64,000 nt of DNA from Pseudomonas haemolytica (GTDB taxonomy: Bacteria; Pseudomonadota; Gammaproteobacteria; Pseudomonadales; Pseudomonadaceae): the NCBI RefSeq assembly GCF_009659625.1, contig NZ_VOIW01000006.1, forward strand, positions 186,001 through 250,000, in the 5' to 3' direction. Positions 1-64,000 of this stretch are shown here, piece by piece. The position numbers and the translations under genes were made by a program. Within the stretch, counting starts at the first letter, position 1; every line of letters starts with the position of its first letter. The notes beneath the pieces were generated by a model. The model was not told the DNA's origin, did not search any database, and saw only the letters and a program-made list of their open reading frames with translations.

Positions 1-836
1 TCGAATGGAGCAACAAGCAGCTATTCAACGGCGCCTACACCCGCACCCGCAGCTACTTCGAGAACTCGGAAATGGCCGCCACCGGCTTGCCTGGGCCGGA
101 TGAACTGGCGATCCTTGAGCCGCTGCGTGACAAGATCCCTGCCGAAGTCTTCACCCAGGCGTTCGAACCGTCCCGCACCGACGGCAGCGGCATGATCCGC
201 ACCCAGCAGCGCGAAGCCTACCAACTGCTGCAGGAGGCTGGCTGGAAGATCGTCGACGACAAGATGGTCGACACCACCGGCAAGCCAGTGACCATCGAGT
301 TCCTGCTGGCCCAGACCGAGTTCGAGCGCATCCTGCTGCCGTTCAAGCGCAACCTGGCGGACCTGGGCATCGACCTGGTGATTCGTCGGGTGGATGTCTC
401 ACAGTTCATCAATCGCCTGCGCTCGCGGGACTTCGACATGTTGGTGGGCAGCTTTCCGCAATCCACTTCACCCGGTAACGAGCAGCGCGAATTCTGGAAA
501 TCCTCCAGCGCCGACAAGCCCGGCAGCCGCAACTACATGGGCCTCAAGGACCCTGCCGTCGACCAGTTGGTGGAAGAGCTGATCGACGCCGGCTCGCGCC
601 AGAGCCTGATTGCCCACGCCCGGGCGCTGGACCGCGTACTCCAGTTTGGTTACTACGTGATTCCCAACTGGCACATCAAGACCTTCCGCGTGGCGTACTG
701 GGACCACTTGGGCCACCCCAAGATCTCGCCCCGCTACGACGTAGGCACGGCCACCTGGTGGGCCAAACCCGACGTCAAACCGGCGGTCTCCCTGGACACC
801 ACGCAAAACGCCGATACGGCAAGCGGAGGCGATTAA
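1..836 (+). CDS. yejA: Oligopeptide ABC transporter substrate-binding protein, YejA type (5' end outside window)
   Basis: C-terminal 277 residues of a family 5 solute-binding protein (SBP_bac_5), open at the left edge; the frame starts at base 3. These periplasmic proteins deliver peptides to a membrane permease. The visible part reads through the typical second lobe (FNGAYTRTRSYFENSEMAA, then the AYQLLQEAGWK segment and a C-terminal NYMGLKDPAVDQL stretch), which is characteristic of YejA/NppA proteins for microcin C-like peptides. The stop is followed at once by the yejB start, so it is the first visible gene of a yejABEF operon. Family assignment is firm; the exact peptide substrate is not visible. 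Confidence 0.85.
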   Translation, partial: EWSNKQLFNGAYTRTRSYFENSEMAATGLPGPDELAILEPLRDKIPAEVFTQAFEPSRTDGSGMIRTQQREAYQLLQEAGWKIVDDKMVDTTGKPVTIEFLLAQTEFERILLPFKRNLADLGIDLVIRRVDVSQFINRLRSRDFDMLVGSFPQSTSPGNEQREFWKSSSADKPGSRNYMGLKDPAVDQLVEELIDAGSRQSLIAHARALDRVLQFGYYVIPNWHIKTFRVAYWDHLGHPKISPRYDVGTATWWAKPDVKPAVSLDTTQNADTASGGD

Positions 837-1910
837 ATGCTGGCCTATATAGTTCGCCGCCTGTTGCTGATCATCCCCACGCTGTTCGGGATCCTGCTGA
901 TCAACTTCGTCATCATCCAGGCCGCCCCCGGTGGCCCGGTGGAGCAGATGATCGCCAAGCTCGAAGGCTTCGACGGCGCCACCAGCCGCATCGCCGGTGG
1001 CGGGGCCGAGGTCGCGGTGGCCGGTTCCAGCTACCGTGGTGCCCAAGGCCTGGACCCGGCGTTGATCAAGGAAATCGAAAAGATGTACGGCTTCGACAAA
1101 TCGGCGCCGGAACGCTTGTGGATCATGGTCAAGAATTACGCCCAGCTGGATTTCGGCGACAGTTTTTTCCGTGACGCCAAGGTCATCGACTTGATCAAGG
1201 AGAAGATGCCGGTGTCCATCTCCCTCGGGTTATGGAGCACCCTGATCATGTACCTGGTGTCGATCCCCCTGGGGATCGCCAAGGCCACGCGCCACGGTAG
1301 CCACTTCGATGTATGGACCAGCTCGGCCATCATCGTCGGCTATGCGATCCCCGCGTTCCTGTTTGCGATCCTGCTGATCGTGGTGTTTGCCGGTGGCAGT
1401 TACCTGGACTGGTTCCCCCTGCGCGGGCTGACCTCCAACAACTTCGACGAGTTGAGCTGGAGCGGCAAGATCCTCGATTACTTCTGGCACCTGGCCCTGC
1501 CCGTCACCGCACTGGTGATCGGTAACTTCGCGACCATGACCCTGCTGACCAAGAACAGTTTTCTCGACGAAATCAACAAACAGTATGTGGTCACCGCCAA
1601 GGCCAAGGGCCTGACCAACCGCCGCGTGCTCTACGGCCATGTGTTCCGCAACGCCATGCTGCTGGTGATTGCCGGTTTCCCTTCGGCCTTCATCGGCATC
1701 TTCTTTACCGGCTCGTTGCTGGTGGAAGTGATCTTCTCCCTCGACGGCCTGGGCCTGATGAGCTTTGAAGCAGCGATCAACCGCGACTACCCGGTGGTGT
1801 TCGGCACGCTGTTTATCTTCACCCTGCTGGGGCTGGTCGTGAAATTGATCGGTGACCTCACCTATACCCTGGTCGATCCGCGTATCGACTTTGCCAGCCG
1901 GGAGCATTGA
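837..1910 (+). CDS. yejB: Peptide ABC transporter permease YejB
   Basis: Inner-membrane permease of 357 residues, binding-protein-dependent transport family. It opens with the [19 protein letters not shown] helix typical of DppB/OppB/YejB, has several later hydrophobic segments, and carries the cytoplasmic EAA-type loop around [20 protein letters not shown] that contacts the ATPase. A long periplasmic insert after the first helix (about residues 35-90) is typical of YejB rather than DppB. The ATG follows the yejA stop directly, so translation is probably coupled. Paired with YejE and YejF it imports oligopeptides; P. aeruginosa homologues (Npp) also import peptidyl-nucleoside antibiotics. Confidence 0.92.
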
Positions 1911-1911
1911 G

Positions 1912-2931
1912 ATGAACCTGTCCCCCCTCAATCGCCGCCGGTTCGAGCGCTTCAAGGCTAACAAGCGTGGCTGGTGGTCGCTGTGGCTGTTCCTGATCCT
2001 GTTCGTGCTGAGCCTGGGCGCCGAGCTGATTGCCAACGACAAGCCCCTGGCCGTGCACTTCGACGGTGACTGGTACTTCCCGGCGCTCAAGCGCTACCCG
2101 GAGACCACCTTCGGCGGCGAATTCCCCCTGGAAGCCAACTACAAGAGCCCGTACATCCAGGAGCTGCTCAAGGCCAAGGACGCCTGGACCTTGTGGGCGC
2201 CGATCCCATTCAGCTACCAGAGCATCAACTACGACCTGAAGGTACCCGCCCCCGCGCCGCCCTCGAGCGTCAACCTGCTGGGCACCGATGACCAGGGCCG
2301 TGACGTGCTGGCGCGGGTGATCTATGGCTTTCGCGTATCGGTGCTGTTTGCCCTGACCCTGACCGTGCTCAGTTCAATCATCGGCGTGATCGCCGGCGCC
2401 TTGCAGGGTTTCTATGGCGGCTGGGTCGACCTGGCCGGGCAGCGCTTCCTGGAGATCTGGTCCGGCCTGCCGGTGCTCTACCTGCTGATCATCCTCGCCA
2501 GCTTCGTACAGCCCAACTTCTGGTGGCTGCTGGGGATCATGCTGCTGTTCTCCTGGATGAGCCTGGTGGATGTGGTGCGTGCCGAGTTCCTGCGCGGGCG
2601 CAACCTCGAATACGTGCGGGCGGCGCGGGCGCTGGGCATGCAGAACGGTGCGATCATGTTCCGCCATATCCTGCCCAATGCGATGGTCTCGACCATGACC
2701 TTCCTGCCGTTCATCCTCACCGGCGCCATCGGCACCCTCACCGCCCTGGATTTTCTCGGCTTTGGCCTGCCGGCGGGCTCGCCGTCGCTGGGTGAACTGG
2801 TGGCCCAGGGCAAATCCAACCTGCAAGCGCCGTGGTTGGGCATGAGTGCCTTTGCGGTGTTGGCGATCATGTTGAGTTTGCTGGTGTTTATCGGCGAGTC
2901 CGCTCGCGATGCGTTCGACCCGAGGAAATGA
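1912..2931 (+). CDS. yejE: Peptide ABC transporter permease YejE
   Basis: Second permease subunit, 339 residues from the ATG at 1912, one base after the yejB stop; an in-frame ATG further upstream would overlap yejB by 60 bases and is not needed. It has the N-terminal region NRRRFERFKANKRGWWSLW, one N-terminal helix, a large periplasmic segment, then LLGTDDQGRDVLARVIYGFRVS, the signature entry into the DppC-type permease domain, with the EAA loop near RAARALGMQNGAIMFRHILPN. Length and order fit YejE. It forms a heterodimer with YejB. Confidence 0.92.
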   Translation: MNLSPLNRRRFERFKANKRGWWSLWLFLILFVLSLGAELIANDKPLAVHFDGDWYFPALKRYPETTFGGEFPLEANYKSPYIQELLKAKDAWTLWAPIPFSYQSINYDLKVPAPAPPSSVNLLGTDDQGRDVLARVIYGFRVSVLFALTLTVLSSIIGVIAGALQGFYGGWVDLAGQRFLEIWSGLPVLYLLIILASFVQPNFWWLLGIMLLFSWMSLVDVVRAEFLRGRNLEYVRAARALGMQNGAIMFRHILPNAMVSTMTFLPFILTGAIGTLTALDFLGFGLPAGSPSLGELVAQGKSNLQAPWLGMSAFAVLAIMLSLLVFIGESARDAFDPRK

Positions 2932-2932
2932 G

Positions 2933-4534
2933 ATGAATCAGGACAATCTGATCGAAATCCGCGACCTCAGCGTCGAGTTCGTCACCGGTGAGCATCACCA
3001 CCGCGTGGTCAACCAGGTGAGTTTTGACATCAGGCGCGGCGAAACCCTGGCGCTGGTGGGCGAAAGCGGCTCCGGCAAATCGGTGACGGCCCACTCGATC
3101 CTGCGGTTGCTGCCCTACCCGTTGGCACGGCACCCGTCCGGCACTATCGAATATGCCGGGCAGGACCTGCTGACGCTCAAAGAGAAGACCCTGCGGCATA
3201 TTCGCGGCAACCGCATTGCGATGATCTTCCAGGAGCCGATGACCTCGTTGAACCCGCTGCACTCCATCGAGAAACAGATCAACGAAGTGCTCGGCCTGCA
3301 CAAAGGCCTCACCGGCAAGCTCGCCACCCTGCGCACCCTGGAACTGCTGGAGCTGGTGGGCATCCCCGAACCGCACAAACGCCTCAAGGCATTGCCCCAC
3401 GAACTGTCCGGCGGCCAGCGCCAGCGAGTGATGATCGCCATGGCATTGGCCAACGAGCCGGAGTTGCTGATTGCCGATGAGCCGACCACAGCCCTGGATG
3501 TCACCGTGCAGTTGAAGATCCTGGAACTGCTCAAGGAGTTGCAGGCTCGGCTGGGCATGGCGCTGCTGCTGATCAGCCACGACCTCAACCTGGTGCGGCG
3601 CATTGCCCATCGTGTGTGTGTGATGCAGCAAGGCTGCATCGTCGAGCAGGCCGATTGCGAGACGCTATTCCAGTCGCCCCAGCATCCCTACACCCAGGAA
3701 TTGCTGGCGGCGGAGCCCAGTGGTGGGCCGGCCAGCAACGTGGTGGGGCCACCCTTGCTGGAGGTGGATGACCTGAAAGTCTGGTTCCCGATCAAGAAAG
3801 GCTTTTTGCGCAACACCGTGGATTACGTCAAGGCCGTGGACGGCATCAACTTCAGCCTGCCGCAAGGGCAGACCCTGGGCATAGTGGGTGAAAGCGGCTC
3901 GGGCAAATCCACCCTGGGCCTGGCGATTCTGCGCTTGATCGGCAGCAAAGGCGGGATTCGCTTCGAAGGCCAGCAACTGGACAAGCTTACCCAGCAACAG
4001 GTGCGCCCGTTGCGCCGGGAAATGCAGGTAGTGTTCCAGGACCCGTTCGGCAGCCTGAGCCCGCGTATGAGCGTCAGCGAAATCGTCGGCGAAGGCCTGC
4101 GCATCCACAAGATGGGCACGCCTGCCGAGCAGGAAGCGGCGATCATCGCGGCACTCAAGGAAGTCGGCCTGGACCCCGAATCCCGCCATCGTTACCCCCA
4201 TGAATTCTCCGGAGGCCAACGCCAACGTATCGCCATCGCCCGCGCCTTGGTGCTCAAGCCGCGCCTGATTCTACTGGACGAACCCACCTCGGCCCTCGAC
4301 CGCACGGTACAACGCCAGGTGGTGGAATTGCTGCGCGGCTTGCAGGCCAAGTACAACTTGACCTACCTGTTTATCAGCCACGACCTGGCGGTGGTGAAGG
4401 CGCTGAGTCACCAGTTGATGGTGGTCAAGCAAGGCCAGGTGGTGGAGCAAGGTGATGCGCGAGGTATTTTTGCTGACCCGCAGCATGCGTATACCCGGCA
4501 GTTGCTAAAGGCAGCTTTTCTAGTACCGGCGTGA
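2933..4534 (+). CDS. yejF: Peptide ABC transporter ATP-binding protein YejF (tandem ATPase)
   Basis: 533 residues with two fused ABC ATPase domains. Each has a Walker A motif GESGSGKS (residues 43-50 and again near 318), an LSGGQRQRV or FSGGQRQRI signature, a Walker B (LLIADEPTTALD, LILLDEPTSALD) and the switch histidine in LISHDLN/FISHDLA. DppD and DppF are separate proteins; fusion of the two is the YejF arrangement. The ATG is one base after the yejE stop. It energises import by YejBE. A REP pair follows the stop at once, so this is the operon end. Confidence 0.93.
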   Translation: MNQDNLIEIRDLSVEFVTGEHHHRVVNQVSFDIRRGETLALVGESGSGKSVTAHSILRLLPYPLARHPSGTIEYAGQDLLTLKEKTLRHIRGNRIAMIFQEPMTSLNPLHSIEKQINEVLGLHKGLTGKLATLRTLELLELVGIPEPHKRLKALPHELSGGQRQRVMIAMALANEPELLIADEPTTALDVTVQLKILELLKELQARLGMALLLISHDLNLVRRIAHRVCVMQQGCIVEQADCETLFQSPQHPYTQELLAAEPSGGPASNVVGPPLLEVDDLKVWFPIKKGFLRNTVDYVKAVDGINFSLPQGQTLGIVGESGSGKSTLGLAILRLIGSKGGIRFEGQQLDKLTQQQVRPLRREMQVVFQDPFGSLSPRMSVSEIVGEGLRIHKMGTPAEQEAAIIAALKEVGLDPESRHRYPHEFSGGQRQRIAIARALVLKPRLILLDEPTSALDRTVQRQVVELLRGLQAKYNLTYLFISHDLAVVKALSHQLMVVKQGQVVEQGDARGIFADPQHAYTRQLLKAAFLVPA

Positions 4535-4550
4535 CGGAATCCGGGGCGAA

Positions 4551-4641
4551 ATGTGGGAGCGGGCTTGCTCGCGAAGGCGTCGGTCCAGCAAACATTGATG
4601 TTGGCTGACCCACCGCTTTCGCGAGCAAGCCCGCTCCCACA
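4551..4641. repeat. REP pair (BIME-like)
   Basis: Two inverted copies of the Pseudomonas REP hairpin (GTGGGAGCGGGCTTGCTCGCG and its complement) about 90 bp apart, just after yejF. The spacer and about 60 bp on the right side (through CAGCATCGATCAGGTCGGCT) recur almost unchanged around 24573-24740, so the repeated unit is larger than the hairpins. Confidence 0.9.
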
Positions 4642-4681
4642 GGGGTACGCGCGCAGCATCGATCAGGTCGGCTGTCAGGCC

Positions 4682-4707
4682 GCCATCGGGGGCAAGCCCC
4701 CTCCCAG
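4682..4707. repeat. Single REP hairpin
   Basis: Short palindromic unit GGGGGCAAGCCCCCTCCCA, a partial copy of the same REP family, in the gap between yejF and the sigma factor gene. Confidence 0.65.
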
Positions 4708-4821
4708 CTTGAATGGTGCACAGCCAAGTCCCCCAATAGCAAACCAATATCATTTGCGCACATCGCCACCCTTTGCTTTAATCGCGACCAATTCTTATTT
4801 ACGCCAATTCTTTTGCGCTGG

Positions 4822-5343
4822 ATGGATATTGTGTCGACCTCCTTCACCCACCTCTACGGCACCCACCACGGCTGGCTGCTCGGCCTGTTGCGCCGACGCC
4901 TGAACGACCGCTGGGATGCCGCCGACCTGGCCCACGACACCTTCATCCGTATCCTTAACCGCCCGCTCACCGAGGCCGACCACGTGGGCCAGCGCTCGTA
5001 CCTGGCCACCATCGCGCGGGGTTTGTGCATCGACCATTGGCGCCGTCGCCAACTGGAAAAAGCCTGGCTGGACAGCCTCGCGCAGCGCCCGCAAACCACC
5101 CAGCCGTCACCGGAACAGCGCGCCATCATCGTCGAGACGCTCTACGAAGTAGACGCCATGCTGGCGCGCCTGCCCAGCAAGGTCCGTGAAGCCTTCCTGC
5201 TCGCGCAACTGCATGGCCTGCCGTACAAACAGATCGCCACGCAAGTCGGCGTGGGCGAACGCATGGTCAAGAAATACATGGCCCAGGCCCTGCTGCACTG
5301 CGCGATCCTTGAAGCCGAGCTCGACGGGATGCTGGTGCAATGA
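4822..5343 (+). CDS. FecI-like ECF sigma factor
   Basis: Iron-starvation type extracytoplasmic-function sigma factor, 173 residues from ATG 4822; a TTG at 4813 would add three residues. Region 2 (DAADLAHDTFIRIL, then RSYLATIARGLCIDHWRRR) and region 4 (LPSKVREAFLLAQLHGLPYKQIATQVGVGERMVKKYM) are both complete. It should direct RNA polymerase to the receptor gene 6389-8851 when the anti-sigma partner signals that the siderophore is bound. The next gene overlaps its stop by four bases. An AT-richer stretch upstream (4786-4812) contains the direct repeat CCAATTCTT and could hold a Fur site, but the match is weak. Confidence 0.92.
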   Translation: MDIVSTSFTHLYGTHHGWLLGLLRRRLNDRWDAADLAHDTFIRILNRPLTEADHVGQRSYLATIARGLCIDHWRRRQLEKAWLDSLAQRPQTTQPSPEQRAIIVETLYEVDAMLARLPSKVREAFLLAQLHGLPYKQIATQVGVGERMVKKYMAQALLHCAILEAELDGMLVQ

Positions 5344-6290
5344 GCTCACCCGGCAAACTCAGTCACGCCAGCCTGGAACAGGCTGCGCAGTGGTATGTAC
5401 GCCTGCAGGATCAGGGCAGCGCCCAGGAGCAACAGCGTTGGCAGGCGTGGATGGCGCAGAACCCTGAGCATCTGGCGGCCTGGCAATACGTGGAGCGGGT
5501 CAGCCAGCGCTTTACCCCCCTGATGGAACAAGCCCATGGCGCCAGTCGTGCGCTGCGCAGTTCGCGGCGCCAGACCCTCAAGACCCTGCTGGTGCTGTGT
5601 GCCGGTTCAACGCTGGCATGGGGCACCTGGCGTAACACCGGCCTGCCCCGGCTGGTGGGCGGCTGGAGCGCCGATTACGCCACCACCCGTGGCGAAACCC
5701 GTGATGCACTGCTGGCCGATGGCAGCCATATCTGGCTGAACGCTCTGAGCGCACTGGATGTGCGTTTCGATACGGCACAACGCTTGCTGCGCCTGCGTTT
5801 TGGCGAAGTGCTGATCGACACGGCCAAGGACGCCAGCCGTCCATTCCTGATAGACACCGACTACGGGCGCATGCAGGCGCTGGGCACCCGCTTCAGCGTG
5901 CTGCAAAGCGATGATCACACCCAGCTCAACGTGTTCGTGGGCCGGGTAAAAGTGCATACCGTCAATGATCAGGTACGCATCATCGAGGCAGGCCAGCAGG
6001 TGTCGTTCTCCCGCGCGGGCTTCAATGCAACGGCCAGCGCATCCCCGGCCCGCGAAGCCTGGAGCCGTGGTGTGCTGCTCGCCGACAACCTGCCTCTGGG
6101 CCAACTGATCGCCGAACTCAACCGTTATCGTCCCGGCCATTTGGGCTGTGATCCGGCGGTGGCGCAGTTGCCGGTGATGGGCTCATTCCCGCTTAAAGAC
6201 AGCGACCACGCCCTGCATCTGTTGCAAGCCGCACTGCCGATCCGGGTCGAGCGGTTGATGCCGTGGTGGGTCAGCGTCAGTGCGCGGTAA
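5340..6290 (+). CDS. FecR-like anti-sigma factor / transmembrane sensor
   Basis: 316 residues; the ATG overlaps the sigma factor stop (ATGA), so the two are translationally coupled. The N-terminal cytoplasmic part (EQAAQWYVRLQDQGSAQEQQRWQAWMAQNPEHLAAW) is the FecR_N domain that holds the sigma factor. One hydrophobic segment follows (LKTLLVLCAGSTLAWGTW, about residues 80-100). The periplasmic FecR domain (about 115-220: TRGETRDALLADGSHIWLNALSALDVRF) contacts the signalling domain of the TonB receptor encoded next. Together they make a cell-surface signalling system. Confidence 0.92.
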   Translation: MSSPGKLSHASLEQAAQWYVRLQDQGSAQEQQRWQAWMAQNPEHLAAWQYVERVSQRFTPLMEQAHGASRALRSSRRQTLKTLLVLCAGSTLAWGTWRNTGLPRLVGGWSADYATTRGETRDALLADGSHIWLNALSALDVRFDTAQRLLRLRFGEVLIDTAKDASRPFLIDTDYGRMQALGTRFSVLQSDDHTQLNVFVGRVKVHTVNDQVRIIEAGQQVSFSRAGFNATASASPAREAWSRGVLLADNLPLGQLIAELNRYRPGHLGCDPAVAQLPVMGSFPLKDSDHALHLLQAALPIRVERLMPWWVSVSAR

Positions 6291-6388
6291 AAAACTTACA
6301 ACAGTCAGTTCCCTTTTCCACAACTCGTTCGGTTAACCCAGCAGACGTTTTCAATTCGCCGTTCGATTTGATCCCAAGGGACACCTTC

Positions 6389-8851
6389 ATGCCGCAACCT
6401 GCTCGCTTTGCGCTGCGCCCATTGGCGCTGGCCACCTCGCTGTTTTGCCTCGGCGCACCGACGGTGCACGCCGCACAATCGCCGTCGACCCAGGAAGCCG
6501 CCCGCAGCTATCGCATCGCCGGCGGTTCGCTGGTCAGTGTGTTGAACAGTTTTGCCGAGCAATCCGGGATCTTTATCGCTGGCCACAACAGTCTGGCGGC
6601 CGGCAAAACCAGCCCCGGCCTCAGTGGCAGCTACACCCCGGCCGCCGGTTTGCAGCAGTTGTTGCAGGGCAGCGGTTTGCAGGCTGTGCCCCAAGGCAAC
6701 AACAGTTACGTGCTGGAGCCGGTCCCGGCCAACACCGGCGCGCTGGAACTGGGCGCCACGACGATCTCCGGCCAGGCATTGGGCGCCACCACCGAAGATA
6801 CCCAGTCCTACACCACAGGCTCCATGGCCTCGGCCACCGGCTTGCCGCTGTCGATGCGCGAGACCCCGCAATCGGTCACGGTGATCACCCGCCAGCAAAT
6901 GGATGACCAAGGCTCCACCAGCATCGCTGATACTCTGCGCCGCGCCCCCGGCGTCAGCGTGCAGAACTACGACAGCGAACGCTGGGAGTTCTCCAGCCGC
7001 GGCCTGCCGATCACCAATTTCCAGTACGACGGCGTCAACTCCACCTACGACGGCGTATATGACTACGGCACCACCAGCACCGACATGGCGGTGTACGACC
7101 ATGTGGAAATCATCAAGGGCTCGGCCGGTCTGCTCAGCGGCTCCGGCGACCCATCGGCCACGGTCAACCTGATCCGCAAAAAACCGACCAAGGATTTCAA
7201 GGCCTCGGTCACCCAGACCTTCGGCTCCTGGGACAACTACCGCACCGAGGGCGATATCTCCGGCCCGCTGACCGAATCGGGTAATGTGCGCGGGCGTTTT
7301 GTCGGCGTCTACCAGGACCGCCAGTCGTACCTGGACCACTACCAGAACACCAAGGACATCGCCTACGGCATCCTCGAAGCGGACCTCACGCCCGACACCC
7401 TGCTGACCTTCGGCATCGACCAGCAAGACACCCGCTCCCGTGGCGCCAGCTGGACGGGCTTCCCGATGTACTTCAGCAATGGCTCGCGCACGAACTTCTC
7501 GCGCTCGTTCAACCCGGCCGCCGACTGGAGTCGCCGCGACTTCCAGAACCAGACCCTGTTCGCCTCGGTGCAACAGCAACTGGCCAATGACTGGTCGCTC
7601 AAAGTCAGCCTTGACCGCAAGCGCAGCCAGCACGACACCCTGCTCGGTTCTGCCAGCGGCGGCAACCCGGACCCGGTCAGCGGCGACGGCATGTATATGT
7701 TCATGGGCAAGTACAAGGGCGACCAGGTGCAGAACACCCTGGACGTCAACCTCAGCGGGCCATTCAGCCTGTTCGGCCGCGAGCACGAGTTGATCATGGG
7801 CTTTATGGCCACCCGTTCGAAGCAGGACGTACCGGTGTACGGCTCGATCTACCCGCCGGTGGGCGGCAGTATCTTTGACTGGCACGGCGAATACGCCAAA
7901 CCGGATATACCGCGCAGCGGCCAGAACGACATCGTGCAACGCCAGACCGGCGCCTACCTGGCCACGCGCTTGAAACCCACGGACGACCTGTCGGTGATCC
8001 TCGGTACTCGTGTGAGCAACTTCAGCGGCACCGACACCACCGACTTCTACGACCCCACCAAGGCCGACAACCGCACCACCTATCGCCAGAGCGGCGTGGT
8101 CACGCCCTATGCCGGCATCGTCTACGACCTCAATGACACGTGGTCGGTATACACCAGCTACACCCAGATCTACCGTCCGCAAAACAGCAAGGACGCCGAC
8201 CGCAAACTGCTCGATCCGATTGAAGGCGACACCTATGAAGCCGGCCTCAAGGCAGCGTTTTACGACGGTCGCCTGAACGCCAGTTTTGCCGCGTTCCGTA
8301 TCGAGCAGGACAATGTCGCCGAGTACGTTTCAGGCTTTGAAACCGACTCGGTATATCGCCCGATAGCCGGCGCCACCACCAAGGGCTTCGAGGCCGAGCT
8401 GTCCGGTGAAGTGCTGGACGGCTGGAATATCTCTGCCGGCTACACCTACCAGCACACCCGCGATGCCAATAGCGGCTACGTGTACAGCTCGGTACTGCAA
8501 ACCACCACACCGCAGCAGGTGGTGCGCCTGTTCAGCTCCTATCGCCTGCCCGGCGCCCTGCAAAACCTCACCGTGGGCGGCGGCGTGAACTGGCAGAGCG
8601 AATTCTTCGGCAACGTGTTCCAGCCAGACCCGAACGACTCGGTCAACTTCGGCCACACCTCACGCATCACCCAGGACAGCTACTACCTGGTGGACGTGAT
8701 GGCGCGCTATCGCTTCAACGAGCACCTGAGCACCACCTTGAATGTGAAGAACCTGTTCGACAAAAAGTACTACACGGGCCTCGGCAACTTCGGCACCGGT
8801 TTTTATGGCGAGCCGCGCAGCCTGCAACTGGCGACCAAGTGGGACTTCTAG
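6389..8851 (+). CDS. TonB-dependent siderophore receptor with N-terminal signalling (STN) domain
   Basis: Outer-membrane receptor of 820 residues from the ATG at 6389; the reading frame is open further upstream but that stretch overlaps fecR and carries no signal peptide. A signal peptide (cleavage near VHAAQS) is followed by an STN domain (YRIAGGSLVSVLNSFAEQSGIFIAG through SYVLEP), the plug (RETPQSVTVITRQQMDDQG, RAPGVSVQNYDSERWEFSSRG) and a 22-strand barrel ending in aromatic F (ATKWDF). The STN domain and the upstream FecI/FecR pair show a ligand-signalling receptor of the FpvA/FoxA type. The cognate siderophore cannot be read from sequence; hydroxamate or pyoverdine-type ligands are usual for this group. 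Confidence 0.93.
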   Translation: MPQPARFALRPLALATSLFCLGAPTVHAAQSPSTQEAARSYRIAGGSLVSVLNSFAEQSGIFIAGHNSLAAGKTSPGLSGSYTPAAGLQQLLQGSGLQAVPQGNNSYVLEPVPANTGALELGATTISGQALGATTEDTQSYTTGSMASATGLPLSMRETPQSVTVITRQQMDDQGSTSIADTLRRAPGVSVQNYDSERWEFSSRGLPITNFQYDGVNSTYDGVYDYGTTSTDMAVYDHVEIIKGSAGLLSGSGDPSATVNLIRKKPTKDFKASVTQTFGSWDNYRTEGDISGPLTESGNVRGRFVGVYQDRQSYLDHYQNTKDIAYGILEADLTPDTLLTFGIDQQDTRSRGASWTGFPMYFSNGSRTNFSRSFNPAADWSRRDFQNQTLFASVQQQLANDWSLKVSLDRKRSQHDTLLGSASGGNPDPVSGDGMYMFMGKYKGDQVQNTLDVNLSGPFSLFGREHELIMGFMATRSKQDVPVYGSIYPPVGGSIFDWHGEYAKPDIPRSGQNDIVQRQTGAYLATRLKPTDDLSVILGTRVSNFSGTDTTDFYDPTKADNRTTYRQSGVVTPYAGIVYDLNDTWSVYTSYTQIYRPQNSKDADRKLLDPIEGDTYEAGLKAAFYDGRLNASFAAFRIEQDNVAEYVSGFETDSVYRPIAGATTKGFEAELSGEVLDGWNISAGYTYQHTRDANSGYVYSSVLQTTTPQQVVRLFSSYRLPGALQNLTVGGGVNWQSEFFGNVFQPDPNDSVNFGHTSRITQDSYYLVDVMARYRFNEHLSTTLNVKNLFDKKYYTGLGNFGTGFYGEPRSLQLATKWDF

Positions 8852-8916
8852 GCTGACGGCCCTGGCGGTGTGTGCAATGATCGCCCCTTGATCTCTCAAG
8901 GGATGAAGCCACCGCC

Positions 8917-9810
8917 ATGGCGCTGAACACTACTGCCCGACCCGAGCACGCGCCGCACTTCTGGCGTGACGAACGCTTGCCGTTCATCGAAGCGCGCACC
9001 ATCGCTGACGGGCGCAAGGTCACTTACACCCGGCACGCCCATGAGCATTTTTCCATCGGCGCGATCACCACCGGGTGCAGCTATTACCACTACGGCACCC
9101 AGACCTTCGAGATCAGCGCCGGCACGGTGGTGCTGATGAACCCGGGCGATGTGCATGCGTGCAACCCTATCCATGACCAGCCCTGGTCCTATCACATGCT
9201 GTACCTCGACACGCCGTGGCTGACCGACCTGCAGTACCAGCTGGGTTTCAGCACCGACCAGGGTTACCGGCCATTCGATACGCCCCATACCCGCGACACG
9301 GCGCTGTACCAAGGCTTGCTCGAACTGTACCGGACACTGTTGGACGAACAGGCCGAACTGCTGCAAAAACAGAGCGCGCTGGTGAGTTACTTCACTGAGG
9401 TGCAGCAGCGCCTCAACCCTTCGTTGACAGCGGTGCGTGAGGTCAACCACAAGCTGGAGCGCGCCGCCGAGTACATCCGCGCCCACTGCACCGAAGCCTT
9501 GAAACTGGAAGACATCTGCCAGGCGGCCGAGCTGTCGCCGTCTTACCTGATCCGCGCGTTCAAGCAGTATTACGGGTTGACGCCCCACGCGTTCATGGTC
9601 AACCGGCGTATCCAGTTTGCCCGCAGGCAACTGCGCAACGGCGCGCTGATTGCCGATGTGGCCCTGGCCGCAGGCTTTGCAGACCAGGCGCATTTCCAGC
9701 GCACCTTCAAACAGCACTTCGCCGCCACACCGGGGCAGTACCGCGAGAACCTCAAGCCATCAGCAGATAACCCACACTGGCCACCAGCAACGCGGCCATT
9801 GAGCGGTTGA
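8917..9810 (+). CDS. AraC-family transcriptional regulator
   Basis: 297 residues. The N-terminal half is a cupin-like sensing domain (YTRHAHEHFSIGAITTGCSYYHYG, then GTVVLMNPGDVHACNP), the C-terminal hundred residues form two helix-turn-helix motifs (LKLEDICQAAELSPSYLIRAFKQYYGLTPHAFMVNRRI and IADVALAAGFADQAHFQRTFKQHFAATPGQY). Its 3' end overlaps the 3' end of the convergent lysE-type gene by 59 bases. Such AraC/LysE pairs are common and the regulator may control the exporter, though the convergent arrangement gives no shared promoter. Confidence 0.92.
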   Translation: MALNTTARPEHAPHFWRDERLPFIEARTIADGRKVTYTRHAHEHFSIGAITTGCSYYHYGTQTFEISAGTVVLMNPGDVHACNPIHDQPWSYHMLYLDTPWLTDLQYQLGFSTDQGYRPFDTPHTRDTALYQGLLELYRTLLDEQAELLQKQSALVSYFTEVQQRLNPSLTAVREVNHKLERAAEYIRAHCTEALKLEDICQAAELSPSYLIRAFKQYYGLTPHAFMVNRRIQFARRQLRNGALIADVALAAGFADQAHFQRTFKQHFAATPGQYRENLKPSADNPHWPPATRPLSG

Positions 9811-10339
9811 ACACGCGCACCCCCTGCGGGTTGTTCAAGTAGCGGCGCAAAAACGTCCCCGCATACGCCCAGCACGCCACCGACAGGTAGCAGATCACCA
9901 GGTAAAGCGCCGCGAACAGCCATACCTGCGTAGCGTCACCATCAGCCACAAACAAGCCCATCCCCGCCACACAGGCCAGCCAGGCTTTCGGGTTAAGCCA
10001 CTGCATGATCGCGCCGTACAGCATCGACGGCGCGGTTGCCGTGCCATCGGCGTCCAGCCGGCCATCGTCCACCGCCAGTTTCCAGGCCATGTACAGCAGG
10101 AAAGCCACCCCGCCCCACTGGATCAACTGGGTCAGGATCGGCCAGCGCACCAACACCTCATGCAACCCCAAGCCGATCAGCACCAACAACAGGGTGAAAC
10201 CAACAGCGGCGCCGAACACATGTTTCTGGCTGGCGGCAAAGCCGAAGCGCGCACCGGAACTCAAGGCGACCACATTCACAGGGCCCGGCGTGATGGAGGT
10301 AGCCAGGGCGAAAGCGGCCATGGAAATGATCAAGCTCAT
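9752..10339 (-). CDS. LysE-family amino acid/homoserine-lactone exporter
   Basis: 195-residue inner-membrane protein of the LysE/RhtB family with about six hydrophobic segments. The N-terminal signature SITPGPVNVVALSSGARFGF matches the conserved GPxN region of the family, and PKAWLACVAGMGLF matches the second half. A ribosome site AAGG lies seven bases before the ATG. It probably exports an amino acid or related small metabolite; the substrate is not evident. Confidence 0.9.
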   Translation of the reverse strand: MSLIISMAAFALATSITPGPVNVVALSSGARFGFAASQKHVFGAAVGFTLLLVLIGLGLHEVLVRWPILTQLIQWGGVAFLLYMAWKLAVDDGRLDADGTATAPSMLYGAIMQWLNPKAWLACVAGMGLFVADGDATQVWLFAALYLVICYLSVACWAYAGTFLRRYLNNPQGVRVFNRSMAALLVASVGYLLMA

Positions 10340-10512
10340 TGCAGTCCCTTCTTGTTATGGCGAAAACAGGTGACATAACGGTAAAGGCTGAAACCCTGCT
10401 GGTATTGAACAAAATGCCCCTGCGAAGCATTTGTGGTGATTGTGTAACGGCAGGATTTTGGCCCCGCAATCTCGGTTAATGTAGGCGCCCTTTTCACCTC
10501 GACTCGCGCTCA

Positions 10513-11967
10513 ATGTTTACCCTCAAGCACCTGCTCATACTGCTGCCCCTGATCATCATCTCCCAGTCTGTCCACGCCCAGTCCGGCACTGTGCAATGGC
10601 AACCTTGCACCAACAGCCAGTTCGACAACTGGTTTGAAGATGAACCACCAGAGGCGCTGTTATGCGGCTATGTCGACGCGCCGTTGACATATTCGGTCGA
10701 CGCCAAGGCGGATAAGGTACGACTGGCGCTGACCCGCTTACCCGCTACCGGCGTCAAAAAGGGCAGCGTGGTGGTGATCAGCGGTGGGCCAGGACTGCCG
10801 GGGATCAATCCTTTCATGTCCGATGACGACATCGTCGCGAAGCTGACGCAGTCCTACGACATTGTCGGATACGACCCGCGAGGCGTTGGGCAGTCAACAC
10901 CAAAGATTTCCTGTGGAGTGCCCGGACGGGAGCGACCGGTTATCGATGAACACGACATCAGCGCGTCAGAGGCCCAGGCCCGCAAGACCCTGGCCGCCTG
11001 TATCAAACACACGGGTTTAGAGACCTTGAAGCACATGGGTAGCGACGATGCGGTCAATGACCTCAATGTGATCCGGGCTGCGCTGGGCGAACCCGTTTTA
11101 ACTGCAGTGGCGTACTCGTACGGCACCCAAATCGCTGCGCTGTATGCCGAGCGGTTTCCACAGCAGACCCGTGCGCTGGTGCTGGACGGTGTCGTGGACC
11201 TTTCGGAAGACGACTTCACCCAGCAATTGAATCAGGCGCGCGGCTATCAGCAGACCTTCCAGCGGTTTGCTGCATTCTGTGCAAAACACCCTGACTGCCC
11301 TTTACCCGGCGATGAGGCCGGGGCTGTCGAGGCGTTTCATGGAATTTTACGTCAGGTGTATGCCACTGCCCTGATCACAACAGACGGGGATCAAGTGACC
11401 GCCGATGACGTGTTGCTCAGCACTCAATCGCTGTTGCTGTGGTCTGACCGCTGGCCCGAGCTGATTGCCTTGTTGCATAAGGTCAATGCCGGGATTGCCG
11501 ATGAGCAGGTCGCCGGGTTGATTGACGAAAATGCCGGTGAAGAGGCCGATGATGCCCTGAGCGTAATTTCCTGTGCGGATACCGCGGCACCTGGAAGCGA
11601 TACTCAGCTATTGCGCCAGCAGCGACAGGCCATTCGAGCGGCCTCGCCCTTCACCAATTACCTCAAGGTGCAGGCGTCGGGCCTGGAACTGTGCGACCTG
11701 TGGCCGGTGCGTGGAACACTTGAAGCCCACGTTCCGGTGGCCGCACCGAGCCTGCCGCCGTTGCTGTTGGTGGGCCAGCGATTCGACCCAACCACGCCCT
11801 GGGTTAACGCTCGACAGATGGCAACCTGGTTTAAAAGCCCACTGATCACCCGAGAGGGCGACGGTCACACCCTGGTACTCAACGGTATCGACCGCTGTGT
11901 GGACGAAGCCGTAGTGGCCTATCTGCTGGCACCTCGTGAGATCAGAGCTGACAAGACCTGCCGCTGA
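10513..11967 (+). CDS. Secreted alpha/beta hydrolase, proline-iminopeptidase/TAP-like (S33)
   Basis: 484 residues with a Sec signal peptide (cleaved near VHAQS). The hydrolase core shows an oxyanion-type GGPGLPG segment, the nucleophile elbow AYSYGTQ (serine near residue 200) and a C-terminal TAP-like domain (LPPLLLVGQRFDPTTPWVNARQMA, with the catalytic histidine in EGDGHTLV). Several cysteines (CTNSQ, CGYV, CAKHPDCPLP, CADT, CDLW) suggest disulfides in the periplasm or outside. It likely cleaves N-terminal residues from peptides or an ester; substrate unknown. The gene is divergent from the exporter and convergent with RNase T2. Confidence 0.85.
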   Translation: MFTLKHLLILLPLIIISQSVHAQSGTVQWQPCTNSQFDNWFEDEPPEALLCGYVDAPLTYSVDAKADKVRLALTRLPATGVKKGSVVVISGGPGLPGINPFMSDDDIVAKLTQSYDIVGYDPRGVGQSTPKISCGVPGRERPVIDEHDISASEAQARKTLAACIKHTGLETLKHMGSDDAVNDLNVIRAALGEPVLTAVAYSYGTQIAALYAERFPQQTRALVLDGVVDLSEDDFTQQLNQARGYQQTFQRFAAFCAKHPDCPLPGDEAGAVEAFHGILRQVYATALITTDGDQVTADDVLLSTQSLLLWSDRWPELIALLHKVNAGIADEQVAGLIDENAGEEADDALSVISCADTAAPGSDTQLLRQQRQAIRAASPFTNYLKVQASGLELCDLWPVRGTLEAHVPVAAPSLPPLLLVGQRFDPTTPWVNARQMATWFKSPLITREGDGHTLVLNGIDRCVDEAVVAYLLAPREIRADKTCR

Positions 11968-11969
11968 GA

Positions 11970-12599
11970 TCAACGCTGCGCAGGAATGCGAATATCGCCA
12001 CCACGGCACTGGCTTTTCACACTGCGCGGGCAACCGGCAAAAGCCAGGTCCTTGGTCAGGCACACGCGCACTTCCGACAGCACTTTGCCCTTGCAGATCA
12101 CCGCCAACCCGTGGTTGCCCATGCGCGGGTTACTCTCGCGAAACAACGCCTCAATCTCACTGGCCGGCAATGACGGCGGTGTGTTGAACGGCTGCAACTG
12201 CTGCGGGATAGCAACCACGCCCAGCGCTGCATCGGTCTTGTCCAGGTACTCCAACGGTTCAAGCCCGCTGCAGGTGCCATGCTTGGCCCACTCATGCTTG
12301 AGCAGTGCACGGGTAGGGAACAGCGCCGCGCCCTTGTCCATTTCTTCGTCGGTCAAGCGCGACTGCGGCGCACAGGACGCCGGCCACCCTCCCCGTGCGT
12401 ACTGCGGCCATAAACCGTGCAGCACAAACCCATAGCCCTTGCCCGAGCACTGTTCGTTGCCCGGGTGCGTCAGGCAGAACGTCGGCGACCACGACAGCGA
12501 CAGCACGTAAAAATCAAATTCCCCCGGCTGCCCTTGGTTGCGCGGCGCCGCAGTTGAAACTGTGGCGATCAGCAGCCACAACACCATCCAGTATTTCAT
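11970..12599 (-). CDS. Ribonuclease T2 family protein (RNase I-like)
   Basis: 209 residues with a signal peptide (cleaved after VSTA). Both catalytic signatures are intact: CAS1 FVLHGLWPQ (catalytic His61) and CAS2 KHEWAKHGTC (His102, Glu103, His107). Cysteines are placed for the usual disulfides. The enzyme cleaves single-stranded RNA through 2',3'-cyclic phosphates, in the periplasm. A ribosome site AAAGGA precedes the ATG. The stop is two bases from the convergent hydrolase stop. Confidence 0.93.
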   Translation of the reverse strand: MKYWMVLWLLIATVSTAAPRNQGQPGEFDFYVLSLSWSPTFCLTHPGNEQCSGKGYGFVLHGLWPQYARGGWPASCAPQSRLTDEEMDKGAALFPTRALLKHEWAKHGTCSGLEPLEYLDKTDAALGVVAIPQQLQPFNTPPSLPASEIEALFRESNPRMGNHGLAVICKGKVLSEVRVCLTKDLAFAGCPRSVKSQCRGGDIRIPAQR

Positions 12600-12644
12600 C
12601 CCCGTATTCCTTTGAAAAAATGAAGCACCACGCTATCGGGACGA

Positions 12645-13622
12645 CTAGGGATGATGGGAATAACGTTTTAAAACCTTGTCCAGGATGATATCGGTCTTCA
12701 ACGCCTCGATCGCCAGCGACGGATGCTCGGTGTCCCCGCGAATATGCGCGTTCATGCCCAGTACGTGGTGCCACTGGATATGGGTATGGCACGGTATTTC
12801 CAACACCTCGGTGGTTTCACCGTCAAGGCGTATTGCCTGGTCTTCGAACACCGAAAACTGGATGCGCCCTCGGCTGCCGATCAGTTCGACACGGTCTTCG
12901 CGACGATCCGCCACAAAGTTCCAACAACCCATGCCCAATGCGCCGCTGGCGAATGTCCAGCAAGCCGTCACCGCATCTTCCGCGGCATAGCGTCCGGCCT
13001 GTCGCGCAGAAAAACCTGAGACCTCGACAATATCTCCGGCCAGGTATTGGAACAGGTCAAACCCATGGCTGGCCAGGTCGGCAAAGTACCCACCACCGGC
13101 AATCGCCGGGTCGGTGCGCCAATTGGCGGCGTTGGTGTCGGCCGCAGCAGCGGGTTTGCACAGGGTCCAGGTCAGGTGGCGCAACTCGCCGATACGACCT
13201 TCCTGCAACCAGGTGCGCACCTGCTGGAAACGCGGCAACGAGCGCCGGTAGTAGGAGACAAACAGGTGCAACCCGGCGCGCTCGAAGGTGCGCTGCATCA
13301 AGGCACTCTGCTCGGCATTCAACGACATGGGCTTTTCGACGCAGCAATGTTTGCCCGCCGCCGCCACCATCAAGCTGTACTCAAGGTGGCTGTCGGGCGG
13401 TGTGGCGATGTAGACCGCGTCCACTTCCGGGTCGTTGATCAATGCCTGGGCGTCGGTATAGAAACGGGCTATGCCATGGCGTGCCGCATAATCACGCACT
13501 GCGTCGATACGCCGCCCCATCACGGCCACCAATGCCGAACCTGGCGCTTTGTAGAAAGCCGGTCCACTCTTCAACTCAGTGACACTGCCACAGCCGATCA
13601 TGCCCCAGCGTATGGTCTTCAT
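12645..13622 (-). CDS. Gfo/Idh/MocA-family NAD(P)-dependent oxidoreductase
   Basis: 325 residues from the ATG at 13622, which has the strong site GAGGACATTCA in front; the open frame extends about 48 codons further upstream without coding character. Rossmann motif WGMIGCGSVTELKSGPAF at the N-terminus, then the family motif CVEKPMS (catalytic lysine region) near residue 95 and the C-terminal domain (GGGYFADLASHGFDLFQYLAGDIVEVSGF). It oxidises or reduces a sugar or cyclitol with NAD(P). No pathway neighbour identifies the substrate. Confidence 0.9.
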   Translation of the reverse strand: MKTIRWGMIGCGSVTELKSGPAFYKAPGSALVAVMGRRIDAVRDYAARHGIARFYTDAQALINDPEVDAVYIATPPDSHLEYSLMVAAAGKHCCVEKPMSLNAEQSALMQRTFERAGLHLFVSYYRRSLPRFQQVRTWLQEGRIGELRHLTWTLCKPAAAADTNAANWRTDPAIAGGGYFADLASHGFDLFQYLAGDIVEVSGFSARQAGRYAAEDAVTACWTFASGALGMGCWNFVADRREDRVELIGSRGRIQFSVFEDQAIRLDGETTEVLEIPCHTHIQWHHVLGMNAHIRGDTEHPSLAIEALKTDIILDKVLKRYSHHP

Positions 13623-13750
13623 TGAATGTCCTCGTTCGTATTCATCAATCGGGCAGTATCCACATACACACCCCAGCACGCCATAAGCACTTAGCATGGC
13701 AATTGCATTACACTTTTGTGACATTCGTTTCGCTGTGGGAGGTATAGGCA

Positions 13751-14113
13751 TTGAAGATACGTGCAACGGTCATTTGCGCACACGAAGAGCATATTCTCTT
13801 TGTACGCAAAGCCCGGTCCAAATGGGCGTTACCGGGCGGCAAGGTAGAGCCCGACGAGCGCCCAATTGGCGCGGCGGAGCGCGAGTTGGAAGAGGAAACC
13901 GGATTAAACGTAGATGGCTTGCTCTATCTGCAAGAGCTGAAGGCCCGCGACACCCTGCACCATGTGTTCGAGGCCTCGGTGGTCAATATCGAAGAGGCAC
14001 GGCCATGCAACGAGATTGTCGATTGCCAGTGGCACGCCTACGGTGCCCTGGATGAGCTGGACACTACCGACGCCACCCGGCACATCGTCAAAGCCTTCCT
14101 GCGTCGCCTCTGA
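13751..14113 (+). CDS. NUDIX hydrolase
   Basis: 120 residues starting at TTG 13751, chosen because GGGAGG lies eight bases upstream and the product begins MKIRATVICAHEEHILFVRKA, as expected for the fold. The complete Nudix box GGKVEPDERPIGAAERELEEETGL is at about residues 35-58. It hydrolyses a nucleoside diphosphate linked to another group; substrate not determinable. Divergent from the oxidoreductase gene. Confidence 0.9.
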   Translation: MKIRATVICAHEEHILFVRKARSKWALPGGKVEPDERPIGAAERELEEETGLNVDGLLYLQELKARDTLHHVFEASVVNIEEARPCNEIVDCQWHAYGALDELDTTDATRHIVKAFLRRL

Positions 14114-14125
14114 CGCTGTGCGCAA

Positions 14126-14374
14126 CTAACCTACCGCTGCAAACCCACGGCGCCCGGCCCTGATCTCGGTGCGCAACTCACCGATCAGGTTGGAGATGGC
14201 ACGGATGCTGTCCAGGCCTTGGGGCGATACCCGGGTCAGCAGCACCTCGACACGACCAGTCGCCGGCTCGAACACGCTGATGCGTAATGAGCCATCGCTG
14301 TTGAGGCTGCACTCACACGCAAGCGGCAGAAAGCCGGAGGCCATGATGCGATTGAATTCGGTGATGGAAATCAT
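14126..14374 (-). CDS. DUF1652 domain protein
   Basis: 82 residues from the ATG at 14374 (MISITEFNRIMASGFLPLAC), preceded by AAGGG. The segment ACECSLNSDGSLRISVFEPATGRVEVLLTRV is the DUF1652 core, a small cytoplasmic family found almost only in Pseudomonas and without known function. The NUDIX stop lies 12 bases away on the opposite strand. Confidence 0.8.
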   Translation of the reverse strand: MISITEFNRIMASGFLPLACECSLNSDGSLRISVFEPATGRVEVLLTRVSPQGLDSIRAISNLIGELRTEIRAGRRGFAAVG

Positions 14375-14535
14375 GCTCAGCCCCCTTCCCTGGGATCTAC
14401 CTGATTGAAGTGATGCAAGCAAGCATAGATAAGGTTTTGCCGGACACTGAACAATTAATGCAAAAGTGTTAGCCAGCACTCATTTTTCCGAGACGTGGGC
14501 AGCCCTGGAATTGAACCCCGGGACAAATCGCAGGC

Positions 14536-14603
14536 AAAAAAAATCCCAAGTAGCTGATGGAAACTTGGGATTTAAAAATGCATAAACCGTGGGAGGTGAA
14601 CGC
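14536..14603 (-). ncRNA. Candidate small RNA with its own promoter and terminator
   Basis: No protein gene fits this stretch. Reading the minus strand there is a -35 TTGTTA (14633-14638), a 17-bp spacer and a -10 TACTAT (14610-14615), then about 68 nt ending in a perfect 11-bp hairpin (AAATCCCAAGT/ACTTGGGATTT, 14541-14573) and a run of eight T (14536-14543 on the plus strand as A). The predicted transcript carries CACCTCCCAC near its 5' end, complementary to ribosome-binding sites. That is the pattern of a Hfq-type regulatory RNA. I do not recognise a named family. Confidence 0.45.
14541..14573 (-). terminator. Rho-independent terminator of the candidate sRNA
   Basis: Perfect 11-bp stem, 11-nt loop, followed on the minus strand by eight T. 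The plus-strand side has only three T, so it works best for leftward transcription. Confidence 0.7.
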
Positions 14604-14609
14604 CCGGCT

Positions 14610-14638
14610 ATAGTAACGACTGCCAAAACGCCTAACAA
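14610..14638 (-). promoter_or_regulatory. Sigma-70-type promoter of the candidate sRNA
   Basis: TTGTTA at 14633-14638, exactly 17 bp, then TACTAT at 14610-14615, on the minus strand. Expected start near 14603. Confidence 0.45.
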
Positions 14639-14759
14639 GATTATTTGAATCCTTTCGTCGGATTAAAAACGTCGTAAGTCATTAAATAACCACATATTTT
14701 TTAAGGTGACAAACCACACAAGTGCCACTTTTTGGTGCAAGTAGTGATGATATTCGTGG

Positions 14760-14787
14760 AATAACCCCCTTATAAAAAAGGGTTATT
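14760..14787 (-). terminator. Terminator after the small membrane protein gene
   Basis: Eight-base perfect stem AATAACCC/GGGTTATT around an A/T loop, two bases beyond the stop of the gene at 14790-15050. Confidence 0.6.
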
Positions 14788-14789
14788 AA

Positions 14790-15050
14790 TCAAAGCGGCG
14801 TCGCACTCTTGAATAACTGATCGCGCAGTTGCTGGCACGTTTCGCGAAACTCTTCGTTACTGAACTTTGCCGTACCAGCGGCCCGTTCCATATGACGACA
14901 CAGCGCCAGTCGTTCGACGGCCTCTTCACGCTGGCGGTCGACCTTGGCGTTGAGTTGAACGAAATAGAATCCCAATAGCACCGCCACGCACAGCACTCCA
15001 GCCGCAAGATAGCGCAGGCTGCTGGGCGCTGCGGGCGCTGGCGCGTTCAT
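14790..15050 (-). CDS. Small single-pass membrane protein, unknown function
   Basis: 86 residues from ATG 15050 (MNAPAPAAPSSLRYLAAGVLCVAVLLGFYF). One transmembrane helix at about residues 13-31, then a charged, helical, probably periplasmic or cytoplasmic coiled segment (NAKVDRQREEAVERLALCRHMERAAG). I do not recognise a family. Its start is four bases after the acetyltransferase stop, so the two are co-transcribed. Confidence 0.65.
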   Translation of the reverse strand: MNAPAPAAPSSLRYLAAGVLCVAVLLGFYFVQLNAKVDRQREEAVERLALCRHMERAAGTAKFSNEEFRETCQQLRDQLFKSATPL

Positions 15051-15054
15051 GGCG

Positions 15055-15501
15055 TTACCGCGCCCGGCCCTTTTCATAGCGAACGTCGTCGCCGTCGACC
15101 CGGCCCGCGATGGACCAGCCCAGGCGTTGATAGAACCCGTTGGCACGGACCTGCTCACGCCCGTCAGTGACCAGGTACACCCTCTCGTGGCGTTCAAACA
15201 ATGCGGCCTCGGCCACCGCCATCAACCGGCGCCCGAGGCCAAGGTTCTCATGGGTGGGCAGTACGAACATCGCGAACACCTCGCCTTCAGCCAGGTCGAT
15301 CATGGAAAACCCGACCGCTTGGCCGTCTACTTCCGCGACCCAGGCACAAGGCGCGGTGTTCAGTGTATCGACCAGTACCTGCGGGGTAATTCCCAGGTCG
15401 GCCATCTGTTCAAGGCTCAGATGGTTTTGCACCACCGAGGTGCGAATCACGCATAGCGTATCGACGTCTTCGGCTGTCGCCGCACGAATAAGCACTTGCA
15501 T
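15055..15501 (-). CDS. GNAT-family N-acetyltransferase
   Basis: 148 residues from ATG 15501, which has GGAGG seven bases upstream; the longer frame (to 15675) lacks a ribosome site. The acetyl-CoA binding core FVLPTHENLGLGRRLMAVAEAALF (motif A, Q/RxxGxG/A variant LGLGRRL) and the C-terminal ANGFYQRLGWSIAGRV (motif B, G-F-Y-x-x-L-G-W) are clear. It acetylates an amine; the substrate is unknown. Confidence 0.88.
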   Translation of the reverse strand: MQVLIRAATAEDVDTLCVIRTSVVQNHLSLEQMADLGITPQVLVDTLNTAPCAWVAEVDGQAVGFSMIDLAEGEVFAMFVLPTHENLGLGRRLMAVAEAALFERHERVYLVTDGREQVRANGFYQRLGWSIAGRVDGDDVRYEKGRAR

Positions 15502-15589
15502 ACCGACCTCCATGAAGAAGTGCGCAATTGTATGCAAATACTGACATAGGGTTTGTCGTGGATTTGTAAGCGCCGGTGCGCGACCTGGG

Positions 15590-15919
15590 TTATTTACGCG
15601 CCACTTTATAGTGCAGGCAATCCTGATAAAAGCTCTTGCGAATCGCCTCCGGCTTGAGCCTGGAACGGCTGTCATAGGTCTGCTCGGTAATGCCCATGGC
15701 CATCATGCGCATCCACGATTTACTGAACTTGATGCTCTGGATCTTCTGCCGAGCGGCATACAGCGACACCCCCGACAACTTGAGCTCCTGGGCCCTGGCG
15801 GCCGTGCCCGCGCCCCAACTGCACATGTACTTGTCGCCCTCGCGCAACTCCCGAGCCTGCACGGCAGCCGCGCCGCCGGCCAGGGAGCAGGCAATCAGCA
15901 TCATTCCAACAGTGCGCAT
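15590..15919 (-). CDS. Small exported protein, unknown function
   Basis: 109 residues from the second ATG (15919), which has AGGTGG seven bases upstream. A Sec signal peptide (MRTVGMMLIACSLAGGAAAV, cleavage near VQA) is followed by a short soluble domain with two cysteines (YMCSWGAG, FYQDCLHYK) that could form a disulfide in the periplasm. No recognised family. Confidence 0.6.
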   Translation of the reverse strand: MRTVGMMLIACSLAGGAAAVQARELREGDKYMCSWGAGTAARAQELKLSGVSLYAARQKIQSIKFSKSWMRMMAMGITEQTYDSRSRLKPEAIRKSFYQDCLHYKVARK

Positions 15920-15995
15920 TTGCATCCCACCTAACCACCTGAAAATAAAAGCGATTTTGGCGAGGATTTTGTTACAAAGGGGCCATTAAATTGCC

Positions 15996-16451
15996 TTACT
16001 GCGCAATCTTTGAGGCGGCAGCCGCAGGTGTCGCGCGGAAGGTGATGCCGAGTCGGTTAAAGGCGTTCATCAAGGCGATGCCATAGGTGAGGTCGGCCAG
16101 TTCCTTGTCGGTGAACTCCGCGCCAGCCGCTGCGTAGTCCGCATCGCAGACGTCGCAGTGGGTCACGGCTTCGGCGAAAGCCAGGGCGATACGTTCACGG
16201 GCAGTGAACACCTCCCGGGCCTCATGCCACACCGGCACCAGCACCAGTTTGTCCACGGCCAGGCCCTGTTTGAGCAGGTCCCGCGAGTGCATGTCGATAC
16301 AAAAAGCGCAGCCGTTGATTTGCGAGACCCGCAGGTACACCAGGTCGATCAGCAGCTTGGGCAAACCGCAGTTGTGCAGATAGGTGTAGACACCGCCAAA
16401 GGCTTTATAACCTTCCGGGGAGGCGTGGATGTAGTCGAGGCGAGCGGTCAT
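15996..16451 (-). CDS. Carboxymuconolactone decarboxylase / AhpD-family protein
   Basis: 151 residues from ATG 16451. The active-site motif CAFCIDMH (Cys48, Cys51, His55) is that of alkylhydroperoxidase AhpD-like proteins (TIGR00778 type), small cytoplasmic thiol enzymes active against peroxides. The rest (AFGGVYTYLHNCGLPKLLIDLVYLRVSQING before, AFAEAVTHCD after) fits the family. It is divergent from a MocR-type regulator, which may control it. Confidence 0.9.
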   Translation of the reverse strand: MTARLDYIHASPEGYKAFGGVYTYLHNCGLPKLLIDLVYLRVSQINGCAFCIDMHSRDLLKQGLAVDKLVLVPVWHEAREVFTARERIALAFAEAVTHCDVCDADYAAAGAEFTDKELADLTYGIALMNAFNRLGITFRATPAAAASKIAQ

Positions 16452-16635
16452 GGCGGATCCTGTAGCGGTTGAGGTGAGACGCCATCTTGCGATGTTATGG
16501 CTCACCTCTGAAGAGCCAAGAATCGGCCGCAAGCCTGGGCCATGATGGTCTACGTATTTAATCGGTTATTGGTGCTTTGGCCTGAGACAACCACCGCGTA
16601 GGCTCACATCAGCCGCACTTGGAGAGCCGCCGCCG

Positions 16636-18024
16636 ATGCCCACCTCATTGCCCCTACTGGACCCCACCACCGCCGAGCCGATCTATCGCCAGCTCTACTG
16701 GCGCTTTCGCAATGCCATTGCCGAAGGCTTGCTCAAGCCCGGCGAGCGCGTACCAGCGGCGCGGGCCCTCGCCCAGGAGTTGGGGTTGGCCCGCGGCACC
16801 ATTGAGAGCGCCTACTCATTGTTGACCGCCGAAGGCTACCTGGAAGCCCGTGGCCAGGCAGGTACGGTGGTCGCACAGGGCATCAAGGGCACTTTGCCTA
16901 CGCGCGCCGTGGTGCCGCCTTACAACGCCGTGCGACAACAGGCAGCGATATTACCGTTCCAGATGGGCTTGCCAGCCCTGGACGCATTCCCGCGCAAGCT
17001 CTGGTCAAAAATCGCCGCCCGCTGCGTGCGCGCCACCCAATTCGCCGACATGGCCAACCCCCCGGTCTATGGCCTGGCCTCTCTACGTACGGCCATCGCC
17101 AGCCACCTGCAAGTGGCCCGGGGCATCGACTGTTCGCCCGAACAGATATTCGTCACCTCAGGCTATCGCAACACCCTGGGCCTGATCACCCATGCCCTGC
17201 TCACCCCGGGCGACCAGGTGCTGGTGGAAGACCCGGGCTATCCGCCGACTCGCCCGCTGCTGGAATACCTGCACATCAAGCCGGTGCCGGTACCGGTGGA
17301 TCAGGACGGCCTGTGCCTGCCACCCACCAGCAACGCCCGTGCGGTGGTGGTTACGCCCGCCCACCAAAGCCCGCTGTGCGTGTCCCTGTCACTGCCGCGC
17401 CGTCTAGCCCTGCTCGACTGGGCCAAGCGCCAGCAAGCCTGGATCATCGAAGACGACTACGACGGCGAATACCGCTACGCCAGCCGCCCCCTGCCCGCCC
17501 TCAAGAGCCTCGACAGTGAAGGCCGCGTACTCTACGCCGGTACTTTCAGCAAAGTGCTGTTCCCCGGCATGCGCCTGGCCTACCTGGTGGTGCCGGCCGC
17601 CCAAGTCAGCCGCTTCGAGCAGGTCAGCCAGACCTTCCTCGGTAACTGTCCGGAATTGACCCAGGCCATCGTCGCCAGTTTTATCGCCGAGGGCCATTTC
17701 GCCCGGCATATACAACGGATGCGCAAGCTCTATGGCGAGCGGCGCGAGGCCACGGCCAAGGGCTTGCGCAGCGTGTTGGGCACGCATATTTCGATAGATG
17801 CACAGCCAGGCGGCATGCATTTGATCCTGAGGCTCAAGCCGCCGATGTCCGACCGCTTACTCGTGGACAGACTCGCCAGCGTGGGCATTTACGCTGAAGC
17901 GTTGAGTGACTGGAGTAACACGCAAGCGAGCGGTCCCGGCTTGCTGCTCGGGTTTGCCAATATCGACTCGCAAGCCAACGCAGAAGCGCTCGGGCAGCGC
18001 ATCCTGGAATGCCTTATTACCTAG
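16636..18024 (+). CDS. MocR-family regulator (GntR HTH fused to PLP aminotransferase-like domain)
   Basis: 462 residues. GntR-type winged helix at residues 12-80 (YRQLYWRFRNAIAEGLLKPGERVPAARALAQELGLARGTIESAYSLLTAEGYLEARGQAGTVV), then a fold-type I aminotransferase domain with the PLP lysine at Lys306 in GTFSKVLFPG and the aspartate in IIEDDYDGEYRY. MocR proteins usually regulate the adjacent divergent gene in response to PLP or an amino compound; here that is the AhpD-like gene, 184 bp away. Confidence 0.92.
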   Translation: MPTSLPLLDPTTAEPIYRQLYWRFRNAIAEGLLKPGERVPAARALAQELGLARGTIESAYSLLTAEGYLEARGQAGTVVAQGIKGTLPTRAVVPPYNAVRQQAAILPFQMGLPALDAFPRKLWSKIAARCVRATQFADMANPPVYGLASLRTAIASHLQVARGIDCSPEQIFVTSGYRNTLGLITHALLTPGDQVLVEDPGYPPTRPLLEYLHIKPVPVPVDQDGLCLPPTSNARAVVVTPAHQSPLCVSLSLPRRLALLDWAKRQQAWIIEDDYDGEYRYASRPLPALKSLDSEGRVLYAGTFSKVLFPGMRLAYLVVPAAQVSRFEQVSQTFLGNCPELTQAIVASFIAEGHFARHIQRMRKLYGERREATAKGLRSVLGTHISIDAQPGGMHLILRLKPPMSDRLLVDRLASVGIYAEALSDWSNTQASGPGLLLGFANIDSQANAEALGQRILECLIT

Positions 18025-18080
18025 TGGCCCAAGCGTTTTTTGGCGCGGGTCAAGCCGGCCAACCGCGACAAAACCATGAC

Positions 18081-18110
18081 GTGGCGAGGAGGCTTGCTCC
18101 CTCGCCACAG
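18081..18110. repeat. REP hairpin
   Basis: GTGGCGAGGAGGCTTGCTCC with its inverted partner CTCGCCAC, a sequence variant of the REP family, between the convergent mocR and flcA genes. Confidence 0.7.
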
Positions 18111-18120
18111 CAGATTCCAC

Positions 18121-19194
18121 TCAGGGCTTGAGTTCAAACAGCGCAGGCATCGGCGGCCACGCCGACGGGACTTTGCGGAAGTGGCTGAACCCGGCCGCTT
18201 CAGCCATCTGGCGGGCACGTTTCTCGCCCATGAACGCCCCCAGCCCTGCCCCGCCATGGGACAGCGAGCAGGTCATGCAATAGAGGGTGCTCTGCGGGTA
18301 CATCACCCGGCCGAACAGGTTCATGTTTTCGTGCAGCTCTTCGGACAAGTTGAGCTCTACCATCAGGTAGGTGCCATCGGCGGCCGTGGCTGCGCGCAGG
18401 TCCTTGAGCATTTGCTGAGGGTCGGTGGCATCGTGGATCACCACGAAGGTGGTCACGAAATCGAATTGCTGCCCGCGCAGGGCATCCGAGTCGTTCACCT
18501 CGAATTGCACCCGGTCGCCCACTCCGGCCGCCTCGGCGTTGGCCCGCGCCAACTCGATGGAGGGCAAGTGGAAGTCGCAGCCGACAATCCGCGCCTCAGG
18601 GTAGGCCTTGGCCATGGTGATCGCTGCCAGCCCCGCACCGCAGCCGAAATCAAGCACGCTGCCGCCGGTCTTGAGTTTCTCTTCGACGCCGTCCAGGGAA
18701 GGAATCCAGTGCTGGACCAGGTAGTGTTTGTACCAAGGCATGGTCATGCGTTCCATGCCTTTCCAGGTCTCCAGCGGGAACGCCTCTTCGGCGCAGCCAC
18801 CGCCATTGCGAAACGCTTCGATGACCTTGGGCGCCATGCTCACGAACGGCACGCTCAACTGGATAATGCCACCGGCGAAATAAGGCGAGTCTTCATCGGC
18901 GAGCACCGGCACGAATTCAGCGGGCATCTGGTAGCGGCGGGTTTGTGCGTCGTAGGTCACATAATTGCCCGTGGCCATGCTGCCCAGCCATTCGCGTAAA
19001 TAGCGTGCGTTGTAGCCGGTCTTTTGCGCCAGCTCCTCGAGGGTCACCGCTTCGCCGTCGGCCAGGGCCTTGAACAAGCCAAGCTGGTCGCCGATGTAGA
19101 GCATGGCGCCGCGCAACGTGTTGCCGTAATCCTCCATGATGCGCGCGGAAAACTGTTGGACCTTGGCTTTATCAACTTCCATAACGTTTGACAT
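18121..19194 (-). CDS. flcA: SAM-dependent methyltransferase, FlcA-like (fluopsin C pathway)
   Basis: 357 residues from ATG 19194 with GGAGC upstream. The N-terminal third is a winged-helix-like domain (TLRGAMLYIGDQLGLFKALADGEAVTLEELAQKTG, about 27-90); the C-terminal two thirds is a class I methyltransferase with SAM motif I VLDFGCGAGLA (residues 180-190) and motif II region ARIVGCDFHLPSIELA. Last gene of the five-gene flc-type operon. In P. aeruginosa the corresponding enzyme supplies the N-methyl group of the thiohydroxamate that chelates copper in fluopsin C. Order and fold match PA3515. The fold is certain, the pathway assignment is inferred from gene context. Confidence 0.8.
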   Translation of the reverse strand: MSNVMEVDKAKVQQFSARIMEDYGNTLRGAMLYIGDQLGLFKALADGEAVTLEELAQKTGYNARYLREWLGSMATGNYVTYDAQTRRYQMPAEFVPVLADEDSPYFAGGIIQLSVPFVSMAPKVIEAFRNGGGCAEEAFPLETWKGMERMTMPWYKHYLVQHWIPSLDGVEEKLKTGGSVLDFGCGAGLAAITMAKAYPEARIVGCDFHLPSIELARANAEAAGVGDRVQFEVNDSDALRGQQFDFVTTFVVIHDATDPQQMLKDLRAATAADGTYLMVELNLSEELHENMNLFGRVMYPQSTLYCMTCSLSHGGAGLGAFMGEKRARQMAEAAGFSHFRKVPSAWPPMPALFELKP

Positions 19195-19239
19195 CTGTCG
19201 CTCCTTGATGAAATTGCAAGTCAGTTCAGTGATCAATGA

Positions 19240-20688
19240 TTAGCGGACCGTCAGTTTCGAAAGCACGTTGTCGACGAGGCGGTCGGACATTCCCAGGTGC
19301 GTCCTGGGCTCGAACAACCGCGCCAGCGCGCCCGCATTCATGACGGCAACCACCCGTGCATCGGCCTCGATCGCGGTACGGATCGACACGTGATTGCGCT
19401 GGCTCGCCTGGGACACTTCGAAGATGATTTCGTAGGCGCTGCTCTTGCCCAGCTTGCGCGCCATTTCGAACACCACCGCTTCGGTGCAGATCGCATCGCC
19501 GTAGGCGTGGGCAGTGCACTCCATCTTCTGCACGTTCACGGTGAGCCCATCGATGGTGTCGGTCAGGATCGACAGCGCCATCAGCGCATAGTGGGAAACA
19601 TCCGCGACCGCACACCATTCCAGACGGGTACCGCGGTAATCGCGCTCGTGTTCGAGAATCATCGCGTCCAGTGCGAGCATGACCTGGGCCTTGGCCAGCC
19701 GCGCCAACACCACCACCTGCTCGCAGCCTTCCGGGTTGCGTTTGTGCGGCATGGTGCTGCTGCCGATCTGCTGGTCGCTCCAGCCCACTTCGACTTCAGC
19801 GATTTCCCAGCGATTGAGCGTGCGGATCTCATCGGCCACACGTGCCAACGAGGCCGTGACCATCGCCAGGGTGCTGACGAACTCCGCAACACGGTCACGG
19901 GACACATGCCACCCCGTCAGGGGCACTTGCAGCGACAGGCGTTGAGCGAAACGCTCGAGCATCGGCATCGCCTCCGGGCCGAACGCCGCCATGGTGCCGA
20001 CCCCGCCGAACAGCTGCACCACCAGCACGCGCTGGCGCGCCTCGGCCAGGCGCTGGCGATGCCGCAACAGCTCGTCGATCCAGCCGGCGACCTTCAGCCC
20101 GAAGGTGGTCGGCAATGCCGGGATAGAGTGAGTTCTCGCGACCATGAGCGAGTCACGGTGCGCATCGGCCAGCGTCGACAGTTTGCCCAGCAAGACTTCC
20201 AGGGCCAGGTCCATAGCATCGAGCACGTCGCGCATTTCCAGGGACTGGGCGGTGTCCTGGATGTCCTGGGTGGTGGCGCCGTAGTGCACGTATTCGCGGG
20301 CACTCGGGCTGCAGTTCTTCTGCAGGGCGCTCAGCAACGGCATCAGCGAATGGCCGGTGGCAGCTACACCCTCGGCCAATTGGCGCACATTGATGCCCGA
20401 CAGCAAGGCGGCTTTTTCGATTTCCAGGGCCGCTTCGTGCGGGATGATATTGACGTCGGCCTGGGCCATGGCCAGCGCGGCCTCCACATCCAGCCAGCGT
20501 TGCAGGCGGCAATGGCTGCAGAAGATCTTGCGGCTTTGTGGGCCGGCATAGCCTGAGCCGTGGGTTTTCGAGTCGAGGATGTGGCTGTGCTCATGGCGGC
20601 ATTGCTCGCCGTCATGATTAAGGCCTGAGTGTTCCGAACGTGCGGTGCAAGAGGCACGGGCTGCCATTTCCAACGTTTGCGAATCCAT
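19240..20688 (-). CDS. flcB: Fumarase/adenylosuccinate lyase-superfamily enzyme, FlcB-like, with Cys/His-rich N-terminal tail
   Basis: 482 residues; the ATG at 20688 overlaps the previous stop (TGATG) and has GGAGG ahead. Superfamily signature GSSTMPHKRNP at 309-318, the TTQD loop (139-142) and ARTHSIPALPTTFG (184-197) carry the catalytic region. Members add or eliminate fumarate at N or S. In the fluopsin pathway two such lyases act on cysteine-derived intermediates. Compared with the neighbouring lyase it has about 31 extra N-terminal residues with C14, H20, H25, C30, H32, H34, H36 and further H43, C57, H59, C60. No alternative start lies downstream of this tail. Confidence 0.8.
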   Translation of the reverse strand: MDSQTLEMAARASCTARSEHSGLNHDGEQCRHEHSHILDSKTHGSGYAGPQSRKIFCSHCRLQRWLDVEAALAMAQADVNIIPHEAALEIEKAALLSGINVRQLAEGVAATGHSLMPLLSALQKNCSPSAREYVHYGATTQDIQDTAQSLEMRDVLDAMDLALEVLLGKLSTLADAHRDSLMVARTHSIPALPTTFGLKVAGWIDELLRHRQRLAEARQRVLVVQLFGGVGTMAAFGPEAMPMLERFAQRLSLQVPLTGWHVSRDRVAEFVSTLAMVTASLARVADEIRTLNRWEIAEVEVGWSDQQIGSSTMPHKRNPEGCEQVVVLARLAKAQVMLALDAMILEHERDYRGTRLEWCAVADVSHYALMALSILTDTIDGLTVNVQKMECTAHAYGDAICTEAVVFEMARKLGKSSAYEIIFEVSQASQRNHVSIRTAIEADARVVAVMNAGALARLFEPRTHLGMSDRLVDNVLSKLTVR

Positions 20689-22121
20689 CACATACCCTCC
20701 ATCACATGCTGAGACCGACTGGGATTTCCTTGGGTTGATATCTGCGTTTCAAGAACATCGCTTGAAGACTGGGGTATTGCTTTATTCGCCACCAGGTCGA
20801 CCATCTCCACCGCAAGCCCGGTGTAGGCTGTCGGGTCAAGCAGGTCGTCGAGGGCTTGTCGGGTGAAACAGCCGTGCAGGCGTTGATCGCTGAGCAGCGC
20901 GTCGCGAAAAGAACGCCCCTCGGCTTGGGCCATCAGGGCTATTTCGTGGACCAGTTGATGCGCCGTTTGCTTGCCGAACCGTGGTGCCAGCGCGAGCATG
21001 ATGCGTTCCGACAGGATCAGCCCGCCGAGCAAGTCGAGGTTGCTGCGCATGCGCGTTTCGCGCACGTCCAGCCCGGCCAACAGCACGCCTTCCATACGGG
21101 CAAGCAAGGCTCCGGCATAGATAAACAGCTCCGGCAAGGCCGCCCATTCGATACGCCACGTGGTGCCGTCGCGCTCGTGCAACTGAAACGCAGCATCGGT
21201 CAGCGCAAGCATCTGCGCGCGAACCAGCCGCGACAGCGCGCTGATCAGATCCACCGTCGACGGGTTCTGCTTGTGGGGCATGGTGCTGCTCCCCACCTGC
21301 CCTGCCCGGCGGCCTTCGCGCACTTCATCGATCTCGGTGCGCTGCAGGTGGTAGATCTCATTGGCGACGCGGCCCAGGGTCGCCGAAGCCTGGACCAGCA
21401 GCCACGCCGCCTCCAGGATACGGTCGCGAGCGCTGTGCCAACTGCTCAATGGCGCCGCCAGGCCGAGGCCTTCCAGGGTCCGGCGCTGCACTTCCAGACC
21501 CTGTGGGCCAAGCGCTGCCAGGGTGCCCACCGCGCCGGTCAGGTTGCCTACCATCACCCGCGCATACGCCTCGTCAAAACGCTCAAGGTGTCGATCAATC
21601 TCATCGACCCACACCGCGACCTTGTAGCCGAACGTGGTGGGCAATGCTTGTTGCCCATGGGTCCGGGCGACCATCGGCGTGTGCTTATACCGCAGGGCGA
21701 GCGTGAGCAAATGCCCACGGATCCCGCGCAAGCGCTGCACCACCAGGCCCCAGGCATCGCGGACCTGCAGGATCAGCCCGGTGTCGAGGATGTCCTGGGT
21801 GGTTACGCCGTAATGCACGTATTCACCCCAACCATCGGCGCACAAGGCCTCCAATGCACGAATGGTCGGCACCAGAATGTGCCCGGTTTCCATGCTCTCG
21901 CGCCCCAAGGCGTCGAGGTCCAGCAACTCCACACTGGCGACGCGGGCGATTTCGCGCGCAGCCTCGTGGGGGATGATGCCCATCTGCGCCTGGGTAGCTG
22001 CCAGTGCTGTTTCTACATCGAGCCACTTCTGCACCTGATTGGTATCAGAGAAGATCGCGGCAAATTCCGGGGACGAGTAAGCGCCCCCGTGGATACGGGA
22101 TTCAGAAATATGACTCGGCAT
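20688..22121 (-). CDS. flcC: Fumarase/adenylosuccinate lyase-superfamily enzyme, FlcC-like
   Basis: 477 residues. Signature GSSTMPHKQNP at 277-287, TTQD loop at 107-110 and ARTHGQQALPTTFG at 152-165, with the helical bundle expected for adenylosuccinate lyase-type enzymes. It is a clear paralogue of the next gene in the operon (both read QxWLDVE..LA..QA near the start and IIPHEAA). It probably forms a tetramer with composite active sites. In fluopsin C synthesis one lyase attaches fumarate to cysteine and the other removes it; which does which cannot be decided here. The start lies 30 bases after the flcD-like stop with only a weak ribosome site. Confidence 0.8.
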   Translation of the reverse strand: MPSHISESRIHGGAYSSPEFAAIFSDTNQVQKWLDVETALAATQAQMGIIPHEAAREIARVASVELLDLDALGRESMETGHILVPTIRALEALCADGWGEYVHYGVTTQDILDTGLILQVRDAWGLVVQRLRGIRGHLLTLALRYKHTPMVARTHGQQALPTTFGYKVAVWVDEIDRHLERFDEAYARVMVGNLTGAVGTLAALGPQGLEVQRRTLEGLGLAAPLSSWHSARDRILEAAWLLVQASATLGRVANEIYHLQRTEIDEVREGRRAGQVGSSTMPHKQNPSTVDLISALSRLVRAQMLALTDAAFQLHERDGTTWRIEWAALPELFIYAGALLARMEGVLLAGLDVRETRMRSNLDLLGGLILSERIMLALAPRFGKQTAHQLVHEIALMAQAEGRSFRDALLSDQRLHGCFTRQALDDLLDPTAYTGLAVEMVDLVANKAIPQSSSDVLETQISTQGNPSRSQHVMEGM

Positions 22122-22151
22122 GTCGGGTTACTCGCGTTGTCCTAAGGAGGG

Positions 22152-23138
22152 CTACTTCACGCGCTGCATTTCTTCCCAGACCGCGTCGTAATAAGCCCTC
22201 TCCAGCCGGAAGTGCTCAGCCAGCGACGTGAGGAACGCATTCTGGAACCCGAGGTCCGGGATACGCCGTGAAATCAGCGCCCATTCACGTTTGGCACGTG
22301 GCGGCACCAGGCTGATATGCACTTCGTAATACTCTGCGTCATCCTGGCTCAAGCCCGCATTGCGCAAGGCGTTGTACAGCTTGCCGTGATTACCGGGCAC
22401 TACCAGCTCGGTGATGTAGAACACCGCCAGGCCCCAGCCGACATCCGGGTTGCGGAAGCAGCGTGCGCGGTTGTTCAAGTAGGCGATTTCCTCGGGCATC
22501 GTCGAAATGGCTTCGAAATCGGCAGTCAGGCCGACGGCGGCGAGCAGCTTGGCCAACAGTCGCGGATGGGAGCGTTGCTCGTCCTCTTCGCCCAGCTCGC
22601 CGTAGAGGTAACGGCCAAGGGCGGCCGCCTCGTCCACGTCGGTCAGGTTGACCAGCAAGTCGGCGGCATCACGGTACAGGCGGTAGGTGCGGAACCATTG
22701 GTGACGCAGGAACACCTGCAGTTGCTCGCGGGAGGCTTTGCCCTCGAACACATACTGCGACATCGGGTGATTTTCCCGCGACTGCGCGGCAATCTGTTCT
22801 TCCAGGCGTTGCTGGAAACCAGCCTCGGACAGCGGCGATGCCAAATCAGCAGACGGCATGAAACGCTCTTGCACGCTATAGATGGCATTGGCCAGCCAGC
22901 GTCGGGTCGAGGCGGTCGCGACGTCATCGCTCAGCGACAGGATGTACAGCAATTGCTGGCACTGCGCCGCGTTCGCGGCGTCGCCTTGCAGGCCCGACTC
23001 GCATAAGGCGCGCAGCATATTGGCGGCAATTTCGATGCGATTGAATGTTGCATCGGGCTTCAGCGCTTCGGCCAACAGGCGCGCTTCGGCGGTGTGGATA
23101 TTCTGCAGTTGCGGCTGCGAGAAATTACGTGGGCTCAT
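22152..23138 (-). CDS. flcD: Heme-oxygenase-like iron enzyme (HDO/TenA-PqqC fold), FlcD-like
   Basis: 328 residues from the ATG at 23138 (GGAG six bases upstream); the upstream open frame is not coding-like. Predicted all-helical 'iron-containing redox enzyme' family. Conserved blocks shared with the next gene: ENHPMS (122-127), FLRHQWFRTY (143-152), LYGELGEEDEQRSHP (178-192), YLNNRARCFR and YITELVVPGNH (241-251). Candidate metal ligands at identical positions in both proteins are Glu181, His191, Glu244, His251 and His274. In P. aeruginosa the two iron enzymes of this pathway decarboxylate, N-hydroxylate and excise a methylene group from a cysteine adduct. Confidence 0.82.
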   Translation of the reverse strand: MSPRNFSQPQLQNIHTAEARLLAEALKPDATFNRIEIAANMLRALCESGLQGDAANAAQCQQLLYILSLSDDVATASTRRWLANAIYSVQERFMPSADLASPLSEAGFQQRLEEQIAAQSRENHPMSQYVFEGKASREQLQVFLRHQWFRTYRLYRDAADLLVNLTDVDEAAALGRYLYGELGEEDEQRSHPRLLAKLLAAVGLTADFEAISTMPEEIAYLNNRARCFRNPDVGWGLAVFYITELVVPGNHGKLYNALRNAGLSQDDAEYYEVHISLVPPRAKREWALISRRIPDLGFQNAFLTSLAEHFRLERAYYDAVWEEMQRVK

Positions 23139-23178
23139 CATGTGCTCCATTATTTTTGTTCTGGGTTCGCAGGGTGGT

Positions 23179-24174
23179 TCAAGCGGACAAGCGCTGTGCC
23201 TGCATCTGCTGCCACAGGCTGTCGAAGTAGGCCTTGTTGATTTCGAAGTGACGCTTGAGTGCGCGCATGAACGTGCGTTGGAAGCCGTCATCGCCGGCGA
23301 ACTTGGCAATCAGCGCCCACATTTCCTCGGTATCGATTTCATCCTGAGTGCCGTGCAGGCGATGGAATTCACTCGGCTGCTCTGGAACGTCCAGGCGCTG
23401 CAACAGCTCGTAGATGCGCCGATGGTTGACGCAACTGACAGACTCGACGGCGTAGAGCAACGCAAGCCCCCAGGCGACATCGGTATGACGCACACAGCGA
23501 ATGCGATTATTCAGGTAGGCCTTTTCCAGGGGATGCAGCGCGGGGAAGTCGATGGCCAGCGGAATATCGAAATACTCCATAAGATGGGCCAGCATCGCCG
23601 GGTGTGAACGCTCCGGTGCCTCTGCGCCCGCTTCACCGTAAAGGTTGCGGTAGAACACCGAGGCATCCTCGATGGCCTCGAAGCGAAAGGCCAGTTCGGC
23701 CAGCAGGCTGTAGAAGTTGTAGGAGCGGGTCCAGTGGTGTTCCAGGAAGAAGCGCACGTCTTGCACAGGCGGCGTACCTTGGAACAGGTGCACCGACATG
23801 GGGTGGTTGACCCGGCTGCGAGCGGCGATTTCAGCGTCGACCAACTGGCGGAACTCATCCACCGGCAGCGCGGTGAAACCCGGCAGGTCGGCGGCAAACT
23901 CATCTTCGACGCGGTAAACCTCACTGGCCATCCAACGGCGGGTCGGCTCAGTGCGCGGATCGCCCGGGATGTGCAGTTGCAGCAGGGCTGCCTGGTAGTG
24001 CGCGTAGGCGTCGGTATCTCCCGACAGGCCTTGCCGGGTCAGCGCTAGCAGTGCTTCCAGTGCGCGGGTGACCTGGGCGTAGTGGGCGCCGGGTTCCAGG
24101 GCATTCACCATCAGCGCCGAGGCTGTGGTGAACAGATTGGAATCCGAACGTTGTAGCAGGGTAGCAGTATCCAT
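23179..24174 (-). CDS. flcE: Heme-oxygenase-like iron enzyme (HDO/TenA-PqqC fold), FlcE-like
   Basis: 331 residues; ATG 24174 with AAGGGG upstream. First gene of the five-gene operon. It aligns without gaps over most of its length to the FlcD-like protein: VNHPMS (122-127), FLEHHWTRSYNFY, LYGEAGAEAPERSHP (178-192), AYLNNRIRCVRHTDVAWGLALLYAVES (219-245) and His274. Such diiron or mononuclear non-heme enzymes use oxygen for N-oxygenation, decarboxylation or C-C cleavage. Its position behind a CueR-type promoter places it at the head of copper-induced fluopsin C biosynthesis. Fold and paralogy are clear; the exact reaction is inferred. Confidence 0.82.
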   Translation of the reverse strand: MDTATLLQRSDSNLFTTASALMVNALEPGAHYAQVTRALEALLALTRQGLSGDTDAYAHYQAALLQLHIPGDPRTEPTRRWMASEVYRVEDEFAADLPGFTALPVDEFRQLVDAEIAARSRVNHPMSVHLFQGTPPVQDVRFFLEHHWTRSYNFYSLLAELAFRFEAIEDASVFYRNLYGEAGAEAPERSHPAMLAHLMEYFDIPLAIDFPALHPLEKAYLNNRIRCVRHTDVAWGLALLYAVESVSCVNHRRIYELLQRLDVPEQPSEFHRLHGTQDEIDTEEMWALIAKFAGDDGFQRTFMRALKRHFEINKAYFDSLWQQMQAQRLSA

Positions 24175-24223
24175 TGATAACCCCTTGATTCTTGTTTTTT
24201 TTGATTTGGCGTACTCGGAGAAA

Positions 24224-24254
24224 AGGCTAAAGGTTCCTGTAGTGGCAAGGTCAA
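24224..24254 (-). promoter_or_regulatory. CueR/MerR-type promoter of the flc operon
   Basis: Minus strand: -35 TTGACC (24249-24254), a 19-bp spacer, then TAGCCT (24224-24229). The spacer carries an imperfect dyad CCTTGCC..GGAACC. A 19-bp spacer is too long for sigma-70 alone and is the hallmark of MerR-family activators; TTGACCTTGCC is the usual Pseudomonas CueR half. The start codon is about 40 bases downstream of the predicted transcript start. Confidence 0.7.
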
Positions 24255-24332
24255 TACCTGTAGGAAATTTCTTTTTTGCGGATTGGAGAAAGGTTGTGGG
24301 GCGGCCATTTTTGGGAGGGGTTGATTGAGTAC

Positions 24333-24768
24333 ATATCCGTTATTTAGGTAACGGCGGCTATGGGCGATCCATGGCCCAGTGCGGCTAACCCGGCGTCCTG
24401 CCGGGTTACCCAAGGATTCAAGCCTGCGTTCGGCCAGCGTGGTTTAACGGGGCGCCTAAGATCAAGATCAAGAGCGACTCGCTTCGCATCGTAGATACGC
24501 TGGCGGCGATTCTGCTTTTCTGTGCGAACGGGGCAGTTAAGCGAACGAAATGCTCAACGCAGCGAAGATAAAATGTGGGAGCGGCGGTGCGACGATTCGA
24601 CTTGCTCGCGAAGGCGTCGGCCCAGCAAACAGTGAGGTTGGCTGACCCACCGCTTTCGCGAGCAAGCCCGCTCCCACAGGGGGTACGCGCACGCAGCATC
24701 GATCAGGTCGGCTATAAGGCCGCTGTAAGAGCGGAACCAATAGCAGCCGTTACCTAAATAATGGATAT
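24333..24768. mobile_element. MITE-like element with 23-bp inverted ends
   Basis: The left end (24333-24355) reads ATATCCGTTATTTAGGTAAC plus GGC; the right end (24746-24768) is its inverted copy with one mismatch in 23. There is no transposase inside. It holds a REP pair at 24573-24679. A further single end copy is at 30758-30780. P. fluorescens genomes contain such non-coding repeat families with inverted ends. It fills the space between the flc and efflux operons. Confidence 0.65.
24573..24679. repeat. REP pair inside the MITE-like element
   Basis: Two inverted REP hairpins; the left one has a longer loop (GCGGTGCGACGATTCGACTT in place of the usual short GGCTT). Spacer and right flank match those of the REP pair at 4551-4641 over roughly 150 bp. 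Confidence 0.85.
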
Positions 24769-24798
24769 ACACACGAACCCCAAGTGCAGCGCTCGTGC

Positions 24799-26250
24799 CT
24801 AACGCAGCGCCGCAGCCCCACTGCAAGCCTGCCCCGCCTGCTCACAAATCTCCCACCCACCCCCCAGTGCCTTATAGATCCCCACCACGGCCAAACGCTG
24901 CCCCGTACGCGCCGCCGTCAACGCACGGCGACTGGCAAAGTCCGCGCGTTCGGCCTCAAGTACATCCAGATACACGCCCTCGCCTTCGGCAAAACGCGTG
25001 CGCGCAAACCTGGCCGCCTCACGATTGGCCGCCGCCTCCAGCAGCCGCAGGCCCAAGGTGCTGCCTGCGGCACTGTTGGCCTGGAACGCATCGTCGGTTT
25101 CCTGCAAGGCACGCAATACGGTCTGGTCATAGGCGATCAAGGCCGCCTGGGTACGCGACTCGCTGGCGGCGATCCGCGCACGCACGCGTGCGGTGTCCAG
25201 CAGCGACCAGCGAATCACCGGTGCGATAAAGTTCGACTGCATGCCCGCATCACCCAGGGAGCCAAGACTACCGGCCAGTAACCCGATGGAGCCCTGCACC
25301 TGGATATCCGGATACAAACCGGCGGTTTCCACACCTATTTGTGCGGTCTCAGCCGCCAGCGTGCGTTCAGCTGCAGCAATATCGGCGCGCCGGGCCAACA
25401 AGCCGGCCGGATCGCCCACTTGCAGGGTTCGCAGGTTCAAGGGCTCACGACCGGGCCTGGCCAGCGGCGGCTTGAACCCTTGCGGCGCCTGCCCCAGCAG
25501 CACCGCCAAGGCGTTGGTGGAGGTTGCGCGACGCCGCTCAAGGTCGGGCGCTACCGCCTCGACATTGCGCAGCAATGCCTCGGCGCGCAGCCGGTCGAAC
25601 TCGGTGGCGGCGCCGACGCTGACCAGATGCCCCACCAGGCCCAGGCTGTCGCGCTGGCTCTGGCTGATGTCAGCAACCACCGCTTGTTCGGCTTCGATTC
25701 CTTGCAGTTCAAACCAGGTGGCGGCGACAGTGGCCGCGACGCTCGCCTGCACACTGCGCAGCAGCGCCTGGCGCGACCCGGCCTGGGCCTGCGCCACCTC
25801 AACCGAGCGACGCACGCGGCCAAACAGGTCGATTTCCCAGGCCGCATCCAGGGCCGCGCGGGTGGACTCAACGGAGCGCTGCTCGCCGTATGGCGTCTCG
25901 ACTTCACTGCGCCGTCGGTGCTCATAACCGAGGGCGGCACCGCCGCTGGGCAAGAACCCCTGCCGGCTTTCGCGCAGCATCGCCTTGGCTTCATCCAGGC
26001 GTGCGGCGGCGATACCGATGTCGTGGTTGGCCGCCAGCGCTTGCTGGATCAATTGGCTGAGTGCCGGCTCGTCGAACACCTGCCACCACTGCGCCTCGAC
26101 ATCGCCGGTACCGAGACCGGCGACGGGCGCACCGAAACTTGCCGGCCGCTGCGCAGCGGGCAGTACAGGCTCGGAATAATCAGGCCCCACCGAGGCGCAA
26201 CCGGCCACCAGCAGCAAGGGCAACAGAAACGCTGGATAAGACAGTCTCAT
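24799..26250 (-). CDS. opmE: RND efflux outer-membrane lipoprotein, OpmE-like
   Basis: 483 residues, NodT/OprM family. Lipoprotein signal peptide with lipobox LLLVAGC at the N-terminus (MRLSYPAFLLPLLLVAGCASVGPDYS). Two internally repeated OEP halves supply the alpha-helical barrel (LSQLIQQALAANHDIGIAAARLDEAKAMLRESRQGFLPS and PAGLLARRADIAAAERTLAAETAQIGVETAGLYPDIQ). Starts within the RND gene stop (ATGA overlap). Acts as the outer-membrane channel of the adjacent pump. Gene order permease-OMP next to flc genes matches PA3521 (opmE). Confidence 0.88.
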   Translation of the reverse strand: MRLSYPAFLLPLLLVAGCASVGPDYSEPVLPAAQRPASFGAPVAGLGTGDVEAQWWQVFDEPALSQLIQQALAANHDIGIAAARLDEAKAMLRESRQGFLPSGGAALGYEHRRRSEVETPYGEQRSVESTRAALDAAWEIDLFGRVRRSVEVAQAQAGSRQALLRSVQASVAATVAATWFELQGIEAEQAVVADISQSQRDSLGLVGHLVSVGAATEFDRLRAEALLRNVEAVAPDLERRRATSTNALAVLLGQAPQGFKPPLARPGREPLNLRTLQVGDPAGLLARRADIAAAERTLAAETAQIGVETAGLYPDIQVQGSIGLLAGSLGSLGDAGMQSNFIAPVIRWSLLDTARVRARIAASESRTQAALIAYDQTVLRALQETDDAFQANSAAGSTLGLRLLEAAANREAARFARTRFAEGEGVYLDVLEAERADFASRRALTAARTGQRLAVVGIYKALGGGWEICEQAGQACSGAAALR

Positions 26251-29200
26251 GATGCGCGCTCCTCCAACTGCAACTTCGGACTCGAACCCTGACGCTGCAC
26301 GCGCAGCGCCAGGCTGCGCATCACCACGTAGAACACCGGTGTGAGGAACAGGCCGAACAGCGTCACCCCGAGCATGCCGGCAAACACCGCAACGCCCATG
26401 GCGTGACGCATTTCGGCGCCGGCGCCGCTGGCAAATACCAGCGGTACCACACCGGCGATGAACGCCAGGGACGTCATCAGGATCGGCCGCAAACGCAGTT
26501 GGCAGGCGTGGATAACCGCTTCAAGCGGGCTGGCGCCTTCGGCTTCAAGACTGCGGGCAAACTCGACGATCAGAATGGCGTTTTTCGCCGCCAGCCCGAC
26601 CAGTACCACCAGCCCGATCTGCACGAACACGTTGTTGTCGCCATCCACTAGCCACACGCCGATGATCGCGCTGAGCAAGCACATGGGCACGATCAGCAAG
26701 ACGGCCAAAGGCAGCAGCCAGCTGTTGTACTGCGCGGCGAGGATCAGGTACGCCAGCAACACACACAGCGGGAAAATAAACAGTGCCGATGACCCCGCGA
26801 GCTTCTGCTGGTAGGTCAAGTCCGTCCACTCATAGGTCACGCCTTCGGGCAACACCTCTTGCGCCAGGCGCTCCATGAGTGCAACGGCCTGACCCGAACT
26901 GACCCCGGGCATCGCCCCACCGGAGATATCCGCCGAAGGGTAGCCGTTGTAATGAATCACGCGGTCGGGGCCGGAACCCGGGGTGACGGTAACAAACGCC
27001 GACAACGGCAGCATGTCCCCGGCCGCATTGCGCACTTGCAGGCGGCCGATGGCTTCGGCCTGCATGCGGTGGTCCGCATCGGCCTGGGCGGTAACCTTGT
27101 AGGTGCGACCGAACCGGTTGAAGTCGTTGACATACAACGAACCGAGGTACACCTGCAGTGACTCGAACACATCCGCCAGGCGCACGCCCTGGCTCTTGAC
27201 CTGGGTGCGGTCGATATCGACATTCAGCTGCGGCGCGTTGACGTCCAGGCTGGTCATCAAGCCGGCGATCTGGCCTGACTCGGTGGCTTTGGTCATCAGC
27301 AGCTGGGTCTGCTGCACCAATGCGTCAAGCCCCACCCCGCCACGGTCCTCGACCTGCAGCTTGAAGCCCCCGGTGACGCCAAGGCCGGGCACTGGCGGCG
27401 GAGGGAACACGCCGAGGAAACCGTCAGGAATGCTCGCGAACCTGGCTTGCAGGCGCCCGGCGATGGCGACTGCGGCCATGTCGGGCGAGGTACGTTCCTT
27501 GAACGGATCGAGCATGACGAACATCACCGCAGCATTCGGCACATTAACGAAGCCGTTGACCGAAAGCCCAGGGAACGCCACCACGCTTTCGACCCCCGGT
27601 TCATCCAGGGCGATTTTCGACATCTGCCGCACCACCGCATCGGTACGATCCAGTGAGGCCGAATTGGGCAATTGGGCGATGCCGACCAGGTAGTACTTGT
27701 CTTGCATCGGCACGAAGCCCGCCGGAACGGCGCTGAAGCCGAACCAGGTCAACGCCAGCAACCCGCCATAAGCCACCAATGCCAAACCGCGACGACCGAC
27801 GACCTTGCGCACCGTGTTGCCATACGCCTGGGGCGCACGCTGAAACGGCCGACCCAGTACCTCCACCAGGTGCGCGGCACGCCCGCGAAGGCTGCGCGGG
27901 TCGTGGACCACGGCTGCACCGCGTGGCCGCAGCAACAAGCCGGCCAGCGCCGGGCTGAGGGTCAACGAGTTGACCGCCGAGAGGATCGTGGAAATCGCGA
28001 TGGTCAGCGCAAATTGCCGATAGAACTCACCTTGCAGGCCACTGAGAAAGGCCGTGGGAATAAACACCGCAGCCAGCACCGAGGTGATCGCAATAATGGG
28101 CCCTGTGACCTCGCCCATCGCACGCCGCGCAGCTTGCGTGGGCTCCTCGCCGTTCTCGATATGCCGCTCGACGTTCTCGACCACCACGATGGCATCGTCA
28201 ACCACGATACCGATCGATAGCACCAGGCCGAACAACGACAAGGTATTGAGGGAAAAGCCCATCAGGTGCATGACCGCGAAGGTGCCGATAATCGACACTG
28301 GCACGGCCATCAACGGGATCAGCGACGCACGCCAGTTACGCAGGAACACCACCACCACGATGACCACCAGCAGGATCGCTTCCATCAAGGTGATGGCGAC
28401 GGATTCCAGCGAAGCGCGTACAAACACGGTCGGGTCATAGGCAATCCGCGATACCAGCCCTTCGGGGAAATTGGTCTGCAGACGCTGCATGGTATCGCGC
28501 ACCGCCTGCGCCACATCGAGCGCATTGGCCCCCGGGCTCTGGATGATTTGCAAGGCCACGGCCGGTTCACCGTCCAACAGGCTGCGCAGCGCGTAGGCAT
28601 CGGCGCCCATTTCGATACGCGCCACATCGCGCAGGCGCGTCACCTGGCCGTTATCGCCGGTGCGAATGATGATGTCGCCGAACTGCTCCTCGTCTGTCAG
28701 GCGCCCAAGGGTGTTGACCGTGACTTGGAAGGCCGCACTGGAATCAGGCGCCTGCCCGACGGAGCCGGCCGCCACTTGCACGTTCTGCTCGCGCACTGCG
28801 CTAATCACATCGCCGGCAGTCAAGCCACGGGCGGCGATCAAGTCCGGGTCCAGCCACAGCCGCATGCTGTATTCGCCCGCGCCCCACACCAGCACATCGT
28901 TGATCCCCGGGAGGCGCGACAGCTCGTCGCGCACCTGCAGGTAGGCATAGTTGGAAATGTACAGCGGGTCATAACGTTTGTCGGGAGACAGCAGGTGGAC
29001 CACCATGAGGATGTCCGGCGAGGTCTTTTGCGTGACCACGCCGAGGCGCTGCACCTCTTCGGGCAAGCGCGGCAAGGCTCGCGAAACGCGGTTCTGCACC
29101 TGGATCTGGGCCATGTCGGCATTGGTACCCTGAGCGAAGGTTGCAGTCAGGATCATGCGGCCATCGGTGGCCGCTTGCGACGTCATGTACAGCATGCCCT

Positions 29201-29423
29201 CGACGCCGGTAATCACCTGTTCCAATGGTGCTGCCACCGTCTCGGCAATCACCTGCGGGTTGGCCCCCGGATAAGAAGCGGTGACTTGCACAGTGGGCGG
29301 CGTGACTGCGGGGTATTCGCTCAGCGGCAGATGGAAGAAGGCCACGATGCCGCCAATCATCATCAACACCGACAAGACGATGGCGAAGATCGGCCGATCA
29401 ATGAAAAAGCGTGGGAAGCTCAT
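26247..29423 (-). CDS. mexQ: RND multidrug efflux transporter, MexQ-like
   Basis: 1058 residues, hydrophobe/amphiphile (HAE1) RND class. N-terminus MSFPRFFIDRPIFAIVLSVLMMIGG, two large periplasmic loops, and 12 transmembrane helices; the proton-relay region SIGIVVDDAIVVVENVERH in TM4 has paired aspartates. No methionine cluster or short TM4 typical of heavy-metal CusA/CzcA pumps, so it exports organic compounds rather than naked metal. Translationally coupled to its neighbours by 4-base overlaps. In P. aeruginosa MexPQ-OpmE exports several antibiotics and is copper-induced; here the pump may handle fluopsin or its precursor. Confidence 0.88.
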   Translation of the reverse strand: MSFPRFFIDRPIFAIVLSVLMMIGGIVAFFHLPLSEYPAVTPPTVQVTASYPGANPQVIAETVAAPLEQVITGVEGMLYMTSQAATDGRMILTATFAQGTNADMAQIQVQNRVSRALPRLPEEVQRLGVVTQKTSPDILMVVHLLSPDKRYDPLYISNYAYLQVRDELSRLPGINDVLVWGAGEYSMRLWLDPDLIAARGLTAGDVISAVREQNVQVAAGSVGQAPDSSAAFQVTVNTLGRLTDEEQFGDIIIRTGDNGQVTRLRDVARIEMGADAYALRSLLDGEPAVALQIIQSPGANALDVAQAVRDTMQRLQTNFPEGLVSRIAYDPTVFVRASLESVAITLMEAILLVVIVVVVFLRNWRASLIPLMAVPVSIIGTFAVMHLMGFSLNTLSLFGLVLSIGIVVDDAIVVVENVERHIENGEEPTQAARRAMGEVTGPIIAITSVLAAVFIPTAFLSGLQGEFYRQFALTIAISTILSAVNSLTLSPALAGLLLRPRGAAVVHDPRSLRGRAAHLVEVLGRPFQRAPQAYGNTVRKVVGRRGLALVAYGGLLALTWFGFSAVPAGFVPMQDKYYLVGIAQLPNSASLDRTDAVVRQMSKIALDEPGVESVVAFPGLSVNGFVNVPNAAVMFVMLDPFKERTSPDMAAVAIAGRLQARFASIPDGFLGVFPPPPVPGLGVTGGFKLQVEDRGGVGLDALVQQTQLLMTKATESGQIAGLMTSLDVNAPQLNVDIDRTQVKSQGVRLADVFESLQVYLGSLYVNDFNRFGRTYKVTAQADADHRMQAEAIGRLQVRNAAGDMLPLSAFVTVTPGSGPDRVIHYNGYPSADISGGAMPGVSSGQAVALMERLAQEVLPEGVTYEWTDLTYQQKLAGSSALFIFPLCVLLAYLILAAQYNSWLLPLAVLLIVPMCLLSAIIGVWLVDGDNNVFVQIGLVVLVGLAAKNAILIVEFARSLEAEGASPLEAVIHACQLRLRPILMTSLAFIAGVVPLVFASGAGAEMRHAMGVAVFAGMLGVTLFGLFLTPVFYVVMRSLALRVQRQGSSPKLQLEERAS

Positions 29424-30586
29424 TGCACGCCCCCCACGGTCAACGGTGCCTCAAGCACCTTGCCCTCGATGCTGGCGGCCAGCGGCGTCACCTGCATGCC
29501 GGGGCGCACCAGGCCCTTGACGATAATACGCTCGCCCGGTTGCAAGCCTTGTTCGATCACGCGCAGGCCGTCGGCCATCGGGCCCAGTTCGACCGGGCGG
29601 TACTCGGTCTTGTCGCCTTCGCCGACTACCAGCACATAGCGGCGGCCCTGGTCAGTGCCGATGGAATGGTCGGCGATCAACACACGAGGTTGCGCCGCGC
29701 CGGTGTCCAGCTTGACCTTGGCGAACAGCCCGGGCGTCAAGCGCCCGTCCGGGTTGTCGACCACCGCACGCACGCGCACGGTGCCGGTCTTGCGGTCGGC
29801 CGCGTTGGCCAGAAAGTCCACCCGCCCAGCCCGTGCATAGGTCGCATCGTTGAGCATCGCCACCATGACCTTGGCAGCTTTTTCGCCCTTCGACCCAGCG
29901 TGTGCCCGCGTCGCGGCAAGCGAGTGCAGGTAGGTGCGCTCGTCGACATCGAAATACACATGCAACGGGTCGATGGAGACGATAGTCGTCAACGCCGTCA
30001 CCCCTTGAGTCACGTAGTTGCCTTCGGTAACGAGCGCGCGGTCGATGCGGCCGCTGATGGGCGCGGTGACGCGGGTGTAGCTCAGGTCCAATTGGGCAGC
30101 ATCCAGTGCGGCCTTGGCGGCCTCCACCTGTGCCCTGCCGGCGTTCAACGAGGCAATGGCGGTATCGAGACGATCACGCGCCACCACCTTCTTGGCGAAC
30201 AGTTGCTCGGCTCGACCATGTTCGGCCTGGGCGAGCAGCGCGTTGGCCTCGGCCTCACGCAAGCGCGCCTTGGCAGCATTCAACGCCGCCTGGAACCCGC
30301 GCGGATCGATCACAAACAACGGGCTACCCTTGGCGACGAATTGGCCTTCGGGCACGCTGACATTTTGCAGATAGCCGCTGACACGCGGGCGCAACTCTAC
30401 CTGATCAATGGCGGTCAGCGATCCGGTGTACTCGACAAACGGGGTCACCGCTCGCGCAACCACCTCGGCCACTGGCACACCCGGCGGCTTGGCGGCCGCG
30501 GCCGACGGCGCGCTGTCTGTGCATCCGCCCAGCGTCAACACCACGGCCATCGCCCCGGTGATCAGGCTTATTGGTTTGGCGTACAT
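29420..30586 (-). CDS. mexP: RND efflux membrane-fusion protein, MexP-like
   Basis: 388 residues, AcrA/MexA family lipoprotein: signal peptide ending in lipobox LTLGGC. The barrel-sandwich/lipoyl half QVELRPRVSGYLQNVSVPEGQFVAKGSPLFVIDPRGFQAAL, a coiled-coil hairpin (about residues 100-160) and the second lipoyl half DLSYTRVTAPISGRIDRALVTEGNYV are in order. First gene of the operon, downstream of a CueR-type promoter, with AAGGAGGG before the ATG. It joins the RND pump to the outer-membrane channel. Confidence 0.9.
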   Translation of the reverse strand: MYAKPISLITGAMAVVLTLGGCTDSAPSAAAAKPPGVPVAEVVARAVTPFVEYTGSLTAIDQVELRPRVSGYLQNVSVPEGQFVAKGSPLFVIDPRGFQAALNAAKARLREAEANALLAQAEHGRAEQLFAKKVVARDRLDTAIASLNAGRAQVEAAKAALDAAQLDLSYTRVTAPISGRIDRALVTEGNYVTQGVTALTTIVSIDPLHVYFDVDERTYLHSLAATRAHAGSKGEKAAKVMVAMLNDATYARAGRVDFLANAADRKTGTVRVRAVVDNPDGRLTPGLFAKVKLDTGAAQPRVLIADHSIGTDQGRRYVLVVGEGDKTEYRPVELGPMADGLRVIEQGLQPGERIIVKGLVRPGMQVTPLAASIEGKVLEAPLTVGGVQ

Positions 30587-30632
30587 CGTTCACCCTCCTT
30601 GGAATTTTCAAGAAAAACCGACACTGAGGGTT

Positions 30633-30663
30633 TTTATCGGGCTTGCCATATTGGGAAGGTCAA
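30633..30663 (-). promoter_or_regulatory. CueR/MerR-type promoter of the mexPQ-opmE operon
   Basis: Minus strand: -35 TTGACC (30658-30663), exactly 19 bp, then -10 GATAAA (30633-30638). The spacer holds the dyad CTTCCC-N5-GGCAAG (five of six positions pair). Same architecture as the promoter at 24224-24254. Confidence 0.72.
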
Positions 30664-30757
30664 GCGCTGTAAAGCCGATAGGTGTGTTTTTGGCTGAAGG
30701 GTGTTTGGAGGGGGGGCGGCCTGGCAGCTGGCCAGGATATTGGATCAGACTATGTAT

Positions 30758-30780
30758 ATATCCGTTATCCAGGTAACGGC
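30758..30780 (+). repeat. Solo copy of the MITE-like element end
   Basis: ATATCCGTTATCCAGGTAAC then GGC, 21 of 23 identical to the left end at 24333; the next 20 bp (through GGTTCCGCCCT) also resemble the inside of the right end. No partner end within several kb to the right. Confidence 0.65.
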
Positions 30781-30836
30781 CACTTAGGGTTCCGCCCTGA
30801 TACCGGGGAGTGGTTACCTCATTGGAACCGAGCCCA

Positions 30837-31274
30837 TCAGGTCCACGCCACCACCAACAACCCCACCCCCAGCACCAGGCACAACGGCGAGTAAACGTAC
30901 GTATCCAGCCGTGCAAACCTCGAGCCGCCGACCTTCTTGAAAAAACCCACCAGTTCCGAATCCCCAATCGCCCGGGCGAACATCAGCACCGCAATCGCAC
31001 TGATGCCCCACTGCAACGCCCCATGGGAAACCGGCGAGAAATACAGCCCGGCGCGCAGGCAAACGAGCAAGGCAATCGCCACCAGGCCCATGGCCACCAG
31101 AAAGGTGCCCAGCGCCGACGGCTTGAATGCCGGTCGCGGCCCGCTGGCAAATTCACCCGGCAGTTGCGGAATGGCAGCCAGGCTGCCGAACTTGCCGCCG
31201 GCGGCCCAATACAAATGCACCATGCTGATAAGGGTAAAAACCCCGACGACCCATCGTGCTATGACAAAGCTCAT
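30837..31274 (-). CDS. DUF3995 membrane protein
   Basis: 145 residues from ATG 31274. Four predicted transmembrane helices (FVIARWVVGVFTLISMVHLYWAAGG; ALGTFLVAMGLVAIALLVCLRAGLYF; WGISAIAVLMFARAIG; LCLVLGVGLLVVAW). The WAAGG after helix one and the conserved arginine/aspartate pair RAIGDSELVGFFKK match DUF3995, a small inner-membrane family of unknown function. Divergent from the DUF2946 gene. Confidence 0.78.
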   Translation of the reverse strand: MSFVIARWVVGVFTLISMVHLYWAAGGKFGSLAAIPQLPGEFASGPRPAFKPSALGTFLVAMGLVAIALLVCLRAGLYFSPVSHGALQWGISAIAVLMFARAIGDSELVGFFKKVGGSRFARLDTYVYSPLCLVLGVGLLVVAWT

Positions 31275-31369
31275 GGCGGGCGCTCCCCAAAAAAATGTGG
31301 GAGTGAGGATAGTCGCCCTGAGATTTTTTGCAGGCATTTCGTCGGCGGCTGATGGTAAAGTGCCGCCCC

Positions 31370-31759
31370 ATGAAACTCGCCCGTACCGATCGCTCGCTCA
31401 TTGCCTGGATGCTCTACTGCTGCGTCCTGTTCAATGTGTTCGCCTGCAGCATTGGTCACGGGCAAATGGTGGGAATGCAGCTCAACGGCATCAGCGGCCA
31501 GTTCTGTACCGTAGACCCACGCACCCAGGCGCCCCTGCAAAGCAACTCTACGGATGAGAGCCTGCCAACGCTGTCAAAGGCGTTCGGTTGCCCGTTATGC
31601 TCTACAGGCGGCATGGGGCCCGCGCTCAACACACACCTGAATGTGGCGGTGTTGCCACAACCCCATGCACCGCCGGCCGCGGTGGTGCTCGCTGCTGACA
31701 TTCCTGCCCGCTTCACCTGGCCCACGGCTAACCCGCGTGCGCCACCAGCCTTCGCCTGA
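31370..31759 (+). CDS. DUF2946 protein (small exported/membrane protein, CPLC motif)
   Basis: 129 residues from ATG 31370. N-terminal hydrophobic segment (SLIAWMLYCCVLFNVFACSIGHGQ) acts as signal or anchor, a CPLCSTGG motif at about residues 73-80, and a proline-rich tail. DUF2946 genes commonly sit beside TonB-dependent metal receptors, as here (94 bp upstream of one), and the cysteines could bind a metal. Function is unproven. Confidence 0.75.
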   Translation: MKLARTDRSLIAWMLYCCVLFNVFACSIGHGQMVGMQLNGISGQFCTVDPRTQAPLQSNSTDESLPTLSKAFGCPLCSTGGMGPALNTHLNVAVLPQPHAPPAAVVLAADIPARFTWPTANPRAPPAFA

Positions 31760-31853
31760 TCCCTGCGCTTTCTGATCTGCATTGCCCCCGGTTTCCGTGA
31801 GGAAGAACCGGCGGCCGTGCGTTGTTTTCAAGCCAAGTTTTCAGGATTCAACC

Positions 31854-33980
31854 ATGAAACATTTACCCCTGTTGGCGGGCCTGTTCGGCTGCCTGCCTGT
31901 TTGCGCCTCTGCCATTGAGCTAGCGCCGACCACCATTGAAGGCGAGCAAGGCGTCGAGCCCGGGCTAGCCCTGGACCAATCCAGCGGCATGGCGTCGCGC
32001 CTGGGCCTGAGCGTGCGGGAAACCCCGGCGTCGGTCTCTATCGCTAATCGCAACGACATCGAGCGCCATGGCGCCAAGACCTTTCGCGACGCAGCCAATA
32101 CCCTGCCTGGCGTTAACGCCAGCGCGCCGCCCGGGTTTGGTGGTTTTGTCTCGTATCGAGGGTTTACCAGCAGCCAGATTACCCAGATGTTCAACGGTAT
32201 CAATGTCGCCACGGGCCTGGCGCGGCCAGTGGATGCGTGGATCTATGATCGCGTCGAACTGGTGGGTGGCCCCTCCTCCCTGATCAACGGCGCAGGCTCC
32301 GTGGGTGGCTCATTGAACTACGTGACCAAACTGGCCAGCCGTGAAGAACAGACCGTCGAAGGCCAGTTGAACTATGGCAGCTATGACACCGCCGGCATGG
32401 CCTTCGGCCTCAATCATGCACTGACCGAGCCTGGCACCGAGGTGCAGCATTACGCGCGCCTGGATGTGAGCCGCAACACCAACCACAGCTACATCGACCG
32501 CGACCAGCGGGATGCCTGGAGCCTGGCGTTTTCCCTGCTCAGCGACTTGACCCCCAACCTGTCCCACACCCTGGCCCTGGAATATCAGGACGAACATGAA
32601 GACAGCCCTTACTGGGGCACGCCGGTGCTCAATCCCAAGGCCGGCGAACTGAAGATCGACAAGCACAACCGCTTCAACAACTACAACGTCGCCGACGGCC
32701 GTTACGAACAGCGCACGATCTGGGCACGCTCGATCATTGACTACCGGGTAAACGACAGCACCACGCTGAAAAACACCCTCTACCACCTCGACAGCCAGCG
32801 CGATTATCGCAACCTGGAGACCTACCAGTACAACGCCGATAACAGCGCGGTGAACCGTTCAACCGCCTATCAGGTGCGGCATCAAGGCGAACAGAACGGC
32901 AACCAGTTCGAACTGCGCCATGACACCCGTATCTTCGGCCTCTCCACTACGTGGTCCGGCGGCTTTGAGTACAAGGTCAACAGCACCACCAACAGCCCCC
33001 TGAACGTAACGGGCAAAAGTACCGTGAACCCGAACAACTACGACCCGGGGCACTTCTATGACATCCCCGGCACCCGGCCGGGTTTCGTCAAGGACAAGAC
33101 CAACCAGGTGACCACCAAGGCACTGTTCGTGGAAAACCGCCTGGGGTTGACGGATAAACTCTCGCTGCTGACTGGCCTGCGTTATGACGCCATCGACATG
33201 GACGTGACCAACCACCGCGCGATCACCGCCACAAGCCCACGGCACTTCAAGCGCAGCTGGGAACCGGTGACGGGGCGTGTGGGCATGACCTATCAGTTCA
33301 TCCCCTCGGCCAATGTCTACCTGCAATACAGCACCGCCGTGGAACAGCCTAATACCACCACCCAGGTGTTTGATGTGTCCACCGGCAAGCAGTGGGAGAT
33401 CGGCAGCAAGTTCGACTACTTGGAAGGGCGTGGTTCCGCCACGGTCGCTGCCTACAAGATCGAACGCAAAGACTTCGCCGTCACCGACCCACTGGACCCG
33501 ACCAACAGCATCCCGGTGGGTGCACAGTCATCCAAGGGCATCGAGTTGGCCAGTTCACTGCGCATCACGCCTAGATTGCTGGCCGAAGGCAACTTTGCCT
33601 GGGTGGCTGCTGAGTACGATGAGTTCAATGAGAAAATCGCCAGCGGCGCCGTAGTCTCGCGCAAGGGCAATACGCCGACCAACGTGCCCAAGCGCGTGGG
33701 CAACCTGTGGTTGACCTACGACTTTTCCGAGGATTGGCAAGGTGGCGTGGATGCACGCTATGTCGCCCAGGTGTATGCGGACAATGCCAACACCCAAACG
33801 GTACCGGCCTACACGCTGTTCGGCACGTTCCTGCGCTACAAGCTGGACGCGCATACTTCAGTGACCGGCCGCGTGCGCAACTTGACCAATGAGGTGTATG
33901 CCGAGTTTGCGCATGTATCGCCAGCTTACTATCTGGGGTCACCGCGGACCTTCGAGGTAGCGGTACAAACGCGATTCTAA
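31854..33980 (+). CDS. TonB-dependent receptor (siderophore-receptor family, no signalling domain)
   Basis: 708 residues with a signal peptide (MKHLPLLAGLFGCLPVCASA). Plug domain with RETPASVSIANRNDIERHGAKTFRDAANTLPGVNASAPPGFG, RGFTSSQITQMFNGIN and VELVGGPSSLINGAGSVGGSLNYVTK; barrel to the final aromatic ...FEVAVQTRF. There is no STN domain, so it is not coupled to surface signalling. Its partner DUF2946 gene and its location next to the copper-related operons hint at a metal-chelate ligand, but the substrate is not visible. A REP hairpin follows the stop. Confidence 0.88.
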   Translation: MKHLPLLAGLFGCLPVCASAIELAPTTIEGEQGVEPGLALDQSSGMASRLGLSVRETPASVSIANRNDIERHGAKTFRDAANTLPGVNASAPPGFGGFVSYRGFTSSQITQMFNGINVATGLARPVDAWIYDRVELVGGPSSLINGAGSVGGSLNYVTKLASREEQTVEGQLNYGSYDTAGMAFGLNHALTEPGTEVQHYARLDVSRNTNHSYIDRDQRDAWSLAFSLLSDLTPNLSHTLALEYQDEHEDSPYWGTPVLNPKAGELKIDKHNRFNNYNVADGRYEQRTIWARSIIDYRVNDSTTLKNTLYHLDSQRDYRNLETYQYNADNSAVNRSTAYQVRHQGEQNGNQFELRHDTRIFGLSTTWSGGFEYKVNSTTNSPLNVTGKSTVNPNNYDPGHFYDIPGTRPGFVKDKTNQVTTKALFVENRLGLTDKLSLLTGLRYDAIDMDVTNHRAITATSPRHFKRSWEPVTGRVGMTYQFIPSANVYLQYSTAVEQPNTTTQVFDVSTGKQWEIGSKFDYLEGRGSATVAAYKIERKDFAVTDPLDPTNSIPVGAQSSKGIELASSLRITPRLLAEGNFAWVAAEYDEFNEKIASGAVVSRKGNTPTNVPKRVGNLWLTYDFSEDWQGGVDARYVAQVYADNANTQTVPAYTLFGTFLRYKLDAHTSVTGRVRNLTNEVYAEFAHVSPAYYLGSPRTFEVAVQTRF

Positions 33981-34000
33981 ATCTGGAATGCAAAAAAAAC

Positions 34001-34029
34001 TGTGGGAGGGGGCTTGCTCCCTCCCACAT
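34001..34029. repeat. REP hairpin
   Basis: TGTGGGAGGGGGCTTGCTCC with inverted partner CTCCCACA, between convergent genes; likely also stops transcription from both sides. Confidence 0.85.
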
Positions 34030-34046
34030 TTTGTTCTGCATTCAGG

Positions 34047-35054
34047 CTATTTAAGGGCTGACTCAACTTTTTGCGCAACATCATCGGTCAGCCACGCCTT
34101 CCACACCTCAGGATGCTCCTTGAGGAACGCCTGGGCCACGTCACGCGGTGCCGTGTGGTTCTCGCTCATCTTCGCCAAGGCTTTGTTCAGCGGCTCGATA
34201 GGAAACTCAACCTTCTCGAAGAACTGCGCAATCTGCGGATGTTCCTGCTGGAACGGCGTCGATACGCCAATGCTCAACTTGGATGCCAACGACCGTGTAG
34301 GCTTGGGGTCTGGGTTATCCGCATCGGTCAGGGTTTTCCACGCATCCGCATCAAACGGCGGCTCTTCCAACTGGATCAATTTGTATCGCCCCATCAACGG
34401 GGTGGGTGACCAGTAGTAGAACAGCACCGGCTTGCCGCGACGGATCGACGAAGCAATCTCCGCATCCAGCGCCGCGCCCGAACCGCTGCGGAAATTCACG
34501 TAGCTGTCTTCCAGGCCATAGGCCTTGAGCTTCTGTTTGTTGACCACTTCGGAGGTCCAGCCGATCGGGCTGTTGAGAAAGCGACCCTTGCCCGGGGATT
34601 CCGGGTCCTTGAACACGTCTTTGTAGCGCGCCAGGTCCTTTACGCTTTTCAGGTCAGGAGCCAGGGGCTTGAGGTTTTTCGACGGGTCACCCTTGACCAC
34701 GTATTCCGGCACCCACCAACCCTCAGTTGCGCCCTTGACCGTATCCCCCAGGCCGACCACTTTGCCTTCGGCTTCAGCCTTGACCCACACCGGGCTGCGG
34801 CCAGCCCACTCTTCGCCGATCACCTGGATGTCGTTCTTGGCCAGGGCGGTTTCCAGAGTGATGGTGGTGCCGGGCAAGGTGTCGGTGGGCAAGTCGTAGC
34901 CCTTCTCGACGATAAAGCGCAGGACTTCGGTGATCAGGCTGCCGCTTTCCCAGTTCAGGTCGGCAAAATGCACCGGTGCCTGTGCGGCCGAAACCGGCAA
35001 TGACAGGCTCAAGGCCGTCAAGGACGCAGCCAACAGTGATTTCAATCCCTTCAT
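34047..35054 (-). CDS. Glycine betaine/choline-type ABC transporter substrate-binding protein
   Basis: 335 residues from ATG 35054 (GAGGT seven bases upstream). Signal peptide to VSAAQA, then an OpuAC domain: WESGSLITEVLRFIVEKGYD, GATEGWWVPEYVVKGDPSK, GSGAALDAEIASSIRRGKPVLFYYWSP and the C-terminal AFLKEHPEVWKAWL. Tryptophans and tyrosines (EEWAGR, EGWW, FYYWSP) would form the cage for a quaternary amine. No permease or ATPase gene is adjacent, so it is an orphan binding protein feeding a transporter elsewhere. Confidence 0.88.
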   Translation of the reverse strand: MKGLKSLLAASLTALSLSLPVSAAQAPVHFADLNWESGSLITEVLRFIVEKGYDLPTDTLPGTTITLETALAKNDIQVIGEEWAGRSPVWVKAEAEGKVVGLGDTVKGATEGWWVPEYVVKGDPSKNLKPLAPDLKSVKDLARYKDVFKDPESPGKGRFLNSPIGWTSEVVNKQKLKAYGLEDSYVNFRSGSGAALDAEIASSIRRGKPVLFYYWSPTPLMGRYKLIQLEEPPFDADAWKTLTDADNPDPKPTRSLASKLSIGVSTPFQQEHPQIAQFFEKVEFPIEPLNKALAKMSENHTAPRDVAQAFLKEHPEVWKAWLTDDVAQKVESALK

Positions 35055-35181
35055 GCTTTGCACCTCGCGTCTCAGCCATGGTGAACGGCTTTGCCGCCAA
35101 TGCGCGAAGCCTCTGAATAGTTAAGTCAACTCAACTGTAGTAGAGGTTCCGCAAGAGACTGGTACACGAAGCGTTTACCGG

Positions 35182-35652
35182 TTACTCGCTGGCCTTGAAG
35201 GTGACCAGTTCACCCTTGCGCCATTTGGCAGCCTTGCCGGTCACGGCCTTGAGGGTCTTGGTCAGTCCTTCCTGCAACTGCTCATTGGCGGCAAATACCA
35301 GCATGACGCTGTGGCCCTCCTTGAACACGATGCCCTGGCCTTCGGCCGAGGAAACAAAGGCGTAATCGCCCAGCCCATACACGGTCAACTTGATATCGCG
35401 AAACTTCAGTTCGAACTTGCCACCTTCACGGCTAGGCAAGACAGCCGCACGGAAATGGTCACCCACCTTGAGTTCAAGGCGTGGCTTGTCATCCACGACC
35501 ATCGCCGTTTCGGTGTCGATCTCGGCGATGTAAATGCCTTCCGGTGTCTGCTCAGTGACGTAGACAAACCGAGACTGAAATTGCTTGACCAACTTTGCGC
35601 GCAAATCACCCAGCACGAACAACGCGTGCATGTCCAGATTACTGACTGCCAA
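35182..35652 (-). CDS. Conserved hypothetical cytoplasmic protein
   Basis: 156 residues from TTG 35652, or 149 from ATG 35631; neither start has a strong ribosome site. No signal peptide or membrane segment. Mixed alpha/beta sequence (FVYVTEQTPEGIYIAEIDTETAMVVDDKPRLELKVGDHFRAAVLPSREGGKFELKFRDIKLTVYGLGDYAFV). I do not recognise a domain. Codon use is typical of the genome. Confidence 0.65.
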   Translation of the reverse strand: MAVSNLDMHALFVLGDLRAKLVKQFQSRFVYVTEQTPEGIYIAEIDTETAMVVDDKPRLELKVGDHFRAAVLPSREGGKFELKFRDIKLTVYGLGDYAFVSSAEGQGIVFKEGHSVMLVFAANEQLQEGLTKTLKAVTGKAAKWRKGELVTFKASE

Positions 35653-36018
35653 GGAAACGCCCCCACATCAAAAAAGCGCTGGCCGCCGAAGCGGGCAACC
35701 CAAAAACGGCCGTTACGGCACGATCACACATTTGTTAAAAACTGAAGATAACCCACAAGGCTAGTACAGACAGCCGCAGTGGACCTTAGACAAGGTCATC
35801 CGGTAGCACAGCAAATCACAGGTTTAGCGAATCGAGAATACGAGTCGACCAACTTCAGAGAATAACCCAATTAAAAATGCAGTTTTCCGACACGCAAATA
35901 AAAAAACACTCGGGCATGGAACCAGTCGCGAACTGCCGACGACAATACTAAAACAGCAACCCGGGTTAAACCACCCGAAACGCCACTGACAGACCAACTA
36001 GATCGACAGGAGCTGAGC
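35653..36018. other. Intergenic stretch, nothing recognised
   Basis: Locally A/T-richer region of 366 bp between divergent small genes. I see no good open frame, hairpin with T-run, or REP. It must contain the promoters of both flanking genes. Confidence 0.6.
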
Positions 36019-36294
36019 ATGCAGAGACATCAACACGACGCAGCCTCTTTCCACACACGTTCATCATGGTCAGAGGAACGCCAATACTACTGCTTGCTTA
36101 ACCCTAATGGGTATGCGAATTCGGTTATTTATCAAGTTGTACCGGCTGGAAAGAATTTTTTCCACATTCTTGAAGTGCCCAGCGGCCGGATCAAGGGATT
36201 CCGCAGCGATCACAACAAGGCCTGTGAACTGGCCAAGACCCTGGAGGCCAAATTGCAAGCCCTGTGCGACACACTCGTTTCGTCAGCTAGGTGA
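36019..36294 (+). CDS. Small hypothetical protein
   Basis: 91 residues; AGGAG eight bases before the ATG. Soluble, no membrane segment, sequence QYYCLLNPNGYANSVIYQVVPAGKNFFHILEVPSGRIKGFRSDHNKACELAKTLEAK suggests a small alpha/beta fold. No recognised family. It heads a group of small orphan genes on the same strand. Confidence 0.65.
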   Translation: MQRHQHDAASFHTRSSWSEERQYYCLLNPNGYANSVIYQVVPAGKNFFHILEVPSGRIKGFRSDHNKACELAKTLEAKLQALCDTLVSSAR

Positions 36295-36404
36295 TTTTGC
36301 TGCGCCGCCGCCTCTCAACAACTGCCATACTGGCCCGTCCATTGAAGTTTGCCCCCTGCGGGTCAGGTTTCATCAGTGCAGTTACCTTGAAGGGAAGGCT
36401 ATAC

Positions 36405-36635
36405 GTGACGGAATTTGATATTGGCGAATTTTTTATCCACGGCGATGCCAGGGAAGTAGACGGAGAGTTTCAAGCAGTTATCGTAATGCGTGCCAAGCCA
36501 CCCTTGACCACCGTCACTACGCATCAGGTAGAGAAGGACCGCTGGTTCAAAACCGTGGACGCCGCTGCCAGTGCCGCGAAGGACGCTGCCAAGGCGCTCA
36601 AGGCAGCCGTGGATTCAGGGGCGCTTACCTCCTGA
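36405..36635 (+). CDS. Small hypothetical protein (Ala/Lys-rich C-terminus)
   Basis: 76 residues from GTG 36405, chosen because AGGGAAGG lies eight bases upstream; the longer frame from 36291 lacks one. N-terminal beta-like half (EFDIGEFFIHGDAREVDGEFQAVIVMRAKPP), C-terminal helix AAASAAKDAAKALKAAVDSG. No recognised domain. Confidence 0.6.
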   Translation: MTEFDIGEFFIHGDAREVDGEFQAVIVMRAKPPLTTVTTHQVEKDRWFKTVDAAASAAKDAAKALKAAVDSGALTS

Positions 36636-36704
36636 CAATCTGATAGAACTCTGCCGCGCCCCAAGCCTCCCATGCATACACACCTGAACTGCATGGAGTA
36701 CGAC

Positions 36705-36947
36705 ATGGACACCACCACCCCCACGCTCGAAACCTTGTTCGATCAACTGGGCCTGGACTCGAGCCAGGAAGCCATCGAGCGCTTTACCGCCGAGCATCGC
36801 CTGCCGGATGATGTCAAACTCATCGACGCACCGTTCTGGAGCGAACAACAGGCGAGTTTCCTCAAGGAACAATTGCATGTAGATGCCGAATGGGCGCCTG
36901 CGGTGGATGACCTCAACGCACTGTTGCACGAATCGCCCAAGGAATAA
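36705..36947 (+). CDS. DUF2789 protein
   Basis: 80 residues from ATG 36705, with GGAG six bases ahead; an earlier ATG (36672) lacks a ribosome site. TPTLETLFDQLGLDSSQEAIERFTAEHRLPDDVKLIDAPFWSEQQASFLKEQL is the DUF2789 pattern (LxxLFxQLGL, A.FW...Q..FLxE), a small helical family common in gamma-proteobacteria. Function unknown. Confidence 0.85.
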   Translation: MDTTTPTLETLFDQLGLDSSQEAIERFTAEHRLPDDVKLIDAPFWSEQQASFLKEQLHVDAEWAPAVDDLNALLHESPKE

Positions 36948-36948
36948 T

Positions 36949-37152
36949 TCAGTGCAGGCTGTCTGACTGTTCCATGCGCAACAGCGCTTGCCAGGCAGTC
37001 CTGCACTCCTCTGCCTCATCGCGGCTGGCGAAAGCGGTGCCGCGCTGCTCACCGTTGAGCAACACCACCCAGCAGGCTCTCTGGCCCAACGCACGCAAGG
37101 TTTCAGGTACGCCACTGCCGATCATCACGGCCACATCGACTTTGTTTTGCAT
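36949..37152 (-). CDS. Small hypothetical protein
   Basis: 67 residues from ATG 37152 (GGAG seven bases upstream). Soluble, with VPETLRALGQRACWVVLLNGEQRGTAFASRDEAEECRTAWQALL; a strand-strand-helix layout resembling small conserved Pseudomonas proteins. It converges with the DUF2789 gene with one base between stops. A nested inverted repeat lies just upstream of its ribosome site. Confidence 0.6.
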   Translation of the reverse strand: MQNKVDVAVMIGSGVPETLRALGQRACWVVLLNGEQRGTAFASRDEAEECRTAWQALLRMEQSDSLH

Positions 37153-37163
37153 GGAGCTTCTCC

Positions 37164-37203
37164 GTAGCATTAGTTAGCTTGCTAACAATGTTGGGCATGC
37201 TAC
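37164..37203. promoter_or_regulatory. Nested inverted repeats in the leader of the 67-aa gene
   Basis: Outer arms GTAGCAT (37164-37170) and ATGCTAC (37197-37203); inside, a compact GTTAGC-TT-GCTAAC (37173-37186). Both pairs are perfect. The inner palindrome looks like a dimeric repressor site; the outer could form an RNA stem. Confidence 0.5.
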
Positions 37204-37351
37204 GGTTTTATTCCAGTTGGAAAAAGCTATCCTTGGAATAGCTTCATTGCATAAACAGCAACAATCCACGCTGGCCGTCGAAGGCGGGTAGCCGCTGCGC
37301 GCTGTTTCAGACGGGGCGGCCAGGCCAGTGGCACGCCCCCCGTTGACTGTA

Positions 37352-37756
37352 TCAGGCTTGGCGCTGGTGCTTGTCGATCTGCTCGTGGCGCTCTTGCGCT
37401 TCGATGCAGTACTTGGTGGTCGGGCTGATCAACAGGCGCTTGAGGCCGATAGGCTCGCCGCTGTCATCACACCAGCCAAAGGAATCTTCCTTGATGCGTT
37501 CCAAGGCACGCTCAAGCTGCGGCAGCATGCGCTGGTCGCGGTCGATGGCATTCACCAGCCAGGTGCGCTCTTCTTCGACGGAAGCAGCGTCAGCCGGGTC
37601 AGCCGGGGTATCCAGGCTTTCAATGGCGATGCGGTTCTGTTCAATGCGCTCGTGGTGTTCCACCTTCATGTCTTGCAGCAGCTGCTCGAAAAAAGCGTGC
37701 TGTTCGGCATTCATGTAGTCATCCGCCGGCATGGCCAGCAACTTTTCCTTTGTCAT
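37352..37756 (-). CDS. dksA2: DksA2-like RNA polymerase-binding protein (degenerate zinc finger)
   Basis: 134 residues from ATG 37756. N-terminal coiled-coil (YMNAEQHAFFEQLLQDMKVEHHERIEQNRIAIESL) and C-terminal globular TraR/DksA domain. In canonical DksA four cysteines bind zinc; here only two remain, in FGWCDDSGEPIGLKRLLISPTTKYC, followed by S and A. P. aeruginosa DksA2 has this zinc-independent form and replaces DksA under zinc starvation. The protein enters the RNA polymerase secondary channel with ppGpp. No clear Zur site is visible upstream. Confidence 0.85.
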   Translation of the reverse strand: MTKEKLLAMPADDYMNAEQHAFFEQLLQDMKVEHHERIEQNRIAIESLDTPADPADAASVEEERTWLVNAIDRDQRMLPQLERALERIKEDSFGWCDDSGEPIGLKRLLISPTTKYCIEAQERHEQIDKHQRQA

Positions 37757-38060
37757 TGATTTCTCTATAAAAAATACGTGCATTAAGGCGAATAAGGGAG
37801 CGTTCCGGCCGACCTCTGCAGGTCTCGCAAGGGCGCCGTCCATTTCAAGCGCCACCCGGCACTCAATTTACGAGGGGCGGCAGTCTAAGGCCGACTTGAG
37901 GGCGCAGCAACTGAAAAGACAGGCATTTTTTCCCAATTAACCCCCAAAGGCACCAGGACGGGCTTGGTGAACGGTCATCGGAGTGCGTTTATAGCAAGAA
38001 ATTCAGTGTTGTGGAGCTATATAGAAGACAAACGGTTGAAAGTGGCTGATCCCGGAATAA
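37757..38060. other. Intergenic stretch, nothing recognised
   Basis: About 300 bp upstream of dksA2 and downstream of the sugar permease gene. It must hold the dksA2 promoter. No convincing frame, operator or hairpin apart from the REP at 38061. Confidence 0.5.
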
Positions 38061-38090
38061 ATGTGGGAGGGGGCTTGCTCCCTCCCACAT
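38061..38090. repeat. REP hairpin
   Basis: ATGTGGGAGGGGGCTTGCTC with inverted partner, just after the end of the inositol-transporter operon. Confidence 0.85.
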
Positions 38091-38117
38091 TTGGGCGGTG
38101 TTGTCCTTGAAATAGGC

Positions 38118-39140
38118 TCAACGCTTGAGCTTGCGCTTGTTGCGGTACTGGTCAATCACCACCGCCACCACGATGATCAGGCCCTTGATGATGTCCTGGA
38201 TATACGCATCCACCCCGACGAAGGTAAACCCGCTGGCCATCACACCGAGGATCAGTGCGCCGATCACGGTGCCGGTAATGCGCCCTACCCCGCCCGCCAG
38301 GCTGGTGCCGCCGATGACAGCAGCGGCAATCGCGTCCAGCTCATAGGACATGCCCATACCCGCCTGGCCGGTAGCGGCGCGTGCCGACGCCACCACGCCG
38401 GCCAGACCTGCCAGCAGACCGGCGATGCTGTAGACGATGATCAAGTGGCGCTTGACGTTGATCCCCGAGGTACGCGCCGCCTGCATATTGCCGCCAATGG
38501 CGTAGGTGTACTTGCCGTACTTGGTGTAGCGCAGGGCGATGTGGAAGATCACCGCCACCACCAGGAAGATAATCACCGGCATCGCACCATGGCCGATAGC
38601 CGTGTAGGAGTCCGAGAGCATGCTCACCGGCTGGCCTTCGGTGTAATAGCGCGCCAGGCCACGAGCCGAGACCATCATGCCCAGGGTTGCGATAAACGGC
38701 GGGATACCCGTGACCGCGATGATGCTGCCATTGATTGCACCTGCCAGCAGTCCCACGCCCAAGCCCATCGCCACCGGGATCCACACCGGCAAGTCGGTCA
38801 GCGACGGAAACACCGCCCGGGAAAAATCGGAGGTCTGCGCCAGGCTGGCAGCGATCATCGCCGACAAGGCCAATACGGAGCCTGAAGACAAGTCGATCCC
38901 CGTGGTGATGATCACCTGCGTCACACCGATGGCCAGCAGGCCGATGATCGACACCTGCAAAATCATCAGCACCAGGCGCTGGGAGTTCATCAAAAAGCTC
39001 TGGTCGCGCACGATCCAGCCGAACAGTTCAAACACCAGGCCGATACCGATCAGCACCAGGAAGATGCTCAGCTCGGTAGGCATGCGTCGACGGTTCTTGA
39101 CCGGTGCCGTCGCCGGCTTGTTGTCTGTTATTGCGTTCAT
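38118..39140 (-). CDS. Sugar/inositol ABC transporter permease (RbsC family)
   Basis: 340 residues, BPD_transp_2 family with about ten hydrophobic segments (ELSIFLVLIGIGLVFELFGWIV, LVLMILQVSIIGLLAIGVTQVIITTGIDLSSGSVLALSAM...). The GIDLSSGSVLAL and GGTSLAGGVGRITGTVIGALILGVM motifs are typical of RbsC-like permeases. Last gene of a binding protein-ATPase-permease operon next to the iol genes, so it most likely imports myo-inositol. Confidence 0.88.
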   Translation of the reverse strand: MNAITDNKPATAPVKNRRRMPTELSIFLVLIGIGLVFELFGWIVRDQSFLMNSQRLVLMILQVSIIGLLAIGVTQVIITTGIDLSSGSVLALSAMIAASLAQTSDFSRAVFPSLTDLPVWIPVAMGLGVGLLAGAINGSIIAVTGIPPFIATLGMMVSARGLARYYTEGQPVSMLSDSYTAIGHGAMPVIIFLVVAVIFHIALRYTKYGKYTYAIGGNMQAARTSGINVKRHLIIVYSIAGLLAGLAGVVASARAATGQAGMGMSYELDAIAAAVIGGTSLAGGVGRITGTVIGALILGVMASGFTFVGVDAYIQDIIKGLIIVVAVVIDQYRNKRKLKR

Positions 39141-39166
39141 AACCCATCACCTTCTTATTCTGTAGA

Positions 39167-40720
39167 TCAGTGGACCGCGGTCATACCGGAAGCCAACTGC
39201 ATGACTTTTTCCTGGGTGGCCTCAGCGCGATCCAGGGTGCCCATCAGCTCACCTTCGTGCATCACCATCACCCGGTCGCTCATGCCGAGCACTTCGGGCA
39301 GCTCAGAGGAAATCATGATCACCGCCATGCCTTCGCTGGCGAGGAAGGAGATCAAGCGATAGATCTCAGCCTTGGCACCCACGTCGATACCGCGGGTTGG
39401 CTCATCGAGGATCAGCAGGCGTGGTTTGGTCATCAGCCAGCGTGCCAGCAAGGCCTTTTGCTGGTTGCCGCCGGACAAGGTGTCGATGCATTGCTCCAGG
39501 GACGGGGTTTTCACCCGCAGCTTCTTGCACATGTCTTCACACAGGACGCGCAGGGCTTTTTGCTGGATAAAGCCGTTGCCCGAATAGTGCGGCAGCACCG
39601 CCATCTCCATGTTCTCCAGCACCGACAGGCACGGGAACAGGCCACTGAGCTTGCGGTCCTCGGTCAACAGCGCAAAGCCTTTCTCGATGGCCATGTGCGG
39701 GTCGCTGATGCGCACCGCCTTGCCGTCGAGGGTGATTTGCCCGCGGGTGCTTGGGGTGATGCCAAAAATGGTCTCTGCCACGTTGGTGCGCCCCGAGCCC
39801 ATCAAGCCGGCGATGCCGAGGATCTCCCCGGCGTGCAGGTCGAACGACACGTCCTTGAACACACCGTCCAGGCTCAAGTCGCGCACCGACAGCAGCAGGT
39901 CACCAATAGGCGTCTCACGCACCGGGAACAACTGGCTCAACTCACGCCCCACCATCATCGCGATCAGGCTGTCGCTGTTCATGCTGTCAGCACGTTGCAG
40001 GCCGATGTACTGCCCGTCACGGAACACCGCCACTTCATCGGCGATGGCAAACACTTCGTTCATTTTGTGCGTGATGTAGACGATGCCTTTGCCCTGGGAC
40101 TTGAGGTCGGCAATGATCGAAAACAGGTGGGCGACTTCCTTGTCGGTAATGGCCGAGGTCGGTTCATCCATGATCAGGATGTCGGAGTCGTAGGACACGG
40201 CCTTGGCAATCTCGACCATCTGCCGTTCGGCGATGCTCAGGTTGCCGACCTGTTCTTCCGGGTCGAGGTTGATGCGCAGGCGCGCCAGCAACTCGGCTGT
40301 GCAGCGGTGCATTTCGCGGTGGTTGACCAAGTGCAGGCTGTTGAGCTGCTCGCGGCCGATCCAGATATTCTCGGCGATGCTCATATGAGGCATCAGGTTG
40401 AGCTCCTGGTGGATCATCGCGATCCCCGCCTTCTGCGCCGCCAGCGGTGTATCGAAGGTGATGGGCTTGCCACGCAGGCGGATTTCGCCGGCGTCCGGCT
40501 GGTAGATGCCGGCGATGATCTTCATCAGCGTCGACTTGCCCGCACCGTTCTCGCCCATCAACGCCAGTACCGTGCCAGGGCGCACCCGCAGTTGCACATC
40601 GTCCAGGGCCACGACGCCGGGAAAGCCTTTGCTGATGTTGAGGATTTCCAGCAGGTAGGGTTCGTCCAGCGCCAGCGGCTGGATGCCCGGGAGCTGCGAG
40701 GCAGCGGCTTGAGCAAGCAT
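39167..40720 (-). CDS. Sugar/inositol ABC transporter ATP-binding protein (RbsA family)
   Basis: 517 residues from the ATG at 40720, which has GGAG nine bases upstream; an ATG at 40735 adds five residues. Two ABC domains, the first with Walker A GENGAGKS, signature [14 protein letters not shown] and Walker [11 protein letters not shown]; the second with degenerate Walker A ([12 protein letters not shown]), [15 protein letters not shown] and [12 protein letters not shown]. That pairing of a full and a degenerate site is usual in RbsA/MglA/IatA. Energises inositol uptake. Confidence 0.9.
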
Positions 40721-40785
40721 AGGGAGGTACTCCATCTGCAGGGCGACCGTAACCGCCCTGCCGGCTTATTGTTGTTATGTCAGGG

Positions 40786-41721
40786 CTACTTGAAGTCTTT
40801 GACGTTGTCCGGGGTGATCAACTGGAACGGGATGACAATGTTCTGTTCGATCGCCTCGCTCTTCGCCATCTTGCGGGCCGCCTCCAACGAGCCGACTGCC
40901 TGGCCCTTGGCGTCCTGGAACACCGACACAGTCATTTCGCCCTTGGTGATCGCATTCAAGCCATCCGGTGTGCCGTCGACACCCGCAATCAATACGCTGC
41001 CCGGTTTGGTTCCGGCCGACTTCAACGCCATGGCTGCACCAATGGCCATTTCATCGTTGTTGGCGAGCACCGCATTGAATTCACGGCCCTGGGTCAACCA
41101 ATCGTTGACCAGGGTCATGCCCTTGTCACGCAACCAGATGCCGGTCTGCTCCTGCTCGATCTTGATGTCTGGGTAGTTGGCCAGGACGGCCTTGATCCCC
41201 TTGGTACGGTTGGTAGTGGAGTTGTTCGCCAAGTCGCCCAGCAGGATCACGATCTTGCCCTTGCCACCAAGTTTGTCGGCGACGTACTGCATCTGCAGCT
41301 TGCCGGCTTCTTCATCATCGGAAGTCACAGCAGCCACACCTTTGGGCAAGTCTTTCTGGTCAGGCCGACGGTTGACGTACACCAGCGGGATCCCGGCTTC
41401 GATCGCCGACTTGCTGATCCGCGCCGTAGACGCCGTGTCCACCGGGTTAACGATGATGGCGTCGACTTTCTGGCTGATAAAGTTCTCGACCTGGCTCAAT
41501 TGCTTGACCACGTCGGCGCGGGCGTCCTCGAACTGCAATTGCACCCCATCACCCTTGGGATAGGACTTGGCTTGCTTGTCCATGTACTCACGCACGTTGG
41601 TCAAGTAGGTGTCATCGAACTGCGACATACTCACGCCGATCTTCAGATCGGCAGCCGTGGCAAAGCCGCTGCCCAGTAACATGCACAGGGCCAGCGCAGT
41701 AAAACGGATCGGGGTCTTCAT
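40786..41721 (-). CDS. Sugar/inositol ABC transporter periplasmic binding protein
   Basis: 311 residues, periplasmic binding protein type 1 (Peripla_BP_4). Signal peptide cleaved near FATAADLK. Ligand-contact segments are typical of ribose/inositol binders: GVSMSQFDDTYLTNVREYMD, AIIVNPVDTASTARISKSAIEAGIPLVYVNRRP, NNDEMAIGAAMALK and GVDGTPDGLNAI. First gene of the transporter operon; IolR-type sites lie 320-360 bp upstream, beyond a possible small frame. Confidence 0.88.
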   Translation of the reverse strand: MKTPIRFTALALCMLLGSGFATAADLKIGVSMSQFDDTYLTNVREYMDKQAKSYPKGDGVQLQFEDARADVVKQLSQVENFISQKVDAIIVNPVDTASTARISKSAIEAGIPLVYVNRRPDQKDLPKGVAAVTSDDEEAGKLQMQYVADKLGGKGKIVILLGDLANNSTTNRTKGIKAVLANYPDIKIEQEQTGIWLRDKGMTLVNDWLTQGREFNAVLANNDEMAIGAAMALKSAGTKPGSVLIAGVDGTPDGLNAITKGEMTVSVFQDAKGQAVGSLEAARKMAKSEAIEQNIVIPFQLITPDNVKDFK

Positions 41722-41769
41722 GAACGGTCTGTCTCCACTTTCTTGTTGGTTTTCTGGACGTTGCGTTTA

Positions 41770-41946
41770 TCAGGACTCGGCGGGCACACGAACCAACGGC
41801 GCGCCTGGAATGCAGCACACCAGCGCGCCTTGGTTTTCGACGCACAGCACATTAAGGAAGGAGAAGTAGAACGGCCGGGCGCGGGGCAGTGCGCGTGGCG
41901 CTTGGGCGGGGCGTAAAACTCGCAGTACAGCGTTGAAGATTTTCAT
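41770..41946 (-). CDS. Possible 58-residue leader ORF upstream of the inositol-binding protein
   Basis: Frame MKIFNAVLRVLRPAQAPR...FYFSFLNVLCVENQGALVCC...VPAES, ATG 41946 with AGGT eight bases upstream, ending 48 bp before the binding-protein start. It lies between the putative operators and the transporter genes, so it would be the first translated frame of that transcript. It has a hydrophobic, cysteine-bearing centre. I know no family. It may be a real micro-protein, a leader peptide, or chance. Confidence 0.35.
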   Translation of the reverse strand: MKIFNAVLRVLRPAQAPRALPRARPFYFSFLNVLCVENQGALVCCIPGAPLVRVPAES

Positions 41947-42039
41947 CTGACGGTACCTGGTTGTTTTTGATCTTGTTTTTGTCGAGCCGTCCCAACCGTA
42001 TCCGAGACGTACTTTATGCAACCTGGAAAAGACTGTATT

Positions 42040-42053
42040 AGAAAATAATTTCC
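42040..42053. promoter_or_regulatory. Putative IolR (RpiR-family) operator upstream of the inositol transporter
   Basis: AGAA-N6-TTCC (42040-42053), on the minus strand GGAAATTATTTTCT. It aligns with the site at 50015-50028 across about 20 bp, including the following TCTAATAC. Known rhizobial IolR recognises GGAA-N6-TTCC. Confidence 0.55.
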
Positions 42054-42067
42054 ATATCAACCTGTTT

Positions 42068-42082
42068 TAGAATTTTATTCTA
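42068..42082. promoter_or_regulatory. Palindrome near the transporter operator
   Basis: Perfect 15-bp palindrome TAGAATTTTATTCTA, 15 bp from the AGAA-N6-TTCC site and overlapping the stop of the neighbouring oxidoreductase gene. It may be a second, weaker site for the same regulator. Confidence 0.4.
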
Positions 42083-43103
42083 TTTTTGTCCAAACCACCT
42101 GCTGGCGCTCGGCGCTCAGGCGTGCGGCGTCCAATATCCGGGTGGTTTCCAGCGCGTCATAGGCGCTTACAGGCAGCGGCCCCTGGCCTTGCACGGCCAC
42201 TTGCAACTGCCGATAGAACTGGTTCCAGCAGCCCTTCTCCGACGGCACCCGCTCACGTTCCGGCCCTTGCTCGAACCAGCCCCAGCGTCGGTGCTCCTCA
42301 AAGCCCCAATGCTCACCTTCGGTTTTCGGCGATTTGCCGGCCATCAGCGCGTCTTCCTGGCCGTCCAGACCTTCCACGGTGTAGCAACCCAACGTGCCGC
42401 TGACCCGAAACCGTGGCGCCTGGCTGTTCTGCAAGGCGCTGCCCCACAGGTGAGAGATCACGCCGTTGGCATGGGTCAGGGAAACAAAGAAGCCGTGGTC
42501 CACGGTGGGGTGTTCCGGGGTGTATTGCAGTTGGGCGAACACCTGATCCACCGGGCCGAACAGTTGCAACGCCTGATCCACGAGATGGCTGCCCAGGTCA
42601 CGCAGCCATCCACCGCCACTGGCATTGCCCACAGCCTGCGGGCTGTAGCGCTCTACGCGGGATTCAAACCGGGTAATGGTGCCCAGGGCGCCGGCGTCGA
42701 TGAGTTTGCGCAGAGTTAAGTAATCCGAGTCCCAGCGCCGGTTCTGGTAGACGCTGAGCAGCGAGCCTTGGCGCTCGGCAGCAGTGATCAAGGCTTGGGC
42801 TTGTTCGGCGTTCGAGGCAAAGGGCTTGTCACTGACCACGGCTACGCCGTGTTCGATGGCTTCGAGGACTAATGCAGGGCGGCCTTTGAGCGTGGTGCAG
42901 ATGACCAGAGCGTCGACACCGGCTTCGACGATCTGTCCGATGGAGTCAAACGCCTTCACTCCTGGCAGGTCGGAACTCAATTGCTGGCGGCGTTCGGGTG
43001 AGCGAGTCACCACCCCGACAAAGGTTGCGCCAGGCAGGGTTGCTATCAGCGGCGCATGAAAAAAGCGCCCGCCGTGGCCGTAGCCGACTAGTCCGATTCG
43101 CAT
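42075..43103 (-). CDS. Gfo/Idh/MocA-family oxidoreductase (inositol-dehydrogenase-like)
   Basis: 342 residues. Rossmann motif RIGLVGYGHGGRFFHAPLI at the N-terminus, the family motif VVSDKPFASNAEQA (Lys near residue 93), and the C-terminal domain with GGGWLRDLGSHLVDQALQLFG. It resembles YdgJ/IolW/scyllo-inositol-type dehydrogenases and is located between iolG and the transporter, so it probably handles another inositol isomer or a rare sugar. The 3' end overlaps the operator palindrome. Confidence 0.85.
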   Translation of the reverse strand: MRIGLVGYGHGGRFFHAPLIATLPGATFVGVVTRSPERRQQLSSDLPGVKAFDSIGQIVEAGVDALVICTTLKGRPALVLEAIEHGVAVVSDKPFASNAEQAQALITAAERQGSLLSVYQNRRWDSDYLTLRKLIDAGALGTITRFESRVERYSPQAVGNASGGGWLRDLGSHLVDQALQLFGPVDQVFAQLQYTPEHPTVDHGFFVSLTHANGVISHLWGSALQNSQAPRFRVSGTLGCYTVEGLDGQEDALMAGKSPKTEGEHWGFEEHRRWGWFEQGPERERVPSEKGCWNQFYRQLQVAVQGQGPLPVSAYDALETTRILDAARLSAERQQVVWTKIE

Positions 43104-43139
43104 GAATCAACTCCTTCTTGAACTGGAAACCCAATCCAC

Positions 43140-43169
43140 ATGTGGGAGGGGGCTTGCCCCCTCCCACAT
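43140..43169. repeat. REP hairpin
   Basis: TGTGGGAGGGGGCTTGCCCC with inverted partner, between iolG and the oxidoreductase gene; it divides the iol run into two segments. Confidence 0.85.
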
Positions 43170-43197
43170 TGACCAGGTTCCACCTGTGAAATTGGGG

Positions 43198-46159
<2,962 letters not shown>

Positions 46160-46169
46160 GTCGCGCCCC

Positions 46170-46958
46170 TTAGAGGTCCAGCAGCCAGCTGTGCTGCGGG
46201 TCGTTATGGAAATGCCAGGCGCGCTTGGGGCCGGCCATCACGTTGAGGTAATAAGACTCGTAGCCGTACGGCACGCTGACCGGGTGATAGCCCTTGGGTA
46301 CCACCACCAGGTCGCTGTTTTCCACGGCCATGGCCTGGTCGATGCTGCGGTCGTCGGTGTACACGCGCTGGAACACGAAGCCCTGGGGTGGGTTGACCTG
46401 GTGGTAGTAGGTCTCCTCCAGAAAGCTCTGGTGCGGCAGGTCGTCGGTGTCGTGCTTGTGCGGCGGGTAGCTGGAGGAATGCCCCGACGGCGTGCGCACT
46501 TCCACCACCAGCAGCGAATGGGCCGGCTCGCTGTCAGGCAGGATGTCGCACACATAGCGGGTGTTGGCACCTTTACCACGTACGCTGCGCTTGCACTGCT
46601 CAGGGCGGATCAGACGCGGGGCGAAACCCTGGGCGCCCGGCGCAGCGCAGACAGCGATCTGTACGTCGCTCAAGGCGGTGACCTGGGCATCAGTGCCGGG
46701 CGGCAGGTAGGCGGCGAACGGTGATTTGTCTTCGAACACCGACTGGCGATCACCGAGGTTCTGCCAACTGAAGCCCGCGCCTTCGATAGTCACCCGACCG
46801 CTGAGCAACACCAGGCACAGCTCTTGATCGCCCGCGCTGACCGGCAAGGTTTCGCCCAAGCTCAGGCGGTAGGCGGCAAAGCCTACGTACTCCAGGCGCC
46901 CGGCTTCCAAGGCGACCATGGTTTGTCCACGTTTGCTGCTTTTGACCAACAAGCTCAT
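46170..46958 (-). CDS. iolB: 5-deoxy-glucuronate isomerase
   Basis: 262 residues from ATG 46958, six bases from the iolE stop. Isomerises 5-deoxy-glucuronate to 2-deoxy-5-keto-gluconate. Double cupin with the metal-binding set [26 protein letters not shown] at about residues 155-180, containing His and Glu ligands, and the C-terminal [24 protein letters not shown] typical of IolB. Confidence 0.94.
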
Positions 46959-46961
46959 CAC

Positions 46962-47849
46962 TCAAGTCCTCTCGCAAAGAAGCGCACGCAAGGTGTCATA
47001 ACCCTTTTTCGCGTAGATATAGCTGGGCGCCACGGCCGGGTCCTGCTCGGCTTCCACCACCAGCCAGCCCTCGTAGTTGGCAGCGATCAGCACGTCAAGC
47101 AACGGCGCAAAGTCGATATCGCCATCGCCGGGCACGGTGAAGGTGCCGTTGACGATGCAATCGGGGAAGCTCCACATCTGGTTGCGCGCCAGCTGTACGA
47201 CAGGTTTGCGCACGTCCTTGAAATGCACGTGGCAGACGCGGTCGATATGTTCGCGTAACACCTCAATGGGCTCGCCGCCGCCCATGTAGCAGTGGCCCGA
47301 ATCGAACAGCAGGCCGACTTCCGGGCCCGTTCGCTTCATAAGCTGGTCAATGTCTTCGGGGGACTCAACGTAAGCGCCCATATGGTGGTGGTAAGCCAGG
47401 CGCACGCCCTGGGACAAGGTGAAGCGCGCCAGTTCGGTGAGTTTGTCGGCGTAGTCTTGCCAGGCCTGCTCACTGTGAAAACGCGGGCGTTCGATCAGGC
47501 GCACGTATGAACCCTGGATCGAGTCGGCGACTTCGCCGTACACCAGCACCGAGGCGCCATTGTGCTTGAGCAGTTCGACATGGCCGGCAATCGCCTCGAT
47601 TTCCTCGGCCACGGAGCGACGGGCCAGGCGGCTGGAGTACCAGCCCGAGACCAGGGCCAGGTCGTAGGGGCGCAACACGTCGCCAACGCCCTTGGCATCC
47701 TTGGGGAATTTACCGTTGAGTTCGAAACCTTCGTAGCCGATGGCCTTGCCTTCGCTCAGGGCCGTGCTCAGCGGGGTTTCACCGCCGAGGGCCGGGAGGT
47801 CGTCGTTGCTCCAGGAGATCGGGTTGATGCCAATTCGGATTGCGGGCAT
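46962..47849 (-). CDS. iolE: myo-inosose-2 dehydratase
   Basis: 295 residues from ATG 47849 with AAGGTG upstream. Dehydrates scyllo-inosose to the trihydroxycyclohexane-dione. Xylose-isomerase-like TIM barrel: INPISWSNDDLPALGGETPL at the start, LAYHHHMGAYVESPEDIDQLM, LFDSGHCYMGG and VCHVHFKDVRKPVV provide the metal ligands (Glu, Asp, His, Glu). Upstream iolC is separated by a REP hairpin. Confidence 0.94.
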   Translation of the reverse strand: MPAIRIGINPISWSNDDLPALGGETPLSTALSEGKAIGYEGFELNGKFPKDAKGVGDVLRPYDLALVSGWYSSRLARRSVAEEIEAIAGHVELLKHNGASVLVYGEVADSIQGSYVRLIERPRFHSEQAWQDYADKLTELARFTLSQGVRLAYHHHMGAYVESPEDIDQLMKRTGPEVGLLFDSGHCYMGGGEPIEVLREHIDRVCHVHFKDVRKPVVQLARNQMWSFPDCIVNGTFTVPGDGDIDFAPLLDVLIAANYEGWLVVEAEQDPAVAPSYIYAKKGYDTLRALLCERT

Positions 47850-47892
47850 GGCTGCACCTTTATTATTTTCAGGTATCACTGAGATCTGCTTT

Positions 47893-47922
47893 ATGTGGGA
47901 GGGGGCTTGCTCCCTCCCACAT
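47893..47922. repeat. REP hairpin
   Basis: ATGTGGGAGGGGGCTTGCTC with inverted partner in the 103-bp gap between iolC and iolE. Confidence 0.85.
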
Positions 47923-47952
47923 TGGATTGCATTGAACATTTGGAATGTGTGA

Positions 47953-49890
47953 CTAAGTTCGGGAACTGCGCCAGGCATTGATCAGTTGTTCGAAGGTCGC
48001 CTGTACTTGCTCAATCAGCGTCTCATCATCCATCTCCCCCGCCATCCACGCCCGGCTCGGTTCCTGGAAGATCGTGCGGCCTACGGCAAACCCGCGGCAG
48101 GTGCTGCTTTGACTGGCCTGCTTGAAGCCGTCAGCCAGAAACTCAGGGGACGCATTCAGGCCCAGCAGCACCACGCCACGGCAGTACGGGTCGCGCTCGT
48201 GGATCAGCTCGTCGAGCTTTTTCCAGTCTTCGGCCGACTGCGCCTCGATCTTCCACCAGGCCGGGTAGATGCCCAGGTTGTACAGGCGCTTGAGGCTGCG
48301 ATACAGCACGTCGGGGTAAGTGGACGGGTGATCCTTGGGCGGGATGACTTCCAGCAACAGTTCATGCCCACTCACGATGGACGCCTCGTACACCGCCTTG
48401 AGCTGCGCTTCCTGTTCCAGGCGCAGCATCGGCTCGTCATCGGGATGGAATTGCACCAGGCACTTGATGATCTGTTCCTGGGGCCAGGCAATCAGGTTGC
48501 TGCCCACCGACCGGCCATGTTCGAACGCCAGGGGCCGTGAGTTCTGCACTTCCACCGGGCGTGCGATCCACCAGCCGCGACCGCTGGCAGCGTTGAGGGC
48601 ATCCTGGCCGAAGCGTTGGTCGGCGAGCAGGCCCACGTCAGCCTCGACGCCCTGCTCGCCGAGTTTGCGCTCCACGCGCTCGATGGCCTGGATAAACAAC
48701 TGCTTGATCGCGCTGATACGCGCCGGATCCTGGCCGCCTTTTTGCGCCAGGTCCACCAGTTGCCAACGGTGGTCGAAGGCGAACACGAACAGCTGCTTCC
48801 AAGCCTTGCGCGGCACGGTGACGCGGTGCAGGCGTTGCAGGGTTGCATCCTGATCCGGTCGGGTGATGGGCACTGGACTGCTGAACAGGTAATCAAGTTC
48901 GGCCGGCGTCGGCATGGCGGGGGCGCAGGCGTGGCGCGAGACAACCAGGCCGCCGCAGGCATTGGCCAACTGGCTGCAACGTTCGTCGCTGGCATCGTTG
49001 ATCCAGCCACTGAGGAAGCCCGACATGAAGGCATCGCCGGCCCCCAGCACATTGAGCACTTCAACGCGCACACCGGGGTGAATCGCCCCGTCCTCCAACC
49101 GCGCAGGAATCGCGCCGTGGATGACCGTGCAGCCCTGGGGGCCGAGCTTGACCACCAAAGTTGCCGGGGTCAGTTCGCGCACGGTGCGCAGGGCCGTGAG
49201 CAGGTCTTCACTGCCGCCGGCGATGAGGAATTCTTCCTCGGTGCCAACGATCAGGTCGAAACGCGGCAGGATTGTCTGCACATGCTGGCTGACATTCTGG
49301 TCGGCGACGAAACGGGTTTCGCCATCGGCCTTGCCCGCCAGGCCCCACAGCACCGGGCGGTAGTCGATGTCCAGCACGCGTTTGACGTTGTGCCTGGCGG
49401 CGTAGTCCAGGGCCTGGATGCTGGCCTTGTACACGCCGTCGGTGGAGAAATGCGTGCCGGTGATCAGCAGCGCTTTGCTGGAGGCAACAAAGGCTTCGCT
49501 GATGTCTTCGGCGCGCAGGGCCATGTCGGCGCAGTTTTCACGGTAGAACACCAAAGGAAAGGTTTCGCGGTCCTTGAGGCCCAACAGCACCAGGGCAGTG
49601 AGGCGCTCCGGGTCGACCTTGATGCCGCTGACATCGCAGCCTTCGCGAGCCAGGGATTCCACCAGAAAACGGCCCATATGGTCGTCGCCCACCCGGCTCA
49701 GCATCGCCGACTTGAGCCCTAGCCTGGCGGTGCCGAAGGCGATATTGGCGGAGGAACCGCCGAGGTACTTGGCGAAGCTGGACACGTCCTCGAGCCGCGC
49801 ACCGACTTGCTGCGCATAGAGGTCGACGCCCAGGCGCCCGAGGCAAATCAGATCCAATTGACGCCCACTGGCAAAACGAGTCTGGCCCAT
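47953..49890 (-). CDS. iolC: Bifunctional 5-dehydro-2-deoxygluconokinase / 5-dehydro-2-deoxyphosphogluconate aldolase-type protein
   Basis: 645 residues from ATG 49890 (AGGAG five bases upstream); the open frame upstream to 49989 is not coding. Residues 1-320 are a PfkB-family sugar kinase (CLGRLGVDLYAQQVGARLEDV, GGSSANIAFGTARLG, and the ATP/catalytic motif VLGAGDAFMSGFLSGW near 283). Residues 335-645 form a DUF2090 domain (FVFAFDHRWQLVDLAQ, LLEVIPPKDHPS) that replaces the separate IolJ aldolase. So phosphorylation and cleavage of 2-deoxy-5-keto-gluconate are in one polypeptide. Confidence 0.92.
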   Translation of the reverse strand: MGQTRFASGRQLDLICLGRLGVDLYAQQVGARLEDVSSFAKYLGGSSANIAFGTARLGLKSAMLSRVGDDHMGRFLVESLAREGCDVSGIKVDPERLTALVLLGLKDRETFPLVFYRENCADMALRAEDISEAFVASSKALLITGTHFSTDGVYKASIQALDYAARHNVKRVLDIDYRPVLWGLAGKADGETRFVADQNVSQHVQTILPRFDLIVGTEEEFLIAGGSEDLLTALRTVRELTPATLVVKLGPQGCTVIHGAIPARLEDGAIHPGVRVEVLNVLGAGDAFMSGFLSGWINDASDERCSQLANACGGLVVSRHACAPAMPTPAELDYLFSSPVPITRPDQDATLQRLHRVTVPRKAWKQLFVFAFDHRWQLVDLAQKGGQDPARISAIKQLFIQAIERVERKLGEQGVEADVGLLADQRFGQDALNAASGRGWWIARPVEVQNSRPLAFEHGRSVGSNLIAWPQEQIIKCLVQFHPDDEPMLRLEQEAQLKAVYEASIVSGHELLLEVIPPKDHPSTYPDVLYRSLKRLYNLGIYPAWWKIEAQSAEDWKKLDELIHERDPYCRGVVLLGLNASPEFLADGFKQASQSSTCRGFAVGRTIFQEPSRAWMAGEMDDETLIEQVQATFEQLINAWRSSRT

Positions 49891-49993
49891 GCTGGCTCCT
49901 GTTATTTTTATCAGCCTGCGTTGTGCCGCCGTGGCGACGGCAAACGCTCTTGGTGGGAGCAGACTAGAACGTCCAACGGCGGCAATCAATATT

Positions 49994-50020
49994 TATTCCA
50001 TAATTATTTTTAGTGGAATA
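49994..50020. promoter_or_regulatory. Inverted repeat in the iolC/iolR gap
   Basis: Perfect 7-bp arms TATTCCA (49994-50000) and TGGAATA (50014-50020) with 13 bp between. The right arm overlaps the GGAA-N6-TTCT site at 50015-50028. Confidence 0.55.
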
Positions 50021-50028
50021 TTTTTTCT
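50015..50028. promoter_or_regulatory. Putative IolR (RpiR-family) operator in the iolC/iolR divergent region
   Basis: GGAA-TATTTT-TTCT, matching the rhizobial IolR consensus GGAA-N6-TTCC except the last base. The extended site with TCTAATAC is repeated at 42033-42053 ahead of the transporter operon. The position fits control of both iolC and the regulator's own gene. Confidence 0.6.
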
Positions 50029-50174
50029 AATACGTCAGCATAGGGGCAAGCCAACGCTCGTGCATCGTTTCAGCAGGCCACGCGGGCCGTGATGCCGAGG
50101 TATTTTTTTGCGCCTACCCTGTAGACTTGCGCCACTCATCAGCGCATCAAACGAACACGCCAGAAGGATTGCCC

Positions 50175-51083
50175 ATGTCCCGCACCGATCCCGAGCCCCC
50201 CCTGGAAGCAACTGTCGCCAGCCCGCCGATCAATGCCGAACGCCTGTTGCAGCTGATCACCGACGAATACGAGAGCCTGCCGCGTCAGCTCAAGCGCATT
50301 GCCAGCTACATGAGCCAGCAGAGCGACCGGATCATGGTCGACCGCATCAGCGACATTGCCCGCGAGTGCGAAGTGCACCCCTCGGCCATCGTGCGGTTTT
50401 CCCAGCGTTTCGGCTTCAGTGGGTTCAGTGAGATGCAGGCGCTGTTTCGCGAGGCGTATACGCACAAGACCACGCCGGTGCAGAACTACCAGCAGCGCAT
50501 CCGCAGCATGATCGCCAACAAGTCGCAGAAGGCCAGCGGCGGCGACCTGGCGCGCGAATGCGTCAACGCTACCCTCTCGGGCATCGAACGCCTGGGCCTG
50601 GAGCTGGACGATAGCGCTTTCGAAAAAGCCGTAGACCTGGTGGTCAATGCCGACAACATCTACGTGGTCGGTGTGCGCCGTTCCTTCGCAGTGGCCGACT
50701 ACCTGGTCTACAACCTGCAGCACACCAACAAGCGCATCCACCTGATCTCCGGCCTGGGCGGCAGTTACCGCGAGCAGATGCGCAGTGTGCGCGCCAATGA
50801 CTTGGTGATTGCGATCAGCTTCACGCCCTACGGCAAAGAGACACAGCACTGCCTGCGCATCGCCCAGCATCATCAGGCCAAGACCCTGATCATCACCGAC
50901 AGCAACCTGTCGCCCCTGGCCAAGCGGGCGAATGCGGTGCTGTTGGTGAATGAAGGCTCCTCGTTTGCCTTCCGCTCATTGAGCGCGACCTTGTGCCTGT
51001 GCCAGGCGTTGTTTATTGCGGTGGCGTATCGGTTGGAATTGAAAGTGGATGAGATTCACGAGCAGGTGGGTTTCGACGACTGA
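50175..51083 (+). CDS. iolR: RpiR-family regulator of the inositol genes
   Basis: 302 residues from ATG 50175 (AAGGA nine bases upstream). N-terminal RpiR helix-turn-helix (ESLPRQLKRIASYMSQQSDRIMVDRISDIARECEVHPSAIVRFSQRFGFSGFSEMQALF, about residues 33-95), C-terminal SIS domain (NADNIYVVGVRRSFAVADYLVYNL, VIAISFTPYGKETQHCLRIAQ) that binds a sugar phosphate. Divergent from iolC; probably a repressor relieved by an inositol catabolite such as 2-deoxy-5-keto-gluconate 6-phosphate. The name is by position and family. Confidence 0.85.
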   Translation: MSRTDPEPPLEATVASPPINAERLLQLITDEYESLPRQLKRIASYMSQQSDRIMVDRISDIARECEVHPSAIVRFSQRFGFSGFSEMQALFREAYTHKTTPVQNYQQRIRSMIANKSQKASGGDLARECVNATLSGIERLGLELDDSAFEKAVDLVVNADNIYVVGVRRSFAVADYLVYNLQHTNKRIHLISGLGGSYREQMRSVRANDLVIAISFTPYGKETQHCLRIAQHHQAKTLIITDSNLSPLAKRANAVLLVNEGSSFAFRSLSATLCLCQALFIAVAYRLELKVDEIHEQVGFDD

Positions 51084-51093
51084 GGTGCGCCAC

Positions 51094-51195
51094 CTGTAGG
51101 AGCGAGCTTGCTCGCGAAAAAACCAAAGGCACTGCGATCATCCAGGATGCACGCGTTATCGTTAACGATCTTCGCGAGCAAGTTCGCTCCTACAG
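51094..51195. repeat. REP pair overlapping the mocR 3' end
   Basis: Two inverted hairpins CTGTAGGAGCGAGCTTGCTC and its complement. The right hairpin contains the stop codon of the gene at 51190-52602. Confidence 0.85.
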
Positions 51196-52602
51196 TAATT
51201 GCGCCAGGGCCCGGCCGTGGAAACGGATCTGCGCGAGGGTCAACGCGGTGTAGCCGATAATCACGGCGGGCGGCAACGTCACATCGACACAGAACTTGCC
51301 CAGCGGTTGCAAGCTCAGCCCGGCGTTGGCGGCGCGGGCGCTGAAATCCGCCTCTTGCACCCCGGCCGGCAACCACAACACGCAATGCAGCCCGGCTTGC
51401 TGGCCACTGACCGTGACGCCCTCCGGCAGGCAGGCGAGCAAGGCATCACGCCGCGCCTGATACGCCTGGCGCGAAGCGCGCAAATGCCGAACGAATGCAC
51501 CACTGCCAAGAAACTCCACCAGGCCCAACTGATCGGTTGCGCCCACTGAATGCCCGGTCAGTTGCAAGGTGCGCAGCAGTGCCGGGCGCACAACCTTGGG
51601 CACCACCATGAAGCCGACCCGCAAGCCCGGAAACAGGTTCTTGTTGAAGCTGCCGCAATAGATCACGCGGTTGTTCGAGTCCAGGGATTTGAGCGCCGCC
51701 AGCGGCGCGCTGTTGTAGTTGTACTCGCTGTCATAGTCGTCCTCGACCACCCAGGCATCGGCACGGCTGGCCCAGTCCAGCAACGCCAAGCGGTGCGACA
51801 CCGACAGGGTCACGCCCAGCGGCGCCTGGTGTGCGGGGGTGACATAGGCCAGCCGTGCGTACTCAGGGAGCCGGGTAGTATCGAGCCCTTCGGCAGTGAC
51901 CGGGATCGCCTGCACCTGCGCCCCGGCCAGGCTGAACAGCCGTTGCGCCGGTGTGTAGCCGGGGTCCTCGACGCAGGCCGTGTCACCCGGCTGAAGCAGC
52001 GTGCGGGCGATCAGGTCGAGGCCATGGCGAATGCCCGTGGTGACGATCACTTCGTCCGCCTCGCAGTGCATGCCGCGATAGCTGCGCAGGTAATCCGCAA
52101 TCTGTTCACGCAAGGTCGGCAGCCCACCCGGGTGCGCGGCCTCCAGTACGCCGGGGCCTGCCGCCAGCAGCCCGCGGGAGATGCAACGTGCCCAGGCTTT
52201 GAGGTCGAACAGGCTGGCATCCGGGCGTCGTGCCACAAAGGGCACGTGGCTTTGTACGCCGGCGTGAGGAGGATCGGGTTCGACCGGTCGGCGCACGGGT
52301 TGCGCCGCCGCCGGGGCCGCGATGAATTGCTCGGGGATCACTGCGCACACTCGCGTCCCGGATCCAACCACGCGTTGCACATAGCCTTCGCCATGCAAAC
52401 GCTCGAACGCGGCTTCAAGGGTGCCGCGTGACACCTGCCAACGCTCGGCCAGGCTGCGGGTCGACGGCAAACGGCTGCCCGCCGGCAACTGCCGAGTCAG
52501 GATCGCACTGCGCAGCGCCTCGTAGGCGCCCTGCTGCTTCCCTACGTCCAGCGTATCGGGGCGCGGCAGGTCAAGGTTGGAGGCGGCTTTTCCTCGGCTC
52601 AT
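51190..52602 (-). CDS. MocR-family regulator (GntR HTH fused to PLP aminotransferase-like domain)
   Basis: 470 residues. GntR helix-turn-helix near residues 25-90 (YEALRSAILTRQLPAGSRLPSTRSLAERWQVSRGTLEAAFERLHGEGYVQRVVGSGTRV), then an aminotransferase fold with PLP lysine at Lys321 in GSFNKNLFPG and WVVEDDYDSEYNYN upstream. Divergent from a Bcr/CflA exporter across about 93 bp, which it may control. Its last residues and stop codon are read from a REP element. Confidence 0.9.
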   Translation of the reverse strand: MSRGKAASNLDLPRPDTLDVGKQQGAYEALRSAILTRQLPAGSRLPSTRSLAERWQVSRGTLEAAFERLHGEGYVQRVVGSGTRVCAVIPEQFIAAPAAAQPVRRPVEPDPPHAGVQSHVPFVARRPDASLFDLKAWARCISRGLLAAGPGVLEAAHPGGLPTLREQIADYLRSYRGMHCEADEVIVTTGIRHGLDLIARTLLQPGDTACVEDPGYTPAQRLFSLAGAQVQAIPVTAEGLDTTRLPEYARLAYVTPAHQAPLGVTLSVSHRLALLDWASRADAWVVEDDYDSEYNYNSAPLAALKSLDSNNRVIYCGSFNKNLFPGLRVGFMVVPKVVRPALLRTLQLTGHSVGATDQLGLVEFLGSGAFVRHLRASRQAYQARRDALLACLPEGVTVSGQQAGLHCVLWLPAGVQEADFSARAANAGLSLQPLGKFCVDVTLPPAVIIGYTALTLAQIRFHGRALAQLL

Positions 52603-52695
52603 AGTGGTCCAGTCATTCCAGGCCTAAGTGGTTCTCAGGATTAAACCACAAAGCCGCTAGAGTCCGAGCTCGACTCCTTGCGAAGAAACCCGCCC

Positions 52696-53931
52696 ATGAC
52701 TCAACGCCTACTCGCACCCTGGTTCTGGCTGACCCTGCTGACGGTCCTGGTGGGCCTGCCGCGTCTCACCCTGGACCTGCACTTACCCGCCATGCCCGCC
52801 ATGGCCGACTACTTCCAGACCTCAGACAGCCAGTTGCAATTGGTCCTGACCCTGTACACCCTCGGCTCGGCCATTTCCTTGCTGGTCAGCGGCCCGCTCA
52901 CCGACCGCTTCGGCCGACGCCCGGTGCTACTGGCCGGGCTGACGATGTATGTGCTGGCAACCATCACCTGCGCACTGGCCGACAGCCTGGGCGTGCTGGT
53001 CATTGCGCGGCTGTTCCAGGCGCTGGGCGGGTGCTGCACCACGGTGATTGGCCGGGTGATCGTGCGCGATTATTTCGACCGGCATGAGCAGGCGCGCCTG
53101 TTGGGGTTGATCTCCATGGCGATGGCCGTGTCGCCCATGGCCGCGCCGGTGCTCGGCAGCGTGTTGTTGCCGCTTTTGGGGTGGCGTGGCTTGTTTGTGT
53201 TGCTCGGGGTGGTCGGCAGCGTGCTGTGCCTGGTGGTCCAGCGCCGCTTGCCTGAAACACGCCCGCCGGAAGTAGCCGCTGCACCGCCCGCCAACGTGCT
53301 GCGCATTTACAGCCAACTGCTGCGTGATCGCTATTTCCTGCGCTACGCCTTGGCGATTGGCTGCGTGTACAGCACGTACTTTCCGTTTATCAGCGAGTCT
53401 TCGGCGTTGCTGCAGCGGGGCTTTGATTTGTCGCCGACTGCCTACGCCCTGGTGTTTGCCGCGACGATCAGCGGCTACATGCTCGGTGCCAACCTGTTCC
53501 GACGCCTGGTGGCGCGGTTCGAGGCAGACCGCTTGATCAGCGTCGCCATCGGCCTGAATGTGCTGGGCAGCATCCTGCTCGCCACGGCCACGACACTGAT
53601 GGCGCAAGAGTGGCTGGCGATTGTATTGCCGATGGTGGTGATCATGGTGTCGGTGGGCCTGACGATGCCTGCCTGCCAGTTGTCTGTGTTGCAGCCTTAT
53701 GGGGCGATCGCCGGCACGGCGTCGGGGCTGTTCTTTTTTATCCAGATGTTTGTCACGGCGGTGAGCAGTTGGGTCACCGGGCTGCTGTCGGACGGCAGTT
53801 CAGCACCGTTGGTGATCATGACATCGCTTGCCAGTGCATTGCTGGTCACCACCTGGCTGGCATTGCGCACAACGAAAAGTGGGAGGGAACAAATTCCCTC
53901 CCACTCTTTATCGAGACAGTCTCAGATTTAG
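52696..53931 (+). CDS. MFS drug exporter, Bcr/CflA family
   Basis: 411 residues from ATG 52696; a TTG at 52678 would extend it by six. Twelve predicted transmembrane helices. The family motif A, SGPLTDRFGRRPVLLAGL, is near residues 65-80, and the first helix region VGLPRLTLDLHLPAMPAMADYFQTSDSQLQL fits the Bcr/CflA subgroup, which exports drugs such as bicyclomycin, sulfonamides or chloramphenicol. The last residues (TKSGREQIPSHSLSRQSQI) are encoded by a REP hairpin, so the natural C-terminus has been extended by a repeat. Confidence 0.9.
   Translation: MTQRLLAPWFWLTLLTVLVGLPRLTLDLHLPAMPAMADYFQTSDSQLQLVLTLYTLGSAISLLVSGPLTDRFGRRPVLLAGLTMYVLATITCALADSLGVLVIARLFQALGGCCTTVIGRVIVRDYFDRHEQARLLGLISMAMAVSPMAAPVLGSVLLPLLGWRGLFVLLGVVGSVLCLVVQRRLPETRPPEVAAAPPANVLRIYSQLLRDRYFLRYALAIGCVYSTYFPFISESSALLQRGFDLSPTAYALVFAATISGYMLGANLFRRLVARFEADRLISVAIGLNVLGSILLATATTLMAQEWLAIVLPMVVIMVSVGLTMPACQLSVLQPYGAIAGTASGLFFFIQMFVTAVSSWVTGLLSDGSSAPLVIMTSLASALLVTTWLALRTTKSGREQIPSHSLSRQSQI
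53878..53905. repeat. REP-like hairpin inside the MFS gene 3' end
   Basis: AGTGGGAGGG-AACAAATT-CCCTCCCACT, a perfect 10-bp stem, in frame near the end of the exporter gene. Confidence 0.75.
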
Positions 53932-54002
53932 TGCATGAAGATCGCGATCAGGATGATCACCGGAATCGGCACGCCGAGGAACCACAGCAGTAATGAGCGC
54001 AT
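53928..54002 (-). CDS. 24-residue small membrane protein
   Basis: Frame from ATG 54002 to TAA 53928 with AAGGA seven bases upstream: starts MRSLLLWFLGVPIPVIILIA and ends IFMH. Nearly the whole peptide is one transmembrane helix with a proline kink and a positive N-terminus. It shares three bases at the 3' end with the MFS gene and starts 30 bp after the stop of the membrane protein gene at 54033, so it would be co-transcribed with it. Pattern and ribosome site favour a real gene; function unknown. Confidence 0.55.
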   Translation of the reverse strand: MRSLLLWFLGVPIPVIILIAIFMH

Positions 54003-54032
54003 GATGCTTTCCTTAAATGAATGGGCCTTGAA

Positions 54033-54938
54033 TTAACGAACGTAGTTTTCGGTTTCGACATACACCACGGCATCCCGGCGGCGACCGCCAAAGGTAGCGG
54101 CGAAGCTGGCGAAGAACGCACCGATCAACAGCGCCACGAAGGTCCACAGCGAGGTATAGGCTGCGACTTTTGCGGCAGTGTCAGCAGCCTGCTTGGCCTT
54201 GACCTTGGCGTCTTCGATAGCTTTGCGGGCATCACCGTAGACTTTGTCGATACGCGCTTCGGCATCGGCCTGGCTGAGGTTGGTGCGCTGGCTGATCAAC
54301 TGGGCCAGGTAGGTACGGTCTTCGGCGGCGAGTTGGCCATCATTGCTCAAGGTACGGGCGAAGATACGACCGACGACAGCGTGAGCGGCGTCGTCGCTGA
54401 CCGCGGCCGGGCGATCATCGCGGAACAGGCTGTCGACGTAGTAGCCAAAATCACCGGTGTCGGCGCCTTTGGCCACGCTGCCGGCCGCTTGGGTCAGGCC
54501 ACTGGCGGCACCCGAAGCAACGCTGGCACCGGCTTTCACACCACCGCTGACGACGCTGCTGACCGAACCGACTACCAGCATCGCGGTGACCAGTGTGGCC
54601 ACTGCCCACGCCAGGAAGCCATGGGCGGTGTCGCGAAAGTACACCTCATCGCCATGCATATTGGCCCACTTCACCCGCAACCGACCGGCGATGTAGCCGC
54701 CCAGGCCCGATGCGACAATCTGGGTAAAGGCCAGCCAGACAATCGTGGAAATGCCAAGGCCCTTGGCACTGATGCCGCTGTCGGCCCACGGCGATACCGC
54801 CGAAAAGCCCAGGCCGAAGCCCAGCAACACCAGTATCAATGACAAGGCAGCGGCCGCAGCCGCCCCAGCGAATATCGCCCCCCAGGAAACCCCGGAGAGC
54901 GTGCTTGACTCTTGCAGCGTGGATGAGGATGTGATCAT
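54033..54938 (-). CDS. Conserved inner-membrane protein, unknown function
   Basis: 301 residues from ATG 54938; the upstream open frame is A/T-rich non-coding DNA. Four predicted helices: SWGAIFAGAAAAAALSLILVLLGFGLGF, LGISTIVWLAFTQIVASGLGGYIAGRL, AHGFLAWAVATLVTAMLVVGSVSSVVSGG and, near the end, YTSLWTFVALLIGAFFASFAATFGG. Between the third and fourth lies a soluble helical segment (about 180-260: LSNDGQLAAEDRTYLAQLISQRTNLSQADAEARIDKV). I cannot assign a function. Confidence 0.75.
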   Translation of the reverse strand: MITSSSTLQESSTLSGVSWGAIFAGAAAAAALSLILVLLGFGLGFSAVSPWADSGISAKGLGISTIVWLAFTQIVASGLGGYIAGRLRVKWANMHGDEVYFRDTAHGFLAWAVATLVTAMLVVGSVSSVVSGGVKAGASVASGAASGLTQAAGSVAKGADTGDFGYYVDSLFRDDRPAAVSDDAAHAVVGRIFARTLSNDGQLAAEDRTYLAQLISQRTNLSQADAEARIDKVYGDARKAIEDAKVKAKQAADTAAKVAAYTSLWTFVALLIGAFFASFAATFGGRRRDAVVYVETENYVR

Positions 54939-54959
54939 TGTTTTTTTGCTCCAGGCATG

Positions 54960-55135
54960 AAAAATGGTGTTACAAGTCTCAAAAAGGACAGTGCAGGCAC
55001 CATGCCAGTTGAAGCAAAAATTAAAGTCTTTATTTTTCAATAAGTTAATTAAATTGAACTTACTAAAACCATGCAAGTTGCAAGAAATGGCTGTTCCGAG
55101 CGGGCGATATGCATTCTCTCAACGAACAGAGCTCC
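54960..55135. other. A/T-rich intergenic region, nothing recognised
   Basis: Low-GC stretch upstream of the membrane protein gene, with poly-A/T runs around 55010-55065. It may hold that gene's promoter. No clear frame or operator. Confidence 0.5.
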
Positions 55136-55159
55136 ATGTGGGAGCAAGCCCCTCCCACA
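55136..55159. repeat. REP hairpin (shortened)
   Basis: ATGTGGGAGCAAGCCCCTCCCACA: a REP unit with a reduced loop, upstream of the response-regulator gene. Confidence 0.7.
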
Positions 55160-55190
55160 CTGGGTCGTGCCAGTCATGAACAGGTAGCAG

Positions 55191-55243
55191 TTTTGCCAAG
55201 ATGAAGTTTTATTTAGGAAACATTCAGCAACTTCTTGGCAAAA
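55191..55243. promoter_or_regulatory. Long inverted repeat upstream of the two-component genes
   Basis: Perfect 11-bp arms TTTTGCCAAGA (55191-55201) and TCTTGGCAAAA (55233-55243) separated by 31 bp, 40 bp before the response-regulator start. The promoter is probably between or beside the arms. Confidence 0.5.
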
Positions 55244-55282
55244 TGCCCTCACTTCTAGTGTGAACGCTCACCAGGTAATCCT

Positions 55283-55966
55283 ATGACCCGCATTTTGACC
55301 ATCGAGGATGACGCCGTAACGGCCCGCGAGATCGTCGCCGAGCTGAGTAGCCATGGACTGGACGTGGACTGGGTGGACAACGGCCGCGAGGGCCTGGTCC
55401 GTGCCGTCAGCGGTGATTACGACCTGATCACCCTCGACCGCATGCTGCCCGAGCTGGATGGCCTGGCCATCGTCACCACCCTGCGCACCATCGGGGTGTC
55501 GACGCCGATCCTGATGATCAGCGCCCTCTCCGATGTCGATGAGCGCGTACGCGGTCTGCGTGCCGGGGGTGATGATTACCTGACCAAGCCGTTCGCTTCC
55601 GACGAAATGGCCGCCCGCGTCGAAGTGCTGCTGCGGCGCAAAAGCACGGTCAAGGAATTTGAAACCGCCCTGCGCGTGGCCGACCTGGAACTGAACCTGA
55701 TCAGCCGCGAAGCCAGCCGTGCCGAGCAGCCGCTGACGCTGTTGCCCACCGAATACAAACTGCTCGAATTCCTGATGCGCAACACCGGGCAGATCCTGTC
55801 GAGGATGATGATCTTCGAAGAAGTCTGGGGCTATCACTTTGACCCGGGCACCAACCTGATCGATGTGCACATCGGTCGCCTGCGCAAGAAAATCGACCCC
55901 CCGGGCCTCACGCCGCTGATCCGCACGGTACGAGGTTCCGGTTATGTCATTGCTGAACCCCTCTAA
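55283..55966 (+). CDS. OmpR-family response regulator
   Basis: 227 residues with AGGT seven bases upstream. Receiver domain: IEDDAV at the start, phospho-acceptor Asp52 in ITLDRMLP, Thr/Ser near 80 (ISALS) and the DYLTKPF lysine. Winged-helix output domain at about 128-225 (LTLLPTEYKLLEFLMRNTGQILSRMMIFEEVWGYHFDPGTNLIDVHIGRLRKKID). Pairs with the kinase whose gene overlaps its 3' end by 23 bases. No target genes can be inferred. Confidence 0.93.
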   Translation: MTRILTIEDDAVTAREIVAELSSHGLDVDWVDNGREGLVRAVSGDYDLITLDRMLPELDGLAIVTTLRTIGVSTPILMISALSDVDERVRGLRAGGDDYLTKPFASDEMAARVEVLLRRKSTVKEFETALRVADLELNLISREASRAEQPLTLLPTEYKLLEFLMRNTGQILSRMMIFEEVWGYHFDPGTNLIDVHIGRLRKKIDPPGLTPLIRTVRGSGYVIAEPL

Positions 55967-57335
55967 GGGCTGGCGTTCTTCCAGCAGTCGGTTGCTGGCG
56001 CTGTACAGTTCGTTGTTCGTGGCGTGGAGCTGCATCCTCATGGGGGTGCTGTATTACGAGGTGTCTGGCTACTTGGGCGACTTGTCGCGCCATTCCCTGA
56101 TGCAGCGCCAACACTTGTTCCAGCGTTTTGAAGGCGAAGAGCTGGTGGAAGCGCTGACCACCAGCATGACCTTCGACATGAAAGGCGTAGACGCCTATGG
56201 CCTGTTCGATGAGCAATTTCGCCCGTTGAGCGGGCCGATACGCGCAGTGCCGGCTGACTTGCCGATGGATGGCAAGATCCACGCCCTGGCCAATTGCGTC
56301 GAGTCCGACGACCCGAAACTCCCCAAGGACAGTTGCGACGCCGTGGCCACCCACACCGGCGACGGGCGCTGGCTGGTGCTGGTGCGCGCCAACGGCTCGT
56401 TGTTCGGAGTGACCCGGATCATTTGGCATGCGCTGCTGTGGGCGCTGTCGTTGACCATCATCCCCGGCGCGGCGGGCTGGCACCTGCTGCGCCGTCGCCC
56501 ATTGCGGCGGATCCGTGGGATCCAGGCCAGCGCCGAAGCCATCGTCGCCGGCGACCTGACACATCGCTTGCCGCTGTCCAACCGTCGTGACGAGCTGGAC
56601 ATGCTCGCCGCCATCGTCAACGCCATGCTCGACCGCATCGAGAAGCTGATGAACGAGGTCAAGGGCGTGTGCGACAACATCGCCCACGACCTACGCACCC
56701 CGCTCACCCGCCTGCGCGCGCAGCTTTACCGCATCAAGCAACAAGCCGAGGAAGATTCGGTCCACGCGGTAAAACTCGATGATGCGATAGCCGAAACCGA
56801 CACCCTGATGGCGCGCTTTCGCGGGCTGCTGCGCATTTCTGAACTGGAAGACCACCAGCGCCGCTCGGGTTTCCTGGTGATGGACCCGCTGCCGCTGCTG
56901 CGCGAATTGCACGACTTTTACTTGCCCCTGGCCGAAGAAGGCGAAATGGAACTGGTGCTGCAGGCGCCTGAATCACTGCCGTGGGTTACCGGCGACCGCG
57001 CGCTGTTGTTTGAGGCCTTGGCCAACCTGTTGAGCAACTCGATCAAGTTCACCCCGCCTGCCGGCAAAGTCATCCTGCGGGCGGTCAATGATATGGGCAG
57101 CACCCGTATCGAAGTGCTTGACTCAGGGCCCGGGATTCCGGCCGCCGAGCGCGCTTCGGTATTCCAGCGCTTCTATCGGGTGGATGAGAGCGATCAGCAC
57201 GGCGGTTTTGGTCTGGGATTGTCGATTGTGGCAGCGATCATCAACTTGCATGGCTTCAAGCTCGAAGTCGGTACCAGTGAACTGGGCGGCGCCCGCCTGG
57301 TGCTGGAGTGCCGTCAGCAGTTGATGCCTGACTAG
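55944..57335 (+). CDS. Sensor histidine kinase
   Basis: 463 residues. Two transmembrane helices (LLALYSSLFVAWSCILMGVLYYEVSGYL and IWHALLWALSLTIIPGAAGWHLL) flank a periplasmic sensor domain of about 130 residues with a cysteine pair (ANCVESDDPKLPKDSCDAV). Then HAMP (RIRGIQASAEAIVAGDLTHRLP), the DHp box NIAHDLRTPLTRLR with phospho-accepting His248, and the ATPase with NLLSNSIKFT, DSGPGIP and GFGLGLSIV. The signal sensed is unknown. Confidence 0.93.
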   Translation: MSLLNPSKGWRSSSSRLLALYSSLFVAWSCILMGVLYYEVSGYLGDLSRHSLMQRQHLFQRFEGEELVEALTTSMTFDMKGVDAYGLFDEQFRPLSGPIRAVPADLPMDGKIHALANCVESDDPKLPKDSCDAVATHTGDGRWLVLVRANGSLFGVTRIIWHALLWALSLTIIPGAAGWHLLRRRPLRRIRGIQASAEAIVAGDLTHRLPLSNRRDELDMLAAIVNAMLDRIEKLMNEVKGVCDNIAHDLRTPLTRLRAQLYRIKQQAEEDSVHAVKLDDAIAETDTLMARFRGLLRISELEDHQRRSGFLVMDPLPLLRELHDFYLPLAEEGEMELVLQAPESLPWVTGDRALLFEALANLLSNSIKFTPPAGKVILRAVNDMGSTRIEVLDSGPGIPAAERASVFQRFYRVDESDQHGGFGLGLSIVAAIINLHGFKLEVGTSELGGARLVLECRQQLMPD

Positions 57336-57358
57336 ATCGTCGGGGCACAGAGAACCAA

Positions 57359-57388
57359 ATGTGGGAGGGGGCTTGCCCCCTCCCACAT
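57359..57388. repeat. REP hairpin
   Basis: ATGTGGGAGGGGGCTTGCCC with inverted partner, between convergent kinase and transpeptidase genes. Confidence 0.85.
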
Positions 57389-57408
57389 GGGTACCGAGCC
57401 ATTGAGCG

Positions 57409-59010
57409 CTACAACACACTCCCCATGGCCTTGATCAACACCGGATCAAATGCATAGATATCCGGCGCGTAGATCAGGCTCCCCTGGCGATCCACCTCCA
57501 CGGTCCAATACCCCAACAGCACCGGCACCGGCGTGGCCAGCCTGAATTCATGGGTCACACCGGTGGCCAGCAATTCATCGGTGCGGGTGCGTTCGGCCGG
57601 GGTCACCAGCAGGTCGCGCAGTAGCAGCGGCTGCTCGACTCTCACGCATCCCGAACTGAACGCCCGCGGCCCCTTGGTAAACAACGGCTGGCTGGGGGTG
57701 TCGTGCAGGTACACCGAATAGGGGTTGGGAAAACGCATCACAATCTTGCCCAGTGGGTTGCGCGGGCCGGCCTGCTGGCGCAGCAGGATGTTACCGGGGC
57801 GCGCCCAATCGACCTGGTCGGGCGACAGCGGGTGGCCTTCGGCGTCGAGCACTTGCAGGTTTTGCTGGCGCAGGTATTCGGGGTTGAGGCGGATGGCCGG
57901 GAGTTTGTCCTCGCGCATGATGGTGGGCGGGATGGTCCAGGTGGGGTTGAGGGTCAGTCGGGTGATGCGCGACTTGAGCAACGGTGTCTGACGTTCGGCG
58001 CGCCCCACTTGCAGGCGGGTTTGCCACACCGGGATGCCGCTCTGGTACACGCTCAGTTGCGCAGCTGCCACGTTGACCACTACGCCTTCGGGCTCCAGGT
58101 CCTGGGCCAGCCAGCGGAAACGCTCCAGGTTGATGCGCAGTTGCTCGCGGCGCATCTGCGGGCTGATATTGAGTTCGGCCACGGTGCCGGCACCGATCAC
58201 GCCGTCGGCTTGCAGCGAGTGGCTGAGTTGGAACGCCTTCACCGCCTTGACCAACTCGCCCTGGTATTGCTTGCCGTTGCCGCTGGGCAACTTGGTCAGG
58301 TAACCGCCACTGTGCAGGCGCCGCGCCAGTTCCGGCACGCGTGGGTCTTCCATCCCCGGGCGCAATAAAGGGCCGTCGGCGACGGGGCCCCAATGGGGCA
58401 ACGGCTGCTGGCGTACGCCGGCATAGACATTGCGCAGGCTGCGGTATAAATCGGCGCTGGGCCGTGCCTGGTCGAAGGCTTTGGCCATGTCTTGCAGGCC
58501 GGTGGCGGCGAACGCCAGCACTTCGGTATCCGGGTCGCGGGTGGGTGGCTGGGAACGCCAGAGCGGTTCGAAGCGTGATTGCTGCAGGCGCCCGTAATGC
58601 AAATCCTGCAGGGCTTGCAGGTACTGCTGGCTGGTAGCGATGTCGCTGCACAGCACGTTAGCCGCGGCATCCACCGTGGGCAAGCTATAGTAGGTGGGGT
58701 CCAGGCCGTCGTCGGCCAGTATCAGCAACTGGGTTTGCAGTGTTTTGCGGGGTTCTTCAGCCGACCACAGCGGCGCATTGCCCTGCTGCTGGTAAAAGGC
58801 CTGCAGGCGCACCAGCGCGGCGGCGTCGATCCGCGGGGCCAACTGGGGGCAGACGCTGGGCAGTTGCGCCAGGGCCTGTTGCACGGGCGCCAGGTCAACC
58901 GGCGCCGGCGTGGTTACTGGCAACGCCTCTAGCGGCAGTGCATCTGCCGTGGCGACCAATGGTGCAACGAGCAAGCAAATGCTCAAGTAACATGCGTGTT
59001 TTTTGAACAA
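57409..59010 (-). CDS. L,D-transpeptidase, YcbB/LdtD type
   Basis: About 533 residues; the start is probably TTG 59010 (GGAG nine bases upstream) or GTG 59025, since longer versions would run into the divergent gene. Signal peptide LSICLLVAPLVATADA. N-terminal scaffold domain (about 50-200), a peptidoglycan-binding domain (GELVKAVKAFQLSHSLQADGVIGAGTVAELN), and the YkuD catalytic domain with HDTPSQPLF and SSGCVRVE (catalytic cysteine). It forms 3-3 crosslinks in the cell wall in the periplasm. Confidence 0.88.
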   Translation of the reverse strand: MFKKHACYLSICLLVAPLVATADALPLEALPVTTPAPVDLAPVQQALAQLPSVCPQLAPRIDAAALVRLQAFYQQQGNAPLWSAEEPRKTLQTQLLILADDGLDPTYYSLPTVDAAANVLCSDIATSQQYLQALQDLHYGRLQQSRFEPLWRSQPPTRDPDTEVLAFAATGLQDMAKAFDQARPSADLYRSLRNVYAGVRQQPLPHWGPVADGPLLRPGMEDPRVPELARRLHSGGYLTKLPSGNGKQYQGELVKAVKAFQLSHSLQADGVIGAGTVAELNISPQMRREQLRINLERFRWLAQDLEPEGVVVNVAAAQLSVYQSGIPVWQTRLQVGRAERQTPLLKSRITRLTLNPTWTIPPTIMREDKLPAIRLNPEYLRQQNLQVLDAEGHPLSPDQVDWARPGNILLRQQAGPRNPLGKIVMRFPNPYSVYLHDTPSQPLFTKGPRAFSSGCVRVEQPLLLRDLLVTPAERTRTDELLATGVTHEFRLATPVPVLLGYWTVEVDRQGSLIYAPDIYAFDPVLIKAMGSVL

Positions 59011-59050
59011 TTGACTTAGCTCCACTCCACAGCTTGGGGATCGACTGTAG

Positions 59051-59764
59051 ATGCTGACTTTTATGCGCCGCCTCGGCTTGATCACCGGGAGCCTGGCTTT
59101 ACTGAGCAATTTTGCGCTCGCCGCCAATAGCCCCCCTCCTTCCTTGTATAGCAGCCTGGCGCGCTCGGCTCCAGAACTCAATCCCACCGTGCTTAAAAGC
59201 GCCCTGAGCGCGGTGCAGTGTGCGGTCAATAACGGCGAGGAGCGCTCCGATCGCCTAGCGGTTATTGACTACTCCCAGCCCTCGACCGCCCGTCGGCTGT
59301 GGATCTTCGATTTGCGCAAACAAACCCTGGTGCTGCGCGACCTGGTAGCCCACGGTGCCAAGTCCGGGGAAAACTTCGCCACCCAGTTCTCCAATCTCGA
59401 GGGCAGCCACCAGTCCAGCCTGGGGTTGTTCCGCACCCAGGAAAGCTACCTCGGCGCCCACGGTTACTCGCTGCGCATGGATGGCCTGGAGCCTGGTTTC
59501 AATGACCTGGCCCGCGACCGCGCGATCGTGATTCATGCCGCCGACTACGTCAGCCCGGTGTGGAGCAAGCGCGAAGGTCGGATCGGCCGCAGCCAGGGTT
59601 GCCCGGCAGTGCGCCCGCAGGTGGCGCGCCAGGTAGTGGACAAGCTCAAGGACGGGCAGTTCATGTTCTCGTGGTACCCCGACCAGCGTTGGTTGAAGTC
59701 TTCGACGTACCTCAACTGCAAACCCCAACAGGTGGCGAGTAGTCGTACAATCCGTGGCGGATAG
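59051..59764 (+). CDS. Murein L,D-transpeptidase catalytic domain family protein
   Basis: 237 residues; ATG 59051 (or MRRLG at 59063). Signal peptide ending LALLSNFALAA. The catalytic region ...IVIHAADYVSPVWSKREGRIGRSQGCPAVRP has the histidine and the cysteine motif SQGCPAV, characteristic of the YkuD-like family found with a lipoprotein-type murein transpeptidase domain. Probably acts on peptidoglycan in the periplasm. Divergent from the YcbB-type gene with a gap of about 40 bp. Confidence 0.83.
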   Translation: MLTFMRRLGLITGSLALLSNFALAANSPPPSLYSSLARSAPELNPTVLKSALSAVQCAVNNGEERSDRLAVIDYSQPSTARRLWIFDLRKQTLVLRDLVAHGAKSGENFATQFSNLEGSHQSSLGLFRTQESYLGAHGYSLRMDGLEPGFNDLARDRAIVIHAADYVSPVWSKREGRIGRSQGCPAVRPQVARQVVDKLKDGQFMFSWYPDQRWLKSSTYLNCKPQQVASSRTIRGG

Positions 59765-59794
59765 CCTGTCCCCATAGATAAAAGAGAGCGTCGC

Positions 59795-60541
59795 ATGCTT
59801 CTACACACCAGCACCTGGATCGAAATCGGGCAATTTCTGGAGCGCAGCCGCACGGTGGTGATCCCCATCGGCTCCAACGAACAGCACGGCCCCACCGGCC
59901 TGCTGGGCACCGACTGGATGTGCCCGGAGATCATTGCCCATGAGGCGCAAAAAAACGCTGACATCCTGATCGGCCCGACCTTCAATATCGGCATGGCCCA
60001 GCACCACCTGGGTTTTCCCGGCACGATCTCCCTGCGCCCTTCCACCTTCATCGCTGCGATTGGCGATTGGGTGCGCTCGCTGGCCGGGCATGGTTTCGAG
60101 AAGATCCTGTTTTTGAACGGCCACGGCGGCAATATCGCCACGATTGAAGCGGCGTTCTCCGAACTGTACGCCGAAGCCAGCTATGCTCGCCGCCCGGCCG
60201 GGTTCGCGCTGAAGCTGGTGAACTGGTGGGACCTGGAAGGCGTCACCGACCTGGCCCACCGCCAATTCCCGGTGGGCCACGGCAGCCACGCCACGCCGTC
60301 GGAAATTGCCGTGACGCAGTGGGCTTACCCGCAGTCGATCAAGTTAGCCGACTACTCGCCGCAAATCGCCAACACCGGGCCGATCCGCGAAGCCCTGGAC
60401 TTCCGCGCACGCTTCCCGGACGGCCGCATGGGCTCGGACCCGGCACTGGCAACGGTGGAGAAAGGCGGTGAGTTGGTGGCGTTGGCGTCGCAGGGGTTGG
60501 TCAAGACCGTGAAGAACTTCACTGACGAACCGAAACCATAA
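59795..60541 (+). CDS. Creatininase-family amidohydrolase
   Basis: 248 residues with AAGAGAG upstream. Metal ligands of the creatininase fold are visible: IPIGSNEQHGPTG (Glu, His), GTDWMCPE (Asp), FLNGHGGN (His) and VGHGSHATPSEIA (Glu). The family includes creatinine amidohydrolases and deformylating or lactam-opening enzymes in many pathways; no neighbouring pathway gene gives the true substrate, and bacterial members are often not creatininases. Confidence 0.87.
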   Translation: MLLHTSTWIEIGQFLERSRTVVIPIGSNEQHGPTGLLGTDWMCPEIIAHEAQKNADILIGPTFNIGMAQHHLGFPGTISLRPSTFIAAIGDWVRSLAGHGFEKILFLNGHGGNIATIEAAFSELYAEASYARRPAGFALKLVNWWDLEGVTDLAHRQFPVGHGSHATPSEIAVTQWAYPQSIKLADYSPQIANTGPIREALDFRARFPDGRMGSDPALATVEKGGELVALASQGLVKTVKNFTDEPKP

Positions 60542-60557
60542 GCCGAACACAAATCAA

Positions 60558-60648
60558 ATGTGGGAGCGGGCTTGCTCGCGAAAGCGACCCGTCAGCAACG
60601 AATGTATTGACTGATACACCGCTTTCGCGAGCAAGCCCGCTCCCACAT
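60558..60648. repeat. REP pair (BIME-like)
   Basis: Inverted copies of ATGTGGGAGCGGGCTTGCTC about 50 bp apart, between convergent genes. Confidence 0.88.
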
Positions 60649-60669
60649 TCGCTTAGGCGTCACCTGGGC

Positions 60670-61011
60670 TTACCTGCAGTCCTGAGCCGCCTGCTCAAGT
60701 CGCGACGGCTTGATCGCAGAAGCTAGCGGCTTGCGCTCATACAGGAACACCTTGGTGCCGTCCTGTGACTTGTAGGCCTCCAGCACATCATCGGCAGCAA
60801 TCTTGCTGGTCAACAGCACCTTGGCGTGGCGCGAGTTCTGCGTCACGGTCGAGGTGATGCCGTGCTTTTCCAGCTTGGGCAACACGCATTGCACATAGCC
60901 TTCGGGGGTCTTGTCGGTTTGCAGGGTCAGCGACGGGGCATTGGGAGCAGTGATACAACCGGCCAGCAACAAGGAAGCAAAGGCCAGGGCCGAGGCGAAA
61001 AAAGAGCGCAT
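60670..61011 (-). CDS. Small lipoprotein, unknown function
   Basis: 113 residues from ATG 61011. Lipoprotein signal peptide with lipobox LLLAGC (about residues 12-18), then a short soluble domain of mixed strands and helices (GYVQCVLPKLEKHGITSTVTQNSRHAKVLLTSKIAADDVLEAYKSQDGTKVFLYERK). Probably anchored to the outer membrane. Two cysteines beyond the lipid one. No recognised family. Confidence 0.72.
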   Translation of the reverse strand: MRSFFASALAFASLLLAGCITAPNAPSLTLQTDKTPEGYVQCVLPKLEKHGITSTVTQNSRHAKVLLTSKIAADDVLEAYKSQDGTKVFLYERKPLASAIKPSRLEQAAQDCR

Positions 61012-61056
61012 ACAGATTCCTGAAAATAACAAATAGGGTTTACATCCATTCGCGGG

Positions 61057-61701
61057 TCAACCTGCGCGAACCAGGGCCTTGAGCGACACATCGAATTGCT
61101 TCAGGGCGTCTTGCTGGATATCTCGTTGTTGCTCGATCAGCGCCGCGATCTCAGGCGCCGCCTTGCCGTGTACCCACACCGACGGTACTTGCCTGTCCAC
61201 CGAGCCTTCAGCTTTGGCGATGTACTGCAGGTTCGCGTCATAAAAGCGTGCGGCAAATCGCGCCTCGACCCGATCGTTACGCTGGGTCAGCAATTGGTTA
61301 TGGGTATCGAGCACCACCACCACGTCCGGATGCGCCTGCACCAGGGCATCCAGGCTGCTGTAGACCGTCACCGAGAGAAAAGCGCCCTGCAGCGAGTTCA
61401 TCAACCAGTCGATAGCCAGTTCCGGGTCGGAGCTGTTGACGAACGCCTCACGAATCCGCCCATCCAGGGCATCCTTGGCGCCGTTCAGCGCCATGGCGTG
61501 GTAGCGTTCAAGGTAGCTGAGGTTGTCGCGAGTGTTTTCGCTGAACAACACCCCCACCGAACGGTCTCGCTGCAGGGAGTCTACGCTAGCAGCGAGTGGC
61601 AGCAAATGGCCTGTACGCAGTTCATCAGCCATTGCCGGGGTGGTCATGACCGCCGTGCCAAGCATCAGGGCCATTAAAGCCAGCGGGATAATCGTCCTCA
61701 T
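61057..61701 (-). CDS. Periplasmic hypothetical protein
   Basis: 214 residues, signal peptide to TPAMA. The mature part is helical with short strands (LAIDWLMNSLQGAFLSVTVYSSLDALVQAHPDVVVVLDTHNQLLTQRNDRVEARFAARFYDA, then DIQQDALKQFDVSLKALV). The segment ending VEARFAARFYDANLQYIAKAEG resembles periplasmic lipoprotein-like proteins of gamma-proteobacteria, but I do not name a family. Followed by the small lipoprotein gene 45 bp away; likely one transcript. Confidence 0.68.
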   Translation of the reverse strand: MRTIIPLALMALMLGTAVMTTPAMADELRTGHLLPLAASVDSLQRDRSVGVLFSENTRDNLSYLERYHAMALNGAKDALDGRIREAFVNSSDPELAIDWLMNSLQGAFLSVTVYSSLDALVQAHPDVVVVLDTHNQLLTQRNDRVEARFAARFYDANLQYIAKAEGSVDRQVPSVWVHGKAAPEIAALIEQQRDIQQDALKQFDVSLKALVRAG

Positions 61702-61838
61702 CGCACATTTCCTTGAGTCGCGTCTCGATGTGCAGATTCTGCGCGCTTGGCGAAAAAACAGAACTTGTGATCCTTGATGGTGACTATCATTTGAACCGAT
61801 AGTGTCAGGCAGCCCATAAAACCTATAAGGACCCCGCC

Positions 61839-62123
61839 ATGAAGCCCTACCAGAAAACCTTCGACCGCATCCGCGAAGCCGTACTGCCGGAGTTTCGCGA
61901 GCGGGTCGCTGATTACCTGGCCGTTTATGAAAAAGTGCTGCTGGACCAAAGCGCCAAAGCCGAGAGACGCTCGGCTAGTGCCCAACAACTGCGCGGCTAC
62001 CTGCACGGCTTGAATACCACGCGGGTGCTGGGTATGGCGGACTGGGAAGAGCTCGACCGGCGTGTAACCCGAGAGTGGCAGCTAGAGCACAGGCCGTCGC
62101 AGGTCGACCCACTCTCGCACTGA
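61839..62123 (+). CDS. Small hypothetical protein
   Basis: 94 residues with AAGGA seven bases before the ATG. Helical, soluble (MKPYQKTFDRIREAVLPEFR.., SASAQQLRGYLHGLNTTRVLGMADWEELDRRVTREW). No recognised family. Its 3' end overlaps the convergent glutathione transferase gene by 42 bases. Confidence 0.65.
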   Translation: MKPYQKTFDRIREAVLPEFRERVADYLAVYEKVLLDQSAKAERRSASAQQLRGYLHGLNTTRVLGMADWEELDRRVTREWQLEHRPSQVDPLSH

Positions 62124-62714
62124 GGGCCGTTGCCACTGGCGTTGCGCGTACGCCACCAGCTCAGCCGGCACCGCGTCGCCGTTGAGGATCAGGCGATTGA
62201 GCATCACCGCCAGGTCAACATCGGCAATTGACCACTCCCCGAACAGGTAGTCAGGCTCGCCCGCCAGCAACGCCTGCGCCGCACTGATAAACTTGCCCGC
62301 GGCGGCCTGCGCCAGCGGCGACAACGGCGGCATCCGCTGCCCGCAGAACACCACCAACGTCGAGCGCTCCTGGCGAATCAGCAGCAAGTCACTGCGCAGC
62401 CATGCCTGAACCTGTCGCGCCCTCGCCCTTTGCTGCAAGTCGGCGGGGTAAACGCGGGTCTCGGGGTAGGCCTGGTCCAGATATTCCGTGATCGCCGAAG
62501 ACTCAGACAGCGCGAAGCCGCCATCCTCCAGAGTCGGCACCCGATGGGTCAGGGAGCGTTGGATGAAATCCGCCGTCTGGTTTTGTCCAGCGTCCAGGTC
62601 CAGGGTCACGGTGTCGAAAGCCAGGCCCTTTTCCCGCAGGGCGACGAACACCGACATGGCGTAGGGGCTGGTGAACAGCGAATCAACGTAGAGGCGCAGC
62701 AGGCGTTGGCTCAT
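62082..62714 (-). CDS. yfcF: Glutathione S-transferase, YfcF-like
   Basis: 210 residues from ATG 62714. Thioredoxin-like N-terminal domain (LYVDSLFTSPYAMSVFVALREKGLAFDTVTLDLDAG, with the catalytic Ser region and SESSAITEYL glutathione contact) and an all-helical C-terminal domain (ARARQVQAWLRSDLLLIRQERSTLVVFCG, LFGEWSIADVDLAVMLNRLILNGD) that follows E. coli YfcF very closely. YfcF conjugates or reduces with glutathione and supports oxidative-stress tolerance. Confidence 0.88.
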   Translation of the reverse strand: MSQRLLRLYVDSLFTSPYAMSVFVALREKGLAFDTVTLDLDAGQNQTADFIQRSLTHRVPTLEDGGFALSESSAITEYLDQAYPETRVYPADLQQRARARQVQAWLRSDLLLIRQERSTLVVFCGQRMPPLSPLAQAAAGKFISAAQALLAGEPDYLFGEWSIADVDLAVMLNRLILNGDAVPAELVAYAQRQWQRPSVREWVDLRRPVL

Positions 62715-62860
62715 GGGCAATCTCCAGGGATGAATCATCACGCTACGAGATCCGGGCCGATAAAGACAATGCAGGGTTTTTATGGGGGCATTCCTGGCGG
62801 GAATAGAGCAGATAGTGGCAATATTATGGCTACACGCTGATATTCAAGGACGAACAGCAT

Positions 62861-64000
62861 ATGAAACAAGCGGTTGTGGTCATCCACGGCATCGGCGAAC
62901 AGCGCCCGATGGACACCCTGCGCGGCTTTGTCGAGGCGATGATCCCCACGGATACGCCCGATGGCAAACCCCTCTACTGGAGCAAGCCGGATCGGCTGTC
63001 GCGCAATTTCGACCTGCGCGTATTGAAGTCATCGGGCCGCACCTCTACGGACTTCTACGAGTACTACTGGGCCCACAAGATGCAGGGCACCAAGCTCGGC
63101 CATCTATTGGGTTGGCTGTGGGACATCTTCAAGCGCCCGCGCCGCGACATTCCCGACGCGATTGTGCCGATCTGGCGCAGCACACGCTGGACAGTGATGG
63201 TGTTATTGCTGCTGATTGCCAGCGGCACCCTGGCCTCGATCTGGGGCCAATTCACCCCGGACGACAACCCCTTCGCGCTGATCCCGCTGCTGCTGGCCGG
63301 CATTGGCCTGGGGCTGCGCTATTCGGCGCTGTCGTACCTGGGAGACGCCGCGCGCTACCTGAGCCCCAACCCGCAGAACGTGATGGTGCGCGAACAGATC
63401 CGCGCTGACGGCGTTGAATTGCTGCGTGCCCTGCACAACCAGGGCAACTACGAGCGCATCATCGTGGTCGGCCACAGCTTGGGCAGCGTGATTGCCTACG
63501 ATATCGTCGGCTACCTATGGCACGAACATCACGACCAGTTGACCCAGTTGCCCCCCGGCAACCGTGAGTTGGCGGCTCGTTATGCCAACCGCGAACCGCT
63601 GCAGCCGGTGGTCAAGAATGCCCTGCCCACAGCCGGCGCCATGCTGGACGGCAGCTTGGGCAGCACCTTGAAATTTCGCGAGCAACAGGCCGAGGCATTT
63701 ATCGAACAGCGCGGCCTGGGCAACCCCTGGCGCATCACCGACCTGGTCACCGTGGGTAGCCCGATGGCCCACGCCAGCCTGCTGCTGGGCCGCAGCGTCA
63801 GCGACTTCAAGCAGCGCATCGAACGCCGCGAAGCCCCGGCCTGCCCGCCCACCGAAGACACCCAAGGCTACGGCTACAACGCCCGCCAACCACTGCTGCT
63901 CGGCCAAAAACCCTTCACCCCGTATTACCTGCACCATGCCGCGGCATTTGCGGTGACGCGCTGGACCAACCTCTACTTCCCTGCCCCCTTCGGCCTGTTC
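62861..64000 (+). CDS. Alpha/beta hydrolase or lipase-like protein (3' end outside window)
   Basis: First 380 residues, open at the right edge. ATG 62861 with AAGGA upstream. N-terminal VVVIHGIGEQRP (oxyanion HG motif, residues 9-12), a hydrophobic pair (TVMVLLLLIASGTLASIWG; ALIPLLLAGIGLGLRY, about residues 108-155) and the nucleophile elbow VVGHSLGSVIAYD (serine near residue 205). A membrane-attached serine hydrolase, perhaps a lipase or esterase; the substrate is unknown. Confidence 0.8.
   Translation, partial: MKQAVVVIHGIGEQRPMDTLRGFVEAMIPTDTPDGKPLYWSKPDRLSRNFDLRVLKSSGRTSTDFYEYYWAHKMQGTKLGHLLGWLWDIFKRPRRDIPDAIVPIWRSTRWTVMVLLLLIASGTLASIWGQFTPDDNPFALIPLLLAGIGLGLRYSALSYLGDAARYLSPNPQNVMVREQIRADGVELLRALHNQGNYERIIVVGHSLGSVIAYDIVGYLWHEHHDQLTQLPPGNRELAARYANREPLQPVVKNALPTAGAMLDGSLGSTLKFREQQAEAFIEQRGLGNPWRITDLVTVGSPMAHASLLLGRSVSDFKQRIERREAPACPPTEDTQGYGYNARQPLLLGQKPFTPYYLHHAAAFAVTRWTNLYFPAPFGLF

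Follow-up and report, generated by a model that had tools for sequence, protein, structure and literature searches.

A probable copper-inducible fluopsin C locus in a Pseudomonas fluorescens-group genome

We identify what is very likely (probability roughly 0.92) an intact, copper-inducible fluopsin C locus in the window, by which we mean the whole 64,000-nucleotide stretch of DNA that was analysed. Judged by sequence, positions 18121-24174 are full-length orthologues of flcE, flcD, flcC, flcB and flcA, in that order. The fluopsin C reading is based on the orthology of FlcD to solved structures, with 15 published residues unchanged, and on the five-gene order in all 13 loci found in named genomes; its copper-inducible part is based on CueR-type promoter boxes, a cueR gene and the published CueR targets of P. 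aeruginosa. The flc pathway, which converts cysteine to the copper antibiotic fluopsin C, was known before, and its conservation in other bacteria is already published; by the same sequence comparison, the window holds a further intact copy, in a P. fluorescens-group genome. The five genes, in order of transcription, are as follows.

23179-24174, minus strand: flcE orthologue, an HDO with HOASN and Haem_oxygenas_2 domains (Pfam), 78% identical to P. aeruginosa PA7 FlcE
22152-23141, minus strand: flcD orthologue, a predicted mononuclear-iron HDO expected to excise the oxime carbon, E about 1e-163 and 77% identity to FlcD in the PDB
20688-22121, minus strand: flcC orthologue, a fumarase-superfamily lyase expected to cleave a C-S bond, Lyase_1 and ADSL_C domains, GSSTMPHKQNP loop, 76% identical to PA7
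19240-20691, minus strand: flcB orthologue, a fumarase-superfamily lyase expected to add cysteine to fumarate, Lyase_1 and ADSL_C domains, GSSTMPHKRNP loop, 77% identical to PA7
18121-19194, minus strand: flcA orthologue, a SAM methyltransferase expected to N-methylate, methyltransferase Pfam domains, 85% identical to PA7

The preliminary description had proposed five tightly packed same-strand genes encoding, in order, two HDOs, two lyases and a methyltransferase. The positions of the five ORFs, with intergenic gaps of 37, 30, -4 and 45 bp, bear out the packing, and the Pfam domains bear out the order: a single operon runs, as in flc, from the pair of HDOs through the pair of fumarase-superfamily lyases to the SAM methyltransferase. 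Starts taken from the longest ORFs were corrected by orthologue alignment (flcD most likely begins at 23141 and flcA at 19194), and flcB begins at GTG 20691 or ATG 20688. None of the five genes contains a stop codon or frameshift. Within the operon the two HDOs share 37% identity and the two lyases 40%, and the flcA product carries an Rv2258c-like winged helix besides its methyltransferase domains. The same description had likened the enzyme set and gene order to P. aeruginosa flcA-E (PA3515-PA3519; the PA numbers of the individual Flc enzymes are our assumption, in part following gene order). The alignments that it called for support the likeness: FlcD is 77% identical to the protein of P. 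aeruginosa itself, all five proteins are 76-85% identical to those of PA7, and the PA7 order is the same. No better-fitting named HDO/lyase pathway emerged from family-model scoring.

Residue-level comparison points to the published chemistry. The FlcD-specific motif E-H-E-H-V-R is kept in the window protein, which matches P. aeruginosa FlcD (PDB 3bjd, 8w1q), and all 15 residues checked, a set that includes substrate contacts (PMC11363339), are unchanged in each of the 15 sequences compared. In FlcE, E181, H191, E244, H274, D278 and D281 are identical in 15 of 15 sequences. The HDO metal ligands E, H, E, H and D are thus kept, and the sixth position is Asp281, a departure from the His of the cited dimetal motif E-H-E-H-(D/E)-H (PMC11363339); PA7 FlcE shares this Asp, so it does not discriminate between the two FlcE proteins. 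One could envision that the same enzyme types make a different small metal ligand, through a changed substrate or a different methylation. Divergence of about 15-25% from PA7 leaves room for such a change, and other HDO pathways are diverse (PMC13108848). However, the substrate contacts of FlcD are invariant in all 15 sequences, FlcA has diverged least among the five proteins (85% identical to PA7) and no extra tailoring gene is seen within the operon. Sequence analysis of the locus gave no sign of a product variant, and we regard a different ligand as very unlikely.

Both lyases fit the lyase-superfamily fingerprint GSSxxPxKxN (PMC13411527). Family models leave some room for assigning them to a coenzyme M-like or purine pathway, with the HDOs as unrelated neighbours: both pass NF006500, an adenylosuccinate-lyase subfamily, FlcC also passes TIGR00928, and XcbD, the 3-sulfopropionylcysteine synthase of coenzyme M biosynthesis, is the second-best model for each. 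The XcbD scores (472.9 and 446.8 bits) nevertheless fall below the NCBIfam cut-off of 600 bits, and the nitrosuccinate-lyase model is likewise below cut-off for the lyases. This assignment, to which we give almost no weight, is already contradicted by the specific FlcD match and by a conserved set of five genes found side by side in all 13 named loci. FlcB has further features of its own. C31, H33, H35, H37, C58 and C61 are invariant in the sequence alignment and mostly absent from FlcC, and among 369 genomes of the class only two others yielded a lyase match at E <= 1e-70 (37% and 32% identical), both without the CxxC. An AlphaFold2 model of FlcB (25 sequences) has a mean pLDDT of 79 but falls below 50 over residues 11-48, which contain C31, H33, H35 and H37, so the model argues neither for nor against a metal site. 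With these Cys and His positions, the question of how FlcB makes a C-S bond when the sister enzyme FlcC cleaves one has a defined group of residues to work from.

The same five genes occur in the same order in all 13 loci from named genomes (eleven Pseudomonas, one Pseudoduganella and one Lysobacter) and, in the same order, in eight other strong matches among 398 genomes of the genus, with some genomes met in both sets. Such recurrence argues that the arrangement is not due to chance. The scan of named genomes relied on two peptide patterns, which makes 13 a lower bound; PA7 is the one P. aeruginosa record listed. We count as flc-positive the nine genomes with a near-full-length match of at least 77%, six of which are closely related (FlcD 95-100%); they come from 66 of the 398 genomes with a match at E <= 0.001, the other 57 being excluded as partial matches of 20-37%. 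Flc proteins of the window are 92-98% identical to those of P. libanensis and P. khavaziana. With the window, the complete gene set for fluopsin C, copper-type promoters included, extends to fluorescent pseudomonads other than P. aeruginosa, in agreement with the report of a P. fluorescens strain as one of the earliest described fluopsin C sources (PMC10215102).

Pattern matching in the window found two CueR-type boxes, against 0.02 expected:

24232-24254, minus strand: CueR-type promoter box of the flc operon, with TTGACC, a 19-nt spacer (counted by eye) and a -10
30641-30663, minus strand: CueR-type promoter box of mexPQ-opmE, with the layout of the P. aeruginosa mexPQ-opmE sequence (PMC12833586)

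The flc promoter thus has the TTGACC, dyad and 19-nt spacer of the CueR regulon. Across the whole 6.0 Mb genome there are six such boxes, compared with one in a reversed control. Four lie at flcE, mexP, copZ-type and copA-type genes, the same kinds of gene as in the P. aeruginosa CueR target list, in which flc is under CueR control and PA3515-3519 appear as a block (PMC7922089); the other two lie on contig C10, and the mexP box equals both of them in having two mismatches to the longer genome-wide pattern. A cueR gene above the family cut-off directly follows the copA-type gene, away from the flc locus. The box precedes flcE in 20 of 21 other loci (L031-L051), the Lysobacter locus (L051) having none by the strict pattern, and it is conserved while the rest of the spacer diverges. 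No Rfam family reached its gathering score in the window, and we put two sub-threshold matches in the spacer ahead of flcE down to chance.

The second box lies before a predicted efflux system upstream of flcE, each component of which scores over its family cut-off:

29420-30586, minus strand: mexP-like periplasmic adaptor (RND_mfp), 70% identical to PA7
26247-29423, minus strand: mexQ-like RND permease (RND_permease_1), 85% identical to PA7
24799-26250, minus strand: opmE-like outer-membrane channel (outer_NodT), 71% identical to PA7

Among the matches listed, MexQ orthologues with 86% identity or more occur in nine of nine flc-positive genomes and in four of the 389 others of the genus (398 in total; Fisher test p 1e-15, with kinship ignored). 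Two candidates per genome were scored, and in the matches listed, sorted by score, identities fall from 87% to 73% to 62%. In nine of the 398 genomes nothing matched at E <= 1e-300; an all-candidate search of those nine found at most 65% on any stretch. When six candidates were scored in each genome of a 119-genome subset, only two genomes reached at least 87%, namely the two flc-positive ones. The 86% floor is set by a single genome (G198), which gave 87% in the genus search and 86% over the fetched stretch; a broken second MexQ homologue in another (G236; 70-75%) was left out of the count. The MexQ orthologue is retained where flc sits elsewhere in the genome, and one pump-only genome retains an flcA fragment beside the pump.

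This co-occurrence suggests that MexPQ-OpmE serves fluopsin export or self-protection. The more specific proposal, that the pump is dedicated to exporting fluopsin C and to immunity against it and that pump-only strains are immune non-producers that have lost the pathway, is tentative, with chances a little short of even; the flcA fragment beside the pump is the basis for its second half. In P. aeruginosa, MexPQ-OpmE is reported to be a multidrug pump for which copper export is unlikely (PMC7922089). A preprint (PMC11419262) describes joint induction of the fluopsin genes and MexPQ; in literature naming both, the Science 2021 fluopsin paper excluded, the available excerpts (PMC11419262) do not state that the pump transports fluopsin. 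It is odd that CueR should control a pump believed not to carry copper, and the genome comparison turns this into a direct question: does MexPQ-OpmE export fluopsin C?

The pump-only genome also bears on whether an operon intact in sequence could be silent, or serve a non-antibiotic use such as copper detoxification only. Its lone flcA piece indicates that the pathway can be lost, and the preprint offers the speculation that fluopsin C is a form in which P. aeruginosa disposes of copper (PMC11419262). Five genes free of stops and frameshifts, and a CueR-type promoter kept amid a divergent spacer, count against this alternative, which we consider unlikely.

Other neighbours were weighed as pathway components. 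A MocR-type regulator (16636-18024, plus strand) is unlikely to control flc: it converges on flcA, diverges from its own neighbour (15996-16532) and passes a PdxR-like model; no homologue of either gene was detected in the P. libanensis or P. khavaziana flc locus. A pathway role for the TonB receptor, DUF2946 and DUF3995 genes (30837-33980) is not supported; where pump and flc separate (L070, L071, L041, L042), these genes stay with the pump.

If the reactions (PMC11363339) and CueR control known from P. aeruginosa carry over to this strain, copper-loaded CueR would switch on flcE-D-C-B-A and mexPQ-opmE from the two CueR-type promoters. FlcB would join cysteine and fumarate into S-succinyl-cysteine, FlcE would convert this to an oxime with loss of CO2, and FlcD, using a single iron, would excise the next carbon as formate. 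FlcC would then cut the C-S bond, regenerating fumarate, and FlcA would N-methylate the thiohydroxamate. One copper and two ligands would form fluopsin C, the copper bis(N-methylthiohydroxamate), which would leave the cell, possibly carried by MexPQ-OpmE. Asp281 of FlcE, the lack of a copZ-type gene in the spacer between the pump and flc, and the two mismatches in the mexP box weigh against this scheme.

Compared with known systems, the locus most resembles P. aeruginosa flcA-E (PA3515-PA3519) in its five genes at 76-85% identity, the order kept in PA7, the 15 checked FlcD residues, the CueR-type promoter before flcE and mexPQ-opmE upstream. It differs in the spacer that separates opmE from flcE: PA7 carries a copZ-type gene there, and the window a MITE-like insertion instead. 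The P. libanensis and P. khavaziana flc loci share the same neighbours from the TonB receptor through flcA; in these two species the next conserved gene directly follows flcA, while in the window the MocR-type regulator and a carboxymuconolactone-decarboxylase-family gene intervene. MexPQ-OpmE is like its P. aeruginosa counterpart in adjoining flc, in a CueR-type box of the same layout and in a MexQ 85% identical to that of PA7. The published account of the P. aeruginosa pump is that of a multidrug transporter (PMC7922089), whereas here its close orthologue tracks flc.

The flc operon in the window is genuine and intact. Its five consecutive genes are separated by gaps of 37, 30, -4 and 45 bp, in order, and longest-ORF start codons have to be shifted inward only for flcD (23141) and flcA (19194).

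18121-24174, minus strand: flc operon, transcribed from 24174 to 18121 as flcE-D-C-B-A
23179-24174, minus strand: flcE, haem-oxygenase-like iron enzyme
19240-20691, minus strand: flcB, lyase

Positions and Pfam assignments (two haem-oxygenase-like iron enzymes, two aspartase/fumarase-superfamily lyases and one SAM methyltransferase) confirm the five same-strand genes of these types seen in the preliminary description. The alignment to P. aeruginosa proteins proposed there gave 77% identity between window FlcD and 3bjd_A, and 78%, 76%, 77% and 85% for FlcE, FlcC, FlcB and FlcA against strain PA7. FlcD matches two distinct PDB sequences at about 1e-163 (3bjd_A; 8w1q_A with 9b9m, 9b9n and 9b9o), and 3BJD and 8W1Q are identified as P. 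aeruginosa FlcD (PMC11363339). That paper gives E181, H191 and H274 as ligands of the single iron, also names E244, V278 and R281, reports substrate contacts and mutation-tested tyrosines, and strongly predicts an E-H-X-H-V-R motif in one of 150 HDO groups, that of FlcD. All 15 FlcD residues that we checked by alignment are unchanged in the window protein and 14 orthologues. The PDB match, these residues, the PA7 identities and a conserved gene order uphold the interpretation as an flc operon. In FlcE, the sixth ligand position is Asp281 in 15 of 15 sequences, including PA7, whereas the cited dimetal HDO motif has histidine there.

Both window lyases keep the GSSxxPxKxN loop. FlcB has in addition a specific, invariant CxHxHxH (residues 31-37) and CxxC (58-61): C31, H33, H35, H37, C58 and C61 are present in all 15 aligned sequences. 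The 11 aligned FlcC sequences are without C31, H33, H35, C58 and C61; a histidine at position 37 is common to all ten that cover it. FlcB forms and FlcC cleaves the C-S bond (PMC13411527), and the FlcB-specific residues might be explained by a metal site for activation of the cysteine thiolate. The AlphaFold2 model has low confidence over this region. We found no mention of the motif in the literature surveyed, a set that does not include the main FlcB paper.

There is good genomic evidence that the operon would be under copper control. Upstream of both flcE and mexP, a TTGACC box is separated from a -10-like hexamer by a spacer of 19 nt (counted by eye). With at most one mismatch, a CueR-type pattern occurs twice in the window (0.02 expected); a longer pattern with at most two mismatches gives six sites in the 6.0 Mb genome and one for the reversed control. 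Four of these six lie at flcE, mexP, a copZ-size gene with a heavy-metal-associated domain, and a copA-type gene directly followed by a CueR gene (above the family cut-off). In P. aeruginosa, CueR targets copZ, mexPQ-opmE, copA1 and PA3515-3519 (PMC7922089), and the window mexP site is laid out like the P. aeruginosa sequence shown in PMC12833586. The strict box precedes flcE in 20 of 21 other loci (L031-L051, some being one genome fetched twice), Lysobacter being the exception. When the spacer is compared with those of P. libanensis and P. khavaziana, the flc promoter stands out as a conserved island and the remainder is divergent.

A repeat accompanies these promoters in the window.

24329-24354, minus strand: repeat CCGTTACCTRRATAACGGATATRTAC
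24747-24772, plus strand: repeat CCGTTACCTRRATAACGGATATRTAC
30754-30779, minus strand: repeat CCGTTACCTRRATAACGGATATRTAC

With at most three mismatches allowed, it matches the genome 21 times; the control has no matches. Two of the copies stand as inverted arms of 32 nt, 372 nt from each other, in a stretch that the spacers of P. libanensis and P. khavaziana lack and that reads as a MITE-like insertion. The mexP-side copy lies 91 nt, and one flc-side copy 75 nt, upstream of the CueR-type box. Beyond flcA, two divergent genes (15996-18024), one for a MocR-type regulator and one of the carboxymuconolactone-decarboxylase family, precede the next conserved gene, which directly follows flcA in P. 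libanensis and P. khavaziana; this difference is probably an insertion or loss unrelated to flc.

Between opmE and flcE, several loci carry a copper-type P-ATPase gene (L037:7791-10361, by family check), with homologues at the equivalent position in L036, L038 and L043. In Pseudoduganella (L048:6588-8543), a homologue at 50% is encoded on the opposite strand, downstream of flcA. Another locus (L035:10197-11027) encodes in this interval a predicted 276-residue protein with no Pfam match; the window spacer has none.

The pump is the testable part of the flc locus story. MexPQ-OpmE may be a dedicated fluopsin C exporter and immunity pump of flc strains, a reading to which we give slightly less than even odds (about 0.45). 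Among the matches listed, MexQ orthologues of at least 86-87% identity occur in 13 of 398 genomes of the genus set, all nine flc-positive genomes and 4 of the 389 others, although these counts come from related genomes with kinship ignored, which weighs against a dedicated role. The next-best listed matches are 73% in three genomes, then 62%; for nine genomes without a match in the main search, a separate one gave no stretch above 65%. In two flc-positive genomes (G236, G263), the pump lies beside DUF3995 and TonB receptor genes and flc is on a different contig, adjoining type VI secretion genes in G236. One pump-only genome (G238) retains an flcA piece (L066:12620-12868; residues 269-350, 88% identical) between opmE of a complete mexPQ-opmE and the next conserved gene. 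Because this piece remains beside opmE, flc was apparently once present and was outlived by the pump. Against a dedicated pump, the other three pump-only genomes show no remnant of flc in the 20 kb examined, and MexPQ-OpmE is treated in print as a multidrug exporter (PMC7922089).

A single scan with the FlcD alignment of a named-genome collection (described by the tool as covering 84,980 species with one genome apiece) returned 13 loci, each with the five genes in identical order: P. khavaziana, P. libanensis, P. lactis, P. paracarnis, P. fontis, P. gessardii, two strains labelled "P. fluorescens", P. spelaei, Pseudomonas sp. WS 5079, P. aeruginosa PA7, Pseudoduganella buxea and Lysobacter sp. 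Root690. In the P. lactis record (L041:11055-12452), the flcC match does not set in until residue 12 of the window's FlcC; the gene may start later there or be damaged at its 5' end. Near-full-length FlcD of at least 77% identity lies beside FlcE in 9 of the 398 genus genomes, the window's own counted, and the remaining eight all carry the complete operon. The closest relatives of the window proteins are those of P. libanensis and P. khavaziana (92-98% identity). A fluopsin C producer is to be expected in this group, since a P. fluorescens strain is listed among the first sources (PMC10215102). The window operon is another example of the already known fluopsin C cluster.
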